Shown here: positions 1-64,000 of the stretch, in pieces
Numbering within the stretch: position 1 is the stretch's first letter
Layout: each line of letters begins with the position of its first letter
Assembly (NCBI GenBank): GCA_964017185.1
Contig: OZ024871.1
Location: 62,857,226 to 62,921,225, forward strand
DNA: 64,000 bases
Origin: Rugalucina vietnamica
Taxonomy: Eukaryota > Mollusca > Bivalvia > Lucinida > Lucinidae
Direction: 5' to 3'
Made by a program: the position numbers and the translations under genes
The notes under the pieces: generated by a model
What the model was told of the DNA's origin: nothing
Database searches by the model: none
The model's input: only the letters and a program-made list of their open reading frames with translations

Positions 1-597
1 AGAGAAAGTAATGATTAAACAGATCAGGATTCTTAGCAGGAAATTCTTCATGAAGAGTTTGCGTGTTTGGAAAGAAGTCTAGACATTACCGTATAGTGGT
101 CTGAACCTATAGTACTATATAGAGTCTTCTTCTCATAACTCACGTACAACCTGACCGAGATACAAAATCACAAGTCCATTGTGCTGTGTGCAACTGAACA
201 GATGCATAACATAAATCATTCTTGTGTGCTAAGGTCCTAACTTCAATTTCTGCTTAATTTTGTCACATATTTTTTCACGTCCTTGGATATATGAAAAGAC
301 AGATGTTGTCTTAGAGATATGCTATTGCATAATGATGAATCAAGCCTAGATTAAAATCAGTCAATATAATATTATTATGAATATCAACAGAGACGACAAC
401 ATGTGTTCATAAGCTCACTAGTTTAAGCTAGGCTTCTTAAACGAAAAACAAACATTTTTCCACAAAATTTGCCACGAAATACTTCCCGAGGGGTTAGACT
501 GGTGAAGTGTTGTTGGCACTGACAAATAGGTGATAGAGCATCTGAATTGACAACATATACAGATGTACATATCTTGTGAACAACATCGACTTCCTAC
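1..597 (-). other. FBXL16 intron 1 (partial)
   Basis: Begins on the minus strand with a GTAGGAAGTC donor directly after the FBXL16 coding exon. No coding frame matching the remaining C-terminal leucine-rich repeats was seen here, so the intron probably runs off the left edge. No recognisable repeat was noticed. Confidence 0.7.
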
Positions 598-1688
598 CTG
601 TCCAGAACCAGTTCTTCTAGCTGGTTAAGATCACAGGCAATGTACTCTAGGGCGGCATCCGTCATCCTTGGACACCATGAAAGGTCAAGGACACGCAATT
701 TTCTCAGATTTTCGGCAATTAGTTCTACTCCGTCATCGGTAATTTTACTACACCCTGAAAGACTGAGAATAGTCAAGTTAGGGAGAGAGTGAACAATGTT
801 GACTATTCCATGGTTGGTGATTTCCCAGCATGATTGTAAACGCAATACGCACAAAGTGTAACTTTGTTTTGCACTGAAGAATGCAAGGGCTGCGTCTGTC
901 ACGTGATAGGCTTGTAGGTTAAATTCGTAAAGTGAGGGTAAAAGTTGGGACACGGCTCCAACCGTGTCGTCTGCAACATTAATACAGTCACTAACACTGA
1001 GCGAAACTATTTTAGGATTCAGACACGACCACAGACCCGTTTCCGTTAATTCGTTGCACCCTGATAATTCCAGACGATAAATTCCCGCCATTTTCTTGAA
1101 CAGCGTCTCAAGCCCTGAATCGGAAACGTTGGAGCACCTCAGACCAATGGAACGCAGCTGCTTCTTGCAGTTTGAGAAATGTATGACGAAATCAGTGATG
1201 TCGTCATCTGTAGCGCCAAATAAACACACAGAATCAAAGCTACGGTGCTGTAAGCTTTCATAATACAGTCTTTTTGCTTCATCCCTTTTCGCTAATTCCC
1301 GGCATGACACAATAGGAATAACATTAATCCAGAACCGAGGTTGATACAGAATATGTTTCCATTGTTTACACACTTGACACAGAGCTCTTCTTTCCATCGC
1401 TGAGAAATACATGAAAAACTTCGCCAGAAACCTGTCGTCCATAAACAAATCCCTCACGGTAGTAGGCTGGGTCCGCCCGAATAAACTCCGAATTTTCCGC
1501 GCTATCAGCGGCTTCGGTGATCGTACCATCTTGTGGACCGGGCCTGCTGTCAGCGGCGGTCCGTTTGTTGGCTTGGTGACGGGATCTTTGACAGGAGTCG
1601 TCTGTTGCTGTTGCGGCTGCTCGCGATGTAATCTCAGTCCCCTTATTCCATTCGATATTTCCATGTATGCTCTCCTAATGGTCGACAT
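598..1688 (-). CDS. FBXL16: F-box/LRR-repeat protein 16, first coding exon (3' partial)
   Basis: Encodes 363 complete codons plus two bases of a split codon, from an ATG at 1688. Residues about 84-122 form the F-box-like region (it includes QVCKQWKHILYQPRFW). From about residue 170 there is a run of cysteine-containing leucine-rich repeats, with segments such as LSVSDCINVADD, SCWEITNHGIVN, LSLSGCSKITDDGVEL and LDLSWCPRMTDAALEY. These are characteristic of vertebrate FBXL16 and give confident orthology. The N-terminal ~80 residues are low-complexity (Gln, Pro, Thr) and poorly conserved in the family. The exon ends ...CTG GAC AG|GTAGGA; in FBXL16 the next residues continue with more repeats, so about 110-120 residues are missing to the left. 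F-box proteins usually link substrates to SCF ubiquitin ligases through Skp1. FBXL16 is an atypical member reported to associate with PP2A subunits, so ligase activity is not assumed. A second in-frame ATG lies eight codons on and could be the true start. Confidence 0.93.
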
Positions 1689-2709
1689 GGTCAATTATTC
1701 CAATATTTTAATCCCAGAAGTGCTTGTTTCTCAGAGCAATTAGTCACTTTTATTAAAGCATCGTAAATCCGATAGCAGGCGACAGTCAGTGTAATATGGA
1801 AGAAATAACACACAGCATCATAAGACAACGCGCGAGACTAACAATAATGTGAAAACAGACTGAATCTATAAACATTAGACCTTCCTTTTTCATGTCATGC
1901 ACTCAAGAGCTGTTTCCTACATATTGGAAATTTATACATCACCGATTTAATCTCATATTATGGAAAATTATTCTTTCAACTTTTAACACATCATTATCAT
2001 CTGGAACATGCTGCAACTTTATGCATCCTATAATAATTTGCCAACACTTTAATTTTGGCACATGAATTGTTTATCGTTACTTATTGGTTTTATTATCCTC
2101 TTGTTTCCATCGCCAATATAGACATGTTCGTTACAAGGCAGTCTGATCGATATGTTCCAAACATTATTCCAATAATGACATAATGTCGGCAGATTGTTGG
2201 ATATGTTCATGCTGATCTGTGTTAGTCTGCGTTTCAATTCCATTCAAAATGTTTAAAGAATAACCACTGTAAGCTTGACATATATAGGTTCTTTACTCTT
2301 GCACGATTAATCTTAGTATAGCGAATGTTGATTTTTCTAGAAAAATAATTTAGATATATAGATCTCTAGAAGTCGTTGGGCTATGGCTTATTTTGTTCGC
2401 CTGGAAGATACGAGATATTCTTTCGATAAACCAAATTGTTTACAGAATAGGTTCCAGAATCGAAAATCAATGTCTTAATAGTTTTCGGCTACAACAGAGC
2501 GCATGAAGAAACCTAAATTTACGACTAAAGTCACATGAAACAATGCATGAAGCCTGCGACCATGTACATGTATGTCTGTTCTTTGATTTTACGTACCAGC
2601 CAACAGCTATGGTCATCTCGGGACGTTGCCTCCATTTTGTGGGACTTCTACCCAACATTCAGTGGATACCTTCACATCCGCATTGTGCTATAAACATGAT
2701 CACCCAATA

Positions 2710-2792
2710 AACCACTAGATCTTATGTATGTATGGTTTGACTAAACCACTACAACTAGGTCTTATATGTATGCATGGTTTGACTAAACCACT
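2710..2792. repeat. Imperfect tandem duplication (~50 bp)
   Basis: The motif ATGGTTTGACTAAACCACT occurs twice, each time preceded by a variant of ACTAGGTCTTATGTATG. The motif itself is a small inverted repeat (GGTTTGACTAAACC). Confidence 0.75.
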
Positions 2793-3032
2793 TTCCTTCA
2801 TTGCTAAGGTAAAGTTTGCTATGTTAAAGTTTACTAAAAGCTGTACTACATTTTAAAAGCATTTTGGCAGCAACATTCTAAAATTCATTTTTATCAAAAC
2901 CTGAGACCTCCCCTACGCATTTATCTTGATGTCTTAGTATACTTGGCTAAACCGAAACTAGGCACCACCATTTTACTCATGTGTACAACTGGCCACAATG
3001 CCATTGTTCGTTTAGGGTAATGTTAAAGATAA

Positions 3033-3108
3033 TTGAGCCGCTGCATAAGAAAACCAACAATCTACATATGCGAAAACAAAGGCGCAGGCCAGCTTCGAGG
3101 TAACCGTA
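3033..3108 (+). mobile_element. Hairpin MITE, truncated left half
   Basis: Starts with TGAGCCGCTGCATAAGAAAA, then GCGAAAACAAAGGCGCAGGC, matching the left half of the complete copy at 62705-62941. The right arm of the central hairpin is missing. Confidence 0.7.
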
Positions 3109-5446
3109 GAATTTCAAAATGTATCATGTTTTCTGGGACACCCGGTATATGTAAAAATCGTCCTATGACATACTTCCCCTCCAGGTCGAGGACGACATTC
3201 ACTAAGGCATAGTAAGCAGTTCTGAAAGTAAATGATGATGAAAATGATATGTAATAATGAAACAAAACATAATACTGAATGAGAGTAGGCTGGAGAATAA
3301 ATTAAATTAAGCTTGTCGTTAATATTGAATAAGATATTCACCTCTTAATATCTGAATTATAATGATAGTGAAACAAATATCATATAACATTTGAGAAATC
3401 TGGAAAAGGAAACAAGCTTAGAACATATGAGTATATACAATGCATCTGATAAATTCTTGAAAATGCTGTCAGACAGAAGACCATTGATGAAAACGATCTG
3501 CAAAAACTGTTGTCAGTTGCCTGTAAATTAGAGCAAACAAAATGATGATGTCAGAACCCATAGTTGTATCTCCTTCATACAGACAAACATGACCTACAGA
3601 AAAAAAAAAAGATCTGATTTCCTTAATATGTCCTGTAGCCTATAAAGAACACAAAACATGTATCCTGGACACGACACATCTGACAGTAAAGAATGTTGCA
3701 TTTACTTACAACATGCACAGTAATGGAATGATAATCAATAGTTGACAGTAGAAATCGATTAATTTCACTAAACCTGTGTGACTACTATTTAAGAAAATCT
3801 CAAATAACTAATCCCGCTCCACCAATGTAATCTGAAATAATAGCTATAAAGAGATTAGTACAACAACGAACACACTCACTAAGCTTACTGTGACATCTTG
3901 TGGGATATCTGAAATTTAAGGTCAGGTTTAGAGTTAAATACATTCACAATAATCTGCACCTCAACACTGTCAACAAAAATGAAAAAATGATTAGCAGAAA
4001 TCATGAAATACACAGCATGTCTGACTTCCCTCTATCATTGCAGACATGCATATGCTAGATGATAATACAGAATTCATGATCATTGACCTGCTAAATCAAA
4101 CATAAAATCAATGAAAATGACAACCTTGTTCCGGCACCACTGCACGTCAAGTACCCCGTTTTAATTATACCAGGAAAACCTGAAAATGATAAAGGTAAGT
4201 TATCATTAACCCGACCTCATTAAGGTCTCGAACTTTCAATCAAGACATCTGGCAATTTGGGTAAAGTGGCTCGATACGGTTATCTTTCTTACTCGAAAAG
4301 TACTGCCTTTCTACAAACGCGACCAGCTGATCCAAAATTTACCGTCATCGTATAAGCGACGCGTTTTTCGCAACGTTACCGTCTTCCGGTATAAATAAGT
4401 GACTTTTAAGTCCACAAAAATTCTTAATCTAGTCAGTCTTATTCTACAGAAGGCATAGCTCATATGAGCCGAAATTGCCCGTCGGTGTCAGACAAGCAAA
4501 CAGCCTACCAGCGAGACTACCAGTCATGCATCATTGCAGTCCAAGGATGAGATGTAAACTGATGAAAGACAAGAAACATCTTTAAAAAAGATAATTGTCG
4601 AAGATTAATATCTGTTATGCAAAAGGGTACAGGATGCATGATGTACATTTTATTCATGCTTTATTCTGAAATATAAACTGTTGACAGTGCATAGAAGCTC
4701 AGTGATGTAGTAGTGATACCTAAGCACAAGATATATAGTTATGGGACTGAAATCCATCTTTGACGGACGCAAGACTAGTTTGCTCTGTTGTTGAAATGAC
4801 ATCACTACCTTAGTCTGACAGCTAAACGCTCAGTGAAAAAAAAACTGTACCTATTCGTTTTAACGTTGACAGTTTTAATGCATATATACCTACCCCAAAA
4901 TTCCTAGATATCAATCTGATGCAAAAAAAAATGTAGTAAAAATATCGTTATTGTGCGGTGAGCCCTTACTGGCGGAAACAACTCGTTTTGTGAAGCAGGG
5001 CCTTTGATCCGAACACGCCTATATTCAATGGAGAAAATCCGAACGCATCTTATCTACGATGGCCTGCATGGATCATAAAATTTCAAAATCCACAGATTTT
5101 TTATTTTAATTTTTCTTTGCAAAAGCTTTCGTCACACAAAAAGTGATTAAAATGAATAATAAGGATCAATGATGACTTGTATAGTAAAAAAAAAAAACAT
5201 CATCTTAAAGTACTTTTTAAAGAGATGCAGTTTGTTGCCTTTTTCATCTTCCATCTGGAAAAAACCCGGATGCAGGTCAAAAATGATCTGAGATGTCTTC
5301 GACAAATGATGAATGAGTATGTACACACTGTCTGTTTACTTCTGCTAGACCTGTATTACCATCTATAGGTATACTACCCTGTTTGGATCCACGGAGAAAG
5401 TATGTATCTGACCACCAAGCACAGAAGATAGTTGAAGGCTGGAAAT

Positions 5447-5572
5447 AAAGAGAAATTGTAATATCCGTGTAGCGAAAACAAAGGCGCTGATCAGCTTCGC
5501 AGTTACTGCGAAGCTGATCTGCACCTTTGTTTTCGCATATGCAAAAAGTTGGTTTTCTCATGAGGCGGCTCA
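5447..5572 (+). mobile_element. Hairpin MITE, partial, with intact central hairpin
   Basis: The 65-bp central inverted repeat is at 5472-5536. Its arms start GCGAAAACAAAGGCGCTGAT and meet around AGTTACT. It ends with the family terminus TTTTCTCATGAGGCGGCTCA. Translation gives the frame CENKGADQLRSNCEADQRLC. I read this as repeat-derived and not as a gene, because the same peptide appears at other copies and depends on the palindrome. Confidence 0.85.
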
Positions 5573-6309
5573 AATCACAGCAGAGCCGTCTAGGAACGGT
5601 CAGTAAAGAAATTAGTGGAGGACTTAAATGGATTTTACGTCTCCACAATCCTCACCCGTTGACTGTTGTGATTTGTTTGGTTCTAGCTGATTAACGAAGC
5701 ATCACTGCAAAATGTAACCCAGACAAATGTACCAGTTACAACAAAATTATGAGTCTGTCGACCACTTCCATCAACGACTTTTGTCCACAATGGACAATAG
5801 TCGTTGCGGCCGCAACGTGTTGATCGACAGTGGTTTTTTTTTTATAAATTTACTTCTGCGGCGATTGTTGTTTCAAATTTTCAAGTTCTCGCCTCTGTTC
5901 ACAAGGGTCATGTGGATACGATCATTAACACTGAGGGTTTATTACTGAAGAAAACTCAGTTTAGGGAAGAGGTTTGAGCATGCCGCATATTTGATGAGTC
6001 CAAGCTGTATAGGAGGCGGTGCTGTGTTGCAGACAATGTCAAGCTGAAGTCCCGTAGAGCTGAGGGCAACGTCTTGACATGGTCATAGCTGTTTATGAAC
6101 ATCTGACATATTATATTTGTTCACTACAATATTAAGACGGTAGCCACTCTACGTCAAAGGCTATACGTATATCAAATTTGGTTCCGTAGTCCATTTACTG
6201 AACAGGAAAGCGGACCAGTGTACATTAGTTGTGGTGATTAAACAATGTGTGATATAAATTTGGTGTCGCATTCTAAAGTAAGTCCTTTAGTACATCCATT
6301 TGTCGTTAG
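5573..6309. other. Unassigned non-coding stretch
   Basis: Contains a compact cluster of small palindromes at about 5779-5820 (ACTTTTGTCCACAATGGACA and CGTTGCGGCCGCAACG). No gene, and no match to the main repeat families in the window, was seen. Confidence 0.4.
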
Positions 6310-6435
6310 CTTTTTTCAGAACAAACATTTAAACATTTCAGTTTACGATTTTATAGAATGTGGACTTCTTGAAAGTCAATCTGAAAAGTATTGCCGCAAA
6401 AACTGACTGTCTGAGAATCAGACTTATTTAACTAA

Positions 6436-7080
6436 AAGTTGTGAACCACTGCAGAAGCTGAGGGTGAGGTTAGGCCTGTAAACCTAATTTAAGCCCGCCA
6501 GTAATTTTATATCATTAATCGTTCCAAGGCCTAATACTTCTGTGGTGGTTCATATTGATTTATGTTTTTGTGTTGGATTTTTGTGCTGTTTGCACCTTAT
6601 GTACGTTTTCATATTTCAGTTAAGATTGGGTAACTGAGTGGCCACCTTTTGGGAAAATAGCTGCTCAATCGGCTTAAGAGATGTTTTCAGCATGAGTACT
6701 AAGGACCAGTTGTTCAAAATTAACAGCATCGATAGTTAATGATTCGTCAAAACTTCAAACATGAATATTACAAATACCATAAAATCCTTTGCAAAGGATT
6801 CTCACATTTTATCAACAGAAAATTGCAAAGGATTCTCACATTTTATCAACAAAAAATACAGTATTTTTGCTTATGTAGTCGGCATTTACTACAACGAGTT
6901 GAGGTCTTAGGATGACGTTAAGCTAAAAGCGTTTGGAACAGCTGGTCCATGATTGGTAATTTAGTTTTTTCCCCACCTCCGTTTTTGGAGTGGGATTTTT
7001 TTCTCAGTGTGTCATTTCCTGATCATTACCCACTTGTACCATTGATTGCAAGTACTTCAGCAAGTGTCATGTTTTGAACT
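6436..7080 (+). mobile_element. RT-element tail repeat, diverged copy
   Basis: Contains the family landmarks GAACCACTGCAGAAGCTGAG, GAGTGGCCACC, and near the end a CCACCTCCGTTTTTGGAGTG hairpin followed by TTTCCTGATCATTACCCACT. The same landmarks follow the reverse-transcriptase fragment near 61.2-61.85 kb. An internal stretch at about 6700-6960 does not match the family. Confidence 0.75.
6785..6855. repeat. 34-bp tandem duplication
   Basis: GCAAAGGATTCTCACATTTT followed by ATCAACARAAAAT occurs twice in direct succession. Confidence 0.9.
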
Positions 7081-7324
7081 TATTTTGAAGTTTTTTTCAG
7101 AAGATAAAAAAAAAAATCAGCATTTGCATATGAATCTCCATGAGGTTTTTACAGAGCAGTACTAAGAGCAGTTGTTATTTCAAATATCATGTAGTCAGTA
7201 ACTTTGAGGCATTTTCCAAAATTATGTTCTCTAAGATAATGCAAATGAAGAGAATATTCTGGGTCCTCTGGAAATACCATTAAATTCATGTTAAACATTG
7301 CGTGTCTCAGATCACGACGTTGGG

Positions 7325-9357
7325 CACTAATTCTAAAATAAGGTGCACTTTCTGGAGAAAAAAATGATGAAAAATAAATTTTTAAAAATACACTTTTTCG
7401 GTATACCATCACTATTTTTGATCATTCAGGCTTCATCCTGTGAAGTTTCATCACCTTCCCGGTATTCTTGCAATTTCTACAGCATTTTGAAATGTGATGG
7501 GTATATTCCAATGCGGTAATCAACGTGACGCACTACATATGATCGAAATATAACCCAACCACAAACTCAAATGTATATTTCTAACTAAAAGACTTCATTT
7601 TCTCAAATAAAGAACAATATTAAGTAGATCCGATTAATCAATAAACGTCTTTTCATATCTACTATCGAAACATGTTAGACAATATGTGCATGATGCAGAC
7701 GTCTTAATTCAGAATTTTTCTAGCAATTATAATAACGTCTGGTCTGTACATCAGAATTGTATCAAAACATGTAATTATAATTACATTTGTCCTACATGAC
7801 TGGCGGAGCTTATACTTATTTTACTTTAAATACATCTTGTTTTATGAGAGGTCTTGTTTTATTTAGCGTCACGTAAATTACTTCCAATGGGCAACATAAA
7901 TTAGTTTTGCAGTACGGACACACAAGGGCATTACCTGAAAGACTTTATCCGGATACGTTTACTACTAATAGACAATCTAGCATGTTCTTATTTGAAATTT
8001 AAACAATTTCATACAGTTTGCACAACATTCTATAAAAATGTAATATGCGTGACGTAATACTGTAATTTACGTGACAGAAATATTGAAGTCACCTACATTA
8101 TTTTCAAACATAGCTAGGTTTGCGTTTTTGATAACTTACAATAGAGCATGGAATTTGAACCAGTCTGCACAAAAAGTAAATATTTCGATGCTCATAACCA
8201 CATAATTATTTAGTATTAGATAACTGTTTTATACTGATAAAAATGTTTATTAATCTCAGGGCTGATATTTTACTGTTGGTCAGTAATTTGGCATGGACAA
8301 ATGTGAATAATAAATGTAGTATCGCTATATCTTCGATTGAAGGAGGCCTTTTAGACTCCACTGTTTTCAACTATAATCGATAAACAAGAGTTATATTACC
8401 TTTGTATTTTACTTGACAAATGCGTAGTTTACGTGACACTGCTTGAAAAAAAATATTCTGTAAACTTAACTACTCAAAAGTACTTTGTAGACATTTAAAC
8501 ATTTATAGACACTGATTCAAAGCACAATCCTAGCTATATAATATGTCATATTGGCATTTTGAAATTAAGTAGCGTCACGTAAATTACTGTCACGTTTATT
8601 ACATTTCAATTTTAGCATCCAAAAATACCACCTTAGGGTAGTTTGATATAAACTTTTTTTTTTGTGAGATGTATTCGGCATCCATACTTCCATATTCAGA
8701 TAACGTTGTTTCAAATACATTGCTGGATTTGTAGAAAAACAGTGTCACGTATGATTACATCTTAAAAGGGACGCGCTGGTTAAGCTGGGGGATAAGATTT
8801 ATTTGACCAAAATAGTAAAGCAAAATAAAAAATCTATATGTCATGCATACAAAGGACATATTTAACTATCTAATAGGCACAGTTTGGCCTGAATAAGAGA
8901 AACCACTATAAAAATTTAGACAATCTTCTGTAGTGTCACGTAAATTACAGAAATCTTGTGACATGTTTGTTTTTTTTCTACTTTTGATGTTTGATATTTT
9001 TGTTTGTTTACCAGATATCAAATATCCATTCATTTTACTATTAGCATGATTAGATAATGTCGAATTAAGTAAATCAAAATAAGTTGTTTCGTGTAAAAAA
9101 AGAATTTGTTCATTCTGTAGCCTTTTGAATTTTTGCAAATACAGTTTGTGACATGCTGTTTTTGGTGGGGTCATGCATTATTCACTACTGCCAGGAATCT
9201 TAAAATCATAACTGGGTATCATAATTTGTTTGGTCTAACTTGAGATAGTACCAAGTTTTGAAAATACAACCAACCCTGGTGATATATTGAACAATGTCAC
9301 TCCAATTTTAATTTAACACCCCGAGACAGGGGGTGCGCTACTTATTTTAGAATGAGT
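7325..9357. mobile_element. ~2.03-kb TIR transposon with internal GTCACGTAAATTAC repeats
   Basis: Absent from the duplicate at 56458-56461, where the flanks are joined through a single TGGG. Here TGGG flanks both sides (7321-7324 and 9358-9361), the pattern of a 4-bp target-site duplication. The ends are inverted: CACTAATTCTAAAATAAG on the left and the complement of CACTCATTCTAAAATAAG on the right. Inside, at least seven variants of GTCACGTAAATTAC occur in both orientations (near 7866, 8048-8077, 8425, 8572-8600, 8742 and 8933). No transposase frame is visible, so it is probably non-autonomous. The superfamily cannot be assigned. Confidence 0.8.
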
Positions 9358-9847
9358 GTGGGGAATAATTGAAGTGGTCAACAATTCACGTCGGACGGAG
9401 CCACCGATTCCTTGTTATTAACTTTGGAGCAGGTGGTTAAGGAGTACTCATTTGCCACCTGCTTTGGAGTTATTGTGTCTTTCTCCAGGGCACAATATTG
9501 TGACCCCAGTGGTGATCGATCCCAGGACCTCTCTATTCGGTGCCCGACTGGGCCCAATCGTCTTGTAATCGTATGATTATATTGTATAAGTGGTCTTTTG
9601 TCGTCCTTTCTTTCCACCCGGGGGTCGGGCAGATATCTTAACTTTGTTTCAATTTCTAAACACGACATGTATGCTCTTACTTTTCATCATTGGAGTCTTC
9701 TTGCTTTATGTAGACAAGATGACCTACCGATTGTAAATATGACTAACCTGCATGACGGGTTCTTCTGTTGGTTGTGGTTCTCATTGTTTTATATTTTGAT
9801 GTTAACTTGTGAGGCTTTTTGCACCTTTAATGTACGTTCTCATATAT
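9358..9847. other. Duplicated non-coding block
   Basis: The first 300 bases match 56458-56690 (landmark GTGACCCCAGTGGT, then CTTGTAATCGT). The open frames on either strand are not preserved in the second copy, so no gene is called. Confidence 0.5.
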
Positions 9848-10917
9848 ACTCATCAAAAGAAGTTTTGCACCAGTTAATATTTTTCTCATTTTAAAATAAT
9901 GTCTAGTATAGATATTTTTCAAATAAACTTTTAAAACTTAATGCCATCTTAAAGGGCTGGACTTCCTGAATGACAAATGAACATTTCTTTTTAAAAAGAT
10001 TAAATAAAAATGTGCAAAAATGCATGTTTTTGAAAACACCAAAATTTGGGATGCAGCAAAAAGCCCACATCTTTATTTCTGGGCTTCCAAGCCCGAATTC
10101 GTTTCACATCCTCACTTGGGATACTGAAAGCAATCATTTAAAGCAAAAAACTAAAAATTGATTTTTTTTTTTTTTTGGACAAAAACACTATTTTTGACCA
10201 AAAATAACGATTTTTTAGATTTTGTTTGAATTCTCAGATAAAGATTAGTAACTCATTTCTCCAATAAAATGGGTTGTTTTTCTTTCAAACACAGCATGCA
10301 GCACCCATTAATATTTAACTGAAGGTACTGGTTTTCAACCAATCCAAATTCAGAATTTTTAAAAAGCTGCATGTGAAAAAAGTACTCATGCAACATCTTT
10401 GACATGAGATTGCCTTTAACAGAAAGAATACAGGCGGCAATTTTGGGTGTCAAAACATCTCATAGTGATCAAAAATTGAAATGAATTTCGATTTTACTCA
10501 GTTTTTCCAATGTTTATCATTCTTTCTCAAAAATTGCAATTTTGTCAAAAAGTGATTTTTTACTAAAATTTTGAGATTTTTTAAATTGTTTTTAGGCTTA
10601 ATCATTAGCTTTGGGGCTCTTGTTTGTAAATTTGGAAACAAAAATGTGTTGTTGTTTTTTTTTTTTTTTTTGTTTTGTTTTTTTTTTGGTATTTGCTGTG
10701 GTATTTTTTGTGGATTTTTTTCCCAATTTTCAGCATTTACAGAAAATTGGAATTTTCAAATTTTCCTAAAAAAGCAACAATTTTTGGTCTTATCACACAC
10801 ATTATCAAACTCTTTCAGACTGTGCAAATTCAAAAAGCTAACTTTAAAATTTGTTAGTTAAAATGTCACTTAAAAATATGAAAAAATCTAAATGGTGCAA
10901 ACCTTCTTTTGATTAGT
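9848..10917. mobile_element. TA-flanked 1.07-kb non-autonomous DNA transposon
   Basis: Terminal inverted repeats of about 25 bp: ACTCATCAAAAGAAGTTTTG on the left and the complement of ACTAATCAAAAGAAGGTTTG on the right, both continuing CACC. TA occurs on both sides (9846-9847, 10918-10919). The interior is T/A-rich with homopolymer runs and no credible coding frame. TA target duplication fits the Tc1/mariner-type mode, but the family is an inference. Confidence 0.8.
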
Positions 10918-10919
10918 AT

Positions 10920-11890
10920 ATATTTAGTTCTGGCAACGGAGAGGCTACCTGTAGGGAAATCGCTGCTTACTCTGCTTACGATATGTTCTCTTTGAAGTAG
11001 TTCCCGATTGTCTATTAAAGTCCAATTCGCATGCGCCAAAAATACACACGTGTAAATATACTCCGGTGTGCATTTTACTCGGGGTATGTAAATGGCGCAC
11101 GCGAACGCAAATACACACCGGAGTATATTTACATATGGGTAAATTTACTCCTGGGTCTGACCAGATGCAAATTTTATTTTTACAAATACACACGTGTAAA
11201 TTTACTATTATGTCCCATACGAACGCAAAGTAAAATTTACCCATGAGTATTTTTATTTCAAGTCAATATTCTGCGTTTAGATAACGAATTTTCACATGTT
11301 TTGTTCCTAACTGATTATATGACAGGACATTAATTGTTGCTAAATAAGAGTTTATTGCCATTCATAACATTTTAGATCATATGGAGTGCAAACAGCCACA
11401 CTATTTCTTCGTCATTCTTGGTTAGGATTTAACAGTAGTTCCTTGTAAAAGGATGAAAAAAGGGAACTGTATAACAGCTAAGGTTATGCCTGACCATTAC
11501 ATGATTCCCCTCTGCTGTCAAAGTCTACATGAACACCTTGAAGCAGCCTCTTCTTGTTTTGCAAATACAGAAAACTTAAATGAACAGGTTTTAATCCAGT
11601 TCTAAATGATAAATTTACTTACAAAAATACTCCTGGCGATAAAACCCATGTGAACGCAATTTAAATTTACTCTCAGGTTGATTTGCACACCGGAGTATAA
11701 ATACACACCGGAGTATATTTACACGCGTGTATTTTTTTGCGCATGCGAATTGGACTTTAGTATGTTCCCACCTTGTTTTTCCGGGTGGGATTTTTGTTGT
11801 GATTGCACAATTTCCTGACCATTGCTTACTTTTTCCTTCTGACAAATTATCATTAAAAATACGCAATACCAAATACGGAGACCATTTTAA
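10920..11890 (+). mobile_element. RT-tail-like repeat split by a nested transposon
   Basis: The two pieces (10920-11017 and 11756-11890) match a continuous stretch at about 59165-59365. Landmarks are GGCAACGGAGAGGCTACCTG, AAGTAGTTCC and TTGTCTAT on the left, and CCCACCTTG, GGGTGGGATTTTTGTT and CCATTGCTTA on the right. Confidence 0.75.
11018..11755. mobile_element. Nested 738-bp TIR element
   Basis: Ends are AAGTCCAATTCGCATGCGC and its complement, flanked by TA on both sides. The inverted similarity continues with AATACACRCGTGTAAATATA and CTCCGGTGTG. Subterminal copies of ACACCGGAGTATA are scattered through both ends. The related uninterrupted site is near 59255-59275, which shows that this is an insertion. 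Confidence 0.85.
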
Positions 11891-13419
11891 GTGTTCATTC
11901 TTACAATCGTAAATAACAACCAAACATACTTATTTTCTTTATTTAGTGTCAAAAAGCACAAGAATAGAAACACAGAAGCGGAATGGACAAAATACTGAGA
12001 CACTATCGTACAGTTAACGTTAACAGTCAAGCTGAGTATATCTACACTGGGCTTTGCAAAATGGTCAAAAAGAAATGCGGCTCCAAAATGAAATGGGATC
12101 TTTCATAAAGACAGCATAGTTTTAATTTAAGATAAAATATAAAACTCTTTTGGAAGCAGTGAAAACATTCAAAGAGTCATATTCTGCAATGTCGGTTAAT
12201 TAACCCTCATCAGTCACCCTTGATAAACCGGTGACGTAAGCCAGATACAACTAGCTTTTGTAATTTACAGGTACAGTTAATATCACAACGCTGTTCAGTT
12301 GTGATCCACAAAGCTGTATCTTATATACGGGTAAATGTTTATGAGCCTTTTGCGTGTGATTCAGGAGATTCACAATCTGCCGAACACAGTGGTTATTTGT
12401 TTGTTTCAGTTGTATCCTAGAAGCTTTGCATGGAGACACAAGCAGCCCAAAAGGGCGGGGGCCCATACTCCCAACCGGAGGTTATTCCCACCCGGAGGTT
12501 ATGGAATAATTAAGCTTCGACTGTTATAGAAAGGGTATTTTATCATTTGTTTTAATCTTCTCACTTGGTTTGAAATTCTGAGACTGTATAATTCATGTAA
12601 CAGTAACTCTAGACTGTTTTGCTAGCTTTAGTCTTGTATTATTTTTTGTATATTTAGCGCCAATGAAAAGTTACCAGTAAAGCAGGTTCAATGAACACCT
12701 GATATTATTTGGCTCATTCTGAACAGACAACTGCCGATACTTCAGCATTCATTTTTATGACTTAGCGTGTCATCCACCAATGCTATTGAAATCGGTGCTC
12801 ATCACAGCCGAATAGGTTACACGCATCCTGGACAAATGTCAGAAGCTTCCATTGAAATGTATAAAGAATTGCAAAGTGTACTACATGTACCTGAAAGAGG
12901 TCCTCTATTCCACCAGCCGATAGCAAAGTTTAAATAAGTTTGATGGCGTTTTCACAGAATGATGATATAAAGGCACAAGAAGTCATGACGACTTATGGCC
13001 TTCTAGTTCCCAAAATTTCGAAAATCACAAGTAACTCATACATCACGTGCACCATATATTTCCAAGGATAGTGGAAATGTTTCATGGAAATAATCGATTT
13101 GCCGTTGAAAAGAATCTTGAATGGAAGCTAAACTTTTGTAAGAAATTATACATGTATACGGTGTGCGCATCCGAGGACAATGCGGAAATGAGGACATCAA
13201 TGTATATGTATTTTTTTAAAACAGCGAAATTTTAGCGGTGGTAACTTTTCATTAACGCTGAGTATATTTTCGAAATGAATCATTGATCATCGCATACAAT
13301 AATAAATTATAACAAGTAAGTTTAGCTTGCGACAAAGGGAAAGGGAAATGAGAAAATGAATTTTAATTGAATATAGTGTTGTTGTTTTTTTTGTTGTTTT
13401 TTTTTTTTTTTTTGTTTTT

Positions 13420-13459
<40 letters not shown>

Positions 13460-13504
13460 CGTGGTTGTTTCCTAGCTCGATGATCGGTGTTTAGTCGTTA
13501 GTCG
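11891..13504 (-). other. 3' flank and likely 3' UTR of the EF-hand gene, copy 1
   Basis: Conserved with 59637-62563 after removing the retroelement inserted in the second copy. There is no coding frame. A minus-strand AATAAA-type signal lies at about 11937 and is shared by the duplicate near 59675. Whether the transcript reaches that far is unknown. The 13386-13459 part is a poly-T tract. Confidence 0.45.
13386..13459. repeat. Interrupted poly-T tract
   Basis: About 74 bases of almost pure T. The same position in the duplicate (near 62510) has only about ten T, so the tract expanded after the duplication. Confidence 0.95.
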
Positions 13505-13563
13505 TTACTCGTCATCGTGCATTGGTTCAATGATTGGTGTTTTCTGAACTTTCACTTCATAAC
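13505..13563 (-). CDS. Secreted EF-hand protein, exon 5 (C-terminus)
   Basis: Follows a clean minus-strand acceptor (TTTACAG) and completes the Ser codon split with exon 4. It encodes the short tail YEVKVQKTPIIEPMHDDE and a TAA stop, residues 172-190 of the predicted protein. The tail has no known domain and ends in acidic residues. The same exon, with the same length, splice phase and stop position, is at 62564-62622. Codons differ, but only a few residues do (Q to E, M to I, H to Q), which argues that both copies have been under protein-level selection. Confidence 0.88.
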
Positions 13564-13590
13564 CTGTAAATACAAAGAATGTTTACAAAC

Positions 13591-13898
13591 ATGTACGAGG
13601 GTTGCCCCAAAAGTTCCATTACACTCACTGTTTTGCCATAATAACAGCAAATCAGATATTACAACAAATATGGCCATCAAGTACTATATCTTAGGGCTTT
13701 TGGGGTAAATTTTCGTTCGACTGCTTGCATCTGTTAAAATCCAGTGGGTTTTGAACACTTGTGCCCCTACTGCAGCGGAGCAGGTCTGATGACGTTGCCG
13801 TTAATTGTGATTTTTTTCTTCATTTTTTTGCAGTTTGGATAAATATGCTACATACAAGAAATCTATTTTAAAATTATATTTATATTTAGCATAATATA
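13591..13898. mobile_element. Insertion in intron 4 of copy 1 (transposon end)
   Basis: The duplicate reads directly from AAACATG into TATAATCAAAGTG, whereas copy 1 has about 310 extra bases here. They begin with TACGAGGGTTGCCCCAAAAG, a start typical of mariner-type ends. No matching inverted end was seen on the right, so this is probably a truncated element. Confidence 0.6.
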
Positions 13899-14275
13899 AT
13901 CAAAGTGTAACACTCATTGATGGAAAAACAACAACAAGAACAAAGCAACAAATTAATCATATGCAGAAATAAATGATAAAGTGATACTGTAATGTATGCT
14001 GTAATGTTTCCGTACTGCCTCCATTAATTTGTCACATTTGGATCTATATAAAACCAAAATATTCAATAAATATATGTACATGTATTGAACTGCGCATGGT
14101 TCGCTCAAGGTTTGTTGCAGTTATTTTATAGCACATGCAATCTATTCAAACCACAAATGTGCTAAAAGGACAACATTTTTACTTCAAAAAATTGTCGATT
14201 CGTCTGATGTTTGCAATGAATATCGTTATAATGTAAACTGCTAGATAGAAAAACTGACTTAACAACATTACATAC

Positions 14276-14329
14276 TTCCAAAGCCCCAAGGTGCAGTGAA
14301 AAACTCCTCCTCGTTAAGGTAACCATCAT
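14276..14329 (-). CDS. Secreted EF-hand protein, exon 4 (second EF-hand loop, C-terminal half)
   Basis: This 54-nt exon lies between a TTTGTTTAG acceptor and a GTATGTAATG donor. With one base carried from exon 3 it encodes DDGYLNEEEFFTAPWGFG. Joined to the ...EADED end of exon 3 it completes a canonical 12-residue calcium loop, D-E-D-D-D-G-Y-L-N-E-E-E (residues 151-162), with acidic residues at positions 1, 3, 5 and 12 and Gly at 6. Neither exon holds a full loop alone, so the fit is strong evidence that they are spliced together across a ~15.8-kb intron. A paralogous exon of identical length is at 63877-63930. Confidence 0.9.
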
Positions 14330-14410
14330 CTAAACAAAGAAACAATCAATGATACATCTTTTTAATCAATATCAATTCATACAACGATAAACTCACTTCA
14401 ATCTGATCAT

Positions 14411-14550
14411 CGATGCATAAATGAAATCAAGCTTTCTGACAATAACTTTCTGACAACAAGCTTTCTGACGATAACAATCAAGAGAGACAACTGCAACTGG
14501 CATATATACGACTGCTGTTATAAAACCCGGTATTACCGGTAAATACGGCG
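14411..14550. repeat. Left outer inverted repeat bracketing the satellite block
   Basis: Near-perfect reverse complement of 29462-29600. It contains three copies of the short word CTTTCTGAC and ends at the inner edge with CCCGGTATTACCGGTAAATA, in which CCGGTATTACCGG is a near palindrome. The open frames seen in both arms simply reflect this shared DNA. Confidence 0.9.
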
Positions 14551-14559
14551 AATGCAGTA

Positions 14560-14855
14560 AAAAGGTACAAGTAGGCATTGATCAGGAAATGGTGCAATCA
14601 GATGGAATTCCCACTCCATAAACCGAGGGGTGGAAAAAAATTAAAATGACACTTAGGTACTTATACCAAGAAAACATATGGTAAGCCGAGTGAGCAGCTC
14701 GTCCCCAATAGGCGGCCGCTCAGTTACCCGAACTGAACTAGAAATATGAAAATGTACAAACAGCACAAAATCTCGACTCCAAAACACAAAACAATTGGAA
14801 CCACAACAGAAGTATCGCCTTGGAACGATCAGTAATATAAAATACTGGGGAGGGG
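14560..14855 (-). mobile_element. RT-element tail repeat, minus orientation
   Basis: Carries family landmarks in reverse: AAAAGGTACAAGTAGGCA, CACTCCATAAACCGAGG, AGTAAGCCG-type words, and AAGTATCGCCTTGGAACGAT. It sits between the left bracket and the first satellite unit. Confidence 0.8.
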
Positions 14856-15919
14856 CTTAAAGTCTGGTCATATGCAATGCGCAAATCTGGCCTATTAGGG
14901 ACTGTGACACCAGCTGTATACCATACATAGCTGGGGTATATACCTAGCAAACCATTTACCACCAAATGATTTGGGGGAGTAGAGACCGACAGTATCAAAC
15001 TAATCTTTGAAAATCACCACAATTTATAAAATTGACCTATTTTGCTGTAAAGTCTGGTCAATCTTAATGTCCGAACTGACCTTATTAGGGAATGTGACAC
15101 CAACTATATACCATACATAGCTAGTGTATATACCTAGCAAACCATTAACCACAAAATGATTTGGGGGAGTAGAGTCTGACAGTATCAAACTGATTTTTGA
15201 AAATCACCAAAATTTATAAAATTAACATATTTTTCTGTGATGTGTGGTCATATGCAATGTACAAATCTGACCTTATTAGGGAATGTGACAACAGTTGTTT
15301 ACAATACCTAGCTAGGTATATACTTGGCAAACCATTAACTACCAAATGCTTTGGGCGTGTAGAGGCTGACAGTATCAAACTGATATTTGAAAATTTCCAA
15401 AATTTATAAAATTGACATATTTTGCTGTAGTCATTTACAATTTCCAAATCTGACCTTACAAGGGAATGTGACACCAGCTGTATACCATACCTAACAAAGG
15501 TATATACCTAGCAAACCATTAACCACCAAATGATTTGGGGGAGTAGAGGCTGACAGTATCAAACTGATCTTTGAAAATGACCAAAATTTATAATATTTAC
15601 ATATTTTGCTGTGAAGTCTTGTCATTTTCAAAGTCCAATGGTGACATCATAAGGGAATGTGACACAAGCTGTATACCATACCTAGGTATGGTATATACCT
15701 TGCTACCCATTAATTACCAAATGATTTGGAGGAGTAGAGGCTGACAGTATCAAACTTATATTTAAAAATCACCAAAATTTATAAAATTCAAGTATTTTGC
15801 TGTAACGTTTGGTCATATGCAATGTCCAAATATTATCATATCAGGGAATGTGACACTAGCTGTATACCATACCTAGTAAAGGTGTATGCCTAGCAAATTA
15901 TTTACCACCAAATGATTTT

Positions 15920-16111
15920 TATCCAGTTTTACGTCCCTTTCAAGATTATTTCAGCTCATATGAGACGGACCAATCAGTAGGTGGGCGAAAATGGGAGAAC
16001 CCCGAGAAAAACCACCTGGCACACCCGCAATCAGAACTTGGCTTGTCTCACATGTGGCCAGTGCAGGGCTCGAAATGATCGAATGATTAAGAATGATTAA
16101 GAAACAGCGCT
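15920..16111 (-). mobile_element. tRNA-derived SINE inserted in the array
   Basis: Reverse orientation, with tail-side TTTTACGTCCCTTTCAAGAT and body words AACCACCTGGCACACCCGCA and GGCTTGTCTCACATGTGGCC. It is flanked by an 11-bp direct repeat, CAAATGATTTT (15909-15919 and 16112-16122), taken from the satellite unit itself. The tRNA-like head is truncated at 16111. Confidence 0.9.
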
Positions 16112-18206
16112 CAAATGATTTTGGGGAGTAGGGGCTGACTGTATCAAACTGATCTTTGAAATGACCAAAATTTATTGACATATTATGCTGTAAAATCTGG
16201 TCATATTCAATGTAAAAATCTGACTTTATTAGGGGATGTGACACCAAATAAATACCATACCTAGGTATTGCATATTACTAGCAAGTTATTAACCACCAAA
16301 CTATTTGGGGGAGCAGAGGTTGAGAGTATGAAACTGATCTTTGAAAATGACCAAAAGTTATGAAATTGATCAATTTTGCTGTTATGTCTGATCAGCTGCG
16401 ACATCAGCTGTATAACAATACTGGTATGTACCTAGCACCCCATTTATTACCGAATGATTTGGGGGAGTAGAGGCTTACAGTATCAAACTGTTCTTTGAAA
16501 ATGACCAACATTTATAAAATTTACCTATTTTGCTGTAAAGTCATCATAAGGGAATGTTACACCAGCCGTATACCATACCTAGCTAGGGTATGTACATAGC
16601 AACCCATGTGCCACCAATTAACTTGGGGGAGAAGAGGCTGACAGTATCAGACTGGTCTTTGAAAATGACCAAAAATTTATAAAATTGACCTTTTTTGCTG
16701 TAAAGTCTTATCACATGAAATGTCCTAATCTGACCTTAGTAGGGAATGTGACACCAGCTGTATACCATACCTAGCTAGGGTATATATCTAGCAAACTATT
16801 AACCATCGACTGATTTGGGGGAGTAGAGGCTGACAGTTTCAAAATAATCTTTGAAAATGACCAAAACTTATAAACTGACCATTTTATTTTCAATGTCCAA
16901 TGGTGACATCATAAGGGAATGTGACACAAGCTGTATACCATACCTAGCTAGTGTATATACCTAGCAAACCATTTACCACCAAAGAACTTGGGGCGTAGAG
17001 GCTGACAGTATCAAACTGATCTTTGAAAATGACCAACATTTATGACATTAACCTATTTCGTTGTTATGACTGGTCACATGCAATGTCCAAACCAGACCTT
17101 ATTACGAAATGTGACACCAGCTGTAACCATACATAGCTAGGGTATATACCTAACAAACCAATTACCTCCAGACTTGTTTGGAGAGTAGAGGCTGACAGTA
17201 TGAAACTGGTCTTTGAAAATGACCAAAATTTATAAAACAGACCTATTTGCTTAAAATTCTGGTCATATACAGTGTCTTAATCTGACCTTATTAGGGAATG
17301 TGACACCAGCTATATACCATACCTGGCTAGGGTATATACCTAGCAAATCATTGACTATCAAATGAGTACAGGCTGATAGTATCCAACTTATCTTTGAATA
17401 TTTATAAAATTGACCTATTTTGCAATAAAGTGTTGTCAATTTCAGTGTCCGATGGTGACATCAAAAGGGAATGTGACACAATCTGTATACCGTACATAGC
17501 TAGGGTACATACCTAACAAACCATTAACCACCTAATAACTTTGGGGAGTAGGGACTGACAGTATCAAACTGATCTTTGAAAATGATCAAAAATTATGAAA
17601 TTGATCTATTTTGCTGTTATGTATGGTCACATGCAATGTCCAAACCTGACCTTATTAGGGAATGTGACACCAGCTGTATACCATACATAGCTAGGATATA
17701 TACCTAGCAAAACAATTATCACCAAATATTTGGAGGAGTAGAGGCTGACAGAATCAATCTGGTCTTTGAAAATTACCAAAGTTTATAAAATTGACCTATT
17801 TTGCTGTAAAGTCTGGTCATATGCAAAAACTGATTTTTAAAAGTGTCCAAAATATGTAAAAATTGCATATTTTGCTGTTATGTCCGGTCATATGCAATGT
17901 CCAAACATGACCTTATTAGGGAATGTGACACCAGCCCTATACTATACCTAGCTAGGGTATAAACCCAGCAAACCAATATTTACCAAATGATTTGGGGGAG
18001 TAGAGGCTGACAGTATCAAACTGATCTTTGAAAATTATCAAAATATATTTGCAATGACCAAATCTGACCTTACAAGGGAATGTGAGACCATCTGTATACC
18101 ATACATAGCTGGGGTATATACATAGCAAACCATTAACCATCAAATGATTTGGGGGAGTAGAGGCTGACAGTATCAGACTGATCTTTGAAAATCACCAAAA
18201 TATATA

Positions 18207-19250
18207 CACTGAAAAAAAGTTATAAGAGGCCACCTCATATTTTGTCTTCTAGTTCAGAAAGTAAAATACGATCAATTAAAATTCATGATCATATGAATAA
18301 ACCAATGTCTAACAGTGGCTCTGTGAGTTTCTGCATTCCAAAATGCGTGATACTTCTCACACAGACGAAGCATGTGTAAAGGTACCCTATTTCAAAAAGT
18401 CACACTTTATTAACATCAAATTAAATGTCATATTATGACGTTGTGTTTTTACATTTTAATTTATTTGAAAGTGCTACTGACTGCCATGATGCAAGATAAA
18501 ATTAAGTCAAAAGTGTTGCTGCAATAAGAATCTTCGTTTCTGTTTTGCACATGCAAGAAGACAACAACCTGAATAACAGGAATTCAGCTTTTGTATGCAA
18601 TTTGCATACCAACTTTGTTCTTCTCCAGTTGCGTTATTATCAGCAGCACGGCATTGAAATTTTCAGCAATTATTTAGGTCAAATACTAGACTCTGATAAA
18701 CTTTGAAAATTAAAAAAATCGTCCACAAATTTTGTTATTTTGTTCGTTAAAAATTGGCATTGAAACCGGAAGTGTGCGGCAGCCTTGACATGTTGGTCCT
18801 CGAAAATGGTCAAAAACAGTTCAGTCGAATTATATCTCTCATTTCCAGGCCTCATCAAGTGAATTTAACAGGGGTCAACATGTTTAAGAGGCACATTTAT
18901 GAATTTTTCAAAAAATCTCAAAATTGGCGATTTTTAAAAATGTATAAAAATTCTACCAGTAGAGAAAATTCGAATGTTTGATGTTTTTCCGAGCCGTAAC
19001 GACCCCTTTGATGACACCCGTTCCTAATTTCAATAAATGGTGTGCTGTATCCAATTTTTTATTTAAAAACATTGATTTTTGCATTTTTACTCCAAAAACG
19101 CCTTTAGTAAAAGAAAATTATTTCTTAACACTTTGGAACTTTACTTACTTGAAAGACACGCCTTTTGGCAAAAAAATGTGCAATTTTGAACTTGGCTTAG
19201 AAACAAAAAATGAGTTTGAAAAGTGGCCTCTTTATAACTTTGTTTCAGTG
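18207..19250. mobile_element. TA-flanked 1,044-bp transposon inserted in the array
   Basis: Inverted ends begin CACTGAAAMAAAGTTATAA and continue GAGGCCAC. TA lies on both sides (18205-18206 and 19251-19252), and a satellite unit resumes exactly afterwards. The interior is not satellite and has no recognisable transposase. Confidence 0.88.
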
Positions 19251-21222
19251 TACAATTTACATATTTTGCTGTAAAGTATGGTCATATGCAATGTGTATAT
19301 CTGATCCTATTAAGGAATGTGACACCAGTTGTATACCATACCTAGCTAGGCTATATACTTGGCAAACCATTGACCACCAAATGATTTGGGGGAGTACAGG
19401 CTGACAGTATCAAACTGATCTTTGAAAATAACGAAATTTATGAAATTTACATATATTGCTGTAGTCTGGGCATTTGCAATGTCCAAATCTGACTTTACAA
19501 GGGAATGTGACACCAGCTGTATACCATACCTAGCAAAGGTGTGCACCTAGCAAACCATTAACTACCAAATGATTTGGGGGAGTAGATAATGACAGTATCA
19601 AACTGATCTTTGAAAGTGACCAAAAATTATAAAATTGACCTGTTTGGCCGAAAGTCTGGTCATTTTCAAAGTCCAATGGTGACATCATAAGGGAATGTGA
19701 CCCATACCTAGGTATGGTATATATACCTAGCAAGCCATTAGCCACCACATGATTTGGAGGAGTAGAGGCTGACAGTATCAAACGTATATTTAAATATCAC
19801 CAAAATTCATAAAACTTAACTAATTTGCTGTAAGGTCTGGTCATATGCAATGTTCAATTCTGATCATATATACGGAATGTGACACTAGCTGTATACCATA
19901 TCTAGCAAAGATGTATGCCTAGCAAATCATTAACCACCAAATGATTTGGGGGAGTAGAGGCTGACAGTATCAAACTGATCTTTGAAATGACGATTATCTA
20001 TTGACCTATTTGGCTGTAAAATCTGGTCATTTGCAATGTAAAAATCTGATCTTATTAGGGGAAGTGAAACCAACTAAATACCATACCTAGCTATGTCATA
20101 TTACTAGCAAGCTATTAACCACCAAACTAATAGGGGAAGGAGAGGCTAACAGTATGAAACTGATCTTTGAAAATGACCAAAACTTATGAAATTGATCAAT
20201 TCTGCTGTAGTATGGTCATGATCAATGTCCAATGGTGACATCATAAGGGAATGAGACACCAGCTGTATACCATACTTAGCTAGTGTATATACCTAGCAAA
20301 CCATTAACCACCAAATAACTTTGGGGAGGAGAGGCTGACAGTATGAAACTTGTCTTTGAAAATGACCAACATTTATAAAATTGATTCATTTTGCTCAAAA
20401 GCTGGTCATATGCAATGTCCAAATCTGATCATATTATGGAATGTGACACCAGTAGTATCCCATATCTAGCAAGTGTGTATACCTAGCAAACCATTAACCA
20501 CCAAATGATTTGGGGGAGTAGAGGCTTAAAAATTTATAAAATTGACCTATTTTACTGTAAAGTCTGGTCATTTTCAATATCCAATGGTGACATCATAAGG
20601 GAATGTGACACAATCTGTATACCATATCTAGCTAGGTTATATACCTAGCAAACCATTTACTACCAAATAACTTGGAGGAGTAGAGGCTGACAGTATCAAA
20701 CTGATCTTTGAAAATGATCAAAATTTATGAAATTGATCTATTTTGCGGTTATGTCTGGTCACAAGTAATGTCCAAATCCTGACCTTATAAGTCAATGTGA
20801 CACCAGCTGAATACCATACATAGCTAGGGTATATATCTAGCAAAACAATTACCACCAAACTATTAGGGGGAGTAGAGGCTGACAGTATGAAACTGGTCTT
20901 TGAAAATGACCAAAATTTATAAAAATGACTGACCAAAATTTATAAAATTGACGTATTTTGCTGTTAAGTCTGGTCAGATGCATTATCCAAATCTGACCTT
21001 ATTAGGGAATATGACACAAGCTGTATACCATACTTAGCTAGGGTATATGTCTAGCAAACCATTAACCATCAAATGCTTTGGGGGAATAGAGGCTGATTAT
21101 ATCGAACTTATCTTTGAAAATTTTTAAAATTGACTTTCTGGTCACAAACAGATGTCCAAATTGACCTTACAAGTGAATGTGACACCAGCTGTATACCACA
21201 CCTTGCTAGGATATATACTTAG

Positions 21223-24200
21223 TTAATGATTTTCTAGGTGTATACCTTAGCTAGGTATGGTATATAACTGGTGTCACATTCCCTAATAAGGTCAGATTTG
21301 AACATTGCATATGACCAGACTTTATAGCAAATTTATAATAGATCAATTTTATCAATTTTGAGTATTTTCAAAGACCAGCTTCATATTGTCAGCCTGTACT
21401 CCCCCAAATCATTTGATGGTTAATAATTGCTAAGTATGTACCCTAGCTAGGCATGGTATACAGTTGGTGTCACATTCCCTAATAAAATCAGGTTTGGACA
21501 TTGCATGTGACCAGACATTACAGCAAAAGAGGTCAATTTTAAAAATTTTGGTCATTTGTAAAGACCAGTTTCATATTGTCAGCCTCTACTCCCCCAAATT
21601 AGATTGGTGGTTACTGGTTTGCTAGGTATATACCCTAGCTAGGTATGGTATATAGCTGGGGTCACATTCCCTAATAAGGTCAGATTTTGACATTGCATAT
21701 GACCAGACTTTACAGCAAAATAGGCCATTTTTTCAATTGTTGTCATTTTCAAAGACCAGTTTCATATTGTCAGCCTCTACTCCCCAAATTAGATTGGTGG
21801 TTACTGGTTTGCTAGGTATATACCCTAGCTAGGTATGGTATATAGCTGCTGTCACATTCTCAAATAAGGTCAGGTTTGGACATTGCATTTGACCAATCAT
21901 AACAGCAAAATAGGTTAATTTTATAAATTTTGGTCATTTTCAAAGATCAGTTTGATACTGTCAGCCACTACTCCGCCAAGTTATTTGATAGTTAATAATT
22001 TGCTAGAGATATACACTAGCTAGATATGGTATATAGCTGGTGTCATATTCCCTTATGATGTCAAAATTGGACATTGAAAATGACCAGACTGTACAGCTGT
22101 ATAGCAAAATAGGTCAATTTTGTCCTCTTTAAAAGACCAGTTTGATACTGTCAGCTTCTACTCCCCAAAAACATTTGATGGTTATTGTTTTGCTAGGTAT
22201 ATACCCTCGCTATGTATCATATTCGGCTGGTGTCACATTCCCTAATAAGGTCAGTTTTGGACATCGCATGTGACCAGACATAACAGCAAAATAGGTAAAT
22301 TTTATAAATTGTTGGTCATTTTCAAATATTAGTTTGAAACTTTCAGCCTCTACTCCCCCAAATCATTCGATGGTTACTGGTTTGCTAGGTATGTACCCTA
22401 GCCAGGTATGGTATACAGCTGGTGTCACATTGCCTAATAAGGTCAGGTTTGGACATTGCATGTGACAAGACATAACAGCAGAATAGGTCAATTTTATAAA
22501 TTTTGGTCATATTCAAAGATCAGTTTGATACTGTCAGCCTCTATTCCCTCAAGTTATTTTGTAGTAAATGGTTTGCTATCTATATACTGTAGCTAGGTAT
22601 GGTATACAGCTGGTGTCACATTCCCTAGTAAGGTCGGGTTCGGACATTGCATGTGACAAGTCATAACAGTAAAATAGGCCAATTTTATATTTTTTTTTAT
22701 TCAAAGATCAGTTTGATACTGTCAGCCTCTACTCCCCTAAGTTATTTGGTGGTAAATGGTTTGCTAGGTATATACTCTAGCTAGGTATGGTATATAGCTG
22801 GTGTCACATTCCCTAGTAAGATCAGGTTTGGAAATTGCATGTGACAAGTCATAACAGCAAAATAGGCCATTTTTTGTAAATTTTGGTCATTTTCAAAGAT
22901 CAGTTTGGTACTGTCAGCCTCTACTTCCCCAAATAAATTGGCTATTATTTTGCTAAGTATATACCGTAGCTGGGTATGGTATACAGCTGGTGTCACATTC
23001 CCTAATAAAGTCAGGTTTGAACATTGCATTTGACCAGATATTACAGCAAAATAGGTCAATTTTATAATTTTTTGTCATTTTCAAAGATAAGTTCGATAAT
23101 ATCAGCCTCTACTCCCACAATTCATTTGGTGGTTAATGGTTTGCTAGGTATATACCGTAGCTAGGTATGGTATATATCTTGTGTCACATTGCCTAATAAG
23201 GTCAGATAAGGACTTTGCATATGACCAGACTTTACAACAAATTAGGTCAATATTATAAATTTTAGTCATTTTGAAACTCCCGTTTCATACTGTCAGCCTC
23301 TACTCCCCCGAATCGTTCGATGATTAATGGTTTGCTAGGTATATGCCCTAGCTAGATATGGTATAAAGCTGGTGTCACATTCCCTAATAAGGGCAGGTTT
23401 GGACATTGCATGTGACAAGTCATAACAGCAAAACATGCCAATTTTATAAATGTTGGCCATTTTCAAAGACTTGTTTGAAACATTCAGCCTCTACTCCACT
23501 AAGTTGTTTTGCTAGGTATATACCTTAGCTAGGTATGGTATATATCTGGTGTCAGATTGCCTAATGATGTCAGATTAGGACATTGCGAATGACCAGACTT
23601 TACAACAAAATAGGTCAATTTTATAAATTTTGGTCATTTTGAAACAACCGTTTCATATTGTCAGCATCTACACCACCCCCCTCCCCAAATCGTTTGATAA
23701 TTAATGGTTTGCTAGATATATACCCTAGCTAGGTATGATATAAAGCTGGTGCCACATTCCCTAATAAGGGCAGGTTTGGACATTGCATGTGACCAGACAT
23801 AACAGCAAAATATGTCAATTTTATAAGTTTAGTCATTTTCAAAGATCGGTTTGATACTGTCAGACTCTACTCCCCCAAATCATTTGGTGGTTAATGGTTT
23901 GCTAGGTATATACCCTAGCTAGTAATGGTATACAATTGGTGTCACATTCCTTAATAAGGCGAGATTTTGACATTAAAAATGACCAGACTTTACAGCAAAA
24001 TAGGTCAATTTTATAAATTTTGGTCATTTTCAAAGATCAGTTTGATACTGTCAGCCTCTACTCCCCCAAGTTATGTGGTGGTTAATGATTTGCTAAATAT
24101 ACCCCCTAGCTAGGTGTGGTATATAGCTGGTGTCACATTGCCTTATGATGTCAGAATTGGACATTGAAAATGACCAGATCATATAGCAAAAGGTGTCAAT

Positions 24201-27200
24201 TTTATAAATTTTGGTCATTTTCAAAGACCAGTTTGAAACTGTCAGCCTCTGCTCCCCCAAGTTATTTGGTGGTTAATGGTTTGCTAGGTATATACCCTAG
24301 CTAGGCATGGTATACAATTGGTGCCACATTCCCTAATTAGGTGAGATTTTGACATTAAAAATGACCAGACTTTACAGCAAAATAGGTCAATTTTATGCAT
24401 TTTGGTCATTTTCAAAGACTGTTTGATACTGACGAACTCTATTCCCCAAAATCATTTGGTGGTTAATGGTTTGCTATGTATATACCCTAGCTAGGCATGG
24501 TATACAATTGGTGTCACATTCCCTAATAAGGTCAGATTTGGACATTAAAAATGACCAGACTTTACAGAAAAATATGTCAATTTTATAAATTTTGGTCATT
24601 TTCAAAGATCAGTTTGATACTGTCAGCCTTTACTCCCCAAAGTTATTTGGTTGTTACTGATTTGCTAAATATACCCCCTAGCTAGGTATGGTATATAGCT
24701 GGTGTCACATTCTCTTTTGATGTCAGAATTGGACATTGAAAATGACCAGATCGTATAGCAAAAGAGGTCAATTTTATAAATTTTGGCCATTTTCAAAGAC
24801 TAGTTTGAAACTGCCAGCCTCTACTCCCCCAAGTTATTTGGTGGTTATTGTTTTGCTAGTTATATACCCTCGCTATGTATCATATACAACTGGTGTCACA
24901 TTCCCTAATAAGGTCAGGTTTGAACATTGCATGTGACCAGATATAGCAACAAATAGAAGTATGTGACCAGATATACATGTAGCAACAAATAGGTCAATTT
25001 TATAAATTTTGTTTATTTTCAAAGATCAGTTTGATGCTGTCAGCCTCCACTCTTCCAAGTTATTTGGTGGTTAAGGGTTTGCTAGGTATATACCCTAGCT
25101 ATGTATGGTATACAGCAAGTGTCACATTTCCTTGTAAGGTCAGGTTTTGACATTGCATGTGACAAGTCATATCAGCAAAATAGGCCAATTTTATAAATTT
25201 TGGCCATTTTCAAAGACTAGTTTGAAACTGTCAGCCTCTACTCCCCCAAGTTATTTGGTGGTTTTTGTTTTGCTAGGTATATATCCTCGCTATGTATCGT
25301 ATATAGCTGGTGTCACGTTCCCTAATAAGGTCAGGTTTGGACATTGCATGTGACCAGACATAACAGCAAACAGGTCAATTTTATAAATTTTGATCATTTT
25401 CAAAGATCAGTTTGATACTGTCAGCCTCTACTCCCCCAAGTTATTTGGTGGTTATTGTTTTGCTAGGCATATACCCTCACTATGTATCGTATACAGCTGG
25501 TGTCACATTCCCTAATAAGGTCAGGTTTGAACATTGCATGTGACAAGATATAACAACAAATAGGTGCATGTGACCAGATGTAGCAACAAATCGGTCAATT
25601 TTATAAATTTTGTTTATTTTCAAAGATCAGTTTGATGCTGTCAGCCTCTACTCCCCCAAGTTATTTCGTGGTTAATGGTTTGCTAGGTATATACCCTAGC
25701 TATGCATGGTATACAGCTGGTGTCACATTTCCTTGTAAGGTCAGGTTTTGACATTGCATGTGACAAATCATATCAGCAAAATAGGCCAATTTTATAAATT
25801 TTGGCCATTTTCAAAGACCAGTTTGAAACTGTCAGCCTCTACTCCCCCAAGTTATGTGGTGTTTTTGTTTTGCTAGGTATGTATCCTCGCTATGTATCAT
25901 ATACAGCTGGTGTCACATTCCCTAATAAGGACAGGTTTGGACATTGCATGTGACCAGACATAACATAAAAAGGTCAATTTTATAAATTTTGGTCATTTTC
26001 AAAGATCAGATTGATACTGTCAGCCTCTACTCCCCCAAGTTATTTGGTGGTTATTGTTTTGCTAGGTATATACCCATGTTATACACTTGTGTCACATTCC
26101 CTAATAAGGTTAGTTTTGGACATTGCATGTGACCAGACATAACAGCAAAAAGATCAATTTTATAAATTTTGGCCATTTTCAAAGACCAGTTTGAAACTGT
26201 CAGCCTCTACTCACCCAAGTTATGTGGTGGTTTTTGTTTTGCTAGGTATGTATCCTCGCTATGTATCATACACAGCTGGTGTCACATTCCCTAATAAGGT
26301 CAGGTTTGGACATTGCATGTGACCAGACACAACATAAAAAGGTCAATTTTATAATTTTTGGTCATATTCAAAGATCAGTTTGATACTGTCAGCCTCTACT
26401 CCCCCAAGTTATTTGGTGGTTATTGTTTTGCTAGGTATATACCCTCGCTATGTATCATATACAGCTGGTGTCACATTCCCTAATAAGGTCAGGTTTGGAC
26501 ATTGCATGTGACCAGACATAACAACAAAAAGGTCAATTTTATAAATTTTGGTCATTTTCAAAGATCAGATTGATACTGTCAGCCTCTACTCCCCCAAGGT
26601 ATTTGGTGGTTATTGTTTTGCTAGGTATATACCCTAGCTAGGCATGTTATACAATTTGTGTCACATTCCCTAATAAGGTTAGTTTTGGACATTGCATGTG
26701 ACCAGACATAACAGCAAAAAGGTCAATTTTATAAATTTTGGTCATTTTCAAAGATCAGTTTGATACTGTCAGCCTCTACTCCCCCAAGTTATTTGGTGGT
26801 TATTGTTTTGCTAGGTATAAACCCTGGTTATGTATCATATACAGCTGGTGTCACATTCCCTAATAAGGTCAGGTTTGGACATTGCATGTGACCAGACATA
26901 AAAGCAAAAAGGTCAATTTTATAAATTTTGGTCATTTTCAAAGATCAGATTGATACTGTCAGCCTCTACTGCCCCAAGCTATTTGATGATTATTGTTTTG
27001 CTAGGTATATACCCTAGCTAGGCATGGTATACAATTTGTGTCACATTCTCTAATAACGTTAGGTTTGGACATTGCATGTGACCAGACATAACAGCAAAAT
27101 AGGCCAATTTCATAAATTTTAACCATTTTCAAAGACCAGTTTCAAACTGTCAGCCTCTACTCCCCCAAGTTATGTGGTGGTTTTTGTTTTGCTTGGTATG

Positions 27201-29440
27201 TATCCTCGCTATGTATCATATACAGCTGGTGTCACATTCCCTAATAAGGTCAGGTTTGGACATTGCATGTGACCAGATATAACAGAAAAAAAGGTCAATT
27301 TTATAAATTTTGGTCATTTTCAAAGACCAGTTTGAAACTGTCAGTCTCTACTCCCCTAAGTTATGTTGTGGTTTTTGTTTTGCTAGTTATGTATCCTCGC
27401 TATGTATCATATACAGCTGGTGTCACATTCCCTAATAAGGTCAGGTTTGGACATTGCATGTGACCAGACATAACAGAAAAAAGGTCAGGTTTGGACATTG
27501 CATGTGACCAGACATAACAGAAAAAAGGCCAATTTTATAAATTTTGGTCATTTTCAAAAGATCAGTTTGATACTGTCAGCCTCTACTCCCCCAAGTTATT
27601 TGGTGGTTATTGTTTTGCTTGGTATATACCCTCGCTATGTATCATATACAGCTGGTGTCACATTCCCTAATAAGGTCAGGTTTGGACATTGCATGAGACC
27701 AGACATAACAGCAAAAAGGTCAGTTTTATAAATTTTGGTCATTTTCAAAGATCAGATTGATACTGTCAGCCTCTACTCCCCCAAGTTATTTGGTGGTTAT
27801 TGTTTTGCTAGGTATATACCCTAGCTAGGCATGGTGTACAATTTGTGTAACATTCCCTAATAAGGTTAGTTTTGGATATTGCATGTGACCAGACATAACA
27901 GCAAAAAGGTCAATTTTATAAATTTTGGTCATTTTCAAAGATCAGTTTGATACTGTCAGCCTCTACTCCCCCAAGTTATTTGGTGGTTATTGTTTTGCTA
28001 GGTATATACCCTCGCTATGTATCATATACAGCTGGTGTCACATTCCCTAATAAGGTGAGATTTTGACATTAAAAATGACCAGACTTTACAGCAAAATAGG
28101 TCAATTTTATAAATTTTGGTCATTTTCAAAGATCGGTTTGATACTGTCAGACTCTATTCTCCCAAATCATTTGAATCATTTGGTGGTTAATGGTTTGCAC
28201 AGTATACCCCCTAGCTAGGCATGGTATACAATTGGTGTCACATTCCCTAATAAGGTCAGATTTGGACATTAAAAATGACCAGACTTTACAGTAAAATAGG
28301 TCAATTTTATAAATTTTGGTCATTTTCAAAGATCAGTTTGATACTGTCAGTCTCTACTCCCCCAAGTTATTTGGTGGTTAAAGATTTGCTAAATATACCC
28401 CCTAGCTAGATGTGGTATATAGCTGGTGTCACATTCCCTTATGATGTCAGAATTGGACACTGAAAATGACCAGATCGTATAGCAAAAGAGGTCAATTTAA
28501 TAAATTTTGGCCATTTTCAAAGACCAGTTTGAAACTGTCAGCCTCTGCTCCCCCAAGTTATTTGGTAGTTAATGGTTTGCTAGGTATATACCCTAGCTAG
28601 GAATCGTATACAATTGGTGTCACATTCCCTAATAAGGTGAGATTTTGACATTAAAAATGACCAAACTTTACAGCAAAATAGGTCAATTTTATAAATTTTG
28701 GTCATTTCAAAGATCAGTTTGATACTGTCAGCCTCTACTCCCCCAAGTTATTTGGTGGTAAATGATTTGCTAAATATACCCCCTAGCTAGGTGTGGTATA
28801 TAGCTGGTGTCACATTCCCTTATGATGTCCGAATTGGACATTGAAAATAACCAGATCGTATAGCATAAGAGGTCAATTTTATAAATTTTGGCCATTTTCA
28901 AAGACCAGTTGGAAACTGTCAGCCTCTGCTCCCCCAAGTTATTTAGTGGTTATTGTTTTGCTAGGTATATACCCTTGCTATGTATCATATACAACTGGTG
29001 TCACATTACCTAATAAGGTCAGTTTAGACAATGCATGTGACAGGAAAATTTTATAAATTTTGGTCATTTTCAAAAATCAGTTTGATATTGTCAGCCTCTA
29101 CTCCCCCAAGTTATTTGGTGGTTAATGGTTTGCTAGGCATATACCCTAGCTATGTATGGTATACAGCTTGTGTCACATTCCCTTGTAAGGTCAGGTTTGG
29201 ACATTGCATGTGGCAAGTCACAACAGCAAAACAGGCCAATTTTATAAATTTTGGTCATTTTCAAAGATGAGTTTGGTACTGTCAGCCTCTACTTTCCCAA
29301 AAAATTTGGTGGTTGTTGCTTTGCTAGGTATATACCCAAGCTAGGTATGGTATACAGCTGGTGTCACATTCCCTGATAAAGTCAGGTTTGGATAGTGCAT
29401 ATGACAGACATTACATTCCCTAATAAGGCCAATTTTGGGC
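21223..29440 (-). repeat. ~190-bp satellite array, right arm (inverted orientation)
   Basis: About 43 units of the same repeat in reverse complement, recognisable by GGTGTCACATTCCCTAATAA, TGGTCATTTTCAAAGATCAG and TGATACTGTCAGCCTCTACT. The switch occurs around 21205-21240, where a forward unit breaks off after its CTAGGATATATACTTAG segment and an inverted one starts. From about 25.0 to 28.1 kb the units are highly uniform, with variants such as CCTCGCTATGTATCATATAC, pointing to recent amplification. Three marked unit types recur in the same order near 23.9-24.9 and 28.0-28.9 kb, which is higher-order structure. Confidence 0.97.
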
Positions 29441-29461
29441 AGTGCATACAGCAAGATAGGT

Positions 29462-29600
29462 CGCCGTATTTACCGGTAATACCGGGTTTTATAACAGCAG
29501 TGGTATATATGCTAGTTGCAGTTGTCTCTCTTGAATGTTATCGTCAGAAAGCTTGTTGTCAGAAGTTATTGTCAGAAAGCTTGATTTTAGCCGATGCATA
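29462..29600. repeat. Right outer inverted repeat bracketing the satellite block
   Basis: Reverse complement of 14411-14550 with only a few differences and one or two small indels. It lies immediately outside the last degraded satellite unit. Confidence 0.9.
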
Positions 29601-29651
29601 CTGGGTAATCTAAAAACATTAACTCGTACAAAAAAACGGTCATCAGGATTT

Positions 29652-29845
29652 CCGACAAACCGACCTGTAAAGTCACAGAAGCAGGCTAGAAGCTTGAAAT
29701 TTCGGATTTAAGAAGAAGAAAAATTGTACTATACGTGTAGCGAAAATAAAGGCGCTGATCAGCTTCGCAGTTACTGCGAAGCTTATCTGCGCCTTTGTTT
29801 TCGCCTAGGCAATAATCGCGTTTTTATTTCTCACGACGCGGCTCA
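29652..29845 (-). mobile_element. Hairpin MITE copy
   Basis: Central 65-bp inverted repeat at 29740-29804, and the flank TTGAAATTTCGGATTTAAGA shared with the other copies. The right end is TCACGACGCGGCTCA. The outer left end is degraded. Confidence 0.85.
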
Positions 29846-30087
29846 AATATGAAAGTAATAGTAATAACATAATTTTGCACATGCTAACTGTGACGGGAAA
29901 GCCTCCCTTGGAAAAATACGTTGGTGCAACGTATTAGCGGCATATTGAGTGTTTGTTTTTTGCATTTCAAACTCGAAACTTTGTGAATCGAGTAAGTGTT
30001 GAGTATAGCGGCTCAATTACCATTGTGACTGCAATAGCATACTATACCATAATATGGGCGCTACAAAATGAATATTGAATGATTTAC

Positions 30088-30256
30088 CATCCTCATCCGC
30101 CTCCTTGAATAAACCTCTAAGTTGCTCGGGCTTTGTGAACGTCCATCTCGACAGAAAATCGTAGGCCAATTCTTCGTACTCAATAACACCATCCTTGTTA
30201 TCATCATATTCCTCAAAGTCGTCAGGAATCGGGAACCAGACCATTCCATCCACCAC
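30088..30256 (-). CDS. Secreted EF-hand protein, exon 3 (EF-hand 1 and start of EF-hand 2)
   Basis: 169 nt between a GTATTATAG acceptor and a GTAAATC donor, starting in phase 0 and ending with one base of a split codon. It encodes residues 98-153. The first calcium loop, D-D-N-K-D-G-V-I-E-Y-E-E (residues 115-126), is canonical, followed by the exiting helix LAYDFLSRWTFTKPEQL and the entering helix of the second hand, LRGLFKEADED. EF-hand pairs bind calcium; the actual affinity and partners are unknown. A read-through frame continues past the donor but is not conserved in character. Confidence 0.93.
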
Positions 30257-30469
30257 CTATAATACCCTATTCTATAAAACTGTCGCATGGATTTGTCAAA
30301 ATATGTTTATAATACTCATGAGAGTTGTGCATTGCTTTCGGTAATCATTTTCTTGTAGCGTGAGTACTTCTGATTCGGTCTTAGATATATAGAAGTCGAT
30401 CTTTGCAGTTAAATTATGACACACCTTTGTGTAGCCCGACTGCTTAGCTGCTGCGTTCAGCGTGACTGG

Positions 30470-30800
30470 GAATTTTTATATGTAAAGAGGTACAAGTAGG
30501 CAAAGATCAGGAAAAGGCGCAATCAGAAAAAGATTCCCACTCCAAAAACCGAGGTGGGGAAAAAAAACTAACAGTCAGGTACTTATACAATGAAAACATA
30601 TCGTAAGCCGAATGAGCAGCTATTTTCCCAATAGGTGGCCACTCAGTTACCTAAACTTAACTAAAAATATGTAAACATACATAAGGCGCCAACAGCACAA
30701 AAAATTTTAAACACCAATACATAAAACAAAAAGAACCACCACAGAAGTATCGCCTTGGAACGATCAGTAACGCAAAGTTACTGGCGGGCTTAAACCTGTT
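30470..30800 (-). mobile_element. RT-element tail repeat, minus orientation, in intron 2
   Basis: Landmarks TACAAGTAGGCAAAGATCAG, CCACTCCAAAAACCGAGG, GTGGCCACTCAGTTACCTAA and AAGTATCGCCTTGGAACGAT. It closely matches 49021-49330. Confidence 0.85.
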
Positions 30801-30954
30801 TTACATAGCCATAACGTATATGTAAGCATTTTCATCAGGTATTTCTGGGACGATGTTTTGGCGCTAAACTTTGAGGGATTTCTATTCTGTGGTTACAACT
30901 CAAGATCAAGCAATGAACAGAATAAAGGCTGTTAAATAAGAAATTGTTTTCGCG

Positions 30955-31170
30955 ACACGTATAATACACTTTCTTTTCTTCGGAAATCCGAAATTTCAAA
31001 CTTCTTGCCTGCTTCTATTGAGGCCCAGTCCCACTAAATCGTACGATTGCTCAGAAACGCAAGATACTCTTAAGATTCAAGGGTCTTAAGACCAATCTTT
31101 AGAAATTATAATGAAAAGACCGATCCCTTCGGATTGATTTTGCCAAATATACTCGTTTAAGCATGACATT

Positions 31171-31222
<52 letters not shown>

Positions 31223-31745
31223 TTTCTTACGCGATTCACACGAGTAGACGTATTCAATCAAATTTAACGTTACATCTCTGACATATCACGCCGATGGTAA
31301 TCATAGTTCATGCTTACGCATGTTTTCAGAATTTTGAACATGTCCAAAAACCGCTCAAGAACGCTAGGGTCGATCAGATACTAATGATTGTTTTTGCAAG
31401 AATATGCTTTAAAGCTTCATTATCTCATAAAAAAAACTTTCGGCAACACCAGTGCATCTTAAATTATAGAATCAGACATTTTGGAATTTCCGTGTGTCTT
31501 TATAATGGTCCCTAGAGCTGATTATTTCAATGGACCGACCAAAATCACATAAAATCAGTCTTGCAATCCACTGAGTTTACCTCTGATTATCACAATAATG
31601 TAATCGTAAACTGGTCTTAAGGCGATCTTAAGCGATCGAAATAGCAGTGAGACTGGGGCTTTTGTGTACAGCCTGGTTTATGGTAGACCTGTTCGCAAGC
31701 CACACTGTTGGTTTTCTCACGAGACGTTTCAAATATTGTAGAACG
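30955..31745. mobile_element. Hairpin-MITE fragment split by a nested ~640-bp element
   Basis: MITE flanks AAATCCGAAATTTCAAACTT at 30990 and GACCTGTTCGCAAGCCACAC at 31690 are separated by an insert at about 31022-31659. The insert starts GGCCCAGTCCCACT and ends with the near complement AGTGAGACTGGGGC, with further inverted similarity around CTTAAGACCA. Confidence 0.7.
31175..31220. repeat. Poly-A tract, 46 bases
   Basis: Uninterrupted A inside the nested element of intron 2. A length this regular is also where assembly error is likely. Confidence 0.95.
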
Positions 31746-31769
31746 TCGAGTTGTACAGATTGGACCTAC

Positions 31770-31901
31770 CTCAATGCCAACAGAGCGCTTCTTTCTGCAA
31801 TACTTATCACCAGCCACTGCACCAACTGTACAGCCCACAGCAGTACCGGTTCCAGCACTTACTGCCCCACCAGCCGTACAGCCGACCATACTGACAGCTG
31901 A
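31770..31901 (-). CDS. Secreted EF-hand protein, exon 2 (glycine-zipper/Cys segment and R-K-K-R site)
   Basis: A 132-nt exon, phase 0 at both ends, between a TCCTTTTCAG acceptor and a GTAGGTCC donor. It encodes residues 54-97. The segment is Gly/Ala/Val-rich with regular small residues (VGCTAGGAVSAGTGTAVGC, then TVGAVAG), resembling glycine-zipper helices that associate with membranes. It carries three cysteines (C61, C77, C88). R89-K90-K91-R92 matches the furin-type consensus R-X-K/R-R, so the precursor may be cut between this part and the EF-hands. The exon ends GIE and joins in frame to VVDGM of exon 3. No exact family name is known to me. The call rests on splice signals, phase and position. 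Confidence 0.75.
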
Positions 31902-32185
31902 CTGAAAAGGACATTACGAAAACATGCACATGTAATAAACAGATTTTATCATATGACGTCGCTGTTTTCCAGTGGATAACGCCATGTAATAAAAAGTGTT
32001 ATGACCACACGTGTATTAACACTTTTACGGGAATACATCATTGACGACGTCCATAACAACAATGTTAGTTTTCATTAGAAACATGTCCACTTTGAAGGCG
32101 TTAAAATCTTATTTTAAGAGGTATATGACAAAACGAATCGTACACTCGTGTACATTTCATATATATGAAGGCTCGTTTAATAAAT
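31902..32185. other. Intron 1, near exon 2
   Basis: No gene or clear repeat seen. Confidence 0.4.
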
Positions 32186-32410
32186 TTCATATGAAATGAC
32201 CACTCGTGTAAGATCCTCTATTTTTCTTTAGTAGTAAAAATTGAAAATTTTCAGTATAAAGTTTTTGATATTTTTCTTTGCTTTGCCCTAAACATAGAGG
32301 CGGTTCAAACGAGTACCAACAATCTATGTTTTGGGGCAAAGATAAGTCAAATAAGTATACCCCTGCATACCCCAGTTTTGCTAGAGGGGGTACACATTTC
32401 AAGGGCGTGT
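32186..32410 (-). mobile_element. Dispersed repeat with GAACCGCCTC hairpin (family C)
   Basis: Shares AGTATACCCCTGCATACCCC, CAATCTATGTTTTGGGGCAA and a run of AAAATTTTC-like words with copies near 39.6, 45.6, 50.5, 54.65 and 59.45 kb. The family core is a palindrome built from GAACCGCCTC and its complement, only half preserved here. Confidence 0.7.
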
Positions 32411-33084
32411 TTTTCTGATGGAAAGTAACACAATGCTTACAATGTCATGCCAAGAATATATACTGAACAAAGATCTACCAAATCGGTCGGATTTTGATAA
32501 CCTAAAACATTCAGAAAATATTGTATAACAACGAAATTAGAAAATAATAAGATATTAAATCATTCTTCAAAATAATGAAATCTAAAATCAACATAATTCA
32601 GAAGGACCTGTTTTGGAAGTACTCAACCAACTTTCAAAAACAATATATCGGGTTTTTGTGTGTGTTTTTTTCATAAACAGTAGTCCGTTTCACGAAGCTG
32701 TCATAGCGCATTTCTTAAGATTGTATGTTCAAGACTCTCCATAAAACAGTGCTAAGACTTTCCTATAATTTATTTTATGATATTTCGTGAGAAGTGTCTT
32801 ATAGTTAAGGTTTAATAGTTTATTTGAGCGTCACATATATCAGTCACATACATACAATATTTACAAATTTATAACATGCTAAAACATATTTGATATCCAG
32901 TCTATACAGACTTACAAAATACTATATATTTTTTCAATTTGCATTAAAACATAATTAATGTATCACAGATTTACAAAATGTACATCAAATAAAATACCTA
33001 AAACAGAATTTCTTGATGTACAAAATTCACATGTAATAAAACATAAGAAGTATTCGTTTGCATTGAAAAAACTGCAATTACAAA
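32411..33084. other. Intron 1, unassigned
   Basis: A fragment near 32690-32800 (GTTTCACGAAGCTGTCATAG) resembles one at 48365-48490 and is a dispersed repeat. Nothing else was recognised. Confidence 0.4.
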
Positions 33085-33990
33085 ATGGCCCGTATGGACC
33101 CCAGGGGCACGGTAGGCAGGATTTATAAAGAGGACCATTATACATTGCTACACCCAAAATATGAAAGCTCTGGGCCTTGTGGTTTCGGAGAAGAAGATTT
33201 TTTTTTATGTTTTTCCCATTGTAAGTCTATGGGAGCTAATGACCCCCGGGGCGGGACCATTTTTGACCCCAGGGGCATGATTGGCAGGATTTATATAGCG
33301 GACCACTAAACATTGCTACACACAAATATGAAAGCTCTGGGCCCTGTGGTTTCAGAGAAAAAGATTTTTTTATATTTTCATCATGACGCCCCCGGGGCGG
33401 GGCCCGTGTGGACCACAGGGGCACGGTTGGCAGGATTTTTATAAAGACGAACACTATATATTGCTACAAACAAAATATGAAAGCTCTGGGCCTTGTGGTT
33501 TCGGAGAAGAAGATTTTTTTATGTTTTACCCATGACCCCCCGGGGCGGGGCCCGTATGGACCCCAGGGGCATGGTTGGCAGGATTTATAAAGAGGACCAC
33601 TATACATTGCTACACACAAAATATGAAAGCTCTGGGCCTTGTGGTTTCTGAGAAGATTTTTTTTATGTTTTCCCATTGTAAGTCTATGGGAGCTAATGAC
33701 CCCCGGGGCGGGGCCATTTTTGACCCCAGGGGCATAATTGGTAGGATTTATAAAGAGGAACACTAAACATTGCTACACACAAAATATGAAAGCTCTGGAC
33801 CTTGTGGTTTCAGTGAAGAAGATTTTTTTATATTTTCATCATGACACCCCCGGGGTGGGGCCCGTATGGACCCCAGGGGCACGGTTGGCAGAATTTATGA
33901 AGAGGACCACTAGACATTGCTACACAAAAAAAATATGAAAGCCCTTGGCCTTGTGGTTTCAGAGAAGAAGATTTTTATATGTTTTCCCAT
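33085..33990 (+). repeat. GC-rich ~150-bp minisatellite, six units
   Basis: Units begin near 33088, 33250, 33400, 33548, 33710 and 33858. Each carries GGACCCCAGGGGCAYGGTTG or a TTTTTGACCCCAGGGGCA variant, then ACATTGCTACACACAAAATA and TGAAAGCTCTGGGCCTTGTG. Two unit types alternate in the order A-B-A-A-B-A, so the array looks like two copies of a three-unit block. Long open frames on both strands arise because the units have few stops. No gene is called. Confidence 0.93.
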
Positions 33991-34260
33991 TGTAAGTCTA
34001 TGGGAGCTATCCGTTGCCATGGAAACCAGAGTTCTGATCCGACCTGGCCCAAAACCTAATACAACCTTTCCCGCTCCTTAATGATGCTTTAGATAAAATT
34101 TTGTCACGATTGGCCTTGTTGTCTTAGAGATATTGAAGTTTGAAAATGTGAACGGACGGACGGACGGACGCACGGACGCCCAGACGCACGGACGGACGCC
34201 GGCTCGACTACTATACTATAAGCTCACCTTGTGAGCCTTCGGCTCAGGTGAGCTAAAAAT
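33991..34260 (+). mobile_element. AGCTCACCTGAG-type element, terminal part
   Basis: Runs from GTTGCCATGGAAACCAGAG through a CGGA-rich stretch (34153-34200) to the end hairpin GAGCCTTCGGCTCAGGTGAG. Further ends of this family occur at 39.85, 42.14 and 44.78 kb. The minisatellite upstream may be part of the same element. Confidence 0.75.
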
Positions 34261-34945
34261 AATAGAAATGAAATGAAATAAAAAAAAAAATAAAAAAATA
34301 AATAAATAAAATAAAATAAATACATATCTAAGTATATGGAAATGCGTGCGTGTGCGCGTACGTGCATGTGTGACCAAATTAAAATAAAAAAAGGAAGTTG
34401 AAATGCAGTTGTTGTCAATAAGCTGCGTAGAAACTAACTTTTGTTTTCGTTGATATAATTTATAAAAAGTTTAAATGTGTGTTGTCTTTTTTTGTGGCCC
34501 GGCTCAGGTGTCATAAATATCTCTAAAATGTTTTTATAGGGCGCATGGCAAACACTTCTCCTTTCACACCTTCTATTGACAGTAATTTTTTGTTGTAATT
34601 ATATACACCAAACTTAAAGAAACCGCGACATCTTGAGAAGAATTACAATTTGAATAAATACAAAGAAAAATAAATGAAAAACAAAAACGCTTCCGACCCA
34701 ACCCAGTTGAAACACGGGTATGCTTATTTTACGCCTAAATGTATTCGAAATTTTGACCCATGATGATCATGGATGATCAGCATGATGATCAGCCGGAACT
34801 GACTGACTGACACGGAATGAATGAATGAATGAATGAATGAATCGGGTAAGCTCGACAATTCGTTTGAGGGACCGATATTTTTACCTTTTTTACCTAAATG
34901 CGGAAAGAGGTACTTGATAGCGACATGTATATATTTTTTTAAATT
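34261..34945. other. A/T-rich simple-sequence region
   Basis: AAAT-rich stretch at 34280-34320, and a perfect GAAT tetranucleotide run of six to seven units at about 34816-34842. No gene. Confidence 0.6.
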
Positions 34946-35160
34946 CAATTTACGTCCTTTTCAAGATTATTTCAGCTCATATGAGACGGGCCAATCAGTA
35001 GGTGGGGCGAAAACGGGAGAATCCCGAGAAAACCACCTGGCACACCCGCAAGCAGAACTTGGCTTGTCTCACATGTGGCCAGAGCGGGGCTCGAACCCAC
35101 ACCAGACACAGCGGTGAGATGATCGAGTGATTAAGAAACAGCACACTTAACCGCTCGGTG
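34946..35160 (-). mobile_element. tRNA-derived SINE copy
   Basis: Reverse orientation: TTACGTCCTTTTCAAGATTA at the tail side, ACCACCTGGCACACCCGCAA in the body, and the tRNA-like head GTGATTAAGAAACAGC and ACCGCTCGG at the right. Confidence 0.88.
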
Positions 35161-35419
35161 CATGCATATTCTCTAACAAAAATTAATTGTTTCAGATAAT
35201 ACAATATTAGGAGCAAGCTGCGAGTACATGTATAAAGTTTCTGGCATATTTTATACCAAGAAGAAGGTGACAGAGCATCTTTTGTTAAGAACAAGGTCTG
35301 TCTATAGAAGAGAGACCCTGATGTGAATTATCGCGGTAGGGGTATAGATTGGCATGCGCGTCTAATGACACCTTTGCTATGTAGCTACGTTGTCTCTATA
35401 CCATCGTAATCGTGAACAT

Positions 35420-36038
35420 TCGAAGGCTGAAAGTGAGCTTATAACGTCCCCATCGTCGTCCGTCGTCGTCCACAGTTTCAAAAAAAGGCGCAGCACTTTT
35501 GCGCGACCAATACGTTTGCGCTTGGCCGATCAACTTGAAATTTTGTGGAGTGGGAATTTCTTTCTGATTGCGCCATTTCCTGATCATTGCCTATCGCAGT
35601 TGTACATTTTTATGTGGACCTCCTTGTCACAGTGTATTGGCTTTGAAATTGTGTTCGAGATATCTTTTTCACATGACCCAATGGCCGCCACGCCCATATA
35701 TGGTAAAAACACTTAAATATCTTTTTCTCTAGAATCGGTGGGCCGATTTCACGAAATATGTAGCATCGGGGATCCAGCGCATCACAGTTTGCCCAAATGA
35801 TGACCCCGGGATGACCTTGACTATTTTAGGGCAAGGTCAATTTTGCAAACATCTTTAACATCTTTACATGGGAAAAGGCAAAAATAATGGATATTTTGGA
35901 AACTATTTCAGCATGAAACTTGAAAGTTGCTCGATGGAGTCAACTAGTGCCAATGAAGGTATGTAATTAATTAAGGTCAAGGTCATTTCTTGACCTGGGC
36001 TCAAGGTCATTAAAATATCGAAATTAATGACATGTTTT
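35420..36038 (+). mobile_element. AGCTCACCTGAG-type element, internal part
   Basis: Contains GTGAGCTTATAACGTCCCCA, CGTCGTCCGTCGTCGTCC, GAAATTTTGTGGAGTGGG, CATGACCCAATGGCCGCCAC and GATGACCTTGAC-like words shared with 42.15-43.56 kb. A short RT-tail piece (TTTCTGATTGCGCCATTTCC) appears inserted near 35560. Confidence 0.7.
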
Positions 36039-36085
36039 TATGCCCCCAACTTTGAAAAAGTTGGAAGGGCATATTGCTTTCGGCT

Positions 36086-36139
<54 letters not shown>

Positions 36140-36683
36140 AAGAAGTATTTGAGCTAGAGCCTTCATATTTGGTATATTTGTTGGGGCTGAGGAGTAGATC
36201 ACCTGATTAACTTTTGAGAACTTTACCGCAAATTTTGACAAAATTATGGAATTTTGAAATTTTGCTTATTTTTTAAAATTTTCAGTGAAATTTGAAACTT
36301 TTAAACTGTGAATGCTAGGGTTTTGAAATTTCATATACATATTCCTCATGAAACAAATAGTTGACACATATTTTTTTTTCATGCCCAAGTTATGCCCCTT
36401 TTCTGAGTTATGTCCCTTTGAAAACAAAATTTGAAAATCTTGTGTGCAAGATATCTCAAGAAGTATTTAAGCTAGAGCCTTTATATTTGGTATACTAATT
36501 TTTGCTGAGGAGTAGATCACCTGATTAACTTTTGAGAACTTCACCTCATATTTTGACAAAATTACACAATTTTGAAATTTTGATTGATTTTTCCAATTTT
36601 CTGTGAAGTTTGAAATTTTCGACGGTGAATGCTAGGGTTTTGAAATTTCATTTACAGGTTCCTCATGAGAAAATAGTTGTCCC

Positions 36684-36730
<47 letters not shown>

Positions 36731-37105
36731 CATGTCCGAGTTATGCCACCTTTTAGTTATGTCCCTTTGGAAGCAAAATTTGAAAATCTCATGTGCAAGA
36801 TATCTCAAAAAGTATTTAGCTAGAGCCTTCATATTTGGTATACCGATTGGGGTGGAGTAGAAGATCACCTGATCAACTTTTGAGGACTTTAATTCAAAGT
36901 TTGGCAGAATTACGGAATTGTGGAATTTTAATTCCATTTTTAAGTGTGCATCTGTTATCAATGTTAGTCCTCAAGTTTGCTATTTGTGCCCAGGTCTACT
37001 CTGTTTGCTTACATGATTTTCATAGAAAAATAATGAAATAAATGAATCACATAAACTGTACCAGGTTAGAGGCAAGCATACAGTTGGGGGCATAGTGTTT
37101 TACAA
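36039..37105 (+). mobile_element. Dispersed element with TATGCCCCCAACT ends
   Basis: Starts TATGCCCCCAACTTTG and ends with the inverted AGTTGGGGGCATAG. Two internal direct repeats are led by TATCTCAAGAAGTATTTAAG and TTCATATTTGGTATA. Contains a (GT)n run at 36090-36138 and 44 T at 36687-36730. No protein frame seen. Confidence 0.75.
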
Positions 37106-37612
37106 ACACTTATTTCTAGTTCTCAGTAATCTCTCAGCCTATGAGTGTGAAATCATTTTTATTTGAAGCCTTCATGCGCAGGGAGAATGAAATTTTGTTC
37201 GTGAAATTGGGGCTGCATGCTCACAAATGATAAAAAAAGGTTATCCAGAACGGGTGTGCTCCAGAGCCTGTGTGCCGATATTCCTGAAACTTGACATGTA
37301 GCATCAGGGACCTAAGCCCATCATATTTTATTCAAATGTTGACATTTTATGGCAAGGTCAATTTTGGAAACTGGCTTTCACATGGATAAAAGTGAAAACA
37401 CTGGATTTGTTTGGAAACTATTGCAGCCTGAGACTTGAAACTTGGCAGATGCAGTGACAACTTATGAAGACAATCATTACGAAACCTTGCCAATGCCATA
37501 GACAGAGATTTTTTAGCTTAAAAATTTGAAAATTTGATATTTTTCTTATATTTGCTCAAAACATAGATTTTGGATCAAAAATAAGAAAAATAGCTGAAAA
37601 TTTTGGAGTACA
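37106..37612. mobile_element. Mixed fragments of the intron-1 dispersed families
   Basis: Words such as GCAAGGTCAATTTTGGAAAC (AGCTCACCTGAG family), and TTGCTCAAAACATAGATTTT and GGATCAAAAATAAGAAAAAT (family C), follow one another without clear element ends. Confidence 0.55.
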
Positions 37613-38045
37613 TTTGTGTTACGTCGCAGATACGCTACGCACGCTCTATAGGCACGCAGCTAACGTTCAACGCGCGCCTCATACACGCTTGGGGTACGTT
37701 ACTGAAGCAATCTCTCGTAAAATTGGAACACGCATGAAGCGAACACTGTCGTTCTTAGAACGTGTGCCAAACGCGTTCAAAGCGTCTTCAACGCGCATGG
37801 ACCTTATTCGAAACGTATAAGACACACGCCCGCGACATGCCGGGCTTCGAGACAATTCAAACATGCTTAAAAATCTTTTGAGCCCAAACACGCGTGGAAC
37901 ACGCACCGACCTACAGCGACATATATCAACGTACACCAAGCGTACAAAACGCGTATGTATCGCATTTCTAACGTGTCTCTGACGTGCTCCTGACGTACAT
38001 GTACGCTGGATTTTACAATCTTGTCAACACGCCCGGGGTGCGTTT
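37613..38045. repeat. ACGC/CGT-rich, CpG-dense degenerate repeat tract
   Basis: Dozens of ACGC, ACGCGC, ACGT and CGCG words, spaced roughly every ten bases, in sequence that is otherwise CpG-poor. No exact unit can be fixed. The two overlapping open frames (37614-37820 and 37679-37939 on the opposite strand) are best explained by the composition. Confidence 0.7.
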
Positions 38046-38904
38046 GGCTTATACACTAATATGTGACTGCTATTTTAGTCCGTATTATCAACATGTACAC
38101 ACTAAGGTCGTTCGCAGTCTCTTGCATTAGATTTCCGATATTGGTTCAAGAATTATTACAATGGCTTCATCTTGACCAGCTGATTTACAACTATAAACTA
38201 TTTAAGCAATCTGCCAAATAAGTCGCCAAATCAACTTATGCCAGGCGTCTGGTAATAGCAGATACACCGAAAATTTGCTATTGACAGACGTCTGGTAATA
38301 GCACATTCACCGAAAATTTGCTATTGACAGACATCTGGTAATAGCTCATTTACCGAGTATTCACACCGTTCATCCAGATACAACAAACGCGGAATGGTCT
38401 TCCAAACGCGGATATAAACAATAGTATTTTGAACGGCAGGGAAAAAAGAGTTAGTATATATCATCTTTGATTATAATGAATATCGGCTGAGTTGATTTTT
38501 GTTTGACATACAATGAAAAAGTACATAACTTTGCAAATGTTTACCTAAAATCCTGTCTCATAAATTCTATTAGTTCGAGAAATGTAGGCTTTTAAATCTG
38601 ACTTGGATGCACGAAAAGAGAAAAATCTTGATAAGAATGTCTGTAAATCATTATTAAAGCACGATAATATGACCAAATTGATGTTTTTCGGAGGATCGGG
38701 GATCGCTTCAAGTGTTGCCATTACAAGAACCCACACAAAATTATAGAAAGAGAATAGGAACTATATGAAATTGGGTACTCTCATTTAATATGGTGCAACA
38801 TACCACGGTTCAAATTCTCAAGCAGGTGAAACAAACTCGGACCATACGGTGCAACGAACACGGATAATAAAAACCAATACTCGCCTTATTTTAAGGAAAA
38901 CTGG

Positions 38905-39156
38905 ATGCAGTCATTCTTAAAGCCTTTGTATGGTTTAGAGTCCATAGATGGTTGGTTGAAGACCAATTATGGCTTATCATGGCATGATAAAACACAAGGA
39001 ACGTGGGTTCATGAGCACTTTCACTACGATTTGGCCACAACATTAGGAAACCTTGTTAACATGTTTTATAGAGCGAAAGGTCCATATCAGGTGCATGTGA
39101 ACCGAGAAACTGTCCATGCGTTTGTTTCGACAATCAAAAGCCTTTGCTACATGTAG
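38905..39156 (+). CDS. Uncharacterised open frame inside the inverted-repeat element
   Basis: Eighty-three codons from the ATG, and the frame is open about 20 codons further upstream. The composition looks protein-like (Trp, His, Tyr spread evenly) with segments such as GLSWHDKTQGTWVHEHFHYD and LATTLGNLVNMFY, unlike the repeat-derived frames elsewhere. I do not recognise it. It may be a remnant exon of the element's own protein, a captured host exon, or chance. No splice context was established. Confidence 0.3.
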   Translation: MQSFLKPLYGLESIDGWLKTNYGLSWHDKTQGTWVHEHFHYDLATTLGNLVNMFYRAKGPYQVHVNRETVHAFVSTIKSLCYM

Positions 39157-39569
39157 CTTGATGGAGTTTGATAGTGTCAGATATAGGCAGAGCTCTAAAT
39201 GCTTTCGCCTTTCATATTCAAACACCAACTCTATTACGCATGTCTGTATATTATTACATGTAAAACATATGGTGTAATGTATGGATGCATTTCTTTCTTG
39301 AAGATATGGCCAAGAATATATTAATCACGATTGTCTCTCACACTCTTAAGTCTGGTGAAGTGAAAGCCTTTGTGAAAAACGCTCTATGACATGTAAAACA
39401 AATTATGAATACAAACGTACATAGACTACGCAGATTCAAGAAGAGCATTTATTAGTGGTGAAAGAAATGTGCACAACGAACTCGTTATCATGCCTCTGAG
39501 AGGCTTTTGGTGTGAAAATGATAATGACTGACCGTCTCTATATGACCTTGGCTGTTAATCCTGTACATA

Positions 39570-39900
39570 TAGTAAAACTGGGGTATGCAGGGGTATACCA
39601 TTTTTTTTCTTCTTATTTTTGGTCGTAAACATAGATTGTGGGTACGCGTTAGAACCGCCTCGTTAGAAGATTTTTAAAGGTTTTTACTATATATAGTCAT
39701 GGCGGCCATCTTTGTCATGTGACCTGGACCATTATATAAACTTTCTTTCCCCCTTCCTAAGGATGCTCCTTGATTGGCCAAGCGAATTCAGAGGAGAAGA
39801 TCTTTGAAATGGTGGACAACGACGGACGACGGACGGACGGCGGAGCATGGCCATCATATAAGCTCACCTTTGGCTCAGGTGAGCTAAAACTTATAGCAAC
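39570..39900. mobile_element. Family C fragment followed by an AGCTCACCTGAG-type end
   Basis: GGTATGCAGGGGTATACC and ATAGATTGTGGGTACGCGTT mark family C (minus). CGACGGACGACGGACGGACG and CTTTGGCTCAGGTGAGCT mark the terminal piece of the second family. Confidence 0.75.
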
Positions 39901-41019
39901 GTGGCATAGTTTGACTCCTGATCCGGAGAAGTCGGGGGGGGGGGCAGTGTTTTGTCTTTGAGCAAGACATTTTAATTACCGTAGAACTGGTTTGTACCCA
40001 GGAAGCGGCGGCTCCTTCCTGACACGGCTGAAGAGTCGTTTACTGGGATGTTTATTCACAACACAAACATACAAATAAATACCTTTACAGGTGTATATAT
40101 CATTTCTCTGATTCTACGAAATAATCGTCCATAGAAAAAAAGCTGTTAGCAGTTATGTTATAATATGGTGTTATATGTTATATGCCACCCCCGAATTTGA
40201 CCATATATCAAGTGAATAGCCGACTAAAAAGCCAACAAGATACATTTATAGCACGTTTACTATATACAAATCTAGATTCTTCGTTGTATTTTAATTAGAA
40301 AACGGTCTGTCAGTGTTTTGCACGTTTAAACCAGATTTTCGAATCCGTGTTTGTTTCACCCAAATTATGTGGGTCATCCGCGTTGTGTAGTATCAACGTC
40401 CGTGGTAAGTTGTACCATGAAGTAAACAAGGCTGATTTTTAAACATGGATATCGACACCCAAATAAACTTTTCCAGATTGATGCATGGTATTGATATATG
40501 CCATACATGTCGAAAATAAGTTTTGAAGAGATATTTGCACGAAACCAAACAAATGAATTCTACAAATATGAAAAGAATCGGGAAGTAGGCGAGAAAATTA
40601 TGATTTACGAAATAAATTCGCTTGTATCTATAGTTTACACAAATCTTTTGTTATGATGTTGTACCATTCTAAAGATAAACCATTTTGCATCAGCTCTGCA
40701 TAAACACATTTTATATAAGAACAATTTAAATTCTGTTTGTTTATGTTTTCTTACCTTGTGTATTCCCGCGACACAGCTGTTTATATCCGCGTTTGGAAGA
40801 CCTTTCCGCGTTTGTTGTATCTGGGTGAACGGTGTGGTATTTGCTATTGACAGACGTCCGTCAATAGACTCTTCCAAATTATATACTTAATGTGTCCCAG
40901 TCAAGAAAGAGAACATTCTCAATTAAATCTAAAACAACCCAATCTACCTTATCATCAAGAGTTCAAACACCAGTAGACCTAAAGGATCTTTGACCAGTGC
41001 TAGTAGGATTTCAATAATA

Positions 41020-41345
41020 GACATTTTTCACTTTTGAACGTAAAAGCTGCTGGTGCGTGCGGTTACGACTTTCTGTGTGATGGGGGACGACTCGTGAGGG
41101 CATATGTGAGACTAAGACGAGGGGCAATATGAAGAATTACACAGTCAAAACTACCAACAGCCCAACGGAGACAAATTAAATAAGACATGCAATAAATGTT
41201 ATAGTGTAGGACGTCTATCTCTGTAGCTCAGTAGGTAGCAAGCTAGGATTCAAAACGAAAGGTTCTGGGTTCGAGTCCTGGTCGGACCGCTTTTTTTCTT
41301 TTCTTTATTTGTCTCCCCTGTGACAATAAAGCTAAGGAAATAAAA
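41020..41345 (+). mobile_element. tRNA-like interspersed repeat (SINE-like), forward copy
   Basis: Matches 47270-47612 in inverted orientation. Leading part TAGACATTTTTCACTTTTGA and ATGGGGGACGACTCGTGAGG, then a tRNA-like middle with A-box TAGCTCAGTAGGTAGC and B-box GGTTCGAGTCC at about 41222-41280. A T-rich stretch follows, and the end is GTGACAATAAAGCTAAGG. The acceptor stem does not pair, so it is not a functional tRNA gene. Confidence 0.75.
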
Positions 41346-42130
41346 AAATGTATTATCATTGGCGAATGCAAGAATCAGGAAATGCCCTTGTGCATAAAAT
41401 ACTTAAATCGTAAAGGAATTGAAGTGCGAGACGGCACCTCACATTAATGTTTCTCTCTTGTTGACTTTTAACCTGTTGAAAGTATTTGTTTTGGTAGAAG
41501 AGCTGATCTTCGAGCGATCCTCATGTCAATATTTCTTTCTTGGGGACATAAAAATGTTCATATTCTGAAGGCTTGTACAGGAATAATGTGGCTAGGAAAA
41601 GTTAGCCACCCTGAATGACTTTAAATGTTTTCCGCGGACGTAAGGCACTAACTCAAATAGTATAGTGTACCTGTACAGACATATGTATATATATATAAGG
41701 TGTAAAAACTACAGTTTCACGTGCTGTCTCGTGAGCGAACATAATTCATTTGGCATGTTTATACATGTATTTCAAACAGATACTCGAAAGCTTGGTGGGG
41801 TTTATTTGGTTGATGTTTCGTTTTGATCCCATACAACACCCATCTGCATGTCATAAGGGCGATATCCTAACTACATTATGCATATAGCCATACTAATAAT
41901 TTGAGGTTTTGTAGGCCTTCAACAGTATTTCAGCCATATCGAGTGCGATAATTACGAATTTTAGATGATTTTTGCAAGCCACAGGCTTTCTGTATGATCC
42001 TCATTTATTCTCTTGTAGTATGCGCGCTGTTTGTCTGGTTGACTTCAAATAAATATAATTAATCTTCAAACTAACACAATGTTATTTTCAAGTAAATAAA
42101 TGATAATAAAACTAAGAAACATCTAGTCTT
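41346..42130. other. Intron 1, unassigned
   Basis: No gene. CAGTTTCACGTGCTGTCTCG at 41710 recurs inverted near 46700, so part of it belongs to a dispersed inverted repeat. A short TATATATA run is at 41690. Confidence 0.45.
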
Positions 42131-42137
42131 TATTTTT

Positions 42138-43560
42138 AGCTCACCTGAGCCGAAGGCTCACAAGGAGAGCTGATAGGATGGCCATGATCCGTCGTCCGTC
42201 GTCCGTCTTCGTCGTCGTCCACAATCTTCTTCTCTGAAACCACTGGGCCAATCAAGATGAAATTTTATGTGGAGCCTCCTTGTGTAGCGGCATTTCAAGT
42301 TTGATCGCGAAATCCATGTCACATGACCAATATGGCCGCCACGCTCATATATGGTAAAAACCACTCAAAAATCTTCTTCTCCAGAACCGGCGGGCCGATT
42401 CCCACGAAACTTGGTATTTACCATCAGTGACTCCAGCCCATCAAAGTTTGGCAAAATGATGACCCTGGGATGACCTTGACCTATTTTACGGCAAGGTCAA
42501 TTTTGGAAACATAGGCTTTTACATGAGAAAAAGTGAAAACTATTGATTTTTTTTAAAACGATTGCAGCCAGAGACCTGAAAAGAGGTAGATGCAGACAAC
42601 TAATGGAGTAGATAAAAGTATGTGATTAAATTAGGTCAAGGTCATCTCTTGACCTTGGCCAGTCTGTTTTCCATTACACACTTTTCATACATCTTCATCT
42701 CTGAAACCGCTTGGCCAATCAAGTTGAAATTTATGTGGAGCATCCATGGGTAGGGGGAACGAAAGTTTGATAATGAAATCCGAGTCACATGACAAAGATG
42801 GTCGCCATCAGTGACTCCAGCCCATTATAGTTTGATAAAATGATGGCCCTGGGATGACCTTGACCTGTTTTACGGCAAGCTTAATTTTGGAAACAGGCTG
42901 TTACATGGGAAAAAGTGAAAACTATGGATATTTCGAAAACGATTGCAGCCTGAGACCTGAAAAAAGGCAGATGCAGACAACTAATGGAGTAGATGTAAGT
43001 ATGTTATTAATTTAGGTCAAGGTCATCTCTAGACCTTGACCAGTCTGTTGTTCATACACACTTTTAAAACATCTTCATGGCGGCCCCCGTGGTCGAGCGG
43101 TTGAGAGCGCTGTTTCTTAATCACTCGATCATCTGGTGTAGGATCGCGCCCCGCACTGGCCACATGTGAGACAAGCCAAGTTCTGTTTGCGGGTGTGCCA
43201 GGTGGTTTTTCTCGGGGTTCTGCCGTTTTCGCCCCACCTACTGATTGGCCCGTTTCATATGAGCTGAAATTATCTTGAAAGAGACGTTAAACTGAATATA
43301 AAAAAAAATCTTCACCTCTGAAACCACTTGGCCAATCAAAGTGAAATTTTATGTGGAGCATCTATGGGTAGGGGGAACGAAAGTTTGTTTGTGAAATCTG
43401 GGTTACATGACCAAGATGGCCGCCACGCCCATATATGGCTAAAACCACTCAAAAATCTTCTTCACCAGAGCCGGCAGGCCGATTTTCACGAAAATCGGTT
43501 TGTAGCATCGATGACTCCAGCCCATCATAATTTGATAAAATGATGACCCTTGGATGACCT
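42138..43560 (+). mobile_element. AGCTCACCTGAG-type element, longest copy
   Basis: Begins with the hairpin AGCTCACCTGAGCCGAAGGC, then CCGTCGTCCGTCGTCCGTC. It has internal tandem modules that each carry a CTTCTTCTCYGAAACCACTG-like start, CATGACCAATATGGCCGCCA and GGATGACCTTGACC. At least three modules are present (42230, 42700, 43310). Interrupted by a SINE. Confidence 0.8.
43078..43307 (+). mobile_element. tRNA-derived SINE, full length
   Basis: Head GGCCCCCGTGGTCGAGCGGT is tRNA-like (A-box GTGGTCGAGCGGTTGAGAGC), with a B-box-like GGATCGCGCCCCG. The body has GGGTGTGCCAGGTGGTTTTT, and the tail TTGAAAGAGACGTTAAACTG is followed by A. It is flanked by the direct repeat ATCTTCA (43071-43077 and 43308-43314). 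Confidence 0.9.
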
Positions 43561-44770
43561 TGATTTGCGGATCCAGACATTTTTACGAGAGGGGGTCCAA
43601 CCAAAATGGTAAAATATTGTCGCAGACGAGGGGGGGTTGGACCCCCCCCCAAAAAAAAAAATCCCAAAAATACCTTTTTTAGGTAAACTTTTCAAATTCC
43701 GGGGGGGGGGGGGGTTCGGACCCCCGGTGAGCGTATACAGGACCATTGGTCCTCTGGTTTTCATTAAGTGTTGCTAGACGGAATATTTCCATCGGTATTC
43801 TGTTAGACCTCTCCATACACAGAAAAGGAGCGAGGTCACGAAGTGTATCGGAGTGCAGGTTAGCCAGCTGATCAAACGTGCTGCGAACCTTGATTAACCC
43901 TAAAACAGGACAACAATATTCTGAATTTTAAGCGCGCATACACACTCTAACTCACAAACACACACTCACGCAAACACGTTCCGTAGAGGACATTCTCTCG
44001 CAGTGGCTCAGTCAGTCGCCTCTTAAAATCACATGGCAAAAATAAATACGTAGTTGATATAAGACGGGTACAAAATGATTTTAATTAGAACATTTGACTC
44101 GTTTCGCAGGTTGAGCGCGAGAACGAAACGCCTACAAATGAAAATTGTTGTCTTTCCGTTAAACTGTCTAATTCTGATGGAACAAGGAACCAGAAGTGAC
44201 CTTTGACACGAAATATTTTCTAAAATCGCATCATATATATATCACTTATCATGTTTGCCATTAAAGATGCGTTACTCGTTCAATGCGAGTCGGATTTACA
44301 AATGCTTGGCGCGAATAAAATGCCTCCATTTTAACAGCTTCCAATGCAGAATTCGATTATTTTAGACACTCGTGTGTATAACTAGGCGTCGCTCGTTTGA
44401 TAAACCGAGGTCCCGGCTTCGTATGACCATAACTGTTGGTGGGAAAAACCAATATCAACTATTTGTTATCGCCATGTGACATTTTACATACTGGCTTATG
44501 TATATACGTACATTGGTTCTGCTAAGCTACATTTTCACGTGTTTTTCGTGAAAACTTTATACATGTATACATGGCATGATTTACGATTTGAAACATAAGT
44601 TGATCTTAATTTTATGTGCAGTTTTTTATTCTACGCCTTACAGCGTTTTGACATATTTCAAGTCATCTCGAGCATGGTCGGTTATCCATATCAGGATAAC
44701 GTGTCCGTGAATACCCCATGAACCACACTTTTATACAGCAAAACTTTGGTATGCATGGGTATACCTATAT
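43561..44770. other. Intron 1, low-complexity then unassigned
   Basis: Two C/G homopolymer-rich patches at about 43631-43650 and 43699-43715 contain long G or C runs. The remainder to 44.77 kb shows no gene or clear repeat. Confidence 0.45.
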
Positions 44771-45560
44771 ATTTTAAGCTCACATGAGCCCTTCGGCTCA
44801 AAAAGCGAGCTTATAGGATGACCATGCCCCAGTCGTCCGTCCGACGTCGTCCGTCAACAATTTCCATGATATTCTCCTCTGAAACCAAATGGCAAACCAA
44901 AGTTAAACTGCTTGCTTCTTAGGAAGGGAGAACGAAAGTTTGCATAAATGACCCGGTCACATGACTAAGATGGCCGCCATAGCTATAAATAGCAAAAACC
45001 TTTAAAACAATTTCTTCCCGGAAGCAGAAGTCCTATGATTTTGAAACAAAGTTTGAAGCATCAGGCAATAGAGTTCTACAAAGTTGGTATACATCATAAT
45101 GCTGGGATGACCTTGACCTATTTTATGGCACGGTCAACTTAGGTCGCCCATGCATTTAAATGGGGGAAAATAAGTTAAATGTAATTAAATGGGTGGAAAC
45201 TCGCGATGAGCATGCAAAGGTACTGAAGATTTATGTCCGTGAAATTATTTAGTCCCCAGGGGTGTGTCTGCTCCTGCCCAGGGGCTGTATACATGCATAT
45301 GACCAAAATATTCAAACATCTCTGCAACCGCATAGCTGATCAAAGCCACACTTCATGGAAAGGGAACGAAAGATTGTATAAATGGCCGCCATGGCTATAA
45401 ACTGCAAAAACCTTTAAAATGTTCTTCAGAACCAGTAGGCCTATGAGTTTGAAACTTGGCATTAAACATCTACAAAGTTTATACATGGCCTAAATCATGA
45501 CCCAGGGATGATACTGACCTATTCTACGGCAAGGTCAACTTAGGATGCCCATGCATCTAA
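44771..45560 (+). mobile_element. AGCTCACCTGAG-type element, diverged copy
   Basis: Starts AAGCTCACATGAGCCCTTCG, then CCGTCCGACGTCGTCCG, with two modules having ATGACTAAGATGGCCGCCAT and GGATGACCTTGACCTATTTT. Confidence 0.75.
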
Positions 45561-45690
45561 AAACACAGATTGTGAGTACTCGTTAGAACTGCCTCTGCGA
45601 GGCAGTTTTAGCGTGTTCCAACAATCTATGTTTTGAGCAAAATAAAAGGATAAAAATGTTGAACTGAAAATTGTCATTTTTTACAACTTT
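45561..45690 (+). mobile_element. Family C fragment with hairpin core
   Basis: AACACAGATTGTGAGTACTC, GAACTGCCTCTGCGAGGCAG and CAACAATCTATGTTTTGAGC. The core is a short hairpin. Confidence 0.75.
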
Positions 45691-46118
45691 AAAAACACTG
45701 TATATTGCTTGTTAAGGTTTTGTTATGCTAGCGCCAAGATACACGGCACCATTTTAGTGCACATGTATTACACATGCTGACAACAGAGCTACATGTACAA
45801 CACCTTGATCATTCTTAACCTTATGGGCATTTTTTTGCGTCCGGAATCAGGCGAGCATAAATGCGCATAAGCTTTTTACTCAATCAGAATTTACATAAAT
45901 AATAAATTTAATTGGTTTGTTGATTTGAGGTTTAACGTTAATCCAACAGCAAAGGCCATATGGAAACGAGACATCAGTTTACAGTATCATCCGACAGACT
46001 TAAGGATCCAGGGATCAAACCCGCGGTCCCTGGTTTAAAAGGACGAACACATGCCGTTAACACTAACTGTTTTCGGCTTGTCAAGCAGCAATGTGGTTTG
46101 ATAACTGATCCTGCTTGA

Positions 46119-46168
<50 letters not shown>

Positions 46169-46395
46169 AAAATATCGCTTTGGCAACAACCATCACCAAG
46201 ACAATGAACACTTCGTCGTAGGTTGCTGCCCAATTGATCAGTCTTACAATCACAGGTGACACAAACCAAATTCTGCTTGTGGGTGTGCCAAGTCGTTTTC
46301 TCAGGGTTCTCCCCCCCCCCACCTTGTTACTGATTTATCCGTCTCATATGAACTAAAATAATCTTGAACGGGGCGAAAATTGTATAAAAACGAAA
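45691..46395. other. Intron 1 with poly-T and a SINE fragment
   Basis: A 45-base T tract at 46123-46167, and a partial SINE in forward orientation at about 46255-46395 (GGGTGTGCCAAGTCGTTTTC, then GTCTCATATGAACTAAAATA). The poly-Lys frames on the minus strand come from the T tract. Confidence 0.6.
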
Positions 46396-46797
46396 TTAAA
46401 TTATAATCTGAAATGAGCACAATCAGACTCTTATCTGTAATCAAGTAACAATAGAATGACCTGGAATCGATACAATTAATTTACTACATCGTAACCAGCA
46501 CACTGGATATGGCTGCATTACTGTTGAAGGTCTACAATAAACAAAATTAGTTGTGTGGCTTGGCGAAATGTAGCTACATGTAGGATGTTGCCGCCATCGC
46601 ACTTCGTATGGCATGCAGATGACTGTCGAATGAGCGAAACTTCGACATCAAGCTGATAATCTGTTTGAAATATAAACAGAATGAATTATGTATGCTCACG
46701 AGACAGCACGTGAAACTGTAGTTTTACATCTAATAAACACAGATATACATGTATCTGAACATGTACATTATACTATTTGATTTATTGTCTTGCGCAT

Positions 46798-47003
46798 TTT
46801 AGTTCAGTTTTACGTCCCTTTCAAGATTATTTCAGCTCACCAATCAGTAGGTGGGGTGAAAAAAAACCACCTGGCACTCCCGCAAGTTGAACTTGGCTTG
46901 TATCATATGTGGCCAGTGTGGGGCTCGAACACACACAAGACATAGCGGTGAGATGAACGAGTGATTAAGAAACAGCGCTCTCAACCGCTCGGCCACGGGG
47001 GCC
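46798..47003 (-). mobile_element. tRNA-derived SINE copy
   Basis: Reverse orientation from AGTTTTACGTCCCTTTCAAG to the complete head ACCGCTCGGCCACGGGGGCC. Confidence 0.9.
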
Positions 47004-47269
47004 GCTTAGTCATTAGAGGCGGTCAACTTATCCTAGCCGCATTATCTGTACCAGCCTTCAGAAAATAAATGTAGACGTGAGGATCGGTCGCGGGTCCGCT
47101 CTTCTGCCGATTACGATCAAGCTACCGGCTTAAATCGGTGAAAAGACAAGAAGACTTAGTGAAAACCGCCTTCTCACTACACACTTTAATCCACAAATTA
47201 ACGATTTTAGTGAGTATTAAATGCAGTAGTGCATTTTGTGAGTTTTGCATTTTTTTTTTTCTTTTCTTT

Positions 47270-47612
47270 TCTTTTTCATTTTCTAAGCTATATTGTCACA
47301 GATGCGAAAAAAGGAAGCAATTAAGAAAAAGAATTTTTGTCCTAGCCGGACTCGAATCCAGGACCTCTTGGTTTTATTCCATACATGCTACCTACTGAGC
47401 CACAGAGGAAGACGTCGTGGACTATTTCTTTTTTGCCTGTCTTGTTTAATTGGTCTCCGTTAGGCTATAGGTAGTTTTTACCAAGTAATTATTCATATCG
47501 CCCCTCGTCATCGTCTCAAATATGCCCTCACGAGTCGTCCCCCATCACACCGAAAATCGTAACCGCACGCGCCAGCAACATTTACGTTCAAAAGTGAAAA
47601 ATGTCTAATATG
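47270..47612 (-). mobile_element. tRNA-like interspersed repeat, inverted copy beside exon 1
   Basis: Inverted partner of 41020-41345. On the minus strand the A-box TGGCTCAGTAGGTAGC and B-box GGATTCGAGTCC are at about 47340-47405. The repeat's leading end overlaps the first bases of intron 1, within about a dozen bases of the exon 1 donor. Confidence 0.75.
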
Positions 47613-47623
47613 ATGTTTCCCAC

Positions 47624-47782
47624 CTTGCAAAGAAATGAGCCAACTTTCTTCGCTGCATCTCCAACTTTTCTAATCGTTTCTCTAAGGCTTATGCGCGGCC
47701 ATCGAAATCGCCTCCATGCCTCTGTGGTTGGAACTAGCGTCAAACAGAGCAAGAAAATAACGAAGACAGGCCGAACCATCAT
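47624..47782 (-). CDS. Secreted EF-hand protein, exon 1 (signal peptide and Trp/Arg-rich amphipathic segment)
   Basis: Encodes residues 1-53 from an ATG at 47782 (a second ATG follows immediately) and ends at a good donor, AAG|GTGGGAAAC, in phase 0. Residues 1-22 (MMVRPVFVIFLLCLTLVPTT then EA) are a textbook signal peptide. The mature part starts WRRFRWPRISLRETIRK and continues into an amphipathic cationic helix with KVGDAAKKVGSFLCK. The frame runs on for 11 codons to a stop. If retained, that would give a 64-residue cationic peptide like a linear antimicrobial peptide. I prefer the exon-1 reading because phase, strand and order fit exons 2-5, giving 159+132+169+54+59 = 573 nt (190 codons plus stop). 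Just upstream, CATTTTAG precedes the ATG and could be an acceptor for a 5' UTR exon. Confidence 0.8.
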
Positions 47783-48143
47783 CCTAAAATGCAAGGTATT
47801 TTAATGTACAAGGTGTCCCAGAAAACCATGATACATTTTAAAACATTAACAGTAAGGCTATTTCTTTAGGTTTTGTATAATTTTAAAAACATATGTTTTT
47901 AAAAATTTTAAGTAATATAAGAACGTTTTATTTTATGGCACTAACAGCCTTGTCTTTTATCAACGGTAGGTCTCCAGATGCATCAAAAATAATGTCACGA
48001 AAAACTAGAAATTCGACAATTTGACCTATGGAAATATACTTAATAACGATGTTTAGCTACATGCTTCAGTTGTTAAAAAACGTTCAATATTTAATGCATT
48101 AATCTGAACAGTACGGTGGTATCTTTAGGACACGCAATATTTT
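47783..48143 (-). other. Upstream of EF-hand exon 1
   Basis: Expected 5' UTR or promoter side of the gene. Contains a fragment AAGGTGTCCCAGAAAACCAT (47810), inverted relative to those at 3130 and 49875. No promoter element could be assigned. Confidence 0.4.
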
Positions 48144-48159
48144 TTAAGAAAAATATATG

Positions 48160-48280
48160 TCGTGCAAACGGAATATCAATTCGTTCAAACGGGATATTAA
48201 TCCGCGCAAACGAGATGTTAATTCGTACAAACGACATATTAATTCGAGCAAACGGGATATGAATTCGTGCAAAACAGTGA
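48160..48280 (+). repeat. 21-bp minisatellite, about 5.5 units
   Basis: Units such as TCGTGCAAACGGAATATCAA plus T, TCGTTCAAACGGGATATTAA plus T, and three further variants. Because 21 is a multiple of three, both strands show heptad-like open frames, which are not taken as genes. Confidence 0.93.
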
Positions 48281-48539
48281 CACTATCCACAGACATTAAC
48301 TGTTTATGTTTTATTGTGCACTTACTCAATTCTGTATAACTGTTCAAACATTAGGCCAGTAGCGCGTTTCACGAAGCGTTTTATGACGTGTCTTATCATA
48401 AGACAGAATTTATTACTAATTTCGGTATAAGATATGTCTCATCCTTAAGATCTCCTAATTTTAGTCTTAACAATAGGACATATCTTATGATTGATTTATT
48501 TAAAAGTAAACTAAAAATGGCGACCGTGTTTATGTGAGG

Positions 48540-48625
48540 GCAAAAAACAACAAAATATTACCTAGACTGGATTCGAAGTCGGACAATATAGCTTACCACT
48601 GAGCCACCGAGTCATGATTTTTATC
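48540..48625 (-). other. tRNA-like sequence (relic)
   Basis: The minus strand reads CTCGGTGGCTCAGTGGTAAG, then CTTCGAATCCAG, resembling A and B boxes. Stems do not pair fully. Probably a SINE head or tRNA relic. Confidence 0.4.
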
Positions 48626-49020
48626 CATTGGTTCAGTATTGATAAAGGTCAATAAAATACATTTCAGTTCAGTTATTGTAGTTTGTTTGAATTAATGCTT
48701 AACGTCCCAGTCAACAGCAATGTTCGTGTCGAGACGTTGCCTCCATTTCATGGGACGTTTATACAAAATTAGGATGTCATGGCATCCAAAACGTGCTTCA
48801 ATTATACACTGAGCCAAACTTATAACACAACATCGGTTTATTTGTATCAAGTATTATTGAACAGTATCAAAACTGGAGTGATATGGTTACCATGGCAACA
48901 GTATATGGTTTTACAAAATCAAAAATGTTGAAAAAATGGTCAAAATGAACAAATTCTGGACCACTTTGCATGACGCAATGTATGGCAAATAACAGAGCAC
49001 ATGTCAATCATTCAAATGGC

Positions 49021-49600
49021 AAAAAGGTACAAGTAGGCAAAGATCAGGAAAAGGTGCAATCAGAAAAAGATTCCCACTCCAAAAACCGAAATGGGAAAAA
49101 AACAAATTAACAATCAGGTACTTATACCATGAAAACATATCGTAAGCCGAATGGACAGCTATTTTCCCAATAGGTGGCACTCAGTTACCTAAACTTAACT
49201 AGAAATATAAAGACATACATAAGGCGCCAACAGCACAAAAATTTTAAACACCAAGACATAAAACGAAAGAACCCCCACAGAAGTATCGCCTTGGAACGAT
49301 CAGTAATATAAAATTACTGGCGGGCTTAAATCGATTTTACAGGTACCTAACCTCACCCTCAGCTTCTGCAGTGGTTCATAACATTTAGTTAGTTCTTCGG
49401 TCCTCGCGGTGAATCTCTAACTAGTCAATGAATCATCAAGAACAAGCAGATAAATCATGATAAACATCCTGATGAATCAAAAACGAGGACTTAACAGATT
49501 CAGTAAGCTGCCCGACGATGGAGATCCCTGGGCGCCGAATAACTTACTAACTCCGGAGCAAAAGAATCAAAAACGAGGACTCAACAGATTCAGTAAGCTG
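49021..49600 (-). mobile_element. RT-element tail repeat, minus orientation, longer copy
   Basis: From TACAAGTAGGCAAAGATCAG through AAGTATCGCCTTGGAACGAT, ACCTCACCCTCAGCTTCTGC, CAATGAATCATCAAGAACAA and CGACGATGGAGATCCCTGGG to CTCCGGAGCAAAAG. It then repeats AATCAAAAACGAGGACT, showing a small internal duplication. Confidence 0.85.
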
Positions 49601-50445
49601 CGCGCAATATATTATGAATATTAATTCCGTCCTGCTAGGTGAGAAGCTATTATATGCGATTGTTAAAAGCTTCACAAAAGAGTAAAATTGTGAAAACGAG
49701 AAAATTTGGGACACGTAATTTTAAACAAGATTCACCTTGCTTTTCTAACTATATGAATCAAATTAAAGTATGCTAGTACCCAATCACGAATTGTTAGGCA
49801 TTAATCAGCAAAAACAATTTGCAGCATATCTGTTTTGAGTGCAGTGGTATTAGAATTTCAAAATGTAGATGAACATGTTTTCTGGGACACCTGGTATACC
49901 TCGATTGACTAATTTATATACCATTTTTGACTGAAAATGACTTTCGTTGACGACATAATCGTCAGTTCCGTCATTTGTATTTCATGAGTTATAAAACCAG
50001 AATGCTGGCGCTTATGTTTATTGAACTGCAACGCAAATTTCCGAAGATAACGCCATTTTCAAATTTACAGAGATTCTAGTTCTTACAGTGTCAGGCATAA
50101 ACCAGGTGTCAAAGTTCAATCATACGTTACGGGTACATGACTTGCAGTTGTCGCGCGATATTTTGTCGACAATGACACATGTTGCATGCTGTCATCCGAC
50201 ACCAAAAGAATAAGGCTTATGGCCACATGTTTGCGAGAAGAGACAAATCGACGTCGAAAATCGTATAATGAAATTGGACGGTCTTATAGATCGTTATTTG
50301 GTGGTTACATAGCGTCCGCTTGGTCGTAGATTCTTTGTATACACCGCCGTATCAATTTGTGACGATAGATGGAATATTAATCTTTGATTTTGACTACCCT
50401 GATGTAAAGTCTTGAAATTGCAGCACAAGATCAGTATCTGGCTTT
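49601..50445. other. Unassigned
   Basis: One fragment with GTTTTCTGGGACACCTGGTA (49880), shared with 3130 and 47810. No gene. Confidence 0.4.
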
Positions 50446-50700
50446 CGTTGCCATTACGAAAACATGTCCATGCAATATACAGAGATTTTTAAAGTTGTTA
50501 AAAATGATTTTTTTTTGCTCAAAACGTAGATTGTGGGTACACGTTAGAACTGCCTCGGCGAGGCGGTTCTAACGAGTACCCACAATCTTTGTTTAGTTGC
50601 AAAAATAAGAAAAATAGGTATACCCCTGTAAACCCTTTTTTTTCTATATAAAAGTGAGGTTTAAAGGGATATATATTTATTGCACGGACATGTTTTCCTG
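50446..50700 (+). mobile_element. Family C element with intact hairpin core
   Basis: GTTAGAACTGCCTCGGCGAG pairs with the following GGCGGTTCTAAC. GTACCCACAATCTTTG, TAGGTATACCCCTG and TATATAAAAGTGAGGTTTAA follow. Confidence 0.85.
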
Positions 50701-50860
50701 ATGGATGATGTACACGTAATTAGACAATATTGGCCGCCCTCGTTCTTTGAGGCCATATTTTCAGCAAATCATTGTTAGTTACGTCAGGTATGATATACAA
50801 TCAAGACAAAAGGTGCGTTTCTAATGTGTTTCAGTAGACATATGAAAAATCCTACAGCGT

Positions 50861-50862
<2 letters not shown>

Positions 50863-50909
<47 letters not shown>
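50863..50909. repeat. (AAT)n microsatellite
   Basis: About fifteen trinucleotide units. Confidence 0.95.
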
Positions 50910-50912
<3 letters not shown>

Positions 50913-50985
50913 TAATACTAATTTAACAATGCAGATAATGACAATATTAATAATAATAATTGCTGTAATTATAATAAGAGGATAA

Positions 50986-51124
50986 AACATTCTTTTCCAT
51001 GCATTAACGTTTGCCAAGCCCAAGGGCAATAATGTGTTGCAGCCCGAACCGCGTAGCGGTGAGGGCTGCAACACATTATTGCCCGAGGGCTTGGCAAACG
51101 TTAATGCACTTGGAAAAGAATGTT
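50986..51124. repeat. Long near-perfect hairpin (about 60-bp arms)
   Basis: Left arm 50986-51045 (AACATTCTTTTCC ... TTGCAGCCC) pairs with 51063-51124 (GGGCTGCAA ... GAATGTT). The 17-base centre itself folds through ACCGC and GCGGT. Only a couple of mismatches or single-base bulges are visible (for example CCCAAGGGC against GCCCGAGGG). Confidence 0.95.
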
Positions 51125-51164
51125 ATATCGTCATTGTTATATACCTTTCCTCCAATACATGTAC

Positions 51165-51167
51165 ATT

Positions 51168-51226
<59 letters not shown>

Positions 51227-51228
51227 TT
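51165..51228. repeat. (TTTA)n microsatellite
   Basis: About sixteen tetranucleotide units. Confidence 0.95.
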
Positions 51229-51438
51229 GTGAATGCTATGTCTTGAAATCGCGCATGATGACAAGCACACAGCCGTTGATTGGTAAGTGATTAGACGCAA
51301 AATGACACGTTAAATTAAGATGAAATATACGTCTGAAATGTACACTCACCTGCCATGTTAAATTTAGATGAAATGAACACCTGTCACTGTCCATAACATG
51401 TAAACAGGTGTGTGTCATAGTCTCATGGTAATAACACC

Positions 51439-51589
51439 TAGGGCAATAACACCATTATTGCCCTGCTATGACGTCATCTCAGGGCATTAACACCATTATT
51501 GCCCTGCTACGGTGTCATCTCAGGGCATTAACACCATTATTGCCCTGATATGACGTCATCTCAGGGCATTAATGGTATTAATGCCCTAC
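51439..51589. repeat. 41-bp minisatellite with GGGCAATAA hairpins and TGACGTCA sites
   Basis: Three-plus units, each containing a GGGCATTAACACCATTATTG-type hairpin and a spacer. In two of the three spacers the sequence is the perfect palindrome TGACGTCA. The last unit changes to AGGGCATTAATGGTATTAAT, again self-complementary. The hairpin word is shared with the long hairpin 300 bases upstream. Confidence 0.9.
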
Positions 51590-51599
51590 GACGCCTAAA

Positions 51600-52565
51600 A
51601 CAGCAGAAAGTGCTGTCCGTTACAACACGACAAGTTTCTATTGTAGAGATACATTAGGTATATAACAATGACCATTATCATTATAGCAGTAGTAACGAAA
51701 GAAAGCTAGGCGTACCTTTCAAATAAAGCCGTACCTCGCCCCACTCAATATAGCCAGTTGTACCTTGCAGGGTAGATAGATGCCGCTGAAACACCGCTCC
51801 TCCTTATATAGCCGACCCTTGGCTTGGTCAGTCCCGGATTTCACCGACATCGTATTCAGTCATAAATCATCTCCCGGATTTCTATCTCGTATTTTTATAA
51901 ACTTGTAACTTTTATAAACTCCATATAAAGTTACATACATATATAATTGGTAAATTAGGTTACCGTTTGAGTAGCAACCCATGAGTACTTTATTTTTTGA
52001 CAAAAATACACAGTAATATCTTCAACTTCTGTTTAAGCGCTGAATTAACTGATTTGACATTTGAAATACATGTATCAGACCTAATTCACTGGATCAGTCA
52101 AGTTCTAATGCTAAATATGCAACGTTATGTCTACGTCCTTCAACCTAATCTCCCGACAGATGGAAGAGCCGAAAATGCCCAGATATGGATATAAAACTTA
52201 TCTAATGGCCAACTAGACCAGGCCCCAATGTTATAAAACATGCTCAACCCAGCACAGCATGAAATTTAAACTGCGTATAGATACTGAAATACATGTAGCC
52301 TATACTGATTGAAAATTCAGTTTTAGATTACCAAAGCCTGTAATTCATCCTGCCACGCCCATTTATTTATTTATTTATTATTTATACAATGTTTAAAGAG
52401 GGTAACACTAATTAGCTTATCAGCTATTCTACCTTGTGGCCCTCTGGAAATAACAAATATTTACATATATACAACAGCATAAAATACAAGGTTGGCACAA
52501 GTGATAAAATGGTAATCACAGTATTATCAGCATATCAATTTATGCACTAAAACAATAAATAGTCT
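51600..52565. other. Unassigned
   Basis: A short TTTA run near 52360-52380. The region otherwise shows no gene and no family match. Confidence 0.4.
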
Positions 52566-52567
52566 TA

Positions 52568-53478
52568 CGAGGGGGGTTCAGAAAGTTCTGTCACAGGTGT
52601 TATAACTTTGTTAATAGAAATAATAGGTTGCTGTATTATACCTTAATTGAAAGGGGTACATTTCTCCTTTATAATGATGCCAAAACAATGCACGAAAAGA
52701 AATAAATACTTCGAAATAGACGCCTTGAAAGACACCAGGGGTAAACCACTGGCACGTTTTCTTAAATTTGTGAATATTATTTAAAGAAAATCGACTTCGA
52801 AAAAATATAATCCATGTAATATATTTTTCAAACATAGATGAATATATCCTGCAAAAATCAAAATCATTCAGCTGAATTTAATTGAGTTATAGTAAAATAA
52901 AATATTGAAATTGGCTTGCTGTACATACATTAAAAATACAGTTTAAATTCAAATGGCATTTATTGACACCTACACGTAGTCCACTGAGCTTATAATGCAT
53001 TTAACCATTTAATTGTTTCATCCTAGTGTGCTCTATAGTAAACTTATAAAAAAGCAAACACATATAATGGTGCAGCGGTGCCAGAAACGCTATAGGGGTA
53101 CGTATTTTAATGACGTCATATACATTGCTTTATTATAAAGTCAGCATAGCATCGATAACGGCAATTTTTGTCACATTGCTTTTCTAAATATATTATTACT
53201 TATAACTGTAAAGTTGGAGAAAATTTGATGGAAGTTATAAAGATATAACGCATCAAACGCACACAATAATATTCACAAATTCAAAAAAACGTGCCAGTGG
53301 TTTTACCCCAGGTGTCTTTCAAGGCATGTATTTCGAAGTATTTATTTCGTTCGTGCATTGTTTTGGTATCATTATAAAGGAGAAATGTAGCCCTTTCAAT
53401 CAAGGTATAATACAGCAACCTATTATTTCTATTAACAAAGTTATAACACCTGTGACAGAACTTTCTGAACCCCCCTCG
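52568..53478. mobile_element. 911-bp TA-flanked MITE with ~210-bp inverted repeats
   Basis: Ends CGAGGGGGGTTCAGAAAGTT and the exact complement, flanked by TA (52566-52567 and 53479-53480). The inverted similarity extends through AATAGAAATAATAGGTTGCT and GCCTTGAAAGACACC to about 52782 and 53268. This end sequence and the TA target fit Tc1/mariner-type elements. The centre has no transposase. Confidence 0.92.
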
Positions 53479-53829
53479 TACGTCGTGAAAAAGAACAATA
53501 AAAATGGTAAGCTTTAAAATTTTGGTCCTTATGACGAAGACAGTAATTTTATTAAATGATCCATGGGCGTATAAAACATAAGAATGTATCTAGAAAATAT
53601 TTGAAATAGAGCAACCATAAGAAGGTTTTATAAAATATATACATTTTTATATTTGTACATGCATACTATTTCAGTAACTATTCAATACTGAGGAATGAAC
53701 TGTCGAGCAGAGTGCATGTGGCGGATACCACAAACCCCGCACACACAGTTACATTATTGCTGTTAAAAACCCGACATTGTAGCGAAGGTAAATTAAAACT
53801 TGAATATTTGTTTGCTAAGTTAAAATTAA

Positions 53830-54085
53830 GACTTACTTTTTATTAGTCTGCAAGTGCGCTTTGAGGCTACGTTTAAAACCATTTAAAGAATTTGTTTCTC
53901 TGATTGTCTGAGGAAGAGCATTCCAAAGCCTAGGAGCTGAGCAAGAAAATGACCCATCACGAAGCGTGGTATGAGTTTTAGGAACAAAAAGGGTTCCGTT
54001 GACTGATGACCTCAAATTGAGGTTATGCACGTGTGATACTGGTTTCAAGAGTTGTGATATACGGTGATATTTTTCAGCAGTAAAA
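53830..54085 (-). pseudogene. LINE-type retrotransposon ORF2 C-terminal fragment
   Basis: The minus frame reads about 80 codons to a stop, starting within [18 protein letters not shown]. It includes LFVPKTHTTLRDGSFSCSAP, RLWNALPQTIRETNSLNGF and KRSLKAHL. This order (ordered repeats, then ...RLWN.LP..IR....L..FK..LK..L) is the standard tail of non-LTR retrotransposon polymerases of the jockey/CR1/RTE type. The 5' side is lost at a (TA)n tract, so only a dead 3' stub remains. Confidence 0.85.
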
Positions 54086-54101
54086 CCTGAAAATTTTAAT
54101 G

Positions 54102-54103
<2 letters not shown>

Positions 54104-54196
<93 letters not shown>
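54104..54196. repeat. (TA)n microsatellite
   Basis: About 46 dinucleotide units. It abuts the truncation point of the LINE fragment. Alternating Tyr-Ile frames on both strands are meaningless. Confidence 0.97.
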
Positions 54197-54200
<4 letters not shown>

Positions 54201-54629
54201 GAAGTGAACGGTCGTGTTTGTTTACTTCTATTTTCGTTTTTATTCCCCCCCCTCTTCTTCATTTTGGGTTTTATTTTCAGGATTTTAATCAAATTGCATC
54301 AAATTTCTGTTGCTCATGTGTTCCCTCATTGAGCACAATGTGATTTTTTACCTGTATTTGCTTATCTCAAAAATCGAGAACGGCCATTTTTGCCATTTTT
54401 CGCTGTCTCACCTTCTATTTTTCTCTAAACTTGTACTAATCAGTATGCCTCTGATGAAGCCGAAAGGCTTAATAGAAAAATCAAAAGTCCGATATTGCCG
54501 TATTCACTTGTAATTTCACTTTATTCTACCGGTTTCACTGTTTTCTTACAGATTTTCAAGAATGCATTACTAAGCAACGACATGTAACGTCTTTAGTAAC
54601 GTTACGGTATATACTCGTATATTTAATAT

Positions 54630-54830
54630 TTTTGCTCAAAACATACATTGTGGGTACACGTGAGAACCGCCTCGCCGAAAACACTCTAACGAGTACCCAC
54701 GATGTACGTTTTGGATCAGAAATAAAAAAAGAACAGGTATACCCCTGCAATCCCCAGTTTTACTATATAAAAGTGTTTTTAATGGGGTATACATTTAACG
54801 GAGACATGATTTCTTGATGATAAAGTTGGC
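54630..54830 (+). mobile_element. Family C element, partial
   Basis: TTGCTCAAAACATACATTGT, GAGAACCGCCTCGCC, AACGAGTACCCACGATGTAC and AACAGGTATACCCCTGCAAT. Confidence 0.8.
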
Positions 54831-55164
54831 ATTTTAACATTTATGAGTAGGATAAATTTTAGTCTCAGCTGAGCTGAGTTTAAAAAAAGTTTTATAACCT
54901 CGGGACCAGGTTTCAGGCAAACCTTTGAGGCCTATTTTAGCTGTTACGTGTAGCTTAAGGTCTGTATGCATGCTTTGCATCTCTGCCTTCTTTGGGACCT
55001 CTGTGTTTAGGATCTTGCCTTGCCATTTGATTTTTAACAATTTTCCCAAACAGCCTAAGCGGAAATGCATGACGTTGGTATACTTTTCAAGTCTCTCATG
55101 CGCATGAGATTGTTGGCAATACGCATGGTGTCAAGTTTGATTCCATTTTTTCTCTCAGACATTT
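54831..55164. other. Unassigned
   Basis: No gene or repeat recognised. Confidence 0.35.
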
Positions 55165-55818
55165 GCACAGAGTCTTCCGGTGGGTCGGGCGTCAGACTCT
55201 ATGATGGCCCCGACTTAAAGTTATTCATTTTAGTTGGTTGAGGCCGGAGCTTCTTGTCTGTTGCTTGGCCCACCGGGGTCCAACTGGTGTTTTTCTTTTG
55301 CTCCGGAGTTAGTAGGTTATTCGGCGCCCAGGGATCTCCATCGTCGGGCAGCTTACTCAATCTGTGAGTCCTTGATTTTGATTCATCAGGATGTTTATCA
55401 TGATTTATTTGTTTGTTCTTGATGATTCATTGACTAGTTAGAGATTCACCATGAGGACCGAAGAACTTACTAAATGTTATGAACCACTGCAGAAGCTGAG
55501 GGTGAGGTTAGGATCCTGTAAAACCGGTTTAAGCCCGTCAGTAACTTTGCGTTACTGATCGTTCCAAGGCGATACTTCTGTGGTGGTTCTTTTTGTTTTA
55601 TGTCTTGGTGTTTAAAATTTTTTGTGCTGTTGGCGCCTTATGTATGTTTTCATATTTTTGATTAAGTTAAGAGTGGCCACCTATTTGGAATATAGCTGCT
55701 CATTCGGCTTACGATATGTTTCATGGTATAAGTGCCTGATTGTTAGTTTGGTTTTTTCCCACCTCGGTTTTTGGAGTGGGAATCTCTTTCTGATTGCGCC
55801 TTTTCCTGATCTTTGCAA
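55165..55818 (+). mobile_element. RT-element 3' part, 5'-truncated copy
   Basis: Begins in TCCGGTGGGTCGGGCGTCAG, the coding end also seen at 61245. It then runs through GGCCGGAGCTTCTTGTCTGT, GGGATCTCCATCGTCGGGCA, GAACCACTGCAGAAGCTGAG and CCACCTCGGTTTTTGGAGTG to TTTTCCTGATCTTTGC. Confidence 0.88.
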
Positions 55819-56049
55819 GGAGAGAGATGTTTCTGTGATTGTGATTCTGTGAAATACTTGAGGATTTCTGTTCCTTTTGTGGATTAGAGATGCATCCTTA
55901 AATTCTTGTGGGATAGCCTCCCTTCTCCACATTTTGCAAACAAACAATTTATCATTTCAGTTTACGATTTTATAGACTGTGTACTTCGCGAGGGCCTCAT
56001 GGTGGATTGGTTAAACTGGCTAAATGTGAATACCTTCGTAAACATTGTA

Positions 56050-56092
<43 letters not shown>

Positions 56093-56144
56093 ATGATAAA
56101 ATAAATAAAATAAATAAATAAATTCAAATGAAAATCAATCTGAA

Positions 56145-56199
<55 letters not shown>
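56050..56199. repeat. (AAAT)n then (GT)n microsatellites
   Basis: AAAT run at 56050-56123 and GT run at 56147-56199. They interrupt sequence that in copy 1 reads directly into AGTCAATCTGAAAAGT. Confidence 0.95.
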
Positions 56200-56201
<2 letters not shown>

Positions 56202-56739
56202 TCTAGATTTCAGGCGAAAAATTCAGATTCTACATGTGAATCTCCATGGGTATTGGCAGAGCAGTACTAGCCTAGCTTGGCGTCTATCTCCAGTAAGTAA
56301 GTTGTTATTGCAAATATCTTGTAGTCAGTACATTTGAAGCATTCTCGAAAATAATGTCCTCTAATTTTTAAATAATGCAAATAAAGAGAATACTCTGGGT
56401 CCTGTGGAAATGACATTAAATTCAGGTTAAATATTGAATGTCTTACACAACGACATATGGGAATTATTGCTCAACAATGCATGTCGGGACGAAACCACCA
56501 CTTCCTTGGTATTATCTTTGAAGTTAATTTGTCTTTCTTAAGGCCACAAATGGTGACCCCAGTGGTAGTCGATTCCTACTGTGACCAATCTTGTAATCAT
56601 TTGTATTATTATATTTTATGTGATGTAAAAAACATCACTTAAAATTGTCCTTTGCTTCAATCCCTGAACTCGAAATGTATGTTCTTACGTTTCGTTATTA
56701 GTGTTACCTCTACAGCCTTTTCTGATTTATCAAATTTTG

Positions 56740-57075
56740 TTTGTCCTTGATGATTCATTGACTAGTTAGAGATTCCCCACGAGGACCGAACAACTAACTT
56801 AATGTTGTGAACCACTGCAGAAGATGAGGGTGAGGTCAGGCGCCCGTAAAACCGGTTTAAGCCCCACAGTTTTGGTTCCATTTGTTTTATGTTTTCAAGT
56901 CGAATGTTTGTACTGTTTGAACCTTATGTACGTTTTCATACTTTTATTTACGTGCGGGTAAATGAGTGGCCGCCTATTGGGAAATATCTGCTCACTCGGC
57001 TTACGATATGCTTTCTAACTGTAAGTGCCTAATTGTCAATTTAGTTTTTCCCACCTCGGTTTTTGAAACAGTATT
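56740..57075 (+). mobile_element. RT-element tail repeat
   Basis: GATGATTCATTGACTAGTTA, GAACCACTGCAGAAGATGAG, GAGTGGCCGCCTATTGGGAA and CCCACCTCGGTTTTTG, truncated at its end. Confidence 0.85.
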
Positions 57076-57123
57076 GTATGAGTAATTCAAACATTTCATG
57101 CAGATTATTTTATGTCCCAATAC

Positions 57124-58410
57124 TCAGCAGCAACGCGCTTATCAGCAACTGTCGACACTGTTGTCTAATGCCCCTGTGATGCTCGGATTGGTCATGTAGT
57201 CCCCGTTGAGAACAGTGATTGGTTTGAGTTCCAAAATGCACACCGTACAACCGGCTCCGTTGATGACGGATGACTAACGTTGACGACGGACGAAAGGATT
57301 TAGATCGTCAGAGGGGTGAGTTATGATTTTCGGTTTTTAAAAATAGAAGGGAAGTGCCCAGGTAGTCTGTGGCTTATTAGTAAACGTATAGGTGATTAGT
57401 GACGTTATAGACGCGTCCTGAGTAAATATCTATGGCAAATAAGGGGAAGCATGGTCATTACCCCTCTGACGATCTAAATCCTTTCGTCCGTCGTCAACGT
57501 TAGTCATCCGTCATCAACGGAGCCGGTTGTACGGTGTGAAAATGGCGACAGTTAAATTCATGTTTGTTGACACATTCTAAGGTTGGGACACAAATAGATC
57601 AGGTATTATTACTTAATTTCTCATTCGAAATAAGATTTCCGGACATTACATCTAATAAATGCTCGCGCTACTTTTAGCATATTGTTTCGTGAATACGAAA
57701 TATTTTTTAATTATCGATGCTTACGAAAAACAAAATATTCCAAATGATCAGCCACCGCAAAAACAAGACAGTATATAGCAATAGTTTACATCTGCTCTCC
57801 GTTTCATAGTGCAAACCAGCAAACAGGCATTGATTTTACTAAATTTGAATTGTTTTGTGTGATTCTCTCATAATCTATCATAAAATTGATTTTCTTAGCT
57901 CTCAATCTAACTGTTTAGCCCCGGGTTGGCGTTTCACAACTAAGGCCAATCACCATTTTCATCGGGGCATACATGACCAGTCCGAGCATCACGGGTATGT
58001 TAGACAACAGTGGTCAAGTTACTTTCTTGTTTGATTCTGTTTTCGTCTGTGTGGCATGCTGGGTAAATTTTGGGAACAGATATATGAACAGATATTGCCA
58101 TAAACATAATCTACAATGTGCGGACTACAATCTTTGAAAGTATTTTGAAGCAAAAGTCAATATTTTGGAAGAGAACATGTTATTTACTATATCTTCTGTA
58201 ACCAGGTTTCAGCAAATATGACAAATTGAGCACATTTTCCTCAAGCAAAATGAGTTTCCGAGTGGAAAAACCTTCAAGACTGTAGTCAGACAGTTGGAGA
58301 TCATGTTTATGGTAAAAGTTTTTCCTAAATTTACCCGGCATGCCAGACGGATGACAACGGAATCGAACAAAGAAGTAACTTGACAGTTGCTGATAAGCAT
58401 GTTGCTGATC
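57124..58410. mobile_element. Nested fold-back element, ~1.29 kb
   Basis: The outer ends TCAGCAGCAACGCGCTTATC and AGCAACTGTC (57124-57153) are inverted at 58381-58410. A second inverted pair is 57154-57222 against 57944-58012 (CACTGTTGTCTAA, TGATGCTCGGATTGGTCATG). An inner, nearly perfect 78-bp pair is 57240-57317 against 57460-57537 (CACCGTACAACCGGCTCCGT, TCCTTTCGTCCGTCGTCAAC). A fourth pair is 58016-58075 against 58323-58382 (GGCATGCTGGGTAAATTT). No coding frame seen. Confidence 0.88.
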
Positions 58411-58835
58411 CCTCTAAAGCTGAGAGTTTGAGCATTAAACGGTCTGGTTGTGAGGTTTCAATGGGCCATACAATAATGTTTCAAAAAGAAATAAAATATA
58501 ACTGAGATCTTTTAGAGCAGTGAACATATTAATGAGAAACGGGATGGGCCATACCCCGGTTTCGACAAAAAAGTCTCGTCAGTGACCCTTTAGATTTGGC
58601 AACATGGAGCCAAAGAGAATTACTGTAATTTTGCAACTTTCAACGGAGTAGTCAATACAAAGACTAGTTTTATTCGAATTTGGCCAAGCACAACCAGTTT
58701 TCTTGGTAAAATTGCCATTTTTCTTTATACAGGTAAAATTATACAAATATTAGATTTTGACAAACTGAATTAGTATACCCTTAAATGTTTTATATAATTG
58801 AATTTTTGTTCTGTTTACACCTTTAACATGTTTAA
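58411..58835. other. Unassigned
   Basis: No gene or family match recognised. Confidence 0.35.
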
Positions 58836-58837
58836 TG

Positions 58838-59365
58838 ATGAGGGTGAGGTTAGAGCCCTGTAAAATCGGTTCAAGCACCCAGTAATTTTTTTTTATTAGT
58901 GATCGTTCTAAGGCGATACTTCTGTTGTGGTTCTAATTGTTTTGTGTTTTGTAGTCGAATTTGTGTGCTGTTTGAGCCTACGTTTTCATATGTTTAATAG
59001 AGTGACCGCCTATTGAACAAAAATCTGCTCACTCGGCTTACGATATATTTTCTTGGTATAAGTACCTAAGTTTGAATTTAGTTTTTCCCACCCCTCGGTT
59101 ATTGGAGTTGCAATTTCTTTCTGATTGCGCTATTTCCTGATCATTGCCTACTTGTATCTTTTCATGTATTAAATTTTGGCAACTGAGAGGCTACTTGTAG
59201 GGACATCGCTGCTTACTTGGCTTACTACATGCTCTCTCTCAAGTAGTTCCTGGTTGTCTATTTAGTATTTCCCCACCTTGTTTTAGGATGGGATTTTTGT
59301 TCTGGTCGTATCGTTTCCTGGCCATTGCTTATTTTACCTTCTGATACGCAACAATTCATTAAAAT
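58838..59365 (+). mobile_element. RT-element tail repeats, two joined pieces
   Basis: First piece to about 59165 with GTGATCGTTCTAAGGCGATA, GTGACCGCC and CCACCCCTCGG. The second piece, GGCAACTGAGAGGCTACTTG to CCATTGCTTATTTTACCTTC, is the uninterrupted counterpart of the split copy at 10.92-11.89 kb. Confidence 0.8.
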
Positions 59366-59636
59366 ACGCTTTACGAAAACATGCCCATGCAATATACATA
59401 TTTTTTTTTGTTTGAAAAAATAAAATTTTCACTGGAAAAAAAAATGATTTTTTTAATATTTGCTCAAAACATAGATTGTGGGTGAAGCGGGTCTAACGAG
59501 TACCCACCATGTACATGTATGTTTGGATCAAAAATAAGAAAAATAGGTATACTCCTGCAAACCCCATGTTTTCTGCATAAAAGTAGGGTTTAAGGGGATA
59601 TACATGTACATTTCACGAACATCTTGATGTAGAGCT
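59366..59636 (+). mobile_element. Family C element
   Basis: GAAAACATGCCCATGCAATA, TTGCTCAAAACATAGATTGT, TAACGAGTACCCACCATGTA and AATAGGTATACTCCTGCAAA. Absent at the matching point of copy 1. Confidence 0.8.
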
Positions 59637-60447
59637 CATTCTTACAATCGTGGAAAACAAAACACCATACTATTTTCTTTATTTATTGTCAAAAAGCACA
59701 AGAATAGAACTACAGAAGCAGAATGGACAAGAAACACTCTCGTACAGGTAACGCTAACAGTCAAGATGAGTATATCTACACTGAACTTTGCAAAATGGTC
59801 AAAACGTAAAAATGAAAATGGGGTCTTTCATAAGACAGCATAGTTTTAATTTAAAATAGAATATAAAACTCTTTTGGAAGCAGTGAACACATTCAAAGGG
59901 CCATATTCTGCAATGTCGGTTAATTAACCTTCATCAGTCACCCTTGATAAACCGGCTACGTAAGCCAGATAAAACTAGCTTTTGTAATTTACAGGTACAG
60001 TTAATAAAGTTCCTTTGTCAGTCGATAATCTTACAAATCACGACGCTGTTTAGTTGTGATACTATCTTATATACGGGTAAATGTTTATGAGACTTCCGCA
60101 TTTGATTCAGGAGATTCACAATCTGCCGAACACAGTGGTCATTTATTTGTTTCAGTTGTAGCTTAGAAGCTTTGCCTGGAGGCACAAGCAGCCCATCCAT
60201 TTCTTAAGGCCCAAATGGGCGGGGGGGGGGGGCATATTCCCACCCGGAGGTTATTCCCATCCGGAGATTATGAAGTAATTAAGCTTCGACTATTTTATAA
60301 TTTGTTTTAATCTTCTCACTTGGTTTGAAATTCTGAGACTGTATAATTAATGTAACAGTAACTCTAGACTGTTTTGCTAGCTTTAGTCTTGTATTATTTT
60401 TTTGTATATTTAGCGCCAATGAAAAGTTACCAGTAAAACAGGTTCAA
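59637..60447 (-). other. 3' flank of EF-hand gene, copy 2 (distal part)
   Basis: Matches 11890-12690 with modest divergence. No coding frame. Confidence 0.6.
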
Positions 60448-61856
60448 GTTATACAGACAAATTGTTGGAATCCCGGTGGGTACCAATTGCGCCCCTCTCG
60501 TAGCTGATCTATTTTTATACTGCTACGAAAGAGACTTCATGGATTCTCTTAACCATAACAATCAAGCTGGTGTTATCGAGGCCTTTAATTCGACTTCAGG
60601 TACCTCGATGACCTTTTGAACATTGACAATCTTTATTTTGAAGGCATGGTCAAACAAATTTATTCCCCCCTGAACTACAGTTAAATAAAGCAAACAACAC
60701 AGATACCGAAGCCCCATTTTTAGACTTACATCTTATTATTGCAAATGGAATCGTTTCTTCTAAAATTTATGATAAACATGGTGACTTTGATTTTGATATA
60801 ATAAACTTTCCGTTTTTGGATGGTGACGTTCCTCGCCGTGCTTCTTATGGCGTATACATTTTCCAACTTATTAGGTTTGCTAGAGTCTGCAATCATGTTG
60901 CGGACTTCGACGCACGAAATAAATGTTTAACAGCCAAACTTCTTGGGCAGGGCTATAGGTATCATAAACTTCGAAAAACCTTTTCTAAATTTTATCGCAG
61001 ACACTATGGACTGATTTCCAGCTAAAGACTCTTTTACGTGAGGGCCTTTCGGAACCAGAATTTTATGGTGACTTGGTTACAAATTTAAGAAACTTATTTG
61101 AAAGAATGATTTTTCTTTTCAATTCAGAAAAATCATTACGCGTTACAGACTTATAGGATATAACTTAAATGTTATGCGACAGTCTGCATGCTTAGTTTTT
61201 AACCCAATCACGGTTGATAACTATGCTGCCTTCTTTAATTGCACGCCGGTGGGTCGGGCGTCAGACTATGATGACCCCGACATACATGTAAAGCTATTTA
61301 TTTTAGTTGGTTGGGGCCGGAGCTTCTTGTCTGTTGCTTGGCCCACCGGGGTTCAACTGGTGGATTTCTTTTGCTCCGGAGTTAGTAAGTTATTGGGCGC
61401 CCAGGGATCTCCATCGTCGGGCAGCTTATACTCATTCTGTGAGTCCTCGTTTTGGATTCATCATGGAATTTACCATGATATATTTTTGTCCATGATGATT
61501 CATTGACTAGTTAGAGATTCACTACGAGGACCGAACAACTAACTAAATGTTATGAACCACTGCAGAAGCTGAGGGTGAGGTTAGGATCCTGTAAAACTGG
61601 TTTAAGCCCGCCAGTAATTTTATATTACTGATCGTTCCAAGGCTGTTGGCGCCTTATGTATGTTATCATATTTTAGTTAAGTTTAGGTAACTGAGTGGCC
61701 ACCTATTGGGAAATAGCTGCTCATTCGGCTTACTAAATGTATTCATGGTCTTAGTACCGTATTGTTAGTTTGGTTTTTTTCCCACCTCGGTTTTTGGAGT
61801 GGGAATCTCTTTCTGATTGCGCCTTTTCCTGATCATTGCCTACTTGTACTTTTTTT
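60448..61856 (+). mobile_element. 5'-truncated retroelement insertion with target-site duplication
   Basis: TTCAA flanks both sides (60443-60447 and 61857-61861). The corresponding position in copy 1 (about 12690) reads through without the insert. It contains an RT C-terminal half, then the tail family that is scattered elsewhere in the window, and ends in GCCTACTTGTAC plus a T run. This identifies the many tail repeats as 3' ends of this element. Confidence 0.92.
60452..61280 (+). pseudogene. Reverse transcriptase C-terminal half, frameshifted
   Basis: Frame pieces in order: YRQIVGIPVGTNCAPLVADL (RT motif 4 region), then after a one-base shift RYLDDLLNIDN (catalytic YxDD motif). After another shift comes ELQLNK through KIYDKHGDFDFDIINFPFL and ASYGVYIFQLIRFARVC, and a stop at about 61023. 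Beyond it are KTLLREGLSEPEFYGDLV and IMRQ-like residues MRQSACLVFNPITVDNYAAF and FNCTPVGRASD. The arrangement is typical of mollusc RT genes, probably Penelope-like, though I cannot settle the class. Two frameshifts and an internal stop make it inactive. Confidence 0.85.
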
Positions 61857-62563
61857 TTCAATTAACACATGATGTTATTTGGCTCATTCTGAACAGACAA
61901 CTGCCGATGCTCATGACTTATTGTATCATTCACCAATGCTATTGAAATCGGCGCTCATCACAGCCGAATAGGTTACACGCATCCTTGACAAATGTCAAAA
62001 GCTTCCATTGAAATGTATAGAGAATTGCAAATTTGTGTACCACATGTACCTGAAAGTAAGGTCCTCTATTCCACCAGCCATAGCAAAGTTTAAATCAATT
62101 TGATGGCGTTTTCAAAGATGATATAGAGGCATACGAAGGCATGACGACTTATGGCCTTCTAGTTCTCAAAATTTCGAAAATCACAAGATGCTCATGCATC
62201 ACGTGCACCATATATTTCCAAGGATAGTGGAAATGTTTATGGGAATAATCGATTTGCCGTTGACAAGAATCATGTATGCAAGCTAAAATTTTGTAAGAAA
62301 TTATACATGTACATGTTTATATATTTTTCAAAACAGCGAAATTTTAGCAGTGGTAACTTTTCATTTTTTCATTAACGCTGAGTATATTTTCGAAATGAAT
62401 CATAGATCATCACATACAATAATATAACAAGTAAGTTACATTTAGTAAGTTAAGATTGCGACAAAGAGAAAGGGAAATGAGAAAATGAATTTTGATTGAA
62501 TATAGTGTTTTTTTTTTCGTGGTTGTTTCCTAGCTCGATGATCGGTGTTTAGTCGTTAGTCGT
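61857..62563 (-). other. 3' flank or UTR of EF-hand gene, copy 2 (proximal part)
   Basis: Matches 12690-13500. The retroelement splits the flank here. No coding frame. Confidence 0.6.
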
Positions 62564-62622
62564 TTATTCGTCATCTTGTATTGGTTCAATGATGGGTGTT
62601 TTCTCAACTTTCACTTCATAAC
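62564..62622 (-). CDS. Secreted EF-hand protein paralogue, last exon
   Basis: 59 nt after a TTTACAG acceptor, encoding YEVKVEKTPIIEPIQDDE and a stop after the split Ser codon. It has the same length, phase and stop position as 13505-13563. Upstream exons of this copy (signal peptide, glycine segment, first EF-hand) must lie to the right of the window. Confidence 0.88.
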
Positions 62623-62704
62623 CTGTAAATATGAAAATATTTGCAAACATGTATAATCAAAGTGTAACACTCATTGATGAAAAAAAGCAACAAACAAAAA
62701 CAAA

Positions 62705-62941
62705 TGAGCCGCATCGTGAGAAAACGGGAATATTGCCTATGCGAAAACAAAGGCGCAGATCAGCTTCGCAGTAACTGCGAAGCTGATCAGCGCCTTTGTT
62801 TTCGCTACTCGGATAGAACAATTCCTCTTCTACTTAAATCCGAAATTTCAAGCTTCTAGCTCCTTTCTGTGCTTGTACAGGCCGGTTTGTGTCGGACCTG
62901 TTCGGAAACCCCGAAGACCGGTTTTCTCGCGTCGCGGCTCA
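62705..62941 (+). mobile_element. Hairpin MITE, complete copy
   Basis: 237 bp with inverted ends TGAGCCGCATCGTGAGAAAA and the complement of TGAGCCGCGACGCGAGAAAA. The perfect 65-bp central inverted repeat is at 62741-62805. Inserted in the intron between the last two exons of the paralogue and absent from copy 1. Confidence 0.92.
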
Positions 62942-63218
62942 TTAATTATTTAATAATATTAATAATAAATGAATGATACAGTGATACGGTAATGTTTCCA
63001 TTAGCTTGTCACATTTAGATCAGTGGAACCAAAATTTTCTTAACTTGAATATATACTAGTATTTAGTTGCGTAAAATGGTTTAGGACAATTGTTTTAAAG
63101 CACATGCAGGATATTCCAAAAGTTGGTAGACGGTGCGTTTGGTCTAAACATATCAGAGTTATTAACTCATATAAGCATGTACAGTTATAAAATACAAACA
63201 TGCAAAATGAAAAACATT

Positions 63219-63454
63219 GGAGCCGCCCCATGGGAAAACAATCAATCTGCATTGGCGAAAACAAAGGCGCAGATCAGCTTCGCGGTAACCGCGAAGCTGA
63301 TCAGCGCCTTTGTTTTCGCTACACGGATAGTACAATTCCTCTTCTTCTTAAATCCGAAATTTCAAGCTTCTAGCCTGCTTCTGTGCTTGTACAGCTCAGT
63401 TTGTGTCGAACCTGTTCGGAAACCACATTGTTGGTTTTCCCACGAGGCGGCTCA
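63219..63454 (+). mobile_element. Hairpin MITE, second complete copy in the same intron
   Basis: Central inverted repeat at 63255-63319, where AGCTTCGCGGTAACCGCGAA is the turn. Ends GAGCCGCCCCATGGGAAAAC and CCCACGAGGCGGCTCA. Confidence 0.92.
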
Positions 63455-63800
63455 TTGTATTTCAACAGAAGCATGGTCGACTCGTTGTACTGTTGCAATG
63501 AAAATCGTTGCAAGGGCCCCCGCCCACTGGGGCCTAAAGAAATAGATGGGCTGCTTGTGCCTCCTAAAGCTTCTACGCTACTGACTGACCATCTGATTAC
63601 TGGTTAACCGCTCAGGTCTGAGCCCGCCTTCAAGTCAAACCATCCATACGTATAAGCCATCTGGTTATATTTGAATCTTTTTTTGGATGACATGACGTCC
63701 TAATTTTGGGTTAAAGTCCCATAAAATGGGGGCAACGTCCCGACATGAGCATTAGTTGTTAACTGGGACGTTAAGCATCAATAATTATTCAAGCAAACAA
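63455..63800. mobile_element. Dispersed-repeat fragments
   Basis: CCCGCCCACTGGGGCCTAAA and GGGCTGCTTGTGCC match, inverted, the 12430-12470 and 60185-60215 segments. The following CATAAAATGGGGGCAACGTC and GGGACGTTAAGCATCAATAA are the short repeat also near 2620 and 48720. Confidence 0.6.
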
Positions 63801-63876
63801 ACAAACAATATCGCTGCATGAAATTATATTTAAAATAAATGTGAACTACTAGATACAAATTGACCCGAATACGTAC

Positions 63877-63930
63877 TTCCAAAGTTCCAAGGTGCGCTGG
63901 AAAATTCCGCCTCGTCAAGGTAACCATCAT
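63877..63930 (-). CDS. Secreted EF-hand protein paralogue, penultimate exon
   Basis: 54 nt between a TTATTTAG acceptor and a GTACGT donor, encoding DDGYLDEAEFSSAPWNFG. The calcium-loop positions supplied by this exon (D, G, E at 5, 6, 12) are kept relative to 14276-14329, while the residues after the loop vary. Confidence 0.88.
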
Positions 63931-64000
63931 CTAAATAAGGAAACAGTAAATATATGTAAAAGAGAGGCTAAGAATAGTTATTAGTACTTGATCAAAGTAC

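What the first reader, a model, noticed from the sequence alone, without database searches (positions are those of the whole stretch)
14411..29600. A giant inverted satellite block bracketed by its own inverted repeats inside an intron
About 70 units of a ~190-bp repeat occupy intron 3. They point one way to 21.22 kb and the other way beyond it, and the whole 15.2-kb block is framed by ~140-bp inverted repeats. Independent bracketing repeats suggest a single unit, perhaps a satellite-carrying TIR or fold-back mobile element grown by internal amplification, or a palindromic duplication of one original. Satellite-bearing transposons are known in bivalves, but this size and symmetry stand out.
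Basis: partly seen in the sequence, partly recalled or inferred. Interest (0 to 1): 0.85.

Follow-up and report, generated by a model that had tools for sequence, protein, structure and literature searches.

The report
Jumping fifteen-kilobase inverted satellite transposon
The block is one copy of a small family of very large jumping elements, each made mostly of two opposed arrays of a 190-base repeat between short inverted ends, and near-identical copies on other chromosomes show that the whole structure moves as one piece.

Summary
Confirmed. A 15,172-bp element (14420-29591) lies in an intron of an EF-hand gene between 9-bp target-site duplications: terminal inverted repeat (TIR, 128 bp, 97% identical), 27 inward-pointing units of a ~190-bp satellite, one switch, 43 units pointing the other way, second TIR. 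The genome search found 29 TIR places; the same satellite adjoins 27, pointing inward in 26. Eight two-ended copies (the window's and seven fetched), 15-25 kb on seven contigs, share the opposed-arm plan; a ninth is a 2.4-kb derivative. Seven of nine have an exact 9-bp duplication, each different. Interiors are colinear through the switch between sites: 99.0% over 10.9 kb (two other copies), 97.5% over 7.3 kb (this copy and one other). So the opposed satellite block moves whole. It works like a non-autonomous foldback DNA transposon. Its ends (9-bp duplications, 14-15-bp subterminal repeats, asymmetric 4-nt tips outside the inverted repeat) point to the Mutator superfamily, close in plan to Tm1, but no linked transposase was found. 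It resembles Drosophila Tetris on a far larger scale: new variant of a known kind. How the arms arose, and whether the satellite exists outside the family, stay open.

The parts
14411..14419 (.). Left target-site duplication CGATGCATA
   Evidence: Identical to 29592-29600
14420..14551 (+). Left TIR: asymmetric tip AATG (14420-14423) plus 128-bp inverted repeat with three TTTCTGAC motifs spaced 14 and 15 bp
   Evidence: 97% to the right TIR; 132/132 identical at six genomic places including this one; motifs; tip AATG in nine of nine two-ended copies
14557..14861 (-). Fragment of a dispersed SINE- or LINE-end-like repeat between left TIR and array; truncated at the satellite side
   Evidence: Other copies in the window run on past the point matching 14861; at the same join in eight of ten copies examined (partial in one), absent in copy H, lost in I
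14862..21232 (+). Left arm: 27.2 unit equivalents of the 188-190-bp satellite, interrupted twice
   Evidence: nhmmer map
15919..16105 (+). Dispersed repeat inserted in a left-arm unit, with an ~11-bp duplication CAAATGATTTT read by eye
   Evidence: Similar stretches at four other places in the window; sequence; 98% over 150 bp in copies B and C
18205..19252 (+). Nested TIR element (1,048 bp with its flanking TA pairs) inside a left-arm unit
   Evidence: Inverted ends and unit phase on both sides; no match in the nine other stretches fetched
21220..21232 (.). Switch point where the two arms meet without a loop
   Evidence: + match ends at model position 97, - match at 101, 13 bp overlap (alignments)
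21220..29455 (-). Right arm: 42.8 unit equivalents of the same satellite (one weak antisense hit in the left arm included in that sum), no large insertion
   Evidence: nhmmer map
29461..29591 (-). Right TIR, including tip GCTA (29588-29591, written TAGC on +)
29592..29600 (.). Right target-site duplication CGATGCATA
30088..30256 (-). EF-hand exon upstream of the intron that holds the element (its 5' limit at 30256 is a proposal)
14265..14329 (-). EF-hand exon downstream of that intron; acceptor next to 14330, 3' end not settled

Best explanation
This is a member of a family of giant, non-autonomous foldback DNA transposons. SHOWN: two short TIRs with fixed asymmetric tips (AATG / GCTA) enclose two inward-pointing arrays of the same ~190-bp satellite that meet at a switch; this 15-25-kb structure sits at several sites with its own target-site duplication, with colinear interiors between sites. 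INFERRED: a Mutator-superfamily transposase supplied in trans binds the subterminal 14-15-bp repeats of the TIR, cuts the whole block out and pastes it elsewhere with a 9-bp stagger. The arms lengthen and shorten by unequal exchange, the right arm more than the left. The copy in the window jumped into an intron of an EF-hand gene, has about 25 right-arm units fewer than its closest relatives, and was hit by a 1-kb TA-flanked element that the other examined copies lack.
For: Duplications in nine two-ended copies: exact 9 bp in 7, 7 bp in one (read by eye), 8 of 9 matching in one; tips AATG and GCTA in 9 of 9. TIR genome-wide: 29 places, 29 of 29 candidates scored; satellite adjoins 27 of 29, inward in 26. 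Opposed arms in eight of nine two-ended copies: 20.5-38.0 unit equivalents on one arm, 35.1-78.3 on the other. Colinear through the switch: copies B and C 99.0% over 10,859 columns; window copy and B 97.5% over 7,333, thirteen full 500-column windows at 97.6-99.4%. Left 1,020 bp: 98.6-99.4% within window/B/C, 98.2-99.1% within D/E/F/J, 95.2-96.7% between. Nested TA element only in the window copy. TIR over 100 bp with 14-15-bp subterminal repeats.
Against: No transposase seen: nine of the longer ORFs in the window block gave no Pfam match, ten of the ORFs from inserts in other copies gave one match, a reverse transcriptase; most ORFs listed were not scanned. Of 59 MULE-domain places in the genome the nearest to a family TIR is 600 kb away. 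So the link to Mutator rests on the plan of the ends alone. Right ends of the window copy and B are only 86% alike over 700 bp, so this copy is rearranged near its right end. Eleven of 29 TIRs were not shown to be paired; most of those regions could not be fetched. Whether the satellite also forms arrays outside the family is unknown: that search did not complete.
Confidence: 0.92

Rival explanations
1. Pack-type capture: a pair of short Mutator-type ends picked up an already inverted piece of satellite from elsewhere, and the satellite is cargo, not part of the ends. (Compatible with the mobile-family finding; a rival for the origin of the arms.)
For: No detectable homology between TIR and satellite unit: local score 24, reached by 201 of 500 shuffles, unlike Tetris where 37 bp are shared (PMC4079207, passages). 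Left and right arm units intermix in part: 8 arm changes on the tree against 21.1 in shuffles, at least 3 forced by well-supported branches.
Against: 27 of 29 TIR places, all but two degraded fragments, adjoin the satellite, and in copy H satellite begins right after both TIRs, as expected if the arrays belong to the ends.
Confidence: 0.3
2. In-situ growth: a small MITE inserted in the intron and its inner repeats grew into the present arms there, possibly by a palindromic duplication.
For: 39 unit pairs differ by 6.75% or less, all in the right arm, and arm lengths differ between copies.
Against: Copies at other sites share the unit order at 97-99%, the switch included; no mirror register stood out in five copies.
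Confidence: 0.03
3. A Helentron/pearl-type element, the usual satellite carrier described in bivalves.
For: Such elements carry tandem units of 164-166 bp and other lengths in oysters and clams (PMC8268682, PMC11136912, PMC5139131; passages).
Against: Duplications of 9 bp, TIRs at both ends and two opposed arrays; the passages describe one array between a left and a right conserved box. That Helentrons leave no such duplication is recalled, not from a call.
Confidence: 0.02
4. Assembly artefact at the inversion point.
For: Long satellites are hard to assemble; reads were not available.
Against: The two sides carry one duplicated target site, the arms are only about 82% alike, and opposed arms recur in independent places.
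Confidence: 0.02

Closest known systems
Tetris foldback of Drosophila virilis (PMC4079207; section 10 and passages seen)
   Same: TIR with an outer flanking domain followed by ~220-bp tandem repeats in inverted arms; 8-10-bp duplications; no conserved ORF; repeat arrays of up to 66 copies reported
   Different: There the TIRs reach 1,735 bp, a middle domain separates them, repeats are ~94% alike, and flanking domain and repeat share 37 bp. Here arms are about 4-15 kb, most copies show no middle domain, units average ~82% alike, no shared stretch was found, and blocks of many kilobases are colinear between sites
Tm1 Mutator/foldback family of root-knot nematodes (PMC3169594; passages incl. abstract seen)
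   Same: Mostly 9-bp duplications, ~14-bp internal repeats in the TIR, short asymmetric end motifs outside the inverted repeat (7 bp there, 4 bp here), mostly non-autonomous copies
   Different: Motif letters differ; a described Tm1 copy is 1,080 bp and PCR products were 0.9 and 2.3 kb; no satellite is mentioned in the passages; one Tm1 copy codes for a Phantom-type transposase, none was found here
Muta1 and other mosquito MULEs (PMC5225508; passages seen)
   Same: TIRs mostly over 100 bp, ten of twelve long-TIR families with 9-15-bp subterminal tandem repeats, 8-9-bp duplications
   Different: Muta1 is 3,198 bp and codes for its transposase; no satellite arms in the passages
Galileo of Drosophila (PMC3573991; passages seen)
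   Same: Foldback-like TIRs that lengthen by ~210-bp internal repeats, the two ends independently
   Different: P superfamily, 7-bp duplications, TIRs up to about 1.26 kb
Helentron/pearl satellite carriers of bivalves (PMC8268682, PMC11136912, PMC5139131; passages seen)
   Same: Mobile element with satellite-like tandem units
   Different: One short array between two boxes in the passages; no TIR/duplication pair of this type (recalled)

Membership tests
Foldback elements (structural class) | Long inverted arms containing tandem repeats | tested here: met
Foldback elements (structural class) | Target-site duplication flanking the whole | tested here: met
   exact 9 bp in 7 of 9 copies, shorter or imperfect in 2
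Foldback elements (structural class) | Dispersed copies with the same ends | tested here: met
   29 TIR places, 9 two-ended copies
Mutator superfamily (MULE) | 8-10-bp target-site duplication | tested here: met
   (one of nine copies reads 7 bp)
Mutator superfamily (MULE) | TIR over 100 bp, often with short subterminal tandem repeats | tested here: met
   128-bp aligned TIR; three TTTCTGAC motifs in the left TIR, one of them short by a base in the right
Mutator superfamily (MULE) | MULE-domain transposase in an element with these ends | tested here: inconclusive
   59 MULE-domain places, none within 600 kb of a family TIR; a search for weaker tip matches did not complete
Tm1 family | Tm1 motif letters (A1, A2 and C as printed in PMC3169594) | tested here: not met
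   ends read AATG/GCTA and the motif TTTCTGAC; compared by eye with the printed motifs
Tetris family | Sequence identity to Tetris TIRs | not tested
   Tetris sequence not fetched
Helentron/pearl | No duplication of this kind; array in one orientation (recalled) | tested here: not met

The most novel reading that the evidence does not exclude
The opposed satellite arms are a working part of the transposon: by pairing, or by carrying many weak protein-binding sites, they bring ends 15-25 kb apart together, so that a Mutator-type transposase can move blocks well above the size usual for cut-and-paste elements. The family thereby seeds ready-made opposed satellite blocks, possible sources of hairpin RNA and heterochromatin, into introns.
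Probability: 0.25. Interest if true: 0.8.

Novelty: new variant of a known kind. Interest (0 to 1): 0.62.

Why it matters
How satellite DNA gets from place to place is a long-standing question. In the oyster papers whose passages I saw, the carriers are Helitron/Helentron elements with short arrays; for Drosophila Tetris the authors suggest that larger arrays may have disrupted transposition. Here near-identical copies at different sites show that many kilobases of opposed satellite travelled whole, unit order and older insertions included. That makes two things testable: whether satellite arms help or burden transposition, and what a multi-kilobase inverted array does in a transcribed intron. 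It also contrasts with a review's statement (PMC6431247, passages) that efficacy of DNA transposition drops above 6 kb of cargo and that no Pack-MULE reported by Jiang et al. [quoted passage not shown]

Tried and rejected
(1) Dating by the two TIRs of the window copy. I first took the 3 substitutions in 127 aligned sites as insertion age and counted 49 unit clusters older than its upper limit. The genome copies voided this: left TIRs are identical at six places and the left/right difference is mostly a fixed family trait. No age is claimed from it.

(2) Mirror duplication: no preferred register in the window copy nor in five copies (largest excess 0.024 over 16 pairs in copy H; no shuffles were run).

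(3) Arms as separate subfamilies: mean identity left-left 0.810, right-right 0.847, left-right 0.818; the arms cluster in part (within-minus-between beyond 2,000 permutations) but do not separate. 41 of 42 right and 20 of 26 left units have their nearest unit in the same arm. Only the 68 of 77 matches with at least 130 model positions went into these counts.

(4) A palindrome in the unit as cause of the switch: best 34-bp palindrome not beyond chance (34 of 300 shuffles as good; gapped version 47 of 300); single-strand folding z -1.6.

(5) A ~3-kb block duplication inside the left arm: suggestive only. Three-unit runs match, and identity is 0.866 in register against 0.81-0.82 at four or more units off, but equally high at one and two units off because end gaps were free.

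(6) Autonomous partner: the 78% TIR on C4 was fetched; it is a lone fragment, and the one long ORF scanned there is a host fucosyltransferase. Ten ORFs from inserts in copies F, G, H and J gave one Pfam match, a reverse transcriptase in G.

(7) Rfam: 0 matches in the window at gathering scores. Exact TIR and satellite strings: 0 in viral contigs; exact satellite string: 0 in prokaryote contigs; six strings: 0 papers.
Full report
WHAT IS THERE. The window holds an element of 15,172 bp, 14420-29591, between two copies of CGATGCATA (14411-14419, 29592-29600). From left to right: tip AATG; TIR 14424-14551; a 305-bp fragment of a dispersed repeat (14557-14861); satellite on + from 14862; the switch at 21220-21232; satellite on - to 29455; TIR 29461-29587; tip TAGC on +. 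The profile gives 77 satellite matches, 27.2 unit equivalents on + and 42.8 on -. The left arm has two further insertions: a dispersed repeat at 15919-16105 with similar stretches at four other places in the window, and a 1,048-bp TIR element at 18205-19252 that splits a unit at a TA. The right arm has no large insertion.

WHERE IT LIES. The block is inside a GT..AG intron of 15,758 bp on the minus strand (30087-14330). Joining the flanking exons gives the EF-hand loop DEDDDGYLNEEE; Pfam EF-hand models match the joined peptide, several above their cut-offs. A similar exon lies at 63870-63951 (84% identity); its neighbouring intron runs towards the window's end, so it gave no empty site. Intron number was not tested.

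IS THE BRACKETING MORE THAN CHANCE. Inverted pairs of dispersed repeats are common in this window, so an inverted pair alone would prove little. But this repeat has no third match in the window, it abuts the array on the right and lies one inserted fragment away from it on the left, and a 9-bp direct repeat stands at the same 4-nt distance on both sides (chance about 8e-5).

THE GENOME COPIES. After fourteen unanswered requests the genome search answered. The TIR has 29 places, 29 of 29 candidates scored; the tool warns that counts of repeats are lower bounds. In the loci held around them (about 1.5 kb each side) the satellite adjoins 27 of 29. It points inward in 26; three of these also have one antisense hit among seven. 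The exception, L052, is the left end of a deletion derivative. The two without satellite are fragments: positions 38-106 at 90%, and 1-103 at 78%. I examined ten copies, the window's and nine fetched. Nine have both ends: window, B (C3:55.17 Mb), C (C5), D (C4), E (C2:74.2 Mb), F (C11:21.5 Mb), G (C7), H (C13), I (C11:5.34 Mb). J (C2:12.4 Mb) has one end in the 20 kb fetched. Eight of the nine have two opposed arms: window 27.2/42.8 unit equivalents, B 27.3/68.1, C 27.3/68.4, D 21.9/72.5, E 21.8/56.9, F 20.5/78.3, G 34.3/62.7, H 38.0/35.1; lengths 15.2, 19.0, 19.0, 19.5, 15.6, 25.0, 20.9 and 20.2 kb, insertions included. I is 2.4 kb with 11.5 units on one strand. The other 11 TIRs were not paired here.

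IT MOVES WHOLE. Target-site duplications are exact 9-mers in seven of nine copies, all seven different; C reads 7 bp by eye and H matches at 8 of 9. Tips AATG and GCTA are the same in nine of nine. Flanks of 206-376 bp share only stretches away from the junctions, plus a 45-bp direct repeat between D's own two flanks. Interior order is conserved: B and C 99.0% over 10,859 columns; window and B 97.5% over 7,333 columns through the switch and 96.8% over the first 3.8 kb; thirteen full 500-column windows across the switch lie between 97.6 and 99.4%. Units inside the window copy differ by a median of 17%, so this is inheritance of a block, not likeness of a satellite. Against perfect conservation: the right ends of the window copy and B are only 86% alike over 700 bp, and the window copy's right arm is about 25 units shorter than in B and C, so it is rearranged near its right end.

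HISTORY WITHIN THE FAMILY. The dispersed-repeat fragment beside the left TIR is at the same join in eight of ten copies (partial in G) and absent in H, where satellite follows the TIR directly; I has lost that part. Window, B and C share the 15919 insertion (98% over 150 bp); D, E and F show only a 33-bp match in the corresponding part, and F has further matches elsewhere. The nested TA element is in the window copy alone among the ten. The left 1,020 bp sort into window/B/C and D/E/F/J. The switch has three forms: one in window/B/C, one in D/E/F/J, and one in G/H where the arms are 56-58 bp apart by the profile map. The simplest reading (inference) is an ancestor like H, one insertion beside the left TIR, then lineages that kept moving.

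HOW IT WORKS. Shown: ends, duplications, dispersed whole copies, differing arm lengths. Inferred: cut-and-paste by a Mutator-type transposase in trans. The left TIR has three TTTCTGAC motifs spaced 14 and 15 bp. MULEs are described with TIRs over 100 bp, 8-10-bp duplications and, in mosquito, 9-15-bp subterminal repeats (PMC5225508, passages). Tm1 has mostly 9-bp duplications, a ~14-bp TIR motif and asymmetric end motifs outside the inverted repeat, a feature its authors call unusual but seen in other Mutator-like elements (PMC3169594, passages). The genome has 59 MULE-domain places, several in open frames of hundreds of codons, none within 600 kb of a family TIR. Nine of the longer ORFs of the window block gave no Pfam match; ten ORFs from inserts in other copies gave one, a reverse transcriptase. 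So the class of the transposase is likely but not shown; I put it at about 0.75.

ORIGIN OF THE INVERTED ARMS. Open. No mirror register stands out in five copies. TIR and unit share nothing detectable. Units of both arms are mixed in part. Capture of a satellite and growth from inside the TIRs both remain.

COMPARISON. Tetris is the nearest in plan: flanking domain, ~220-bp repeats in inverted arms, 8-10-bp duplications, arrays of up to 66 units (PMC4079207, section 10 and passages). Differences are size, the missing middle domain in most copies, diverged units, and colinear blocks of many kilobases at different sites. Bivalve satellite carriers in the passages I saw are Helitron/Helentron or pearl elements. 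My ten literature searches listed no title or abstract on a foldback with multi-kilobase inverted satellite arms in a mollusc; only open-licence papers were searched, and I saw passages of nine of them.

LIMITS. No reads, no empty site, no second individual. Whether the satellite exists outside the family was asked eleven times, and whether another element has similar tips seven times, without an answer.

Noticed in passing
window 33087-33990: A ~146-bp G+C-rich tandem repeat with five copies of the motif GACCCCAGGGG, a string also present in a printed primer for the bivalve satellite BIV160; perhaps a pearl/Helentron-type repeat.
   Followed up: partly
window 52566-53480: Inverted pair of ~217 bp at 95% identity about 0.5 kb apart; looks like a separate ~0.9-kb TIR element.
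   Followed up: no
window, between 6498 and 61855: Thirteen stretches outside the element match the SINE- or LINE-end-like repeat that lies beside the left TIR.
   Followed up: partly
window 594-1694, minus strand: 366-codon open frame with F-box and leucine-rich-repeat matches, probably a host F-box/LRR gene.
   Followed up: partly
window 63870-63951, minus strand: Second EF-hand exon 84% like 14269-14350; a nearby paralogue whose matching intron was not read.
   Followed up: no
copy F, C11:21.50-21.52 Mb, element coordinates 13320-18829: 5.5-kb insertion in the right arm with ~50-bp inverted ends beginning GACATTTTTCACTTTTGAACG (ends read by eye); probably an unrelated DNA transposon.
   Followed up: no
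G000:C12:47337206-47388181: Two ends with the left-type fragment and one end without it within 51 kb, perhaps nested or tandem copies; the stretch between was not fetched.
   Followed up: no
G000:C11:5342576-5345012 (L026): 2.4-kb derivative with both ends, an exact 9-bp duplication and 11.5 units in one orientation only; shows internal deletion of one arm.
   Followed up: partly
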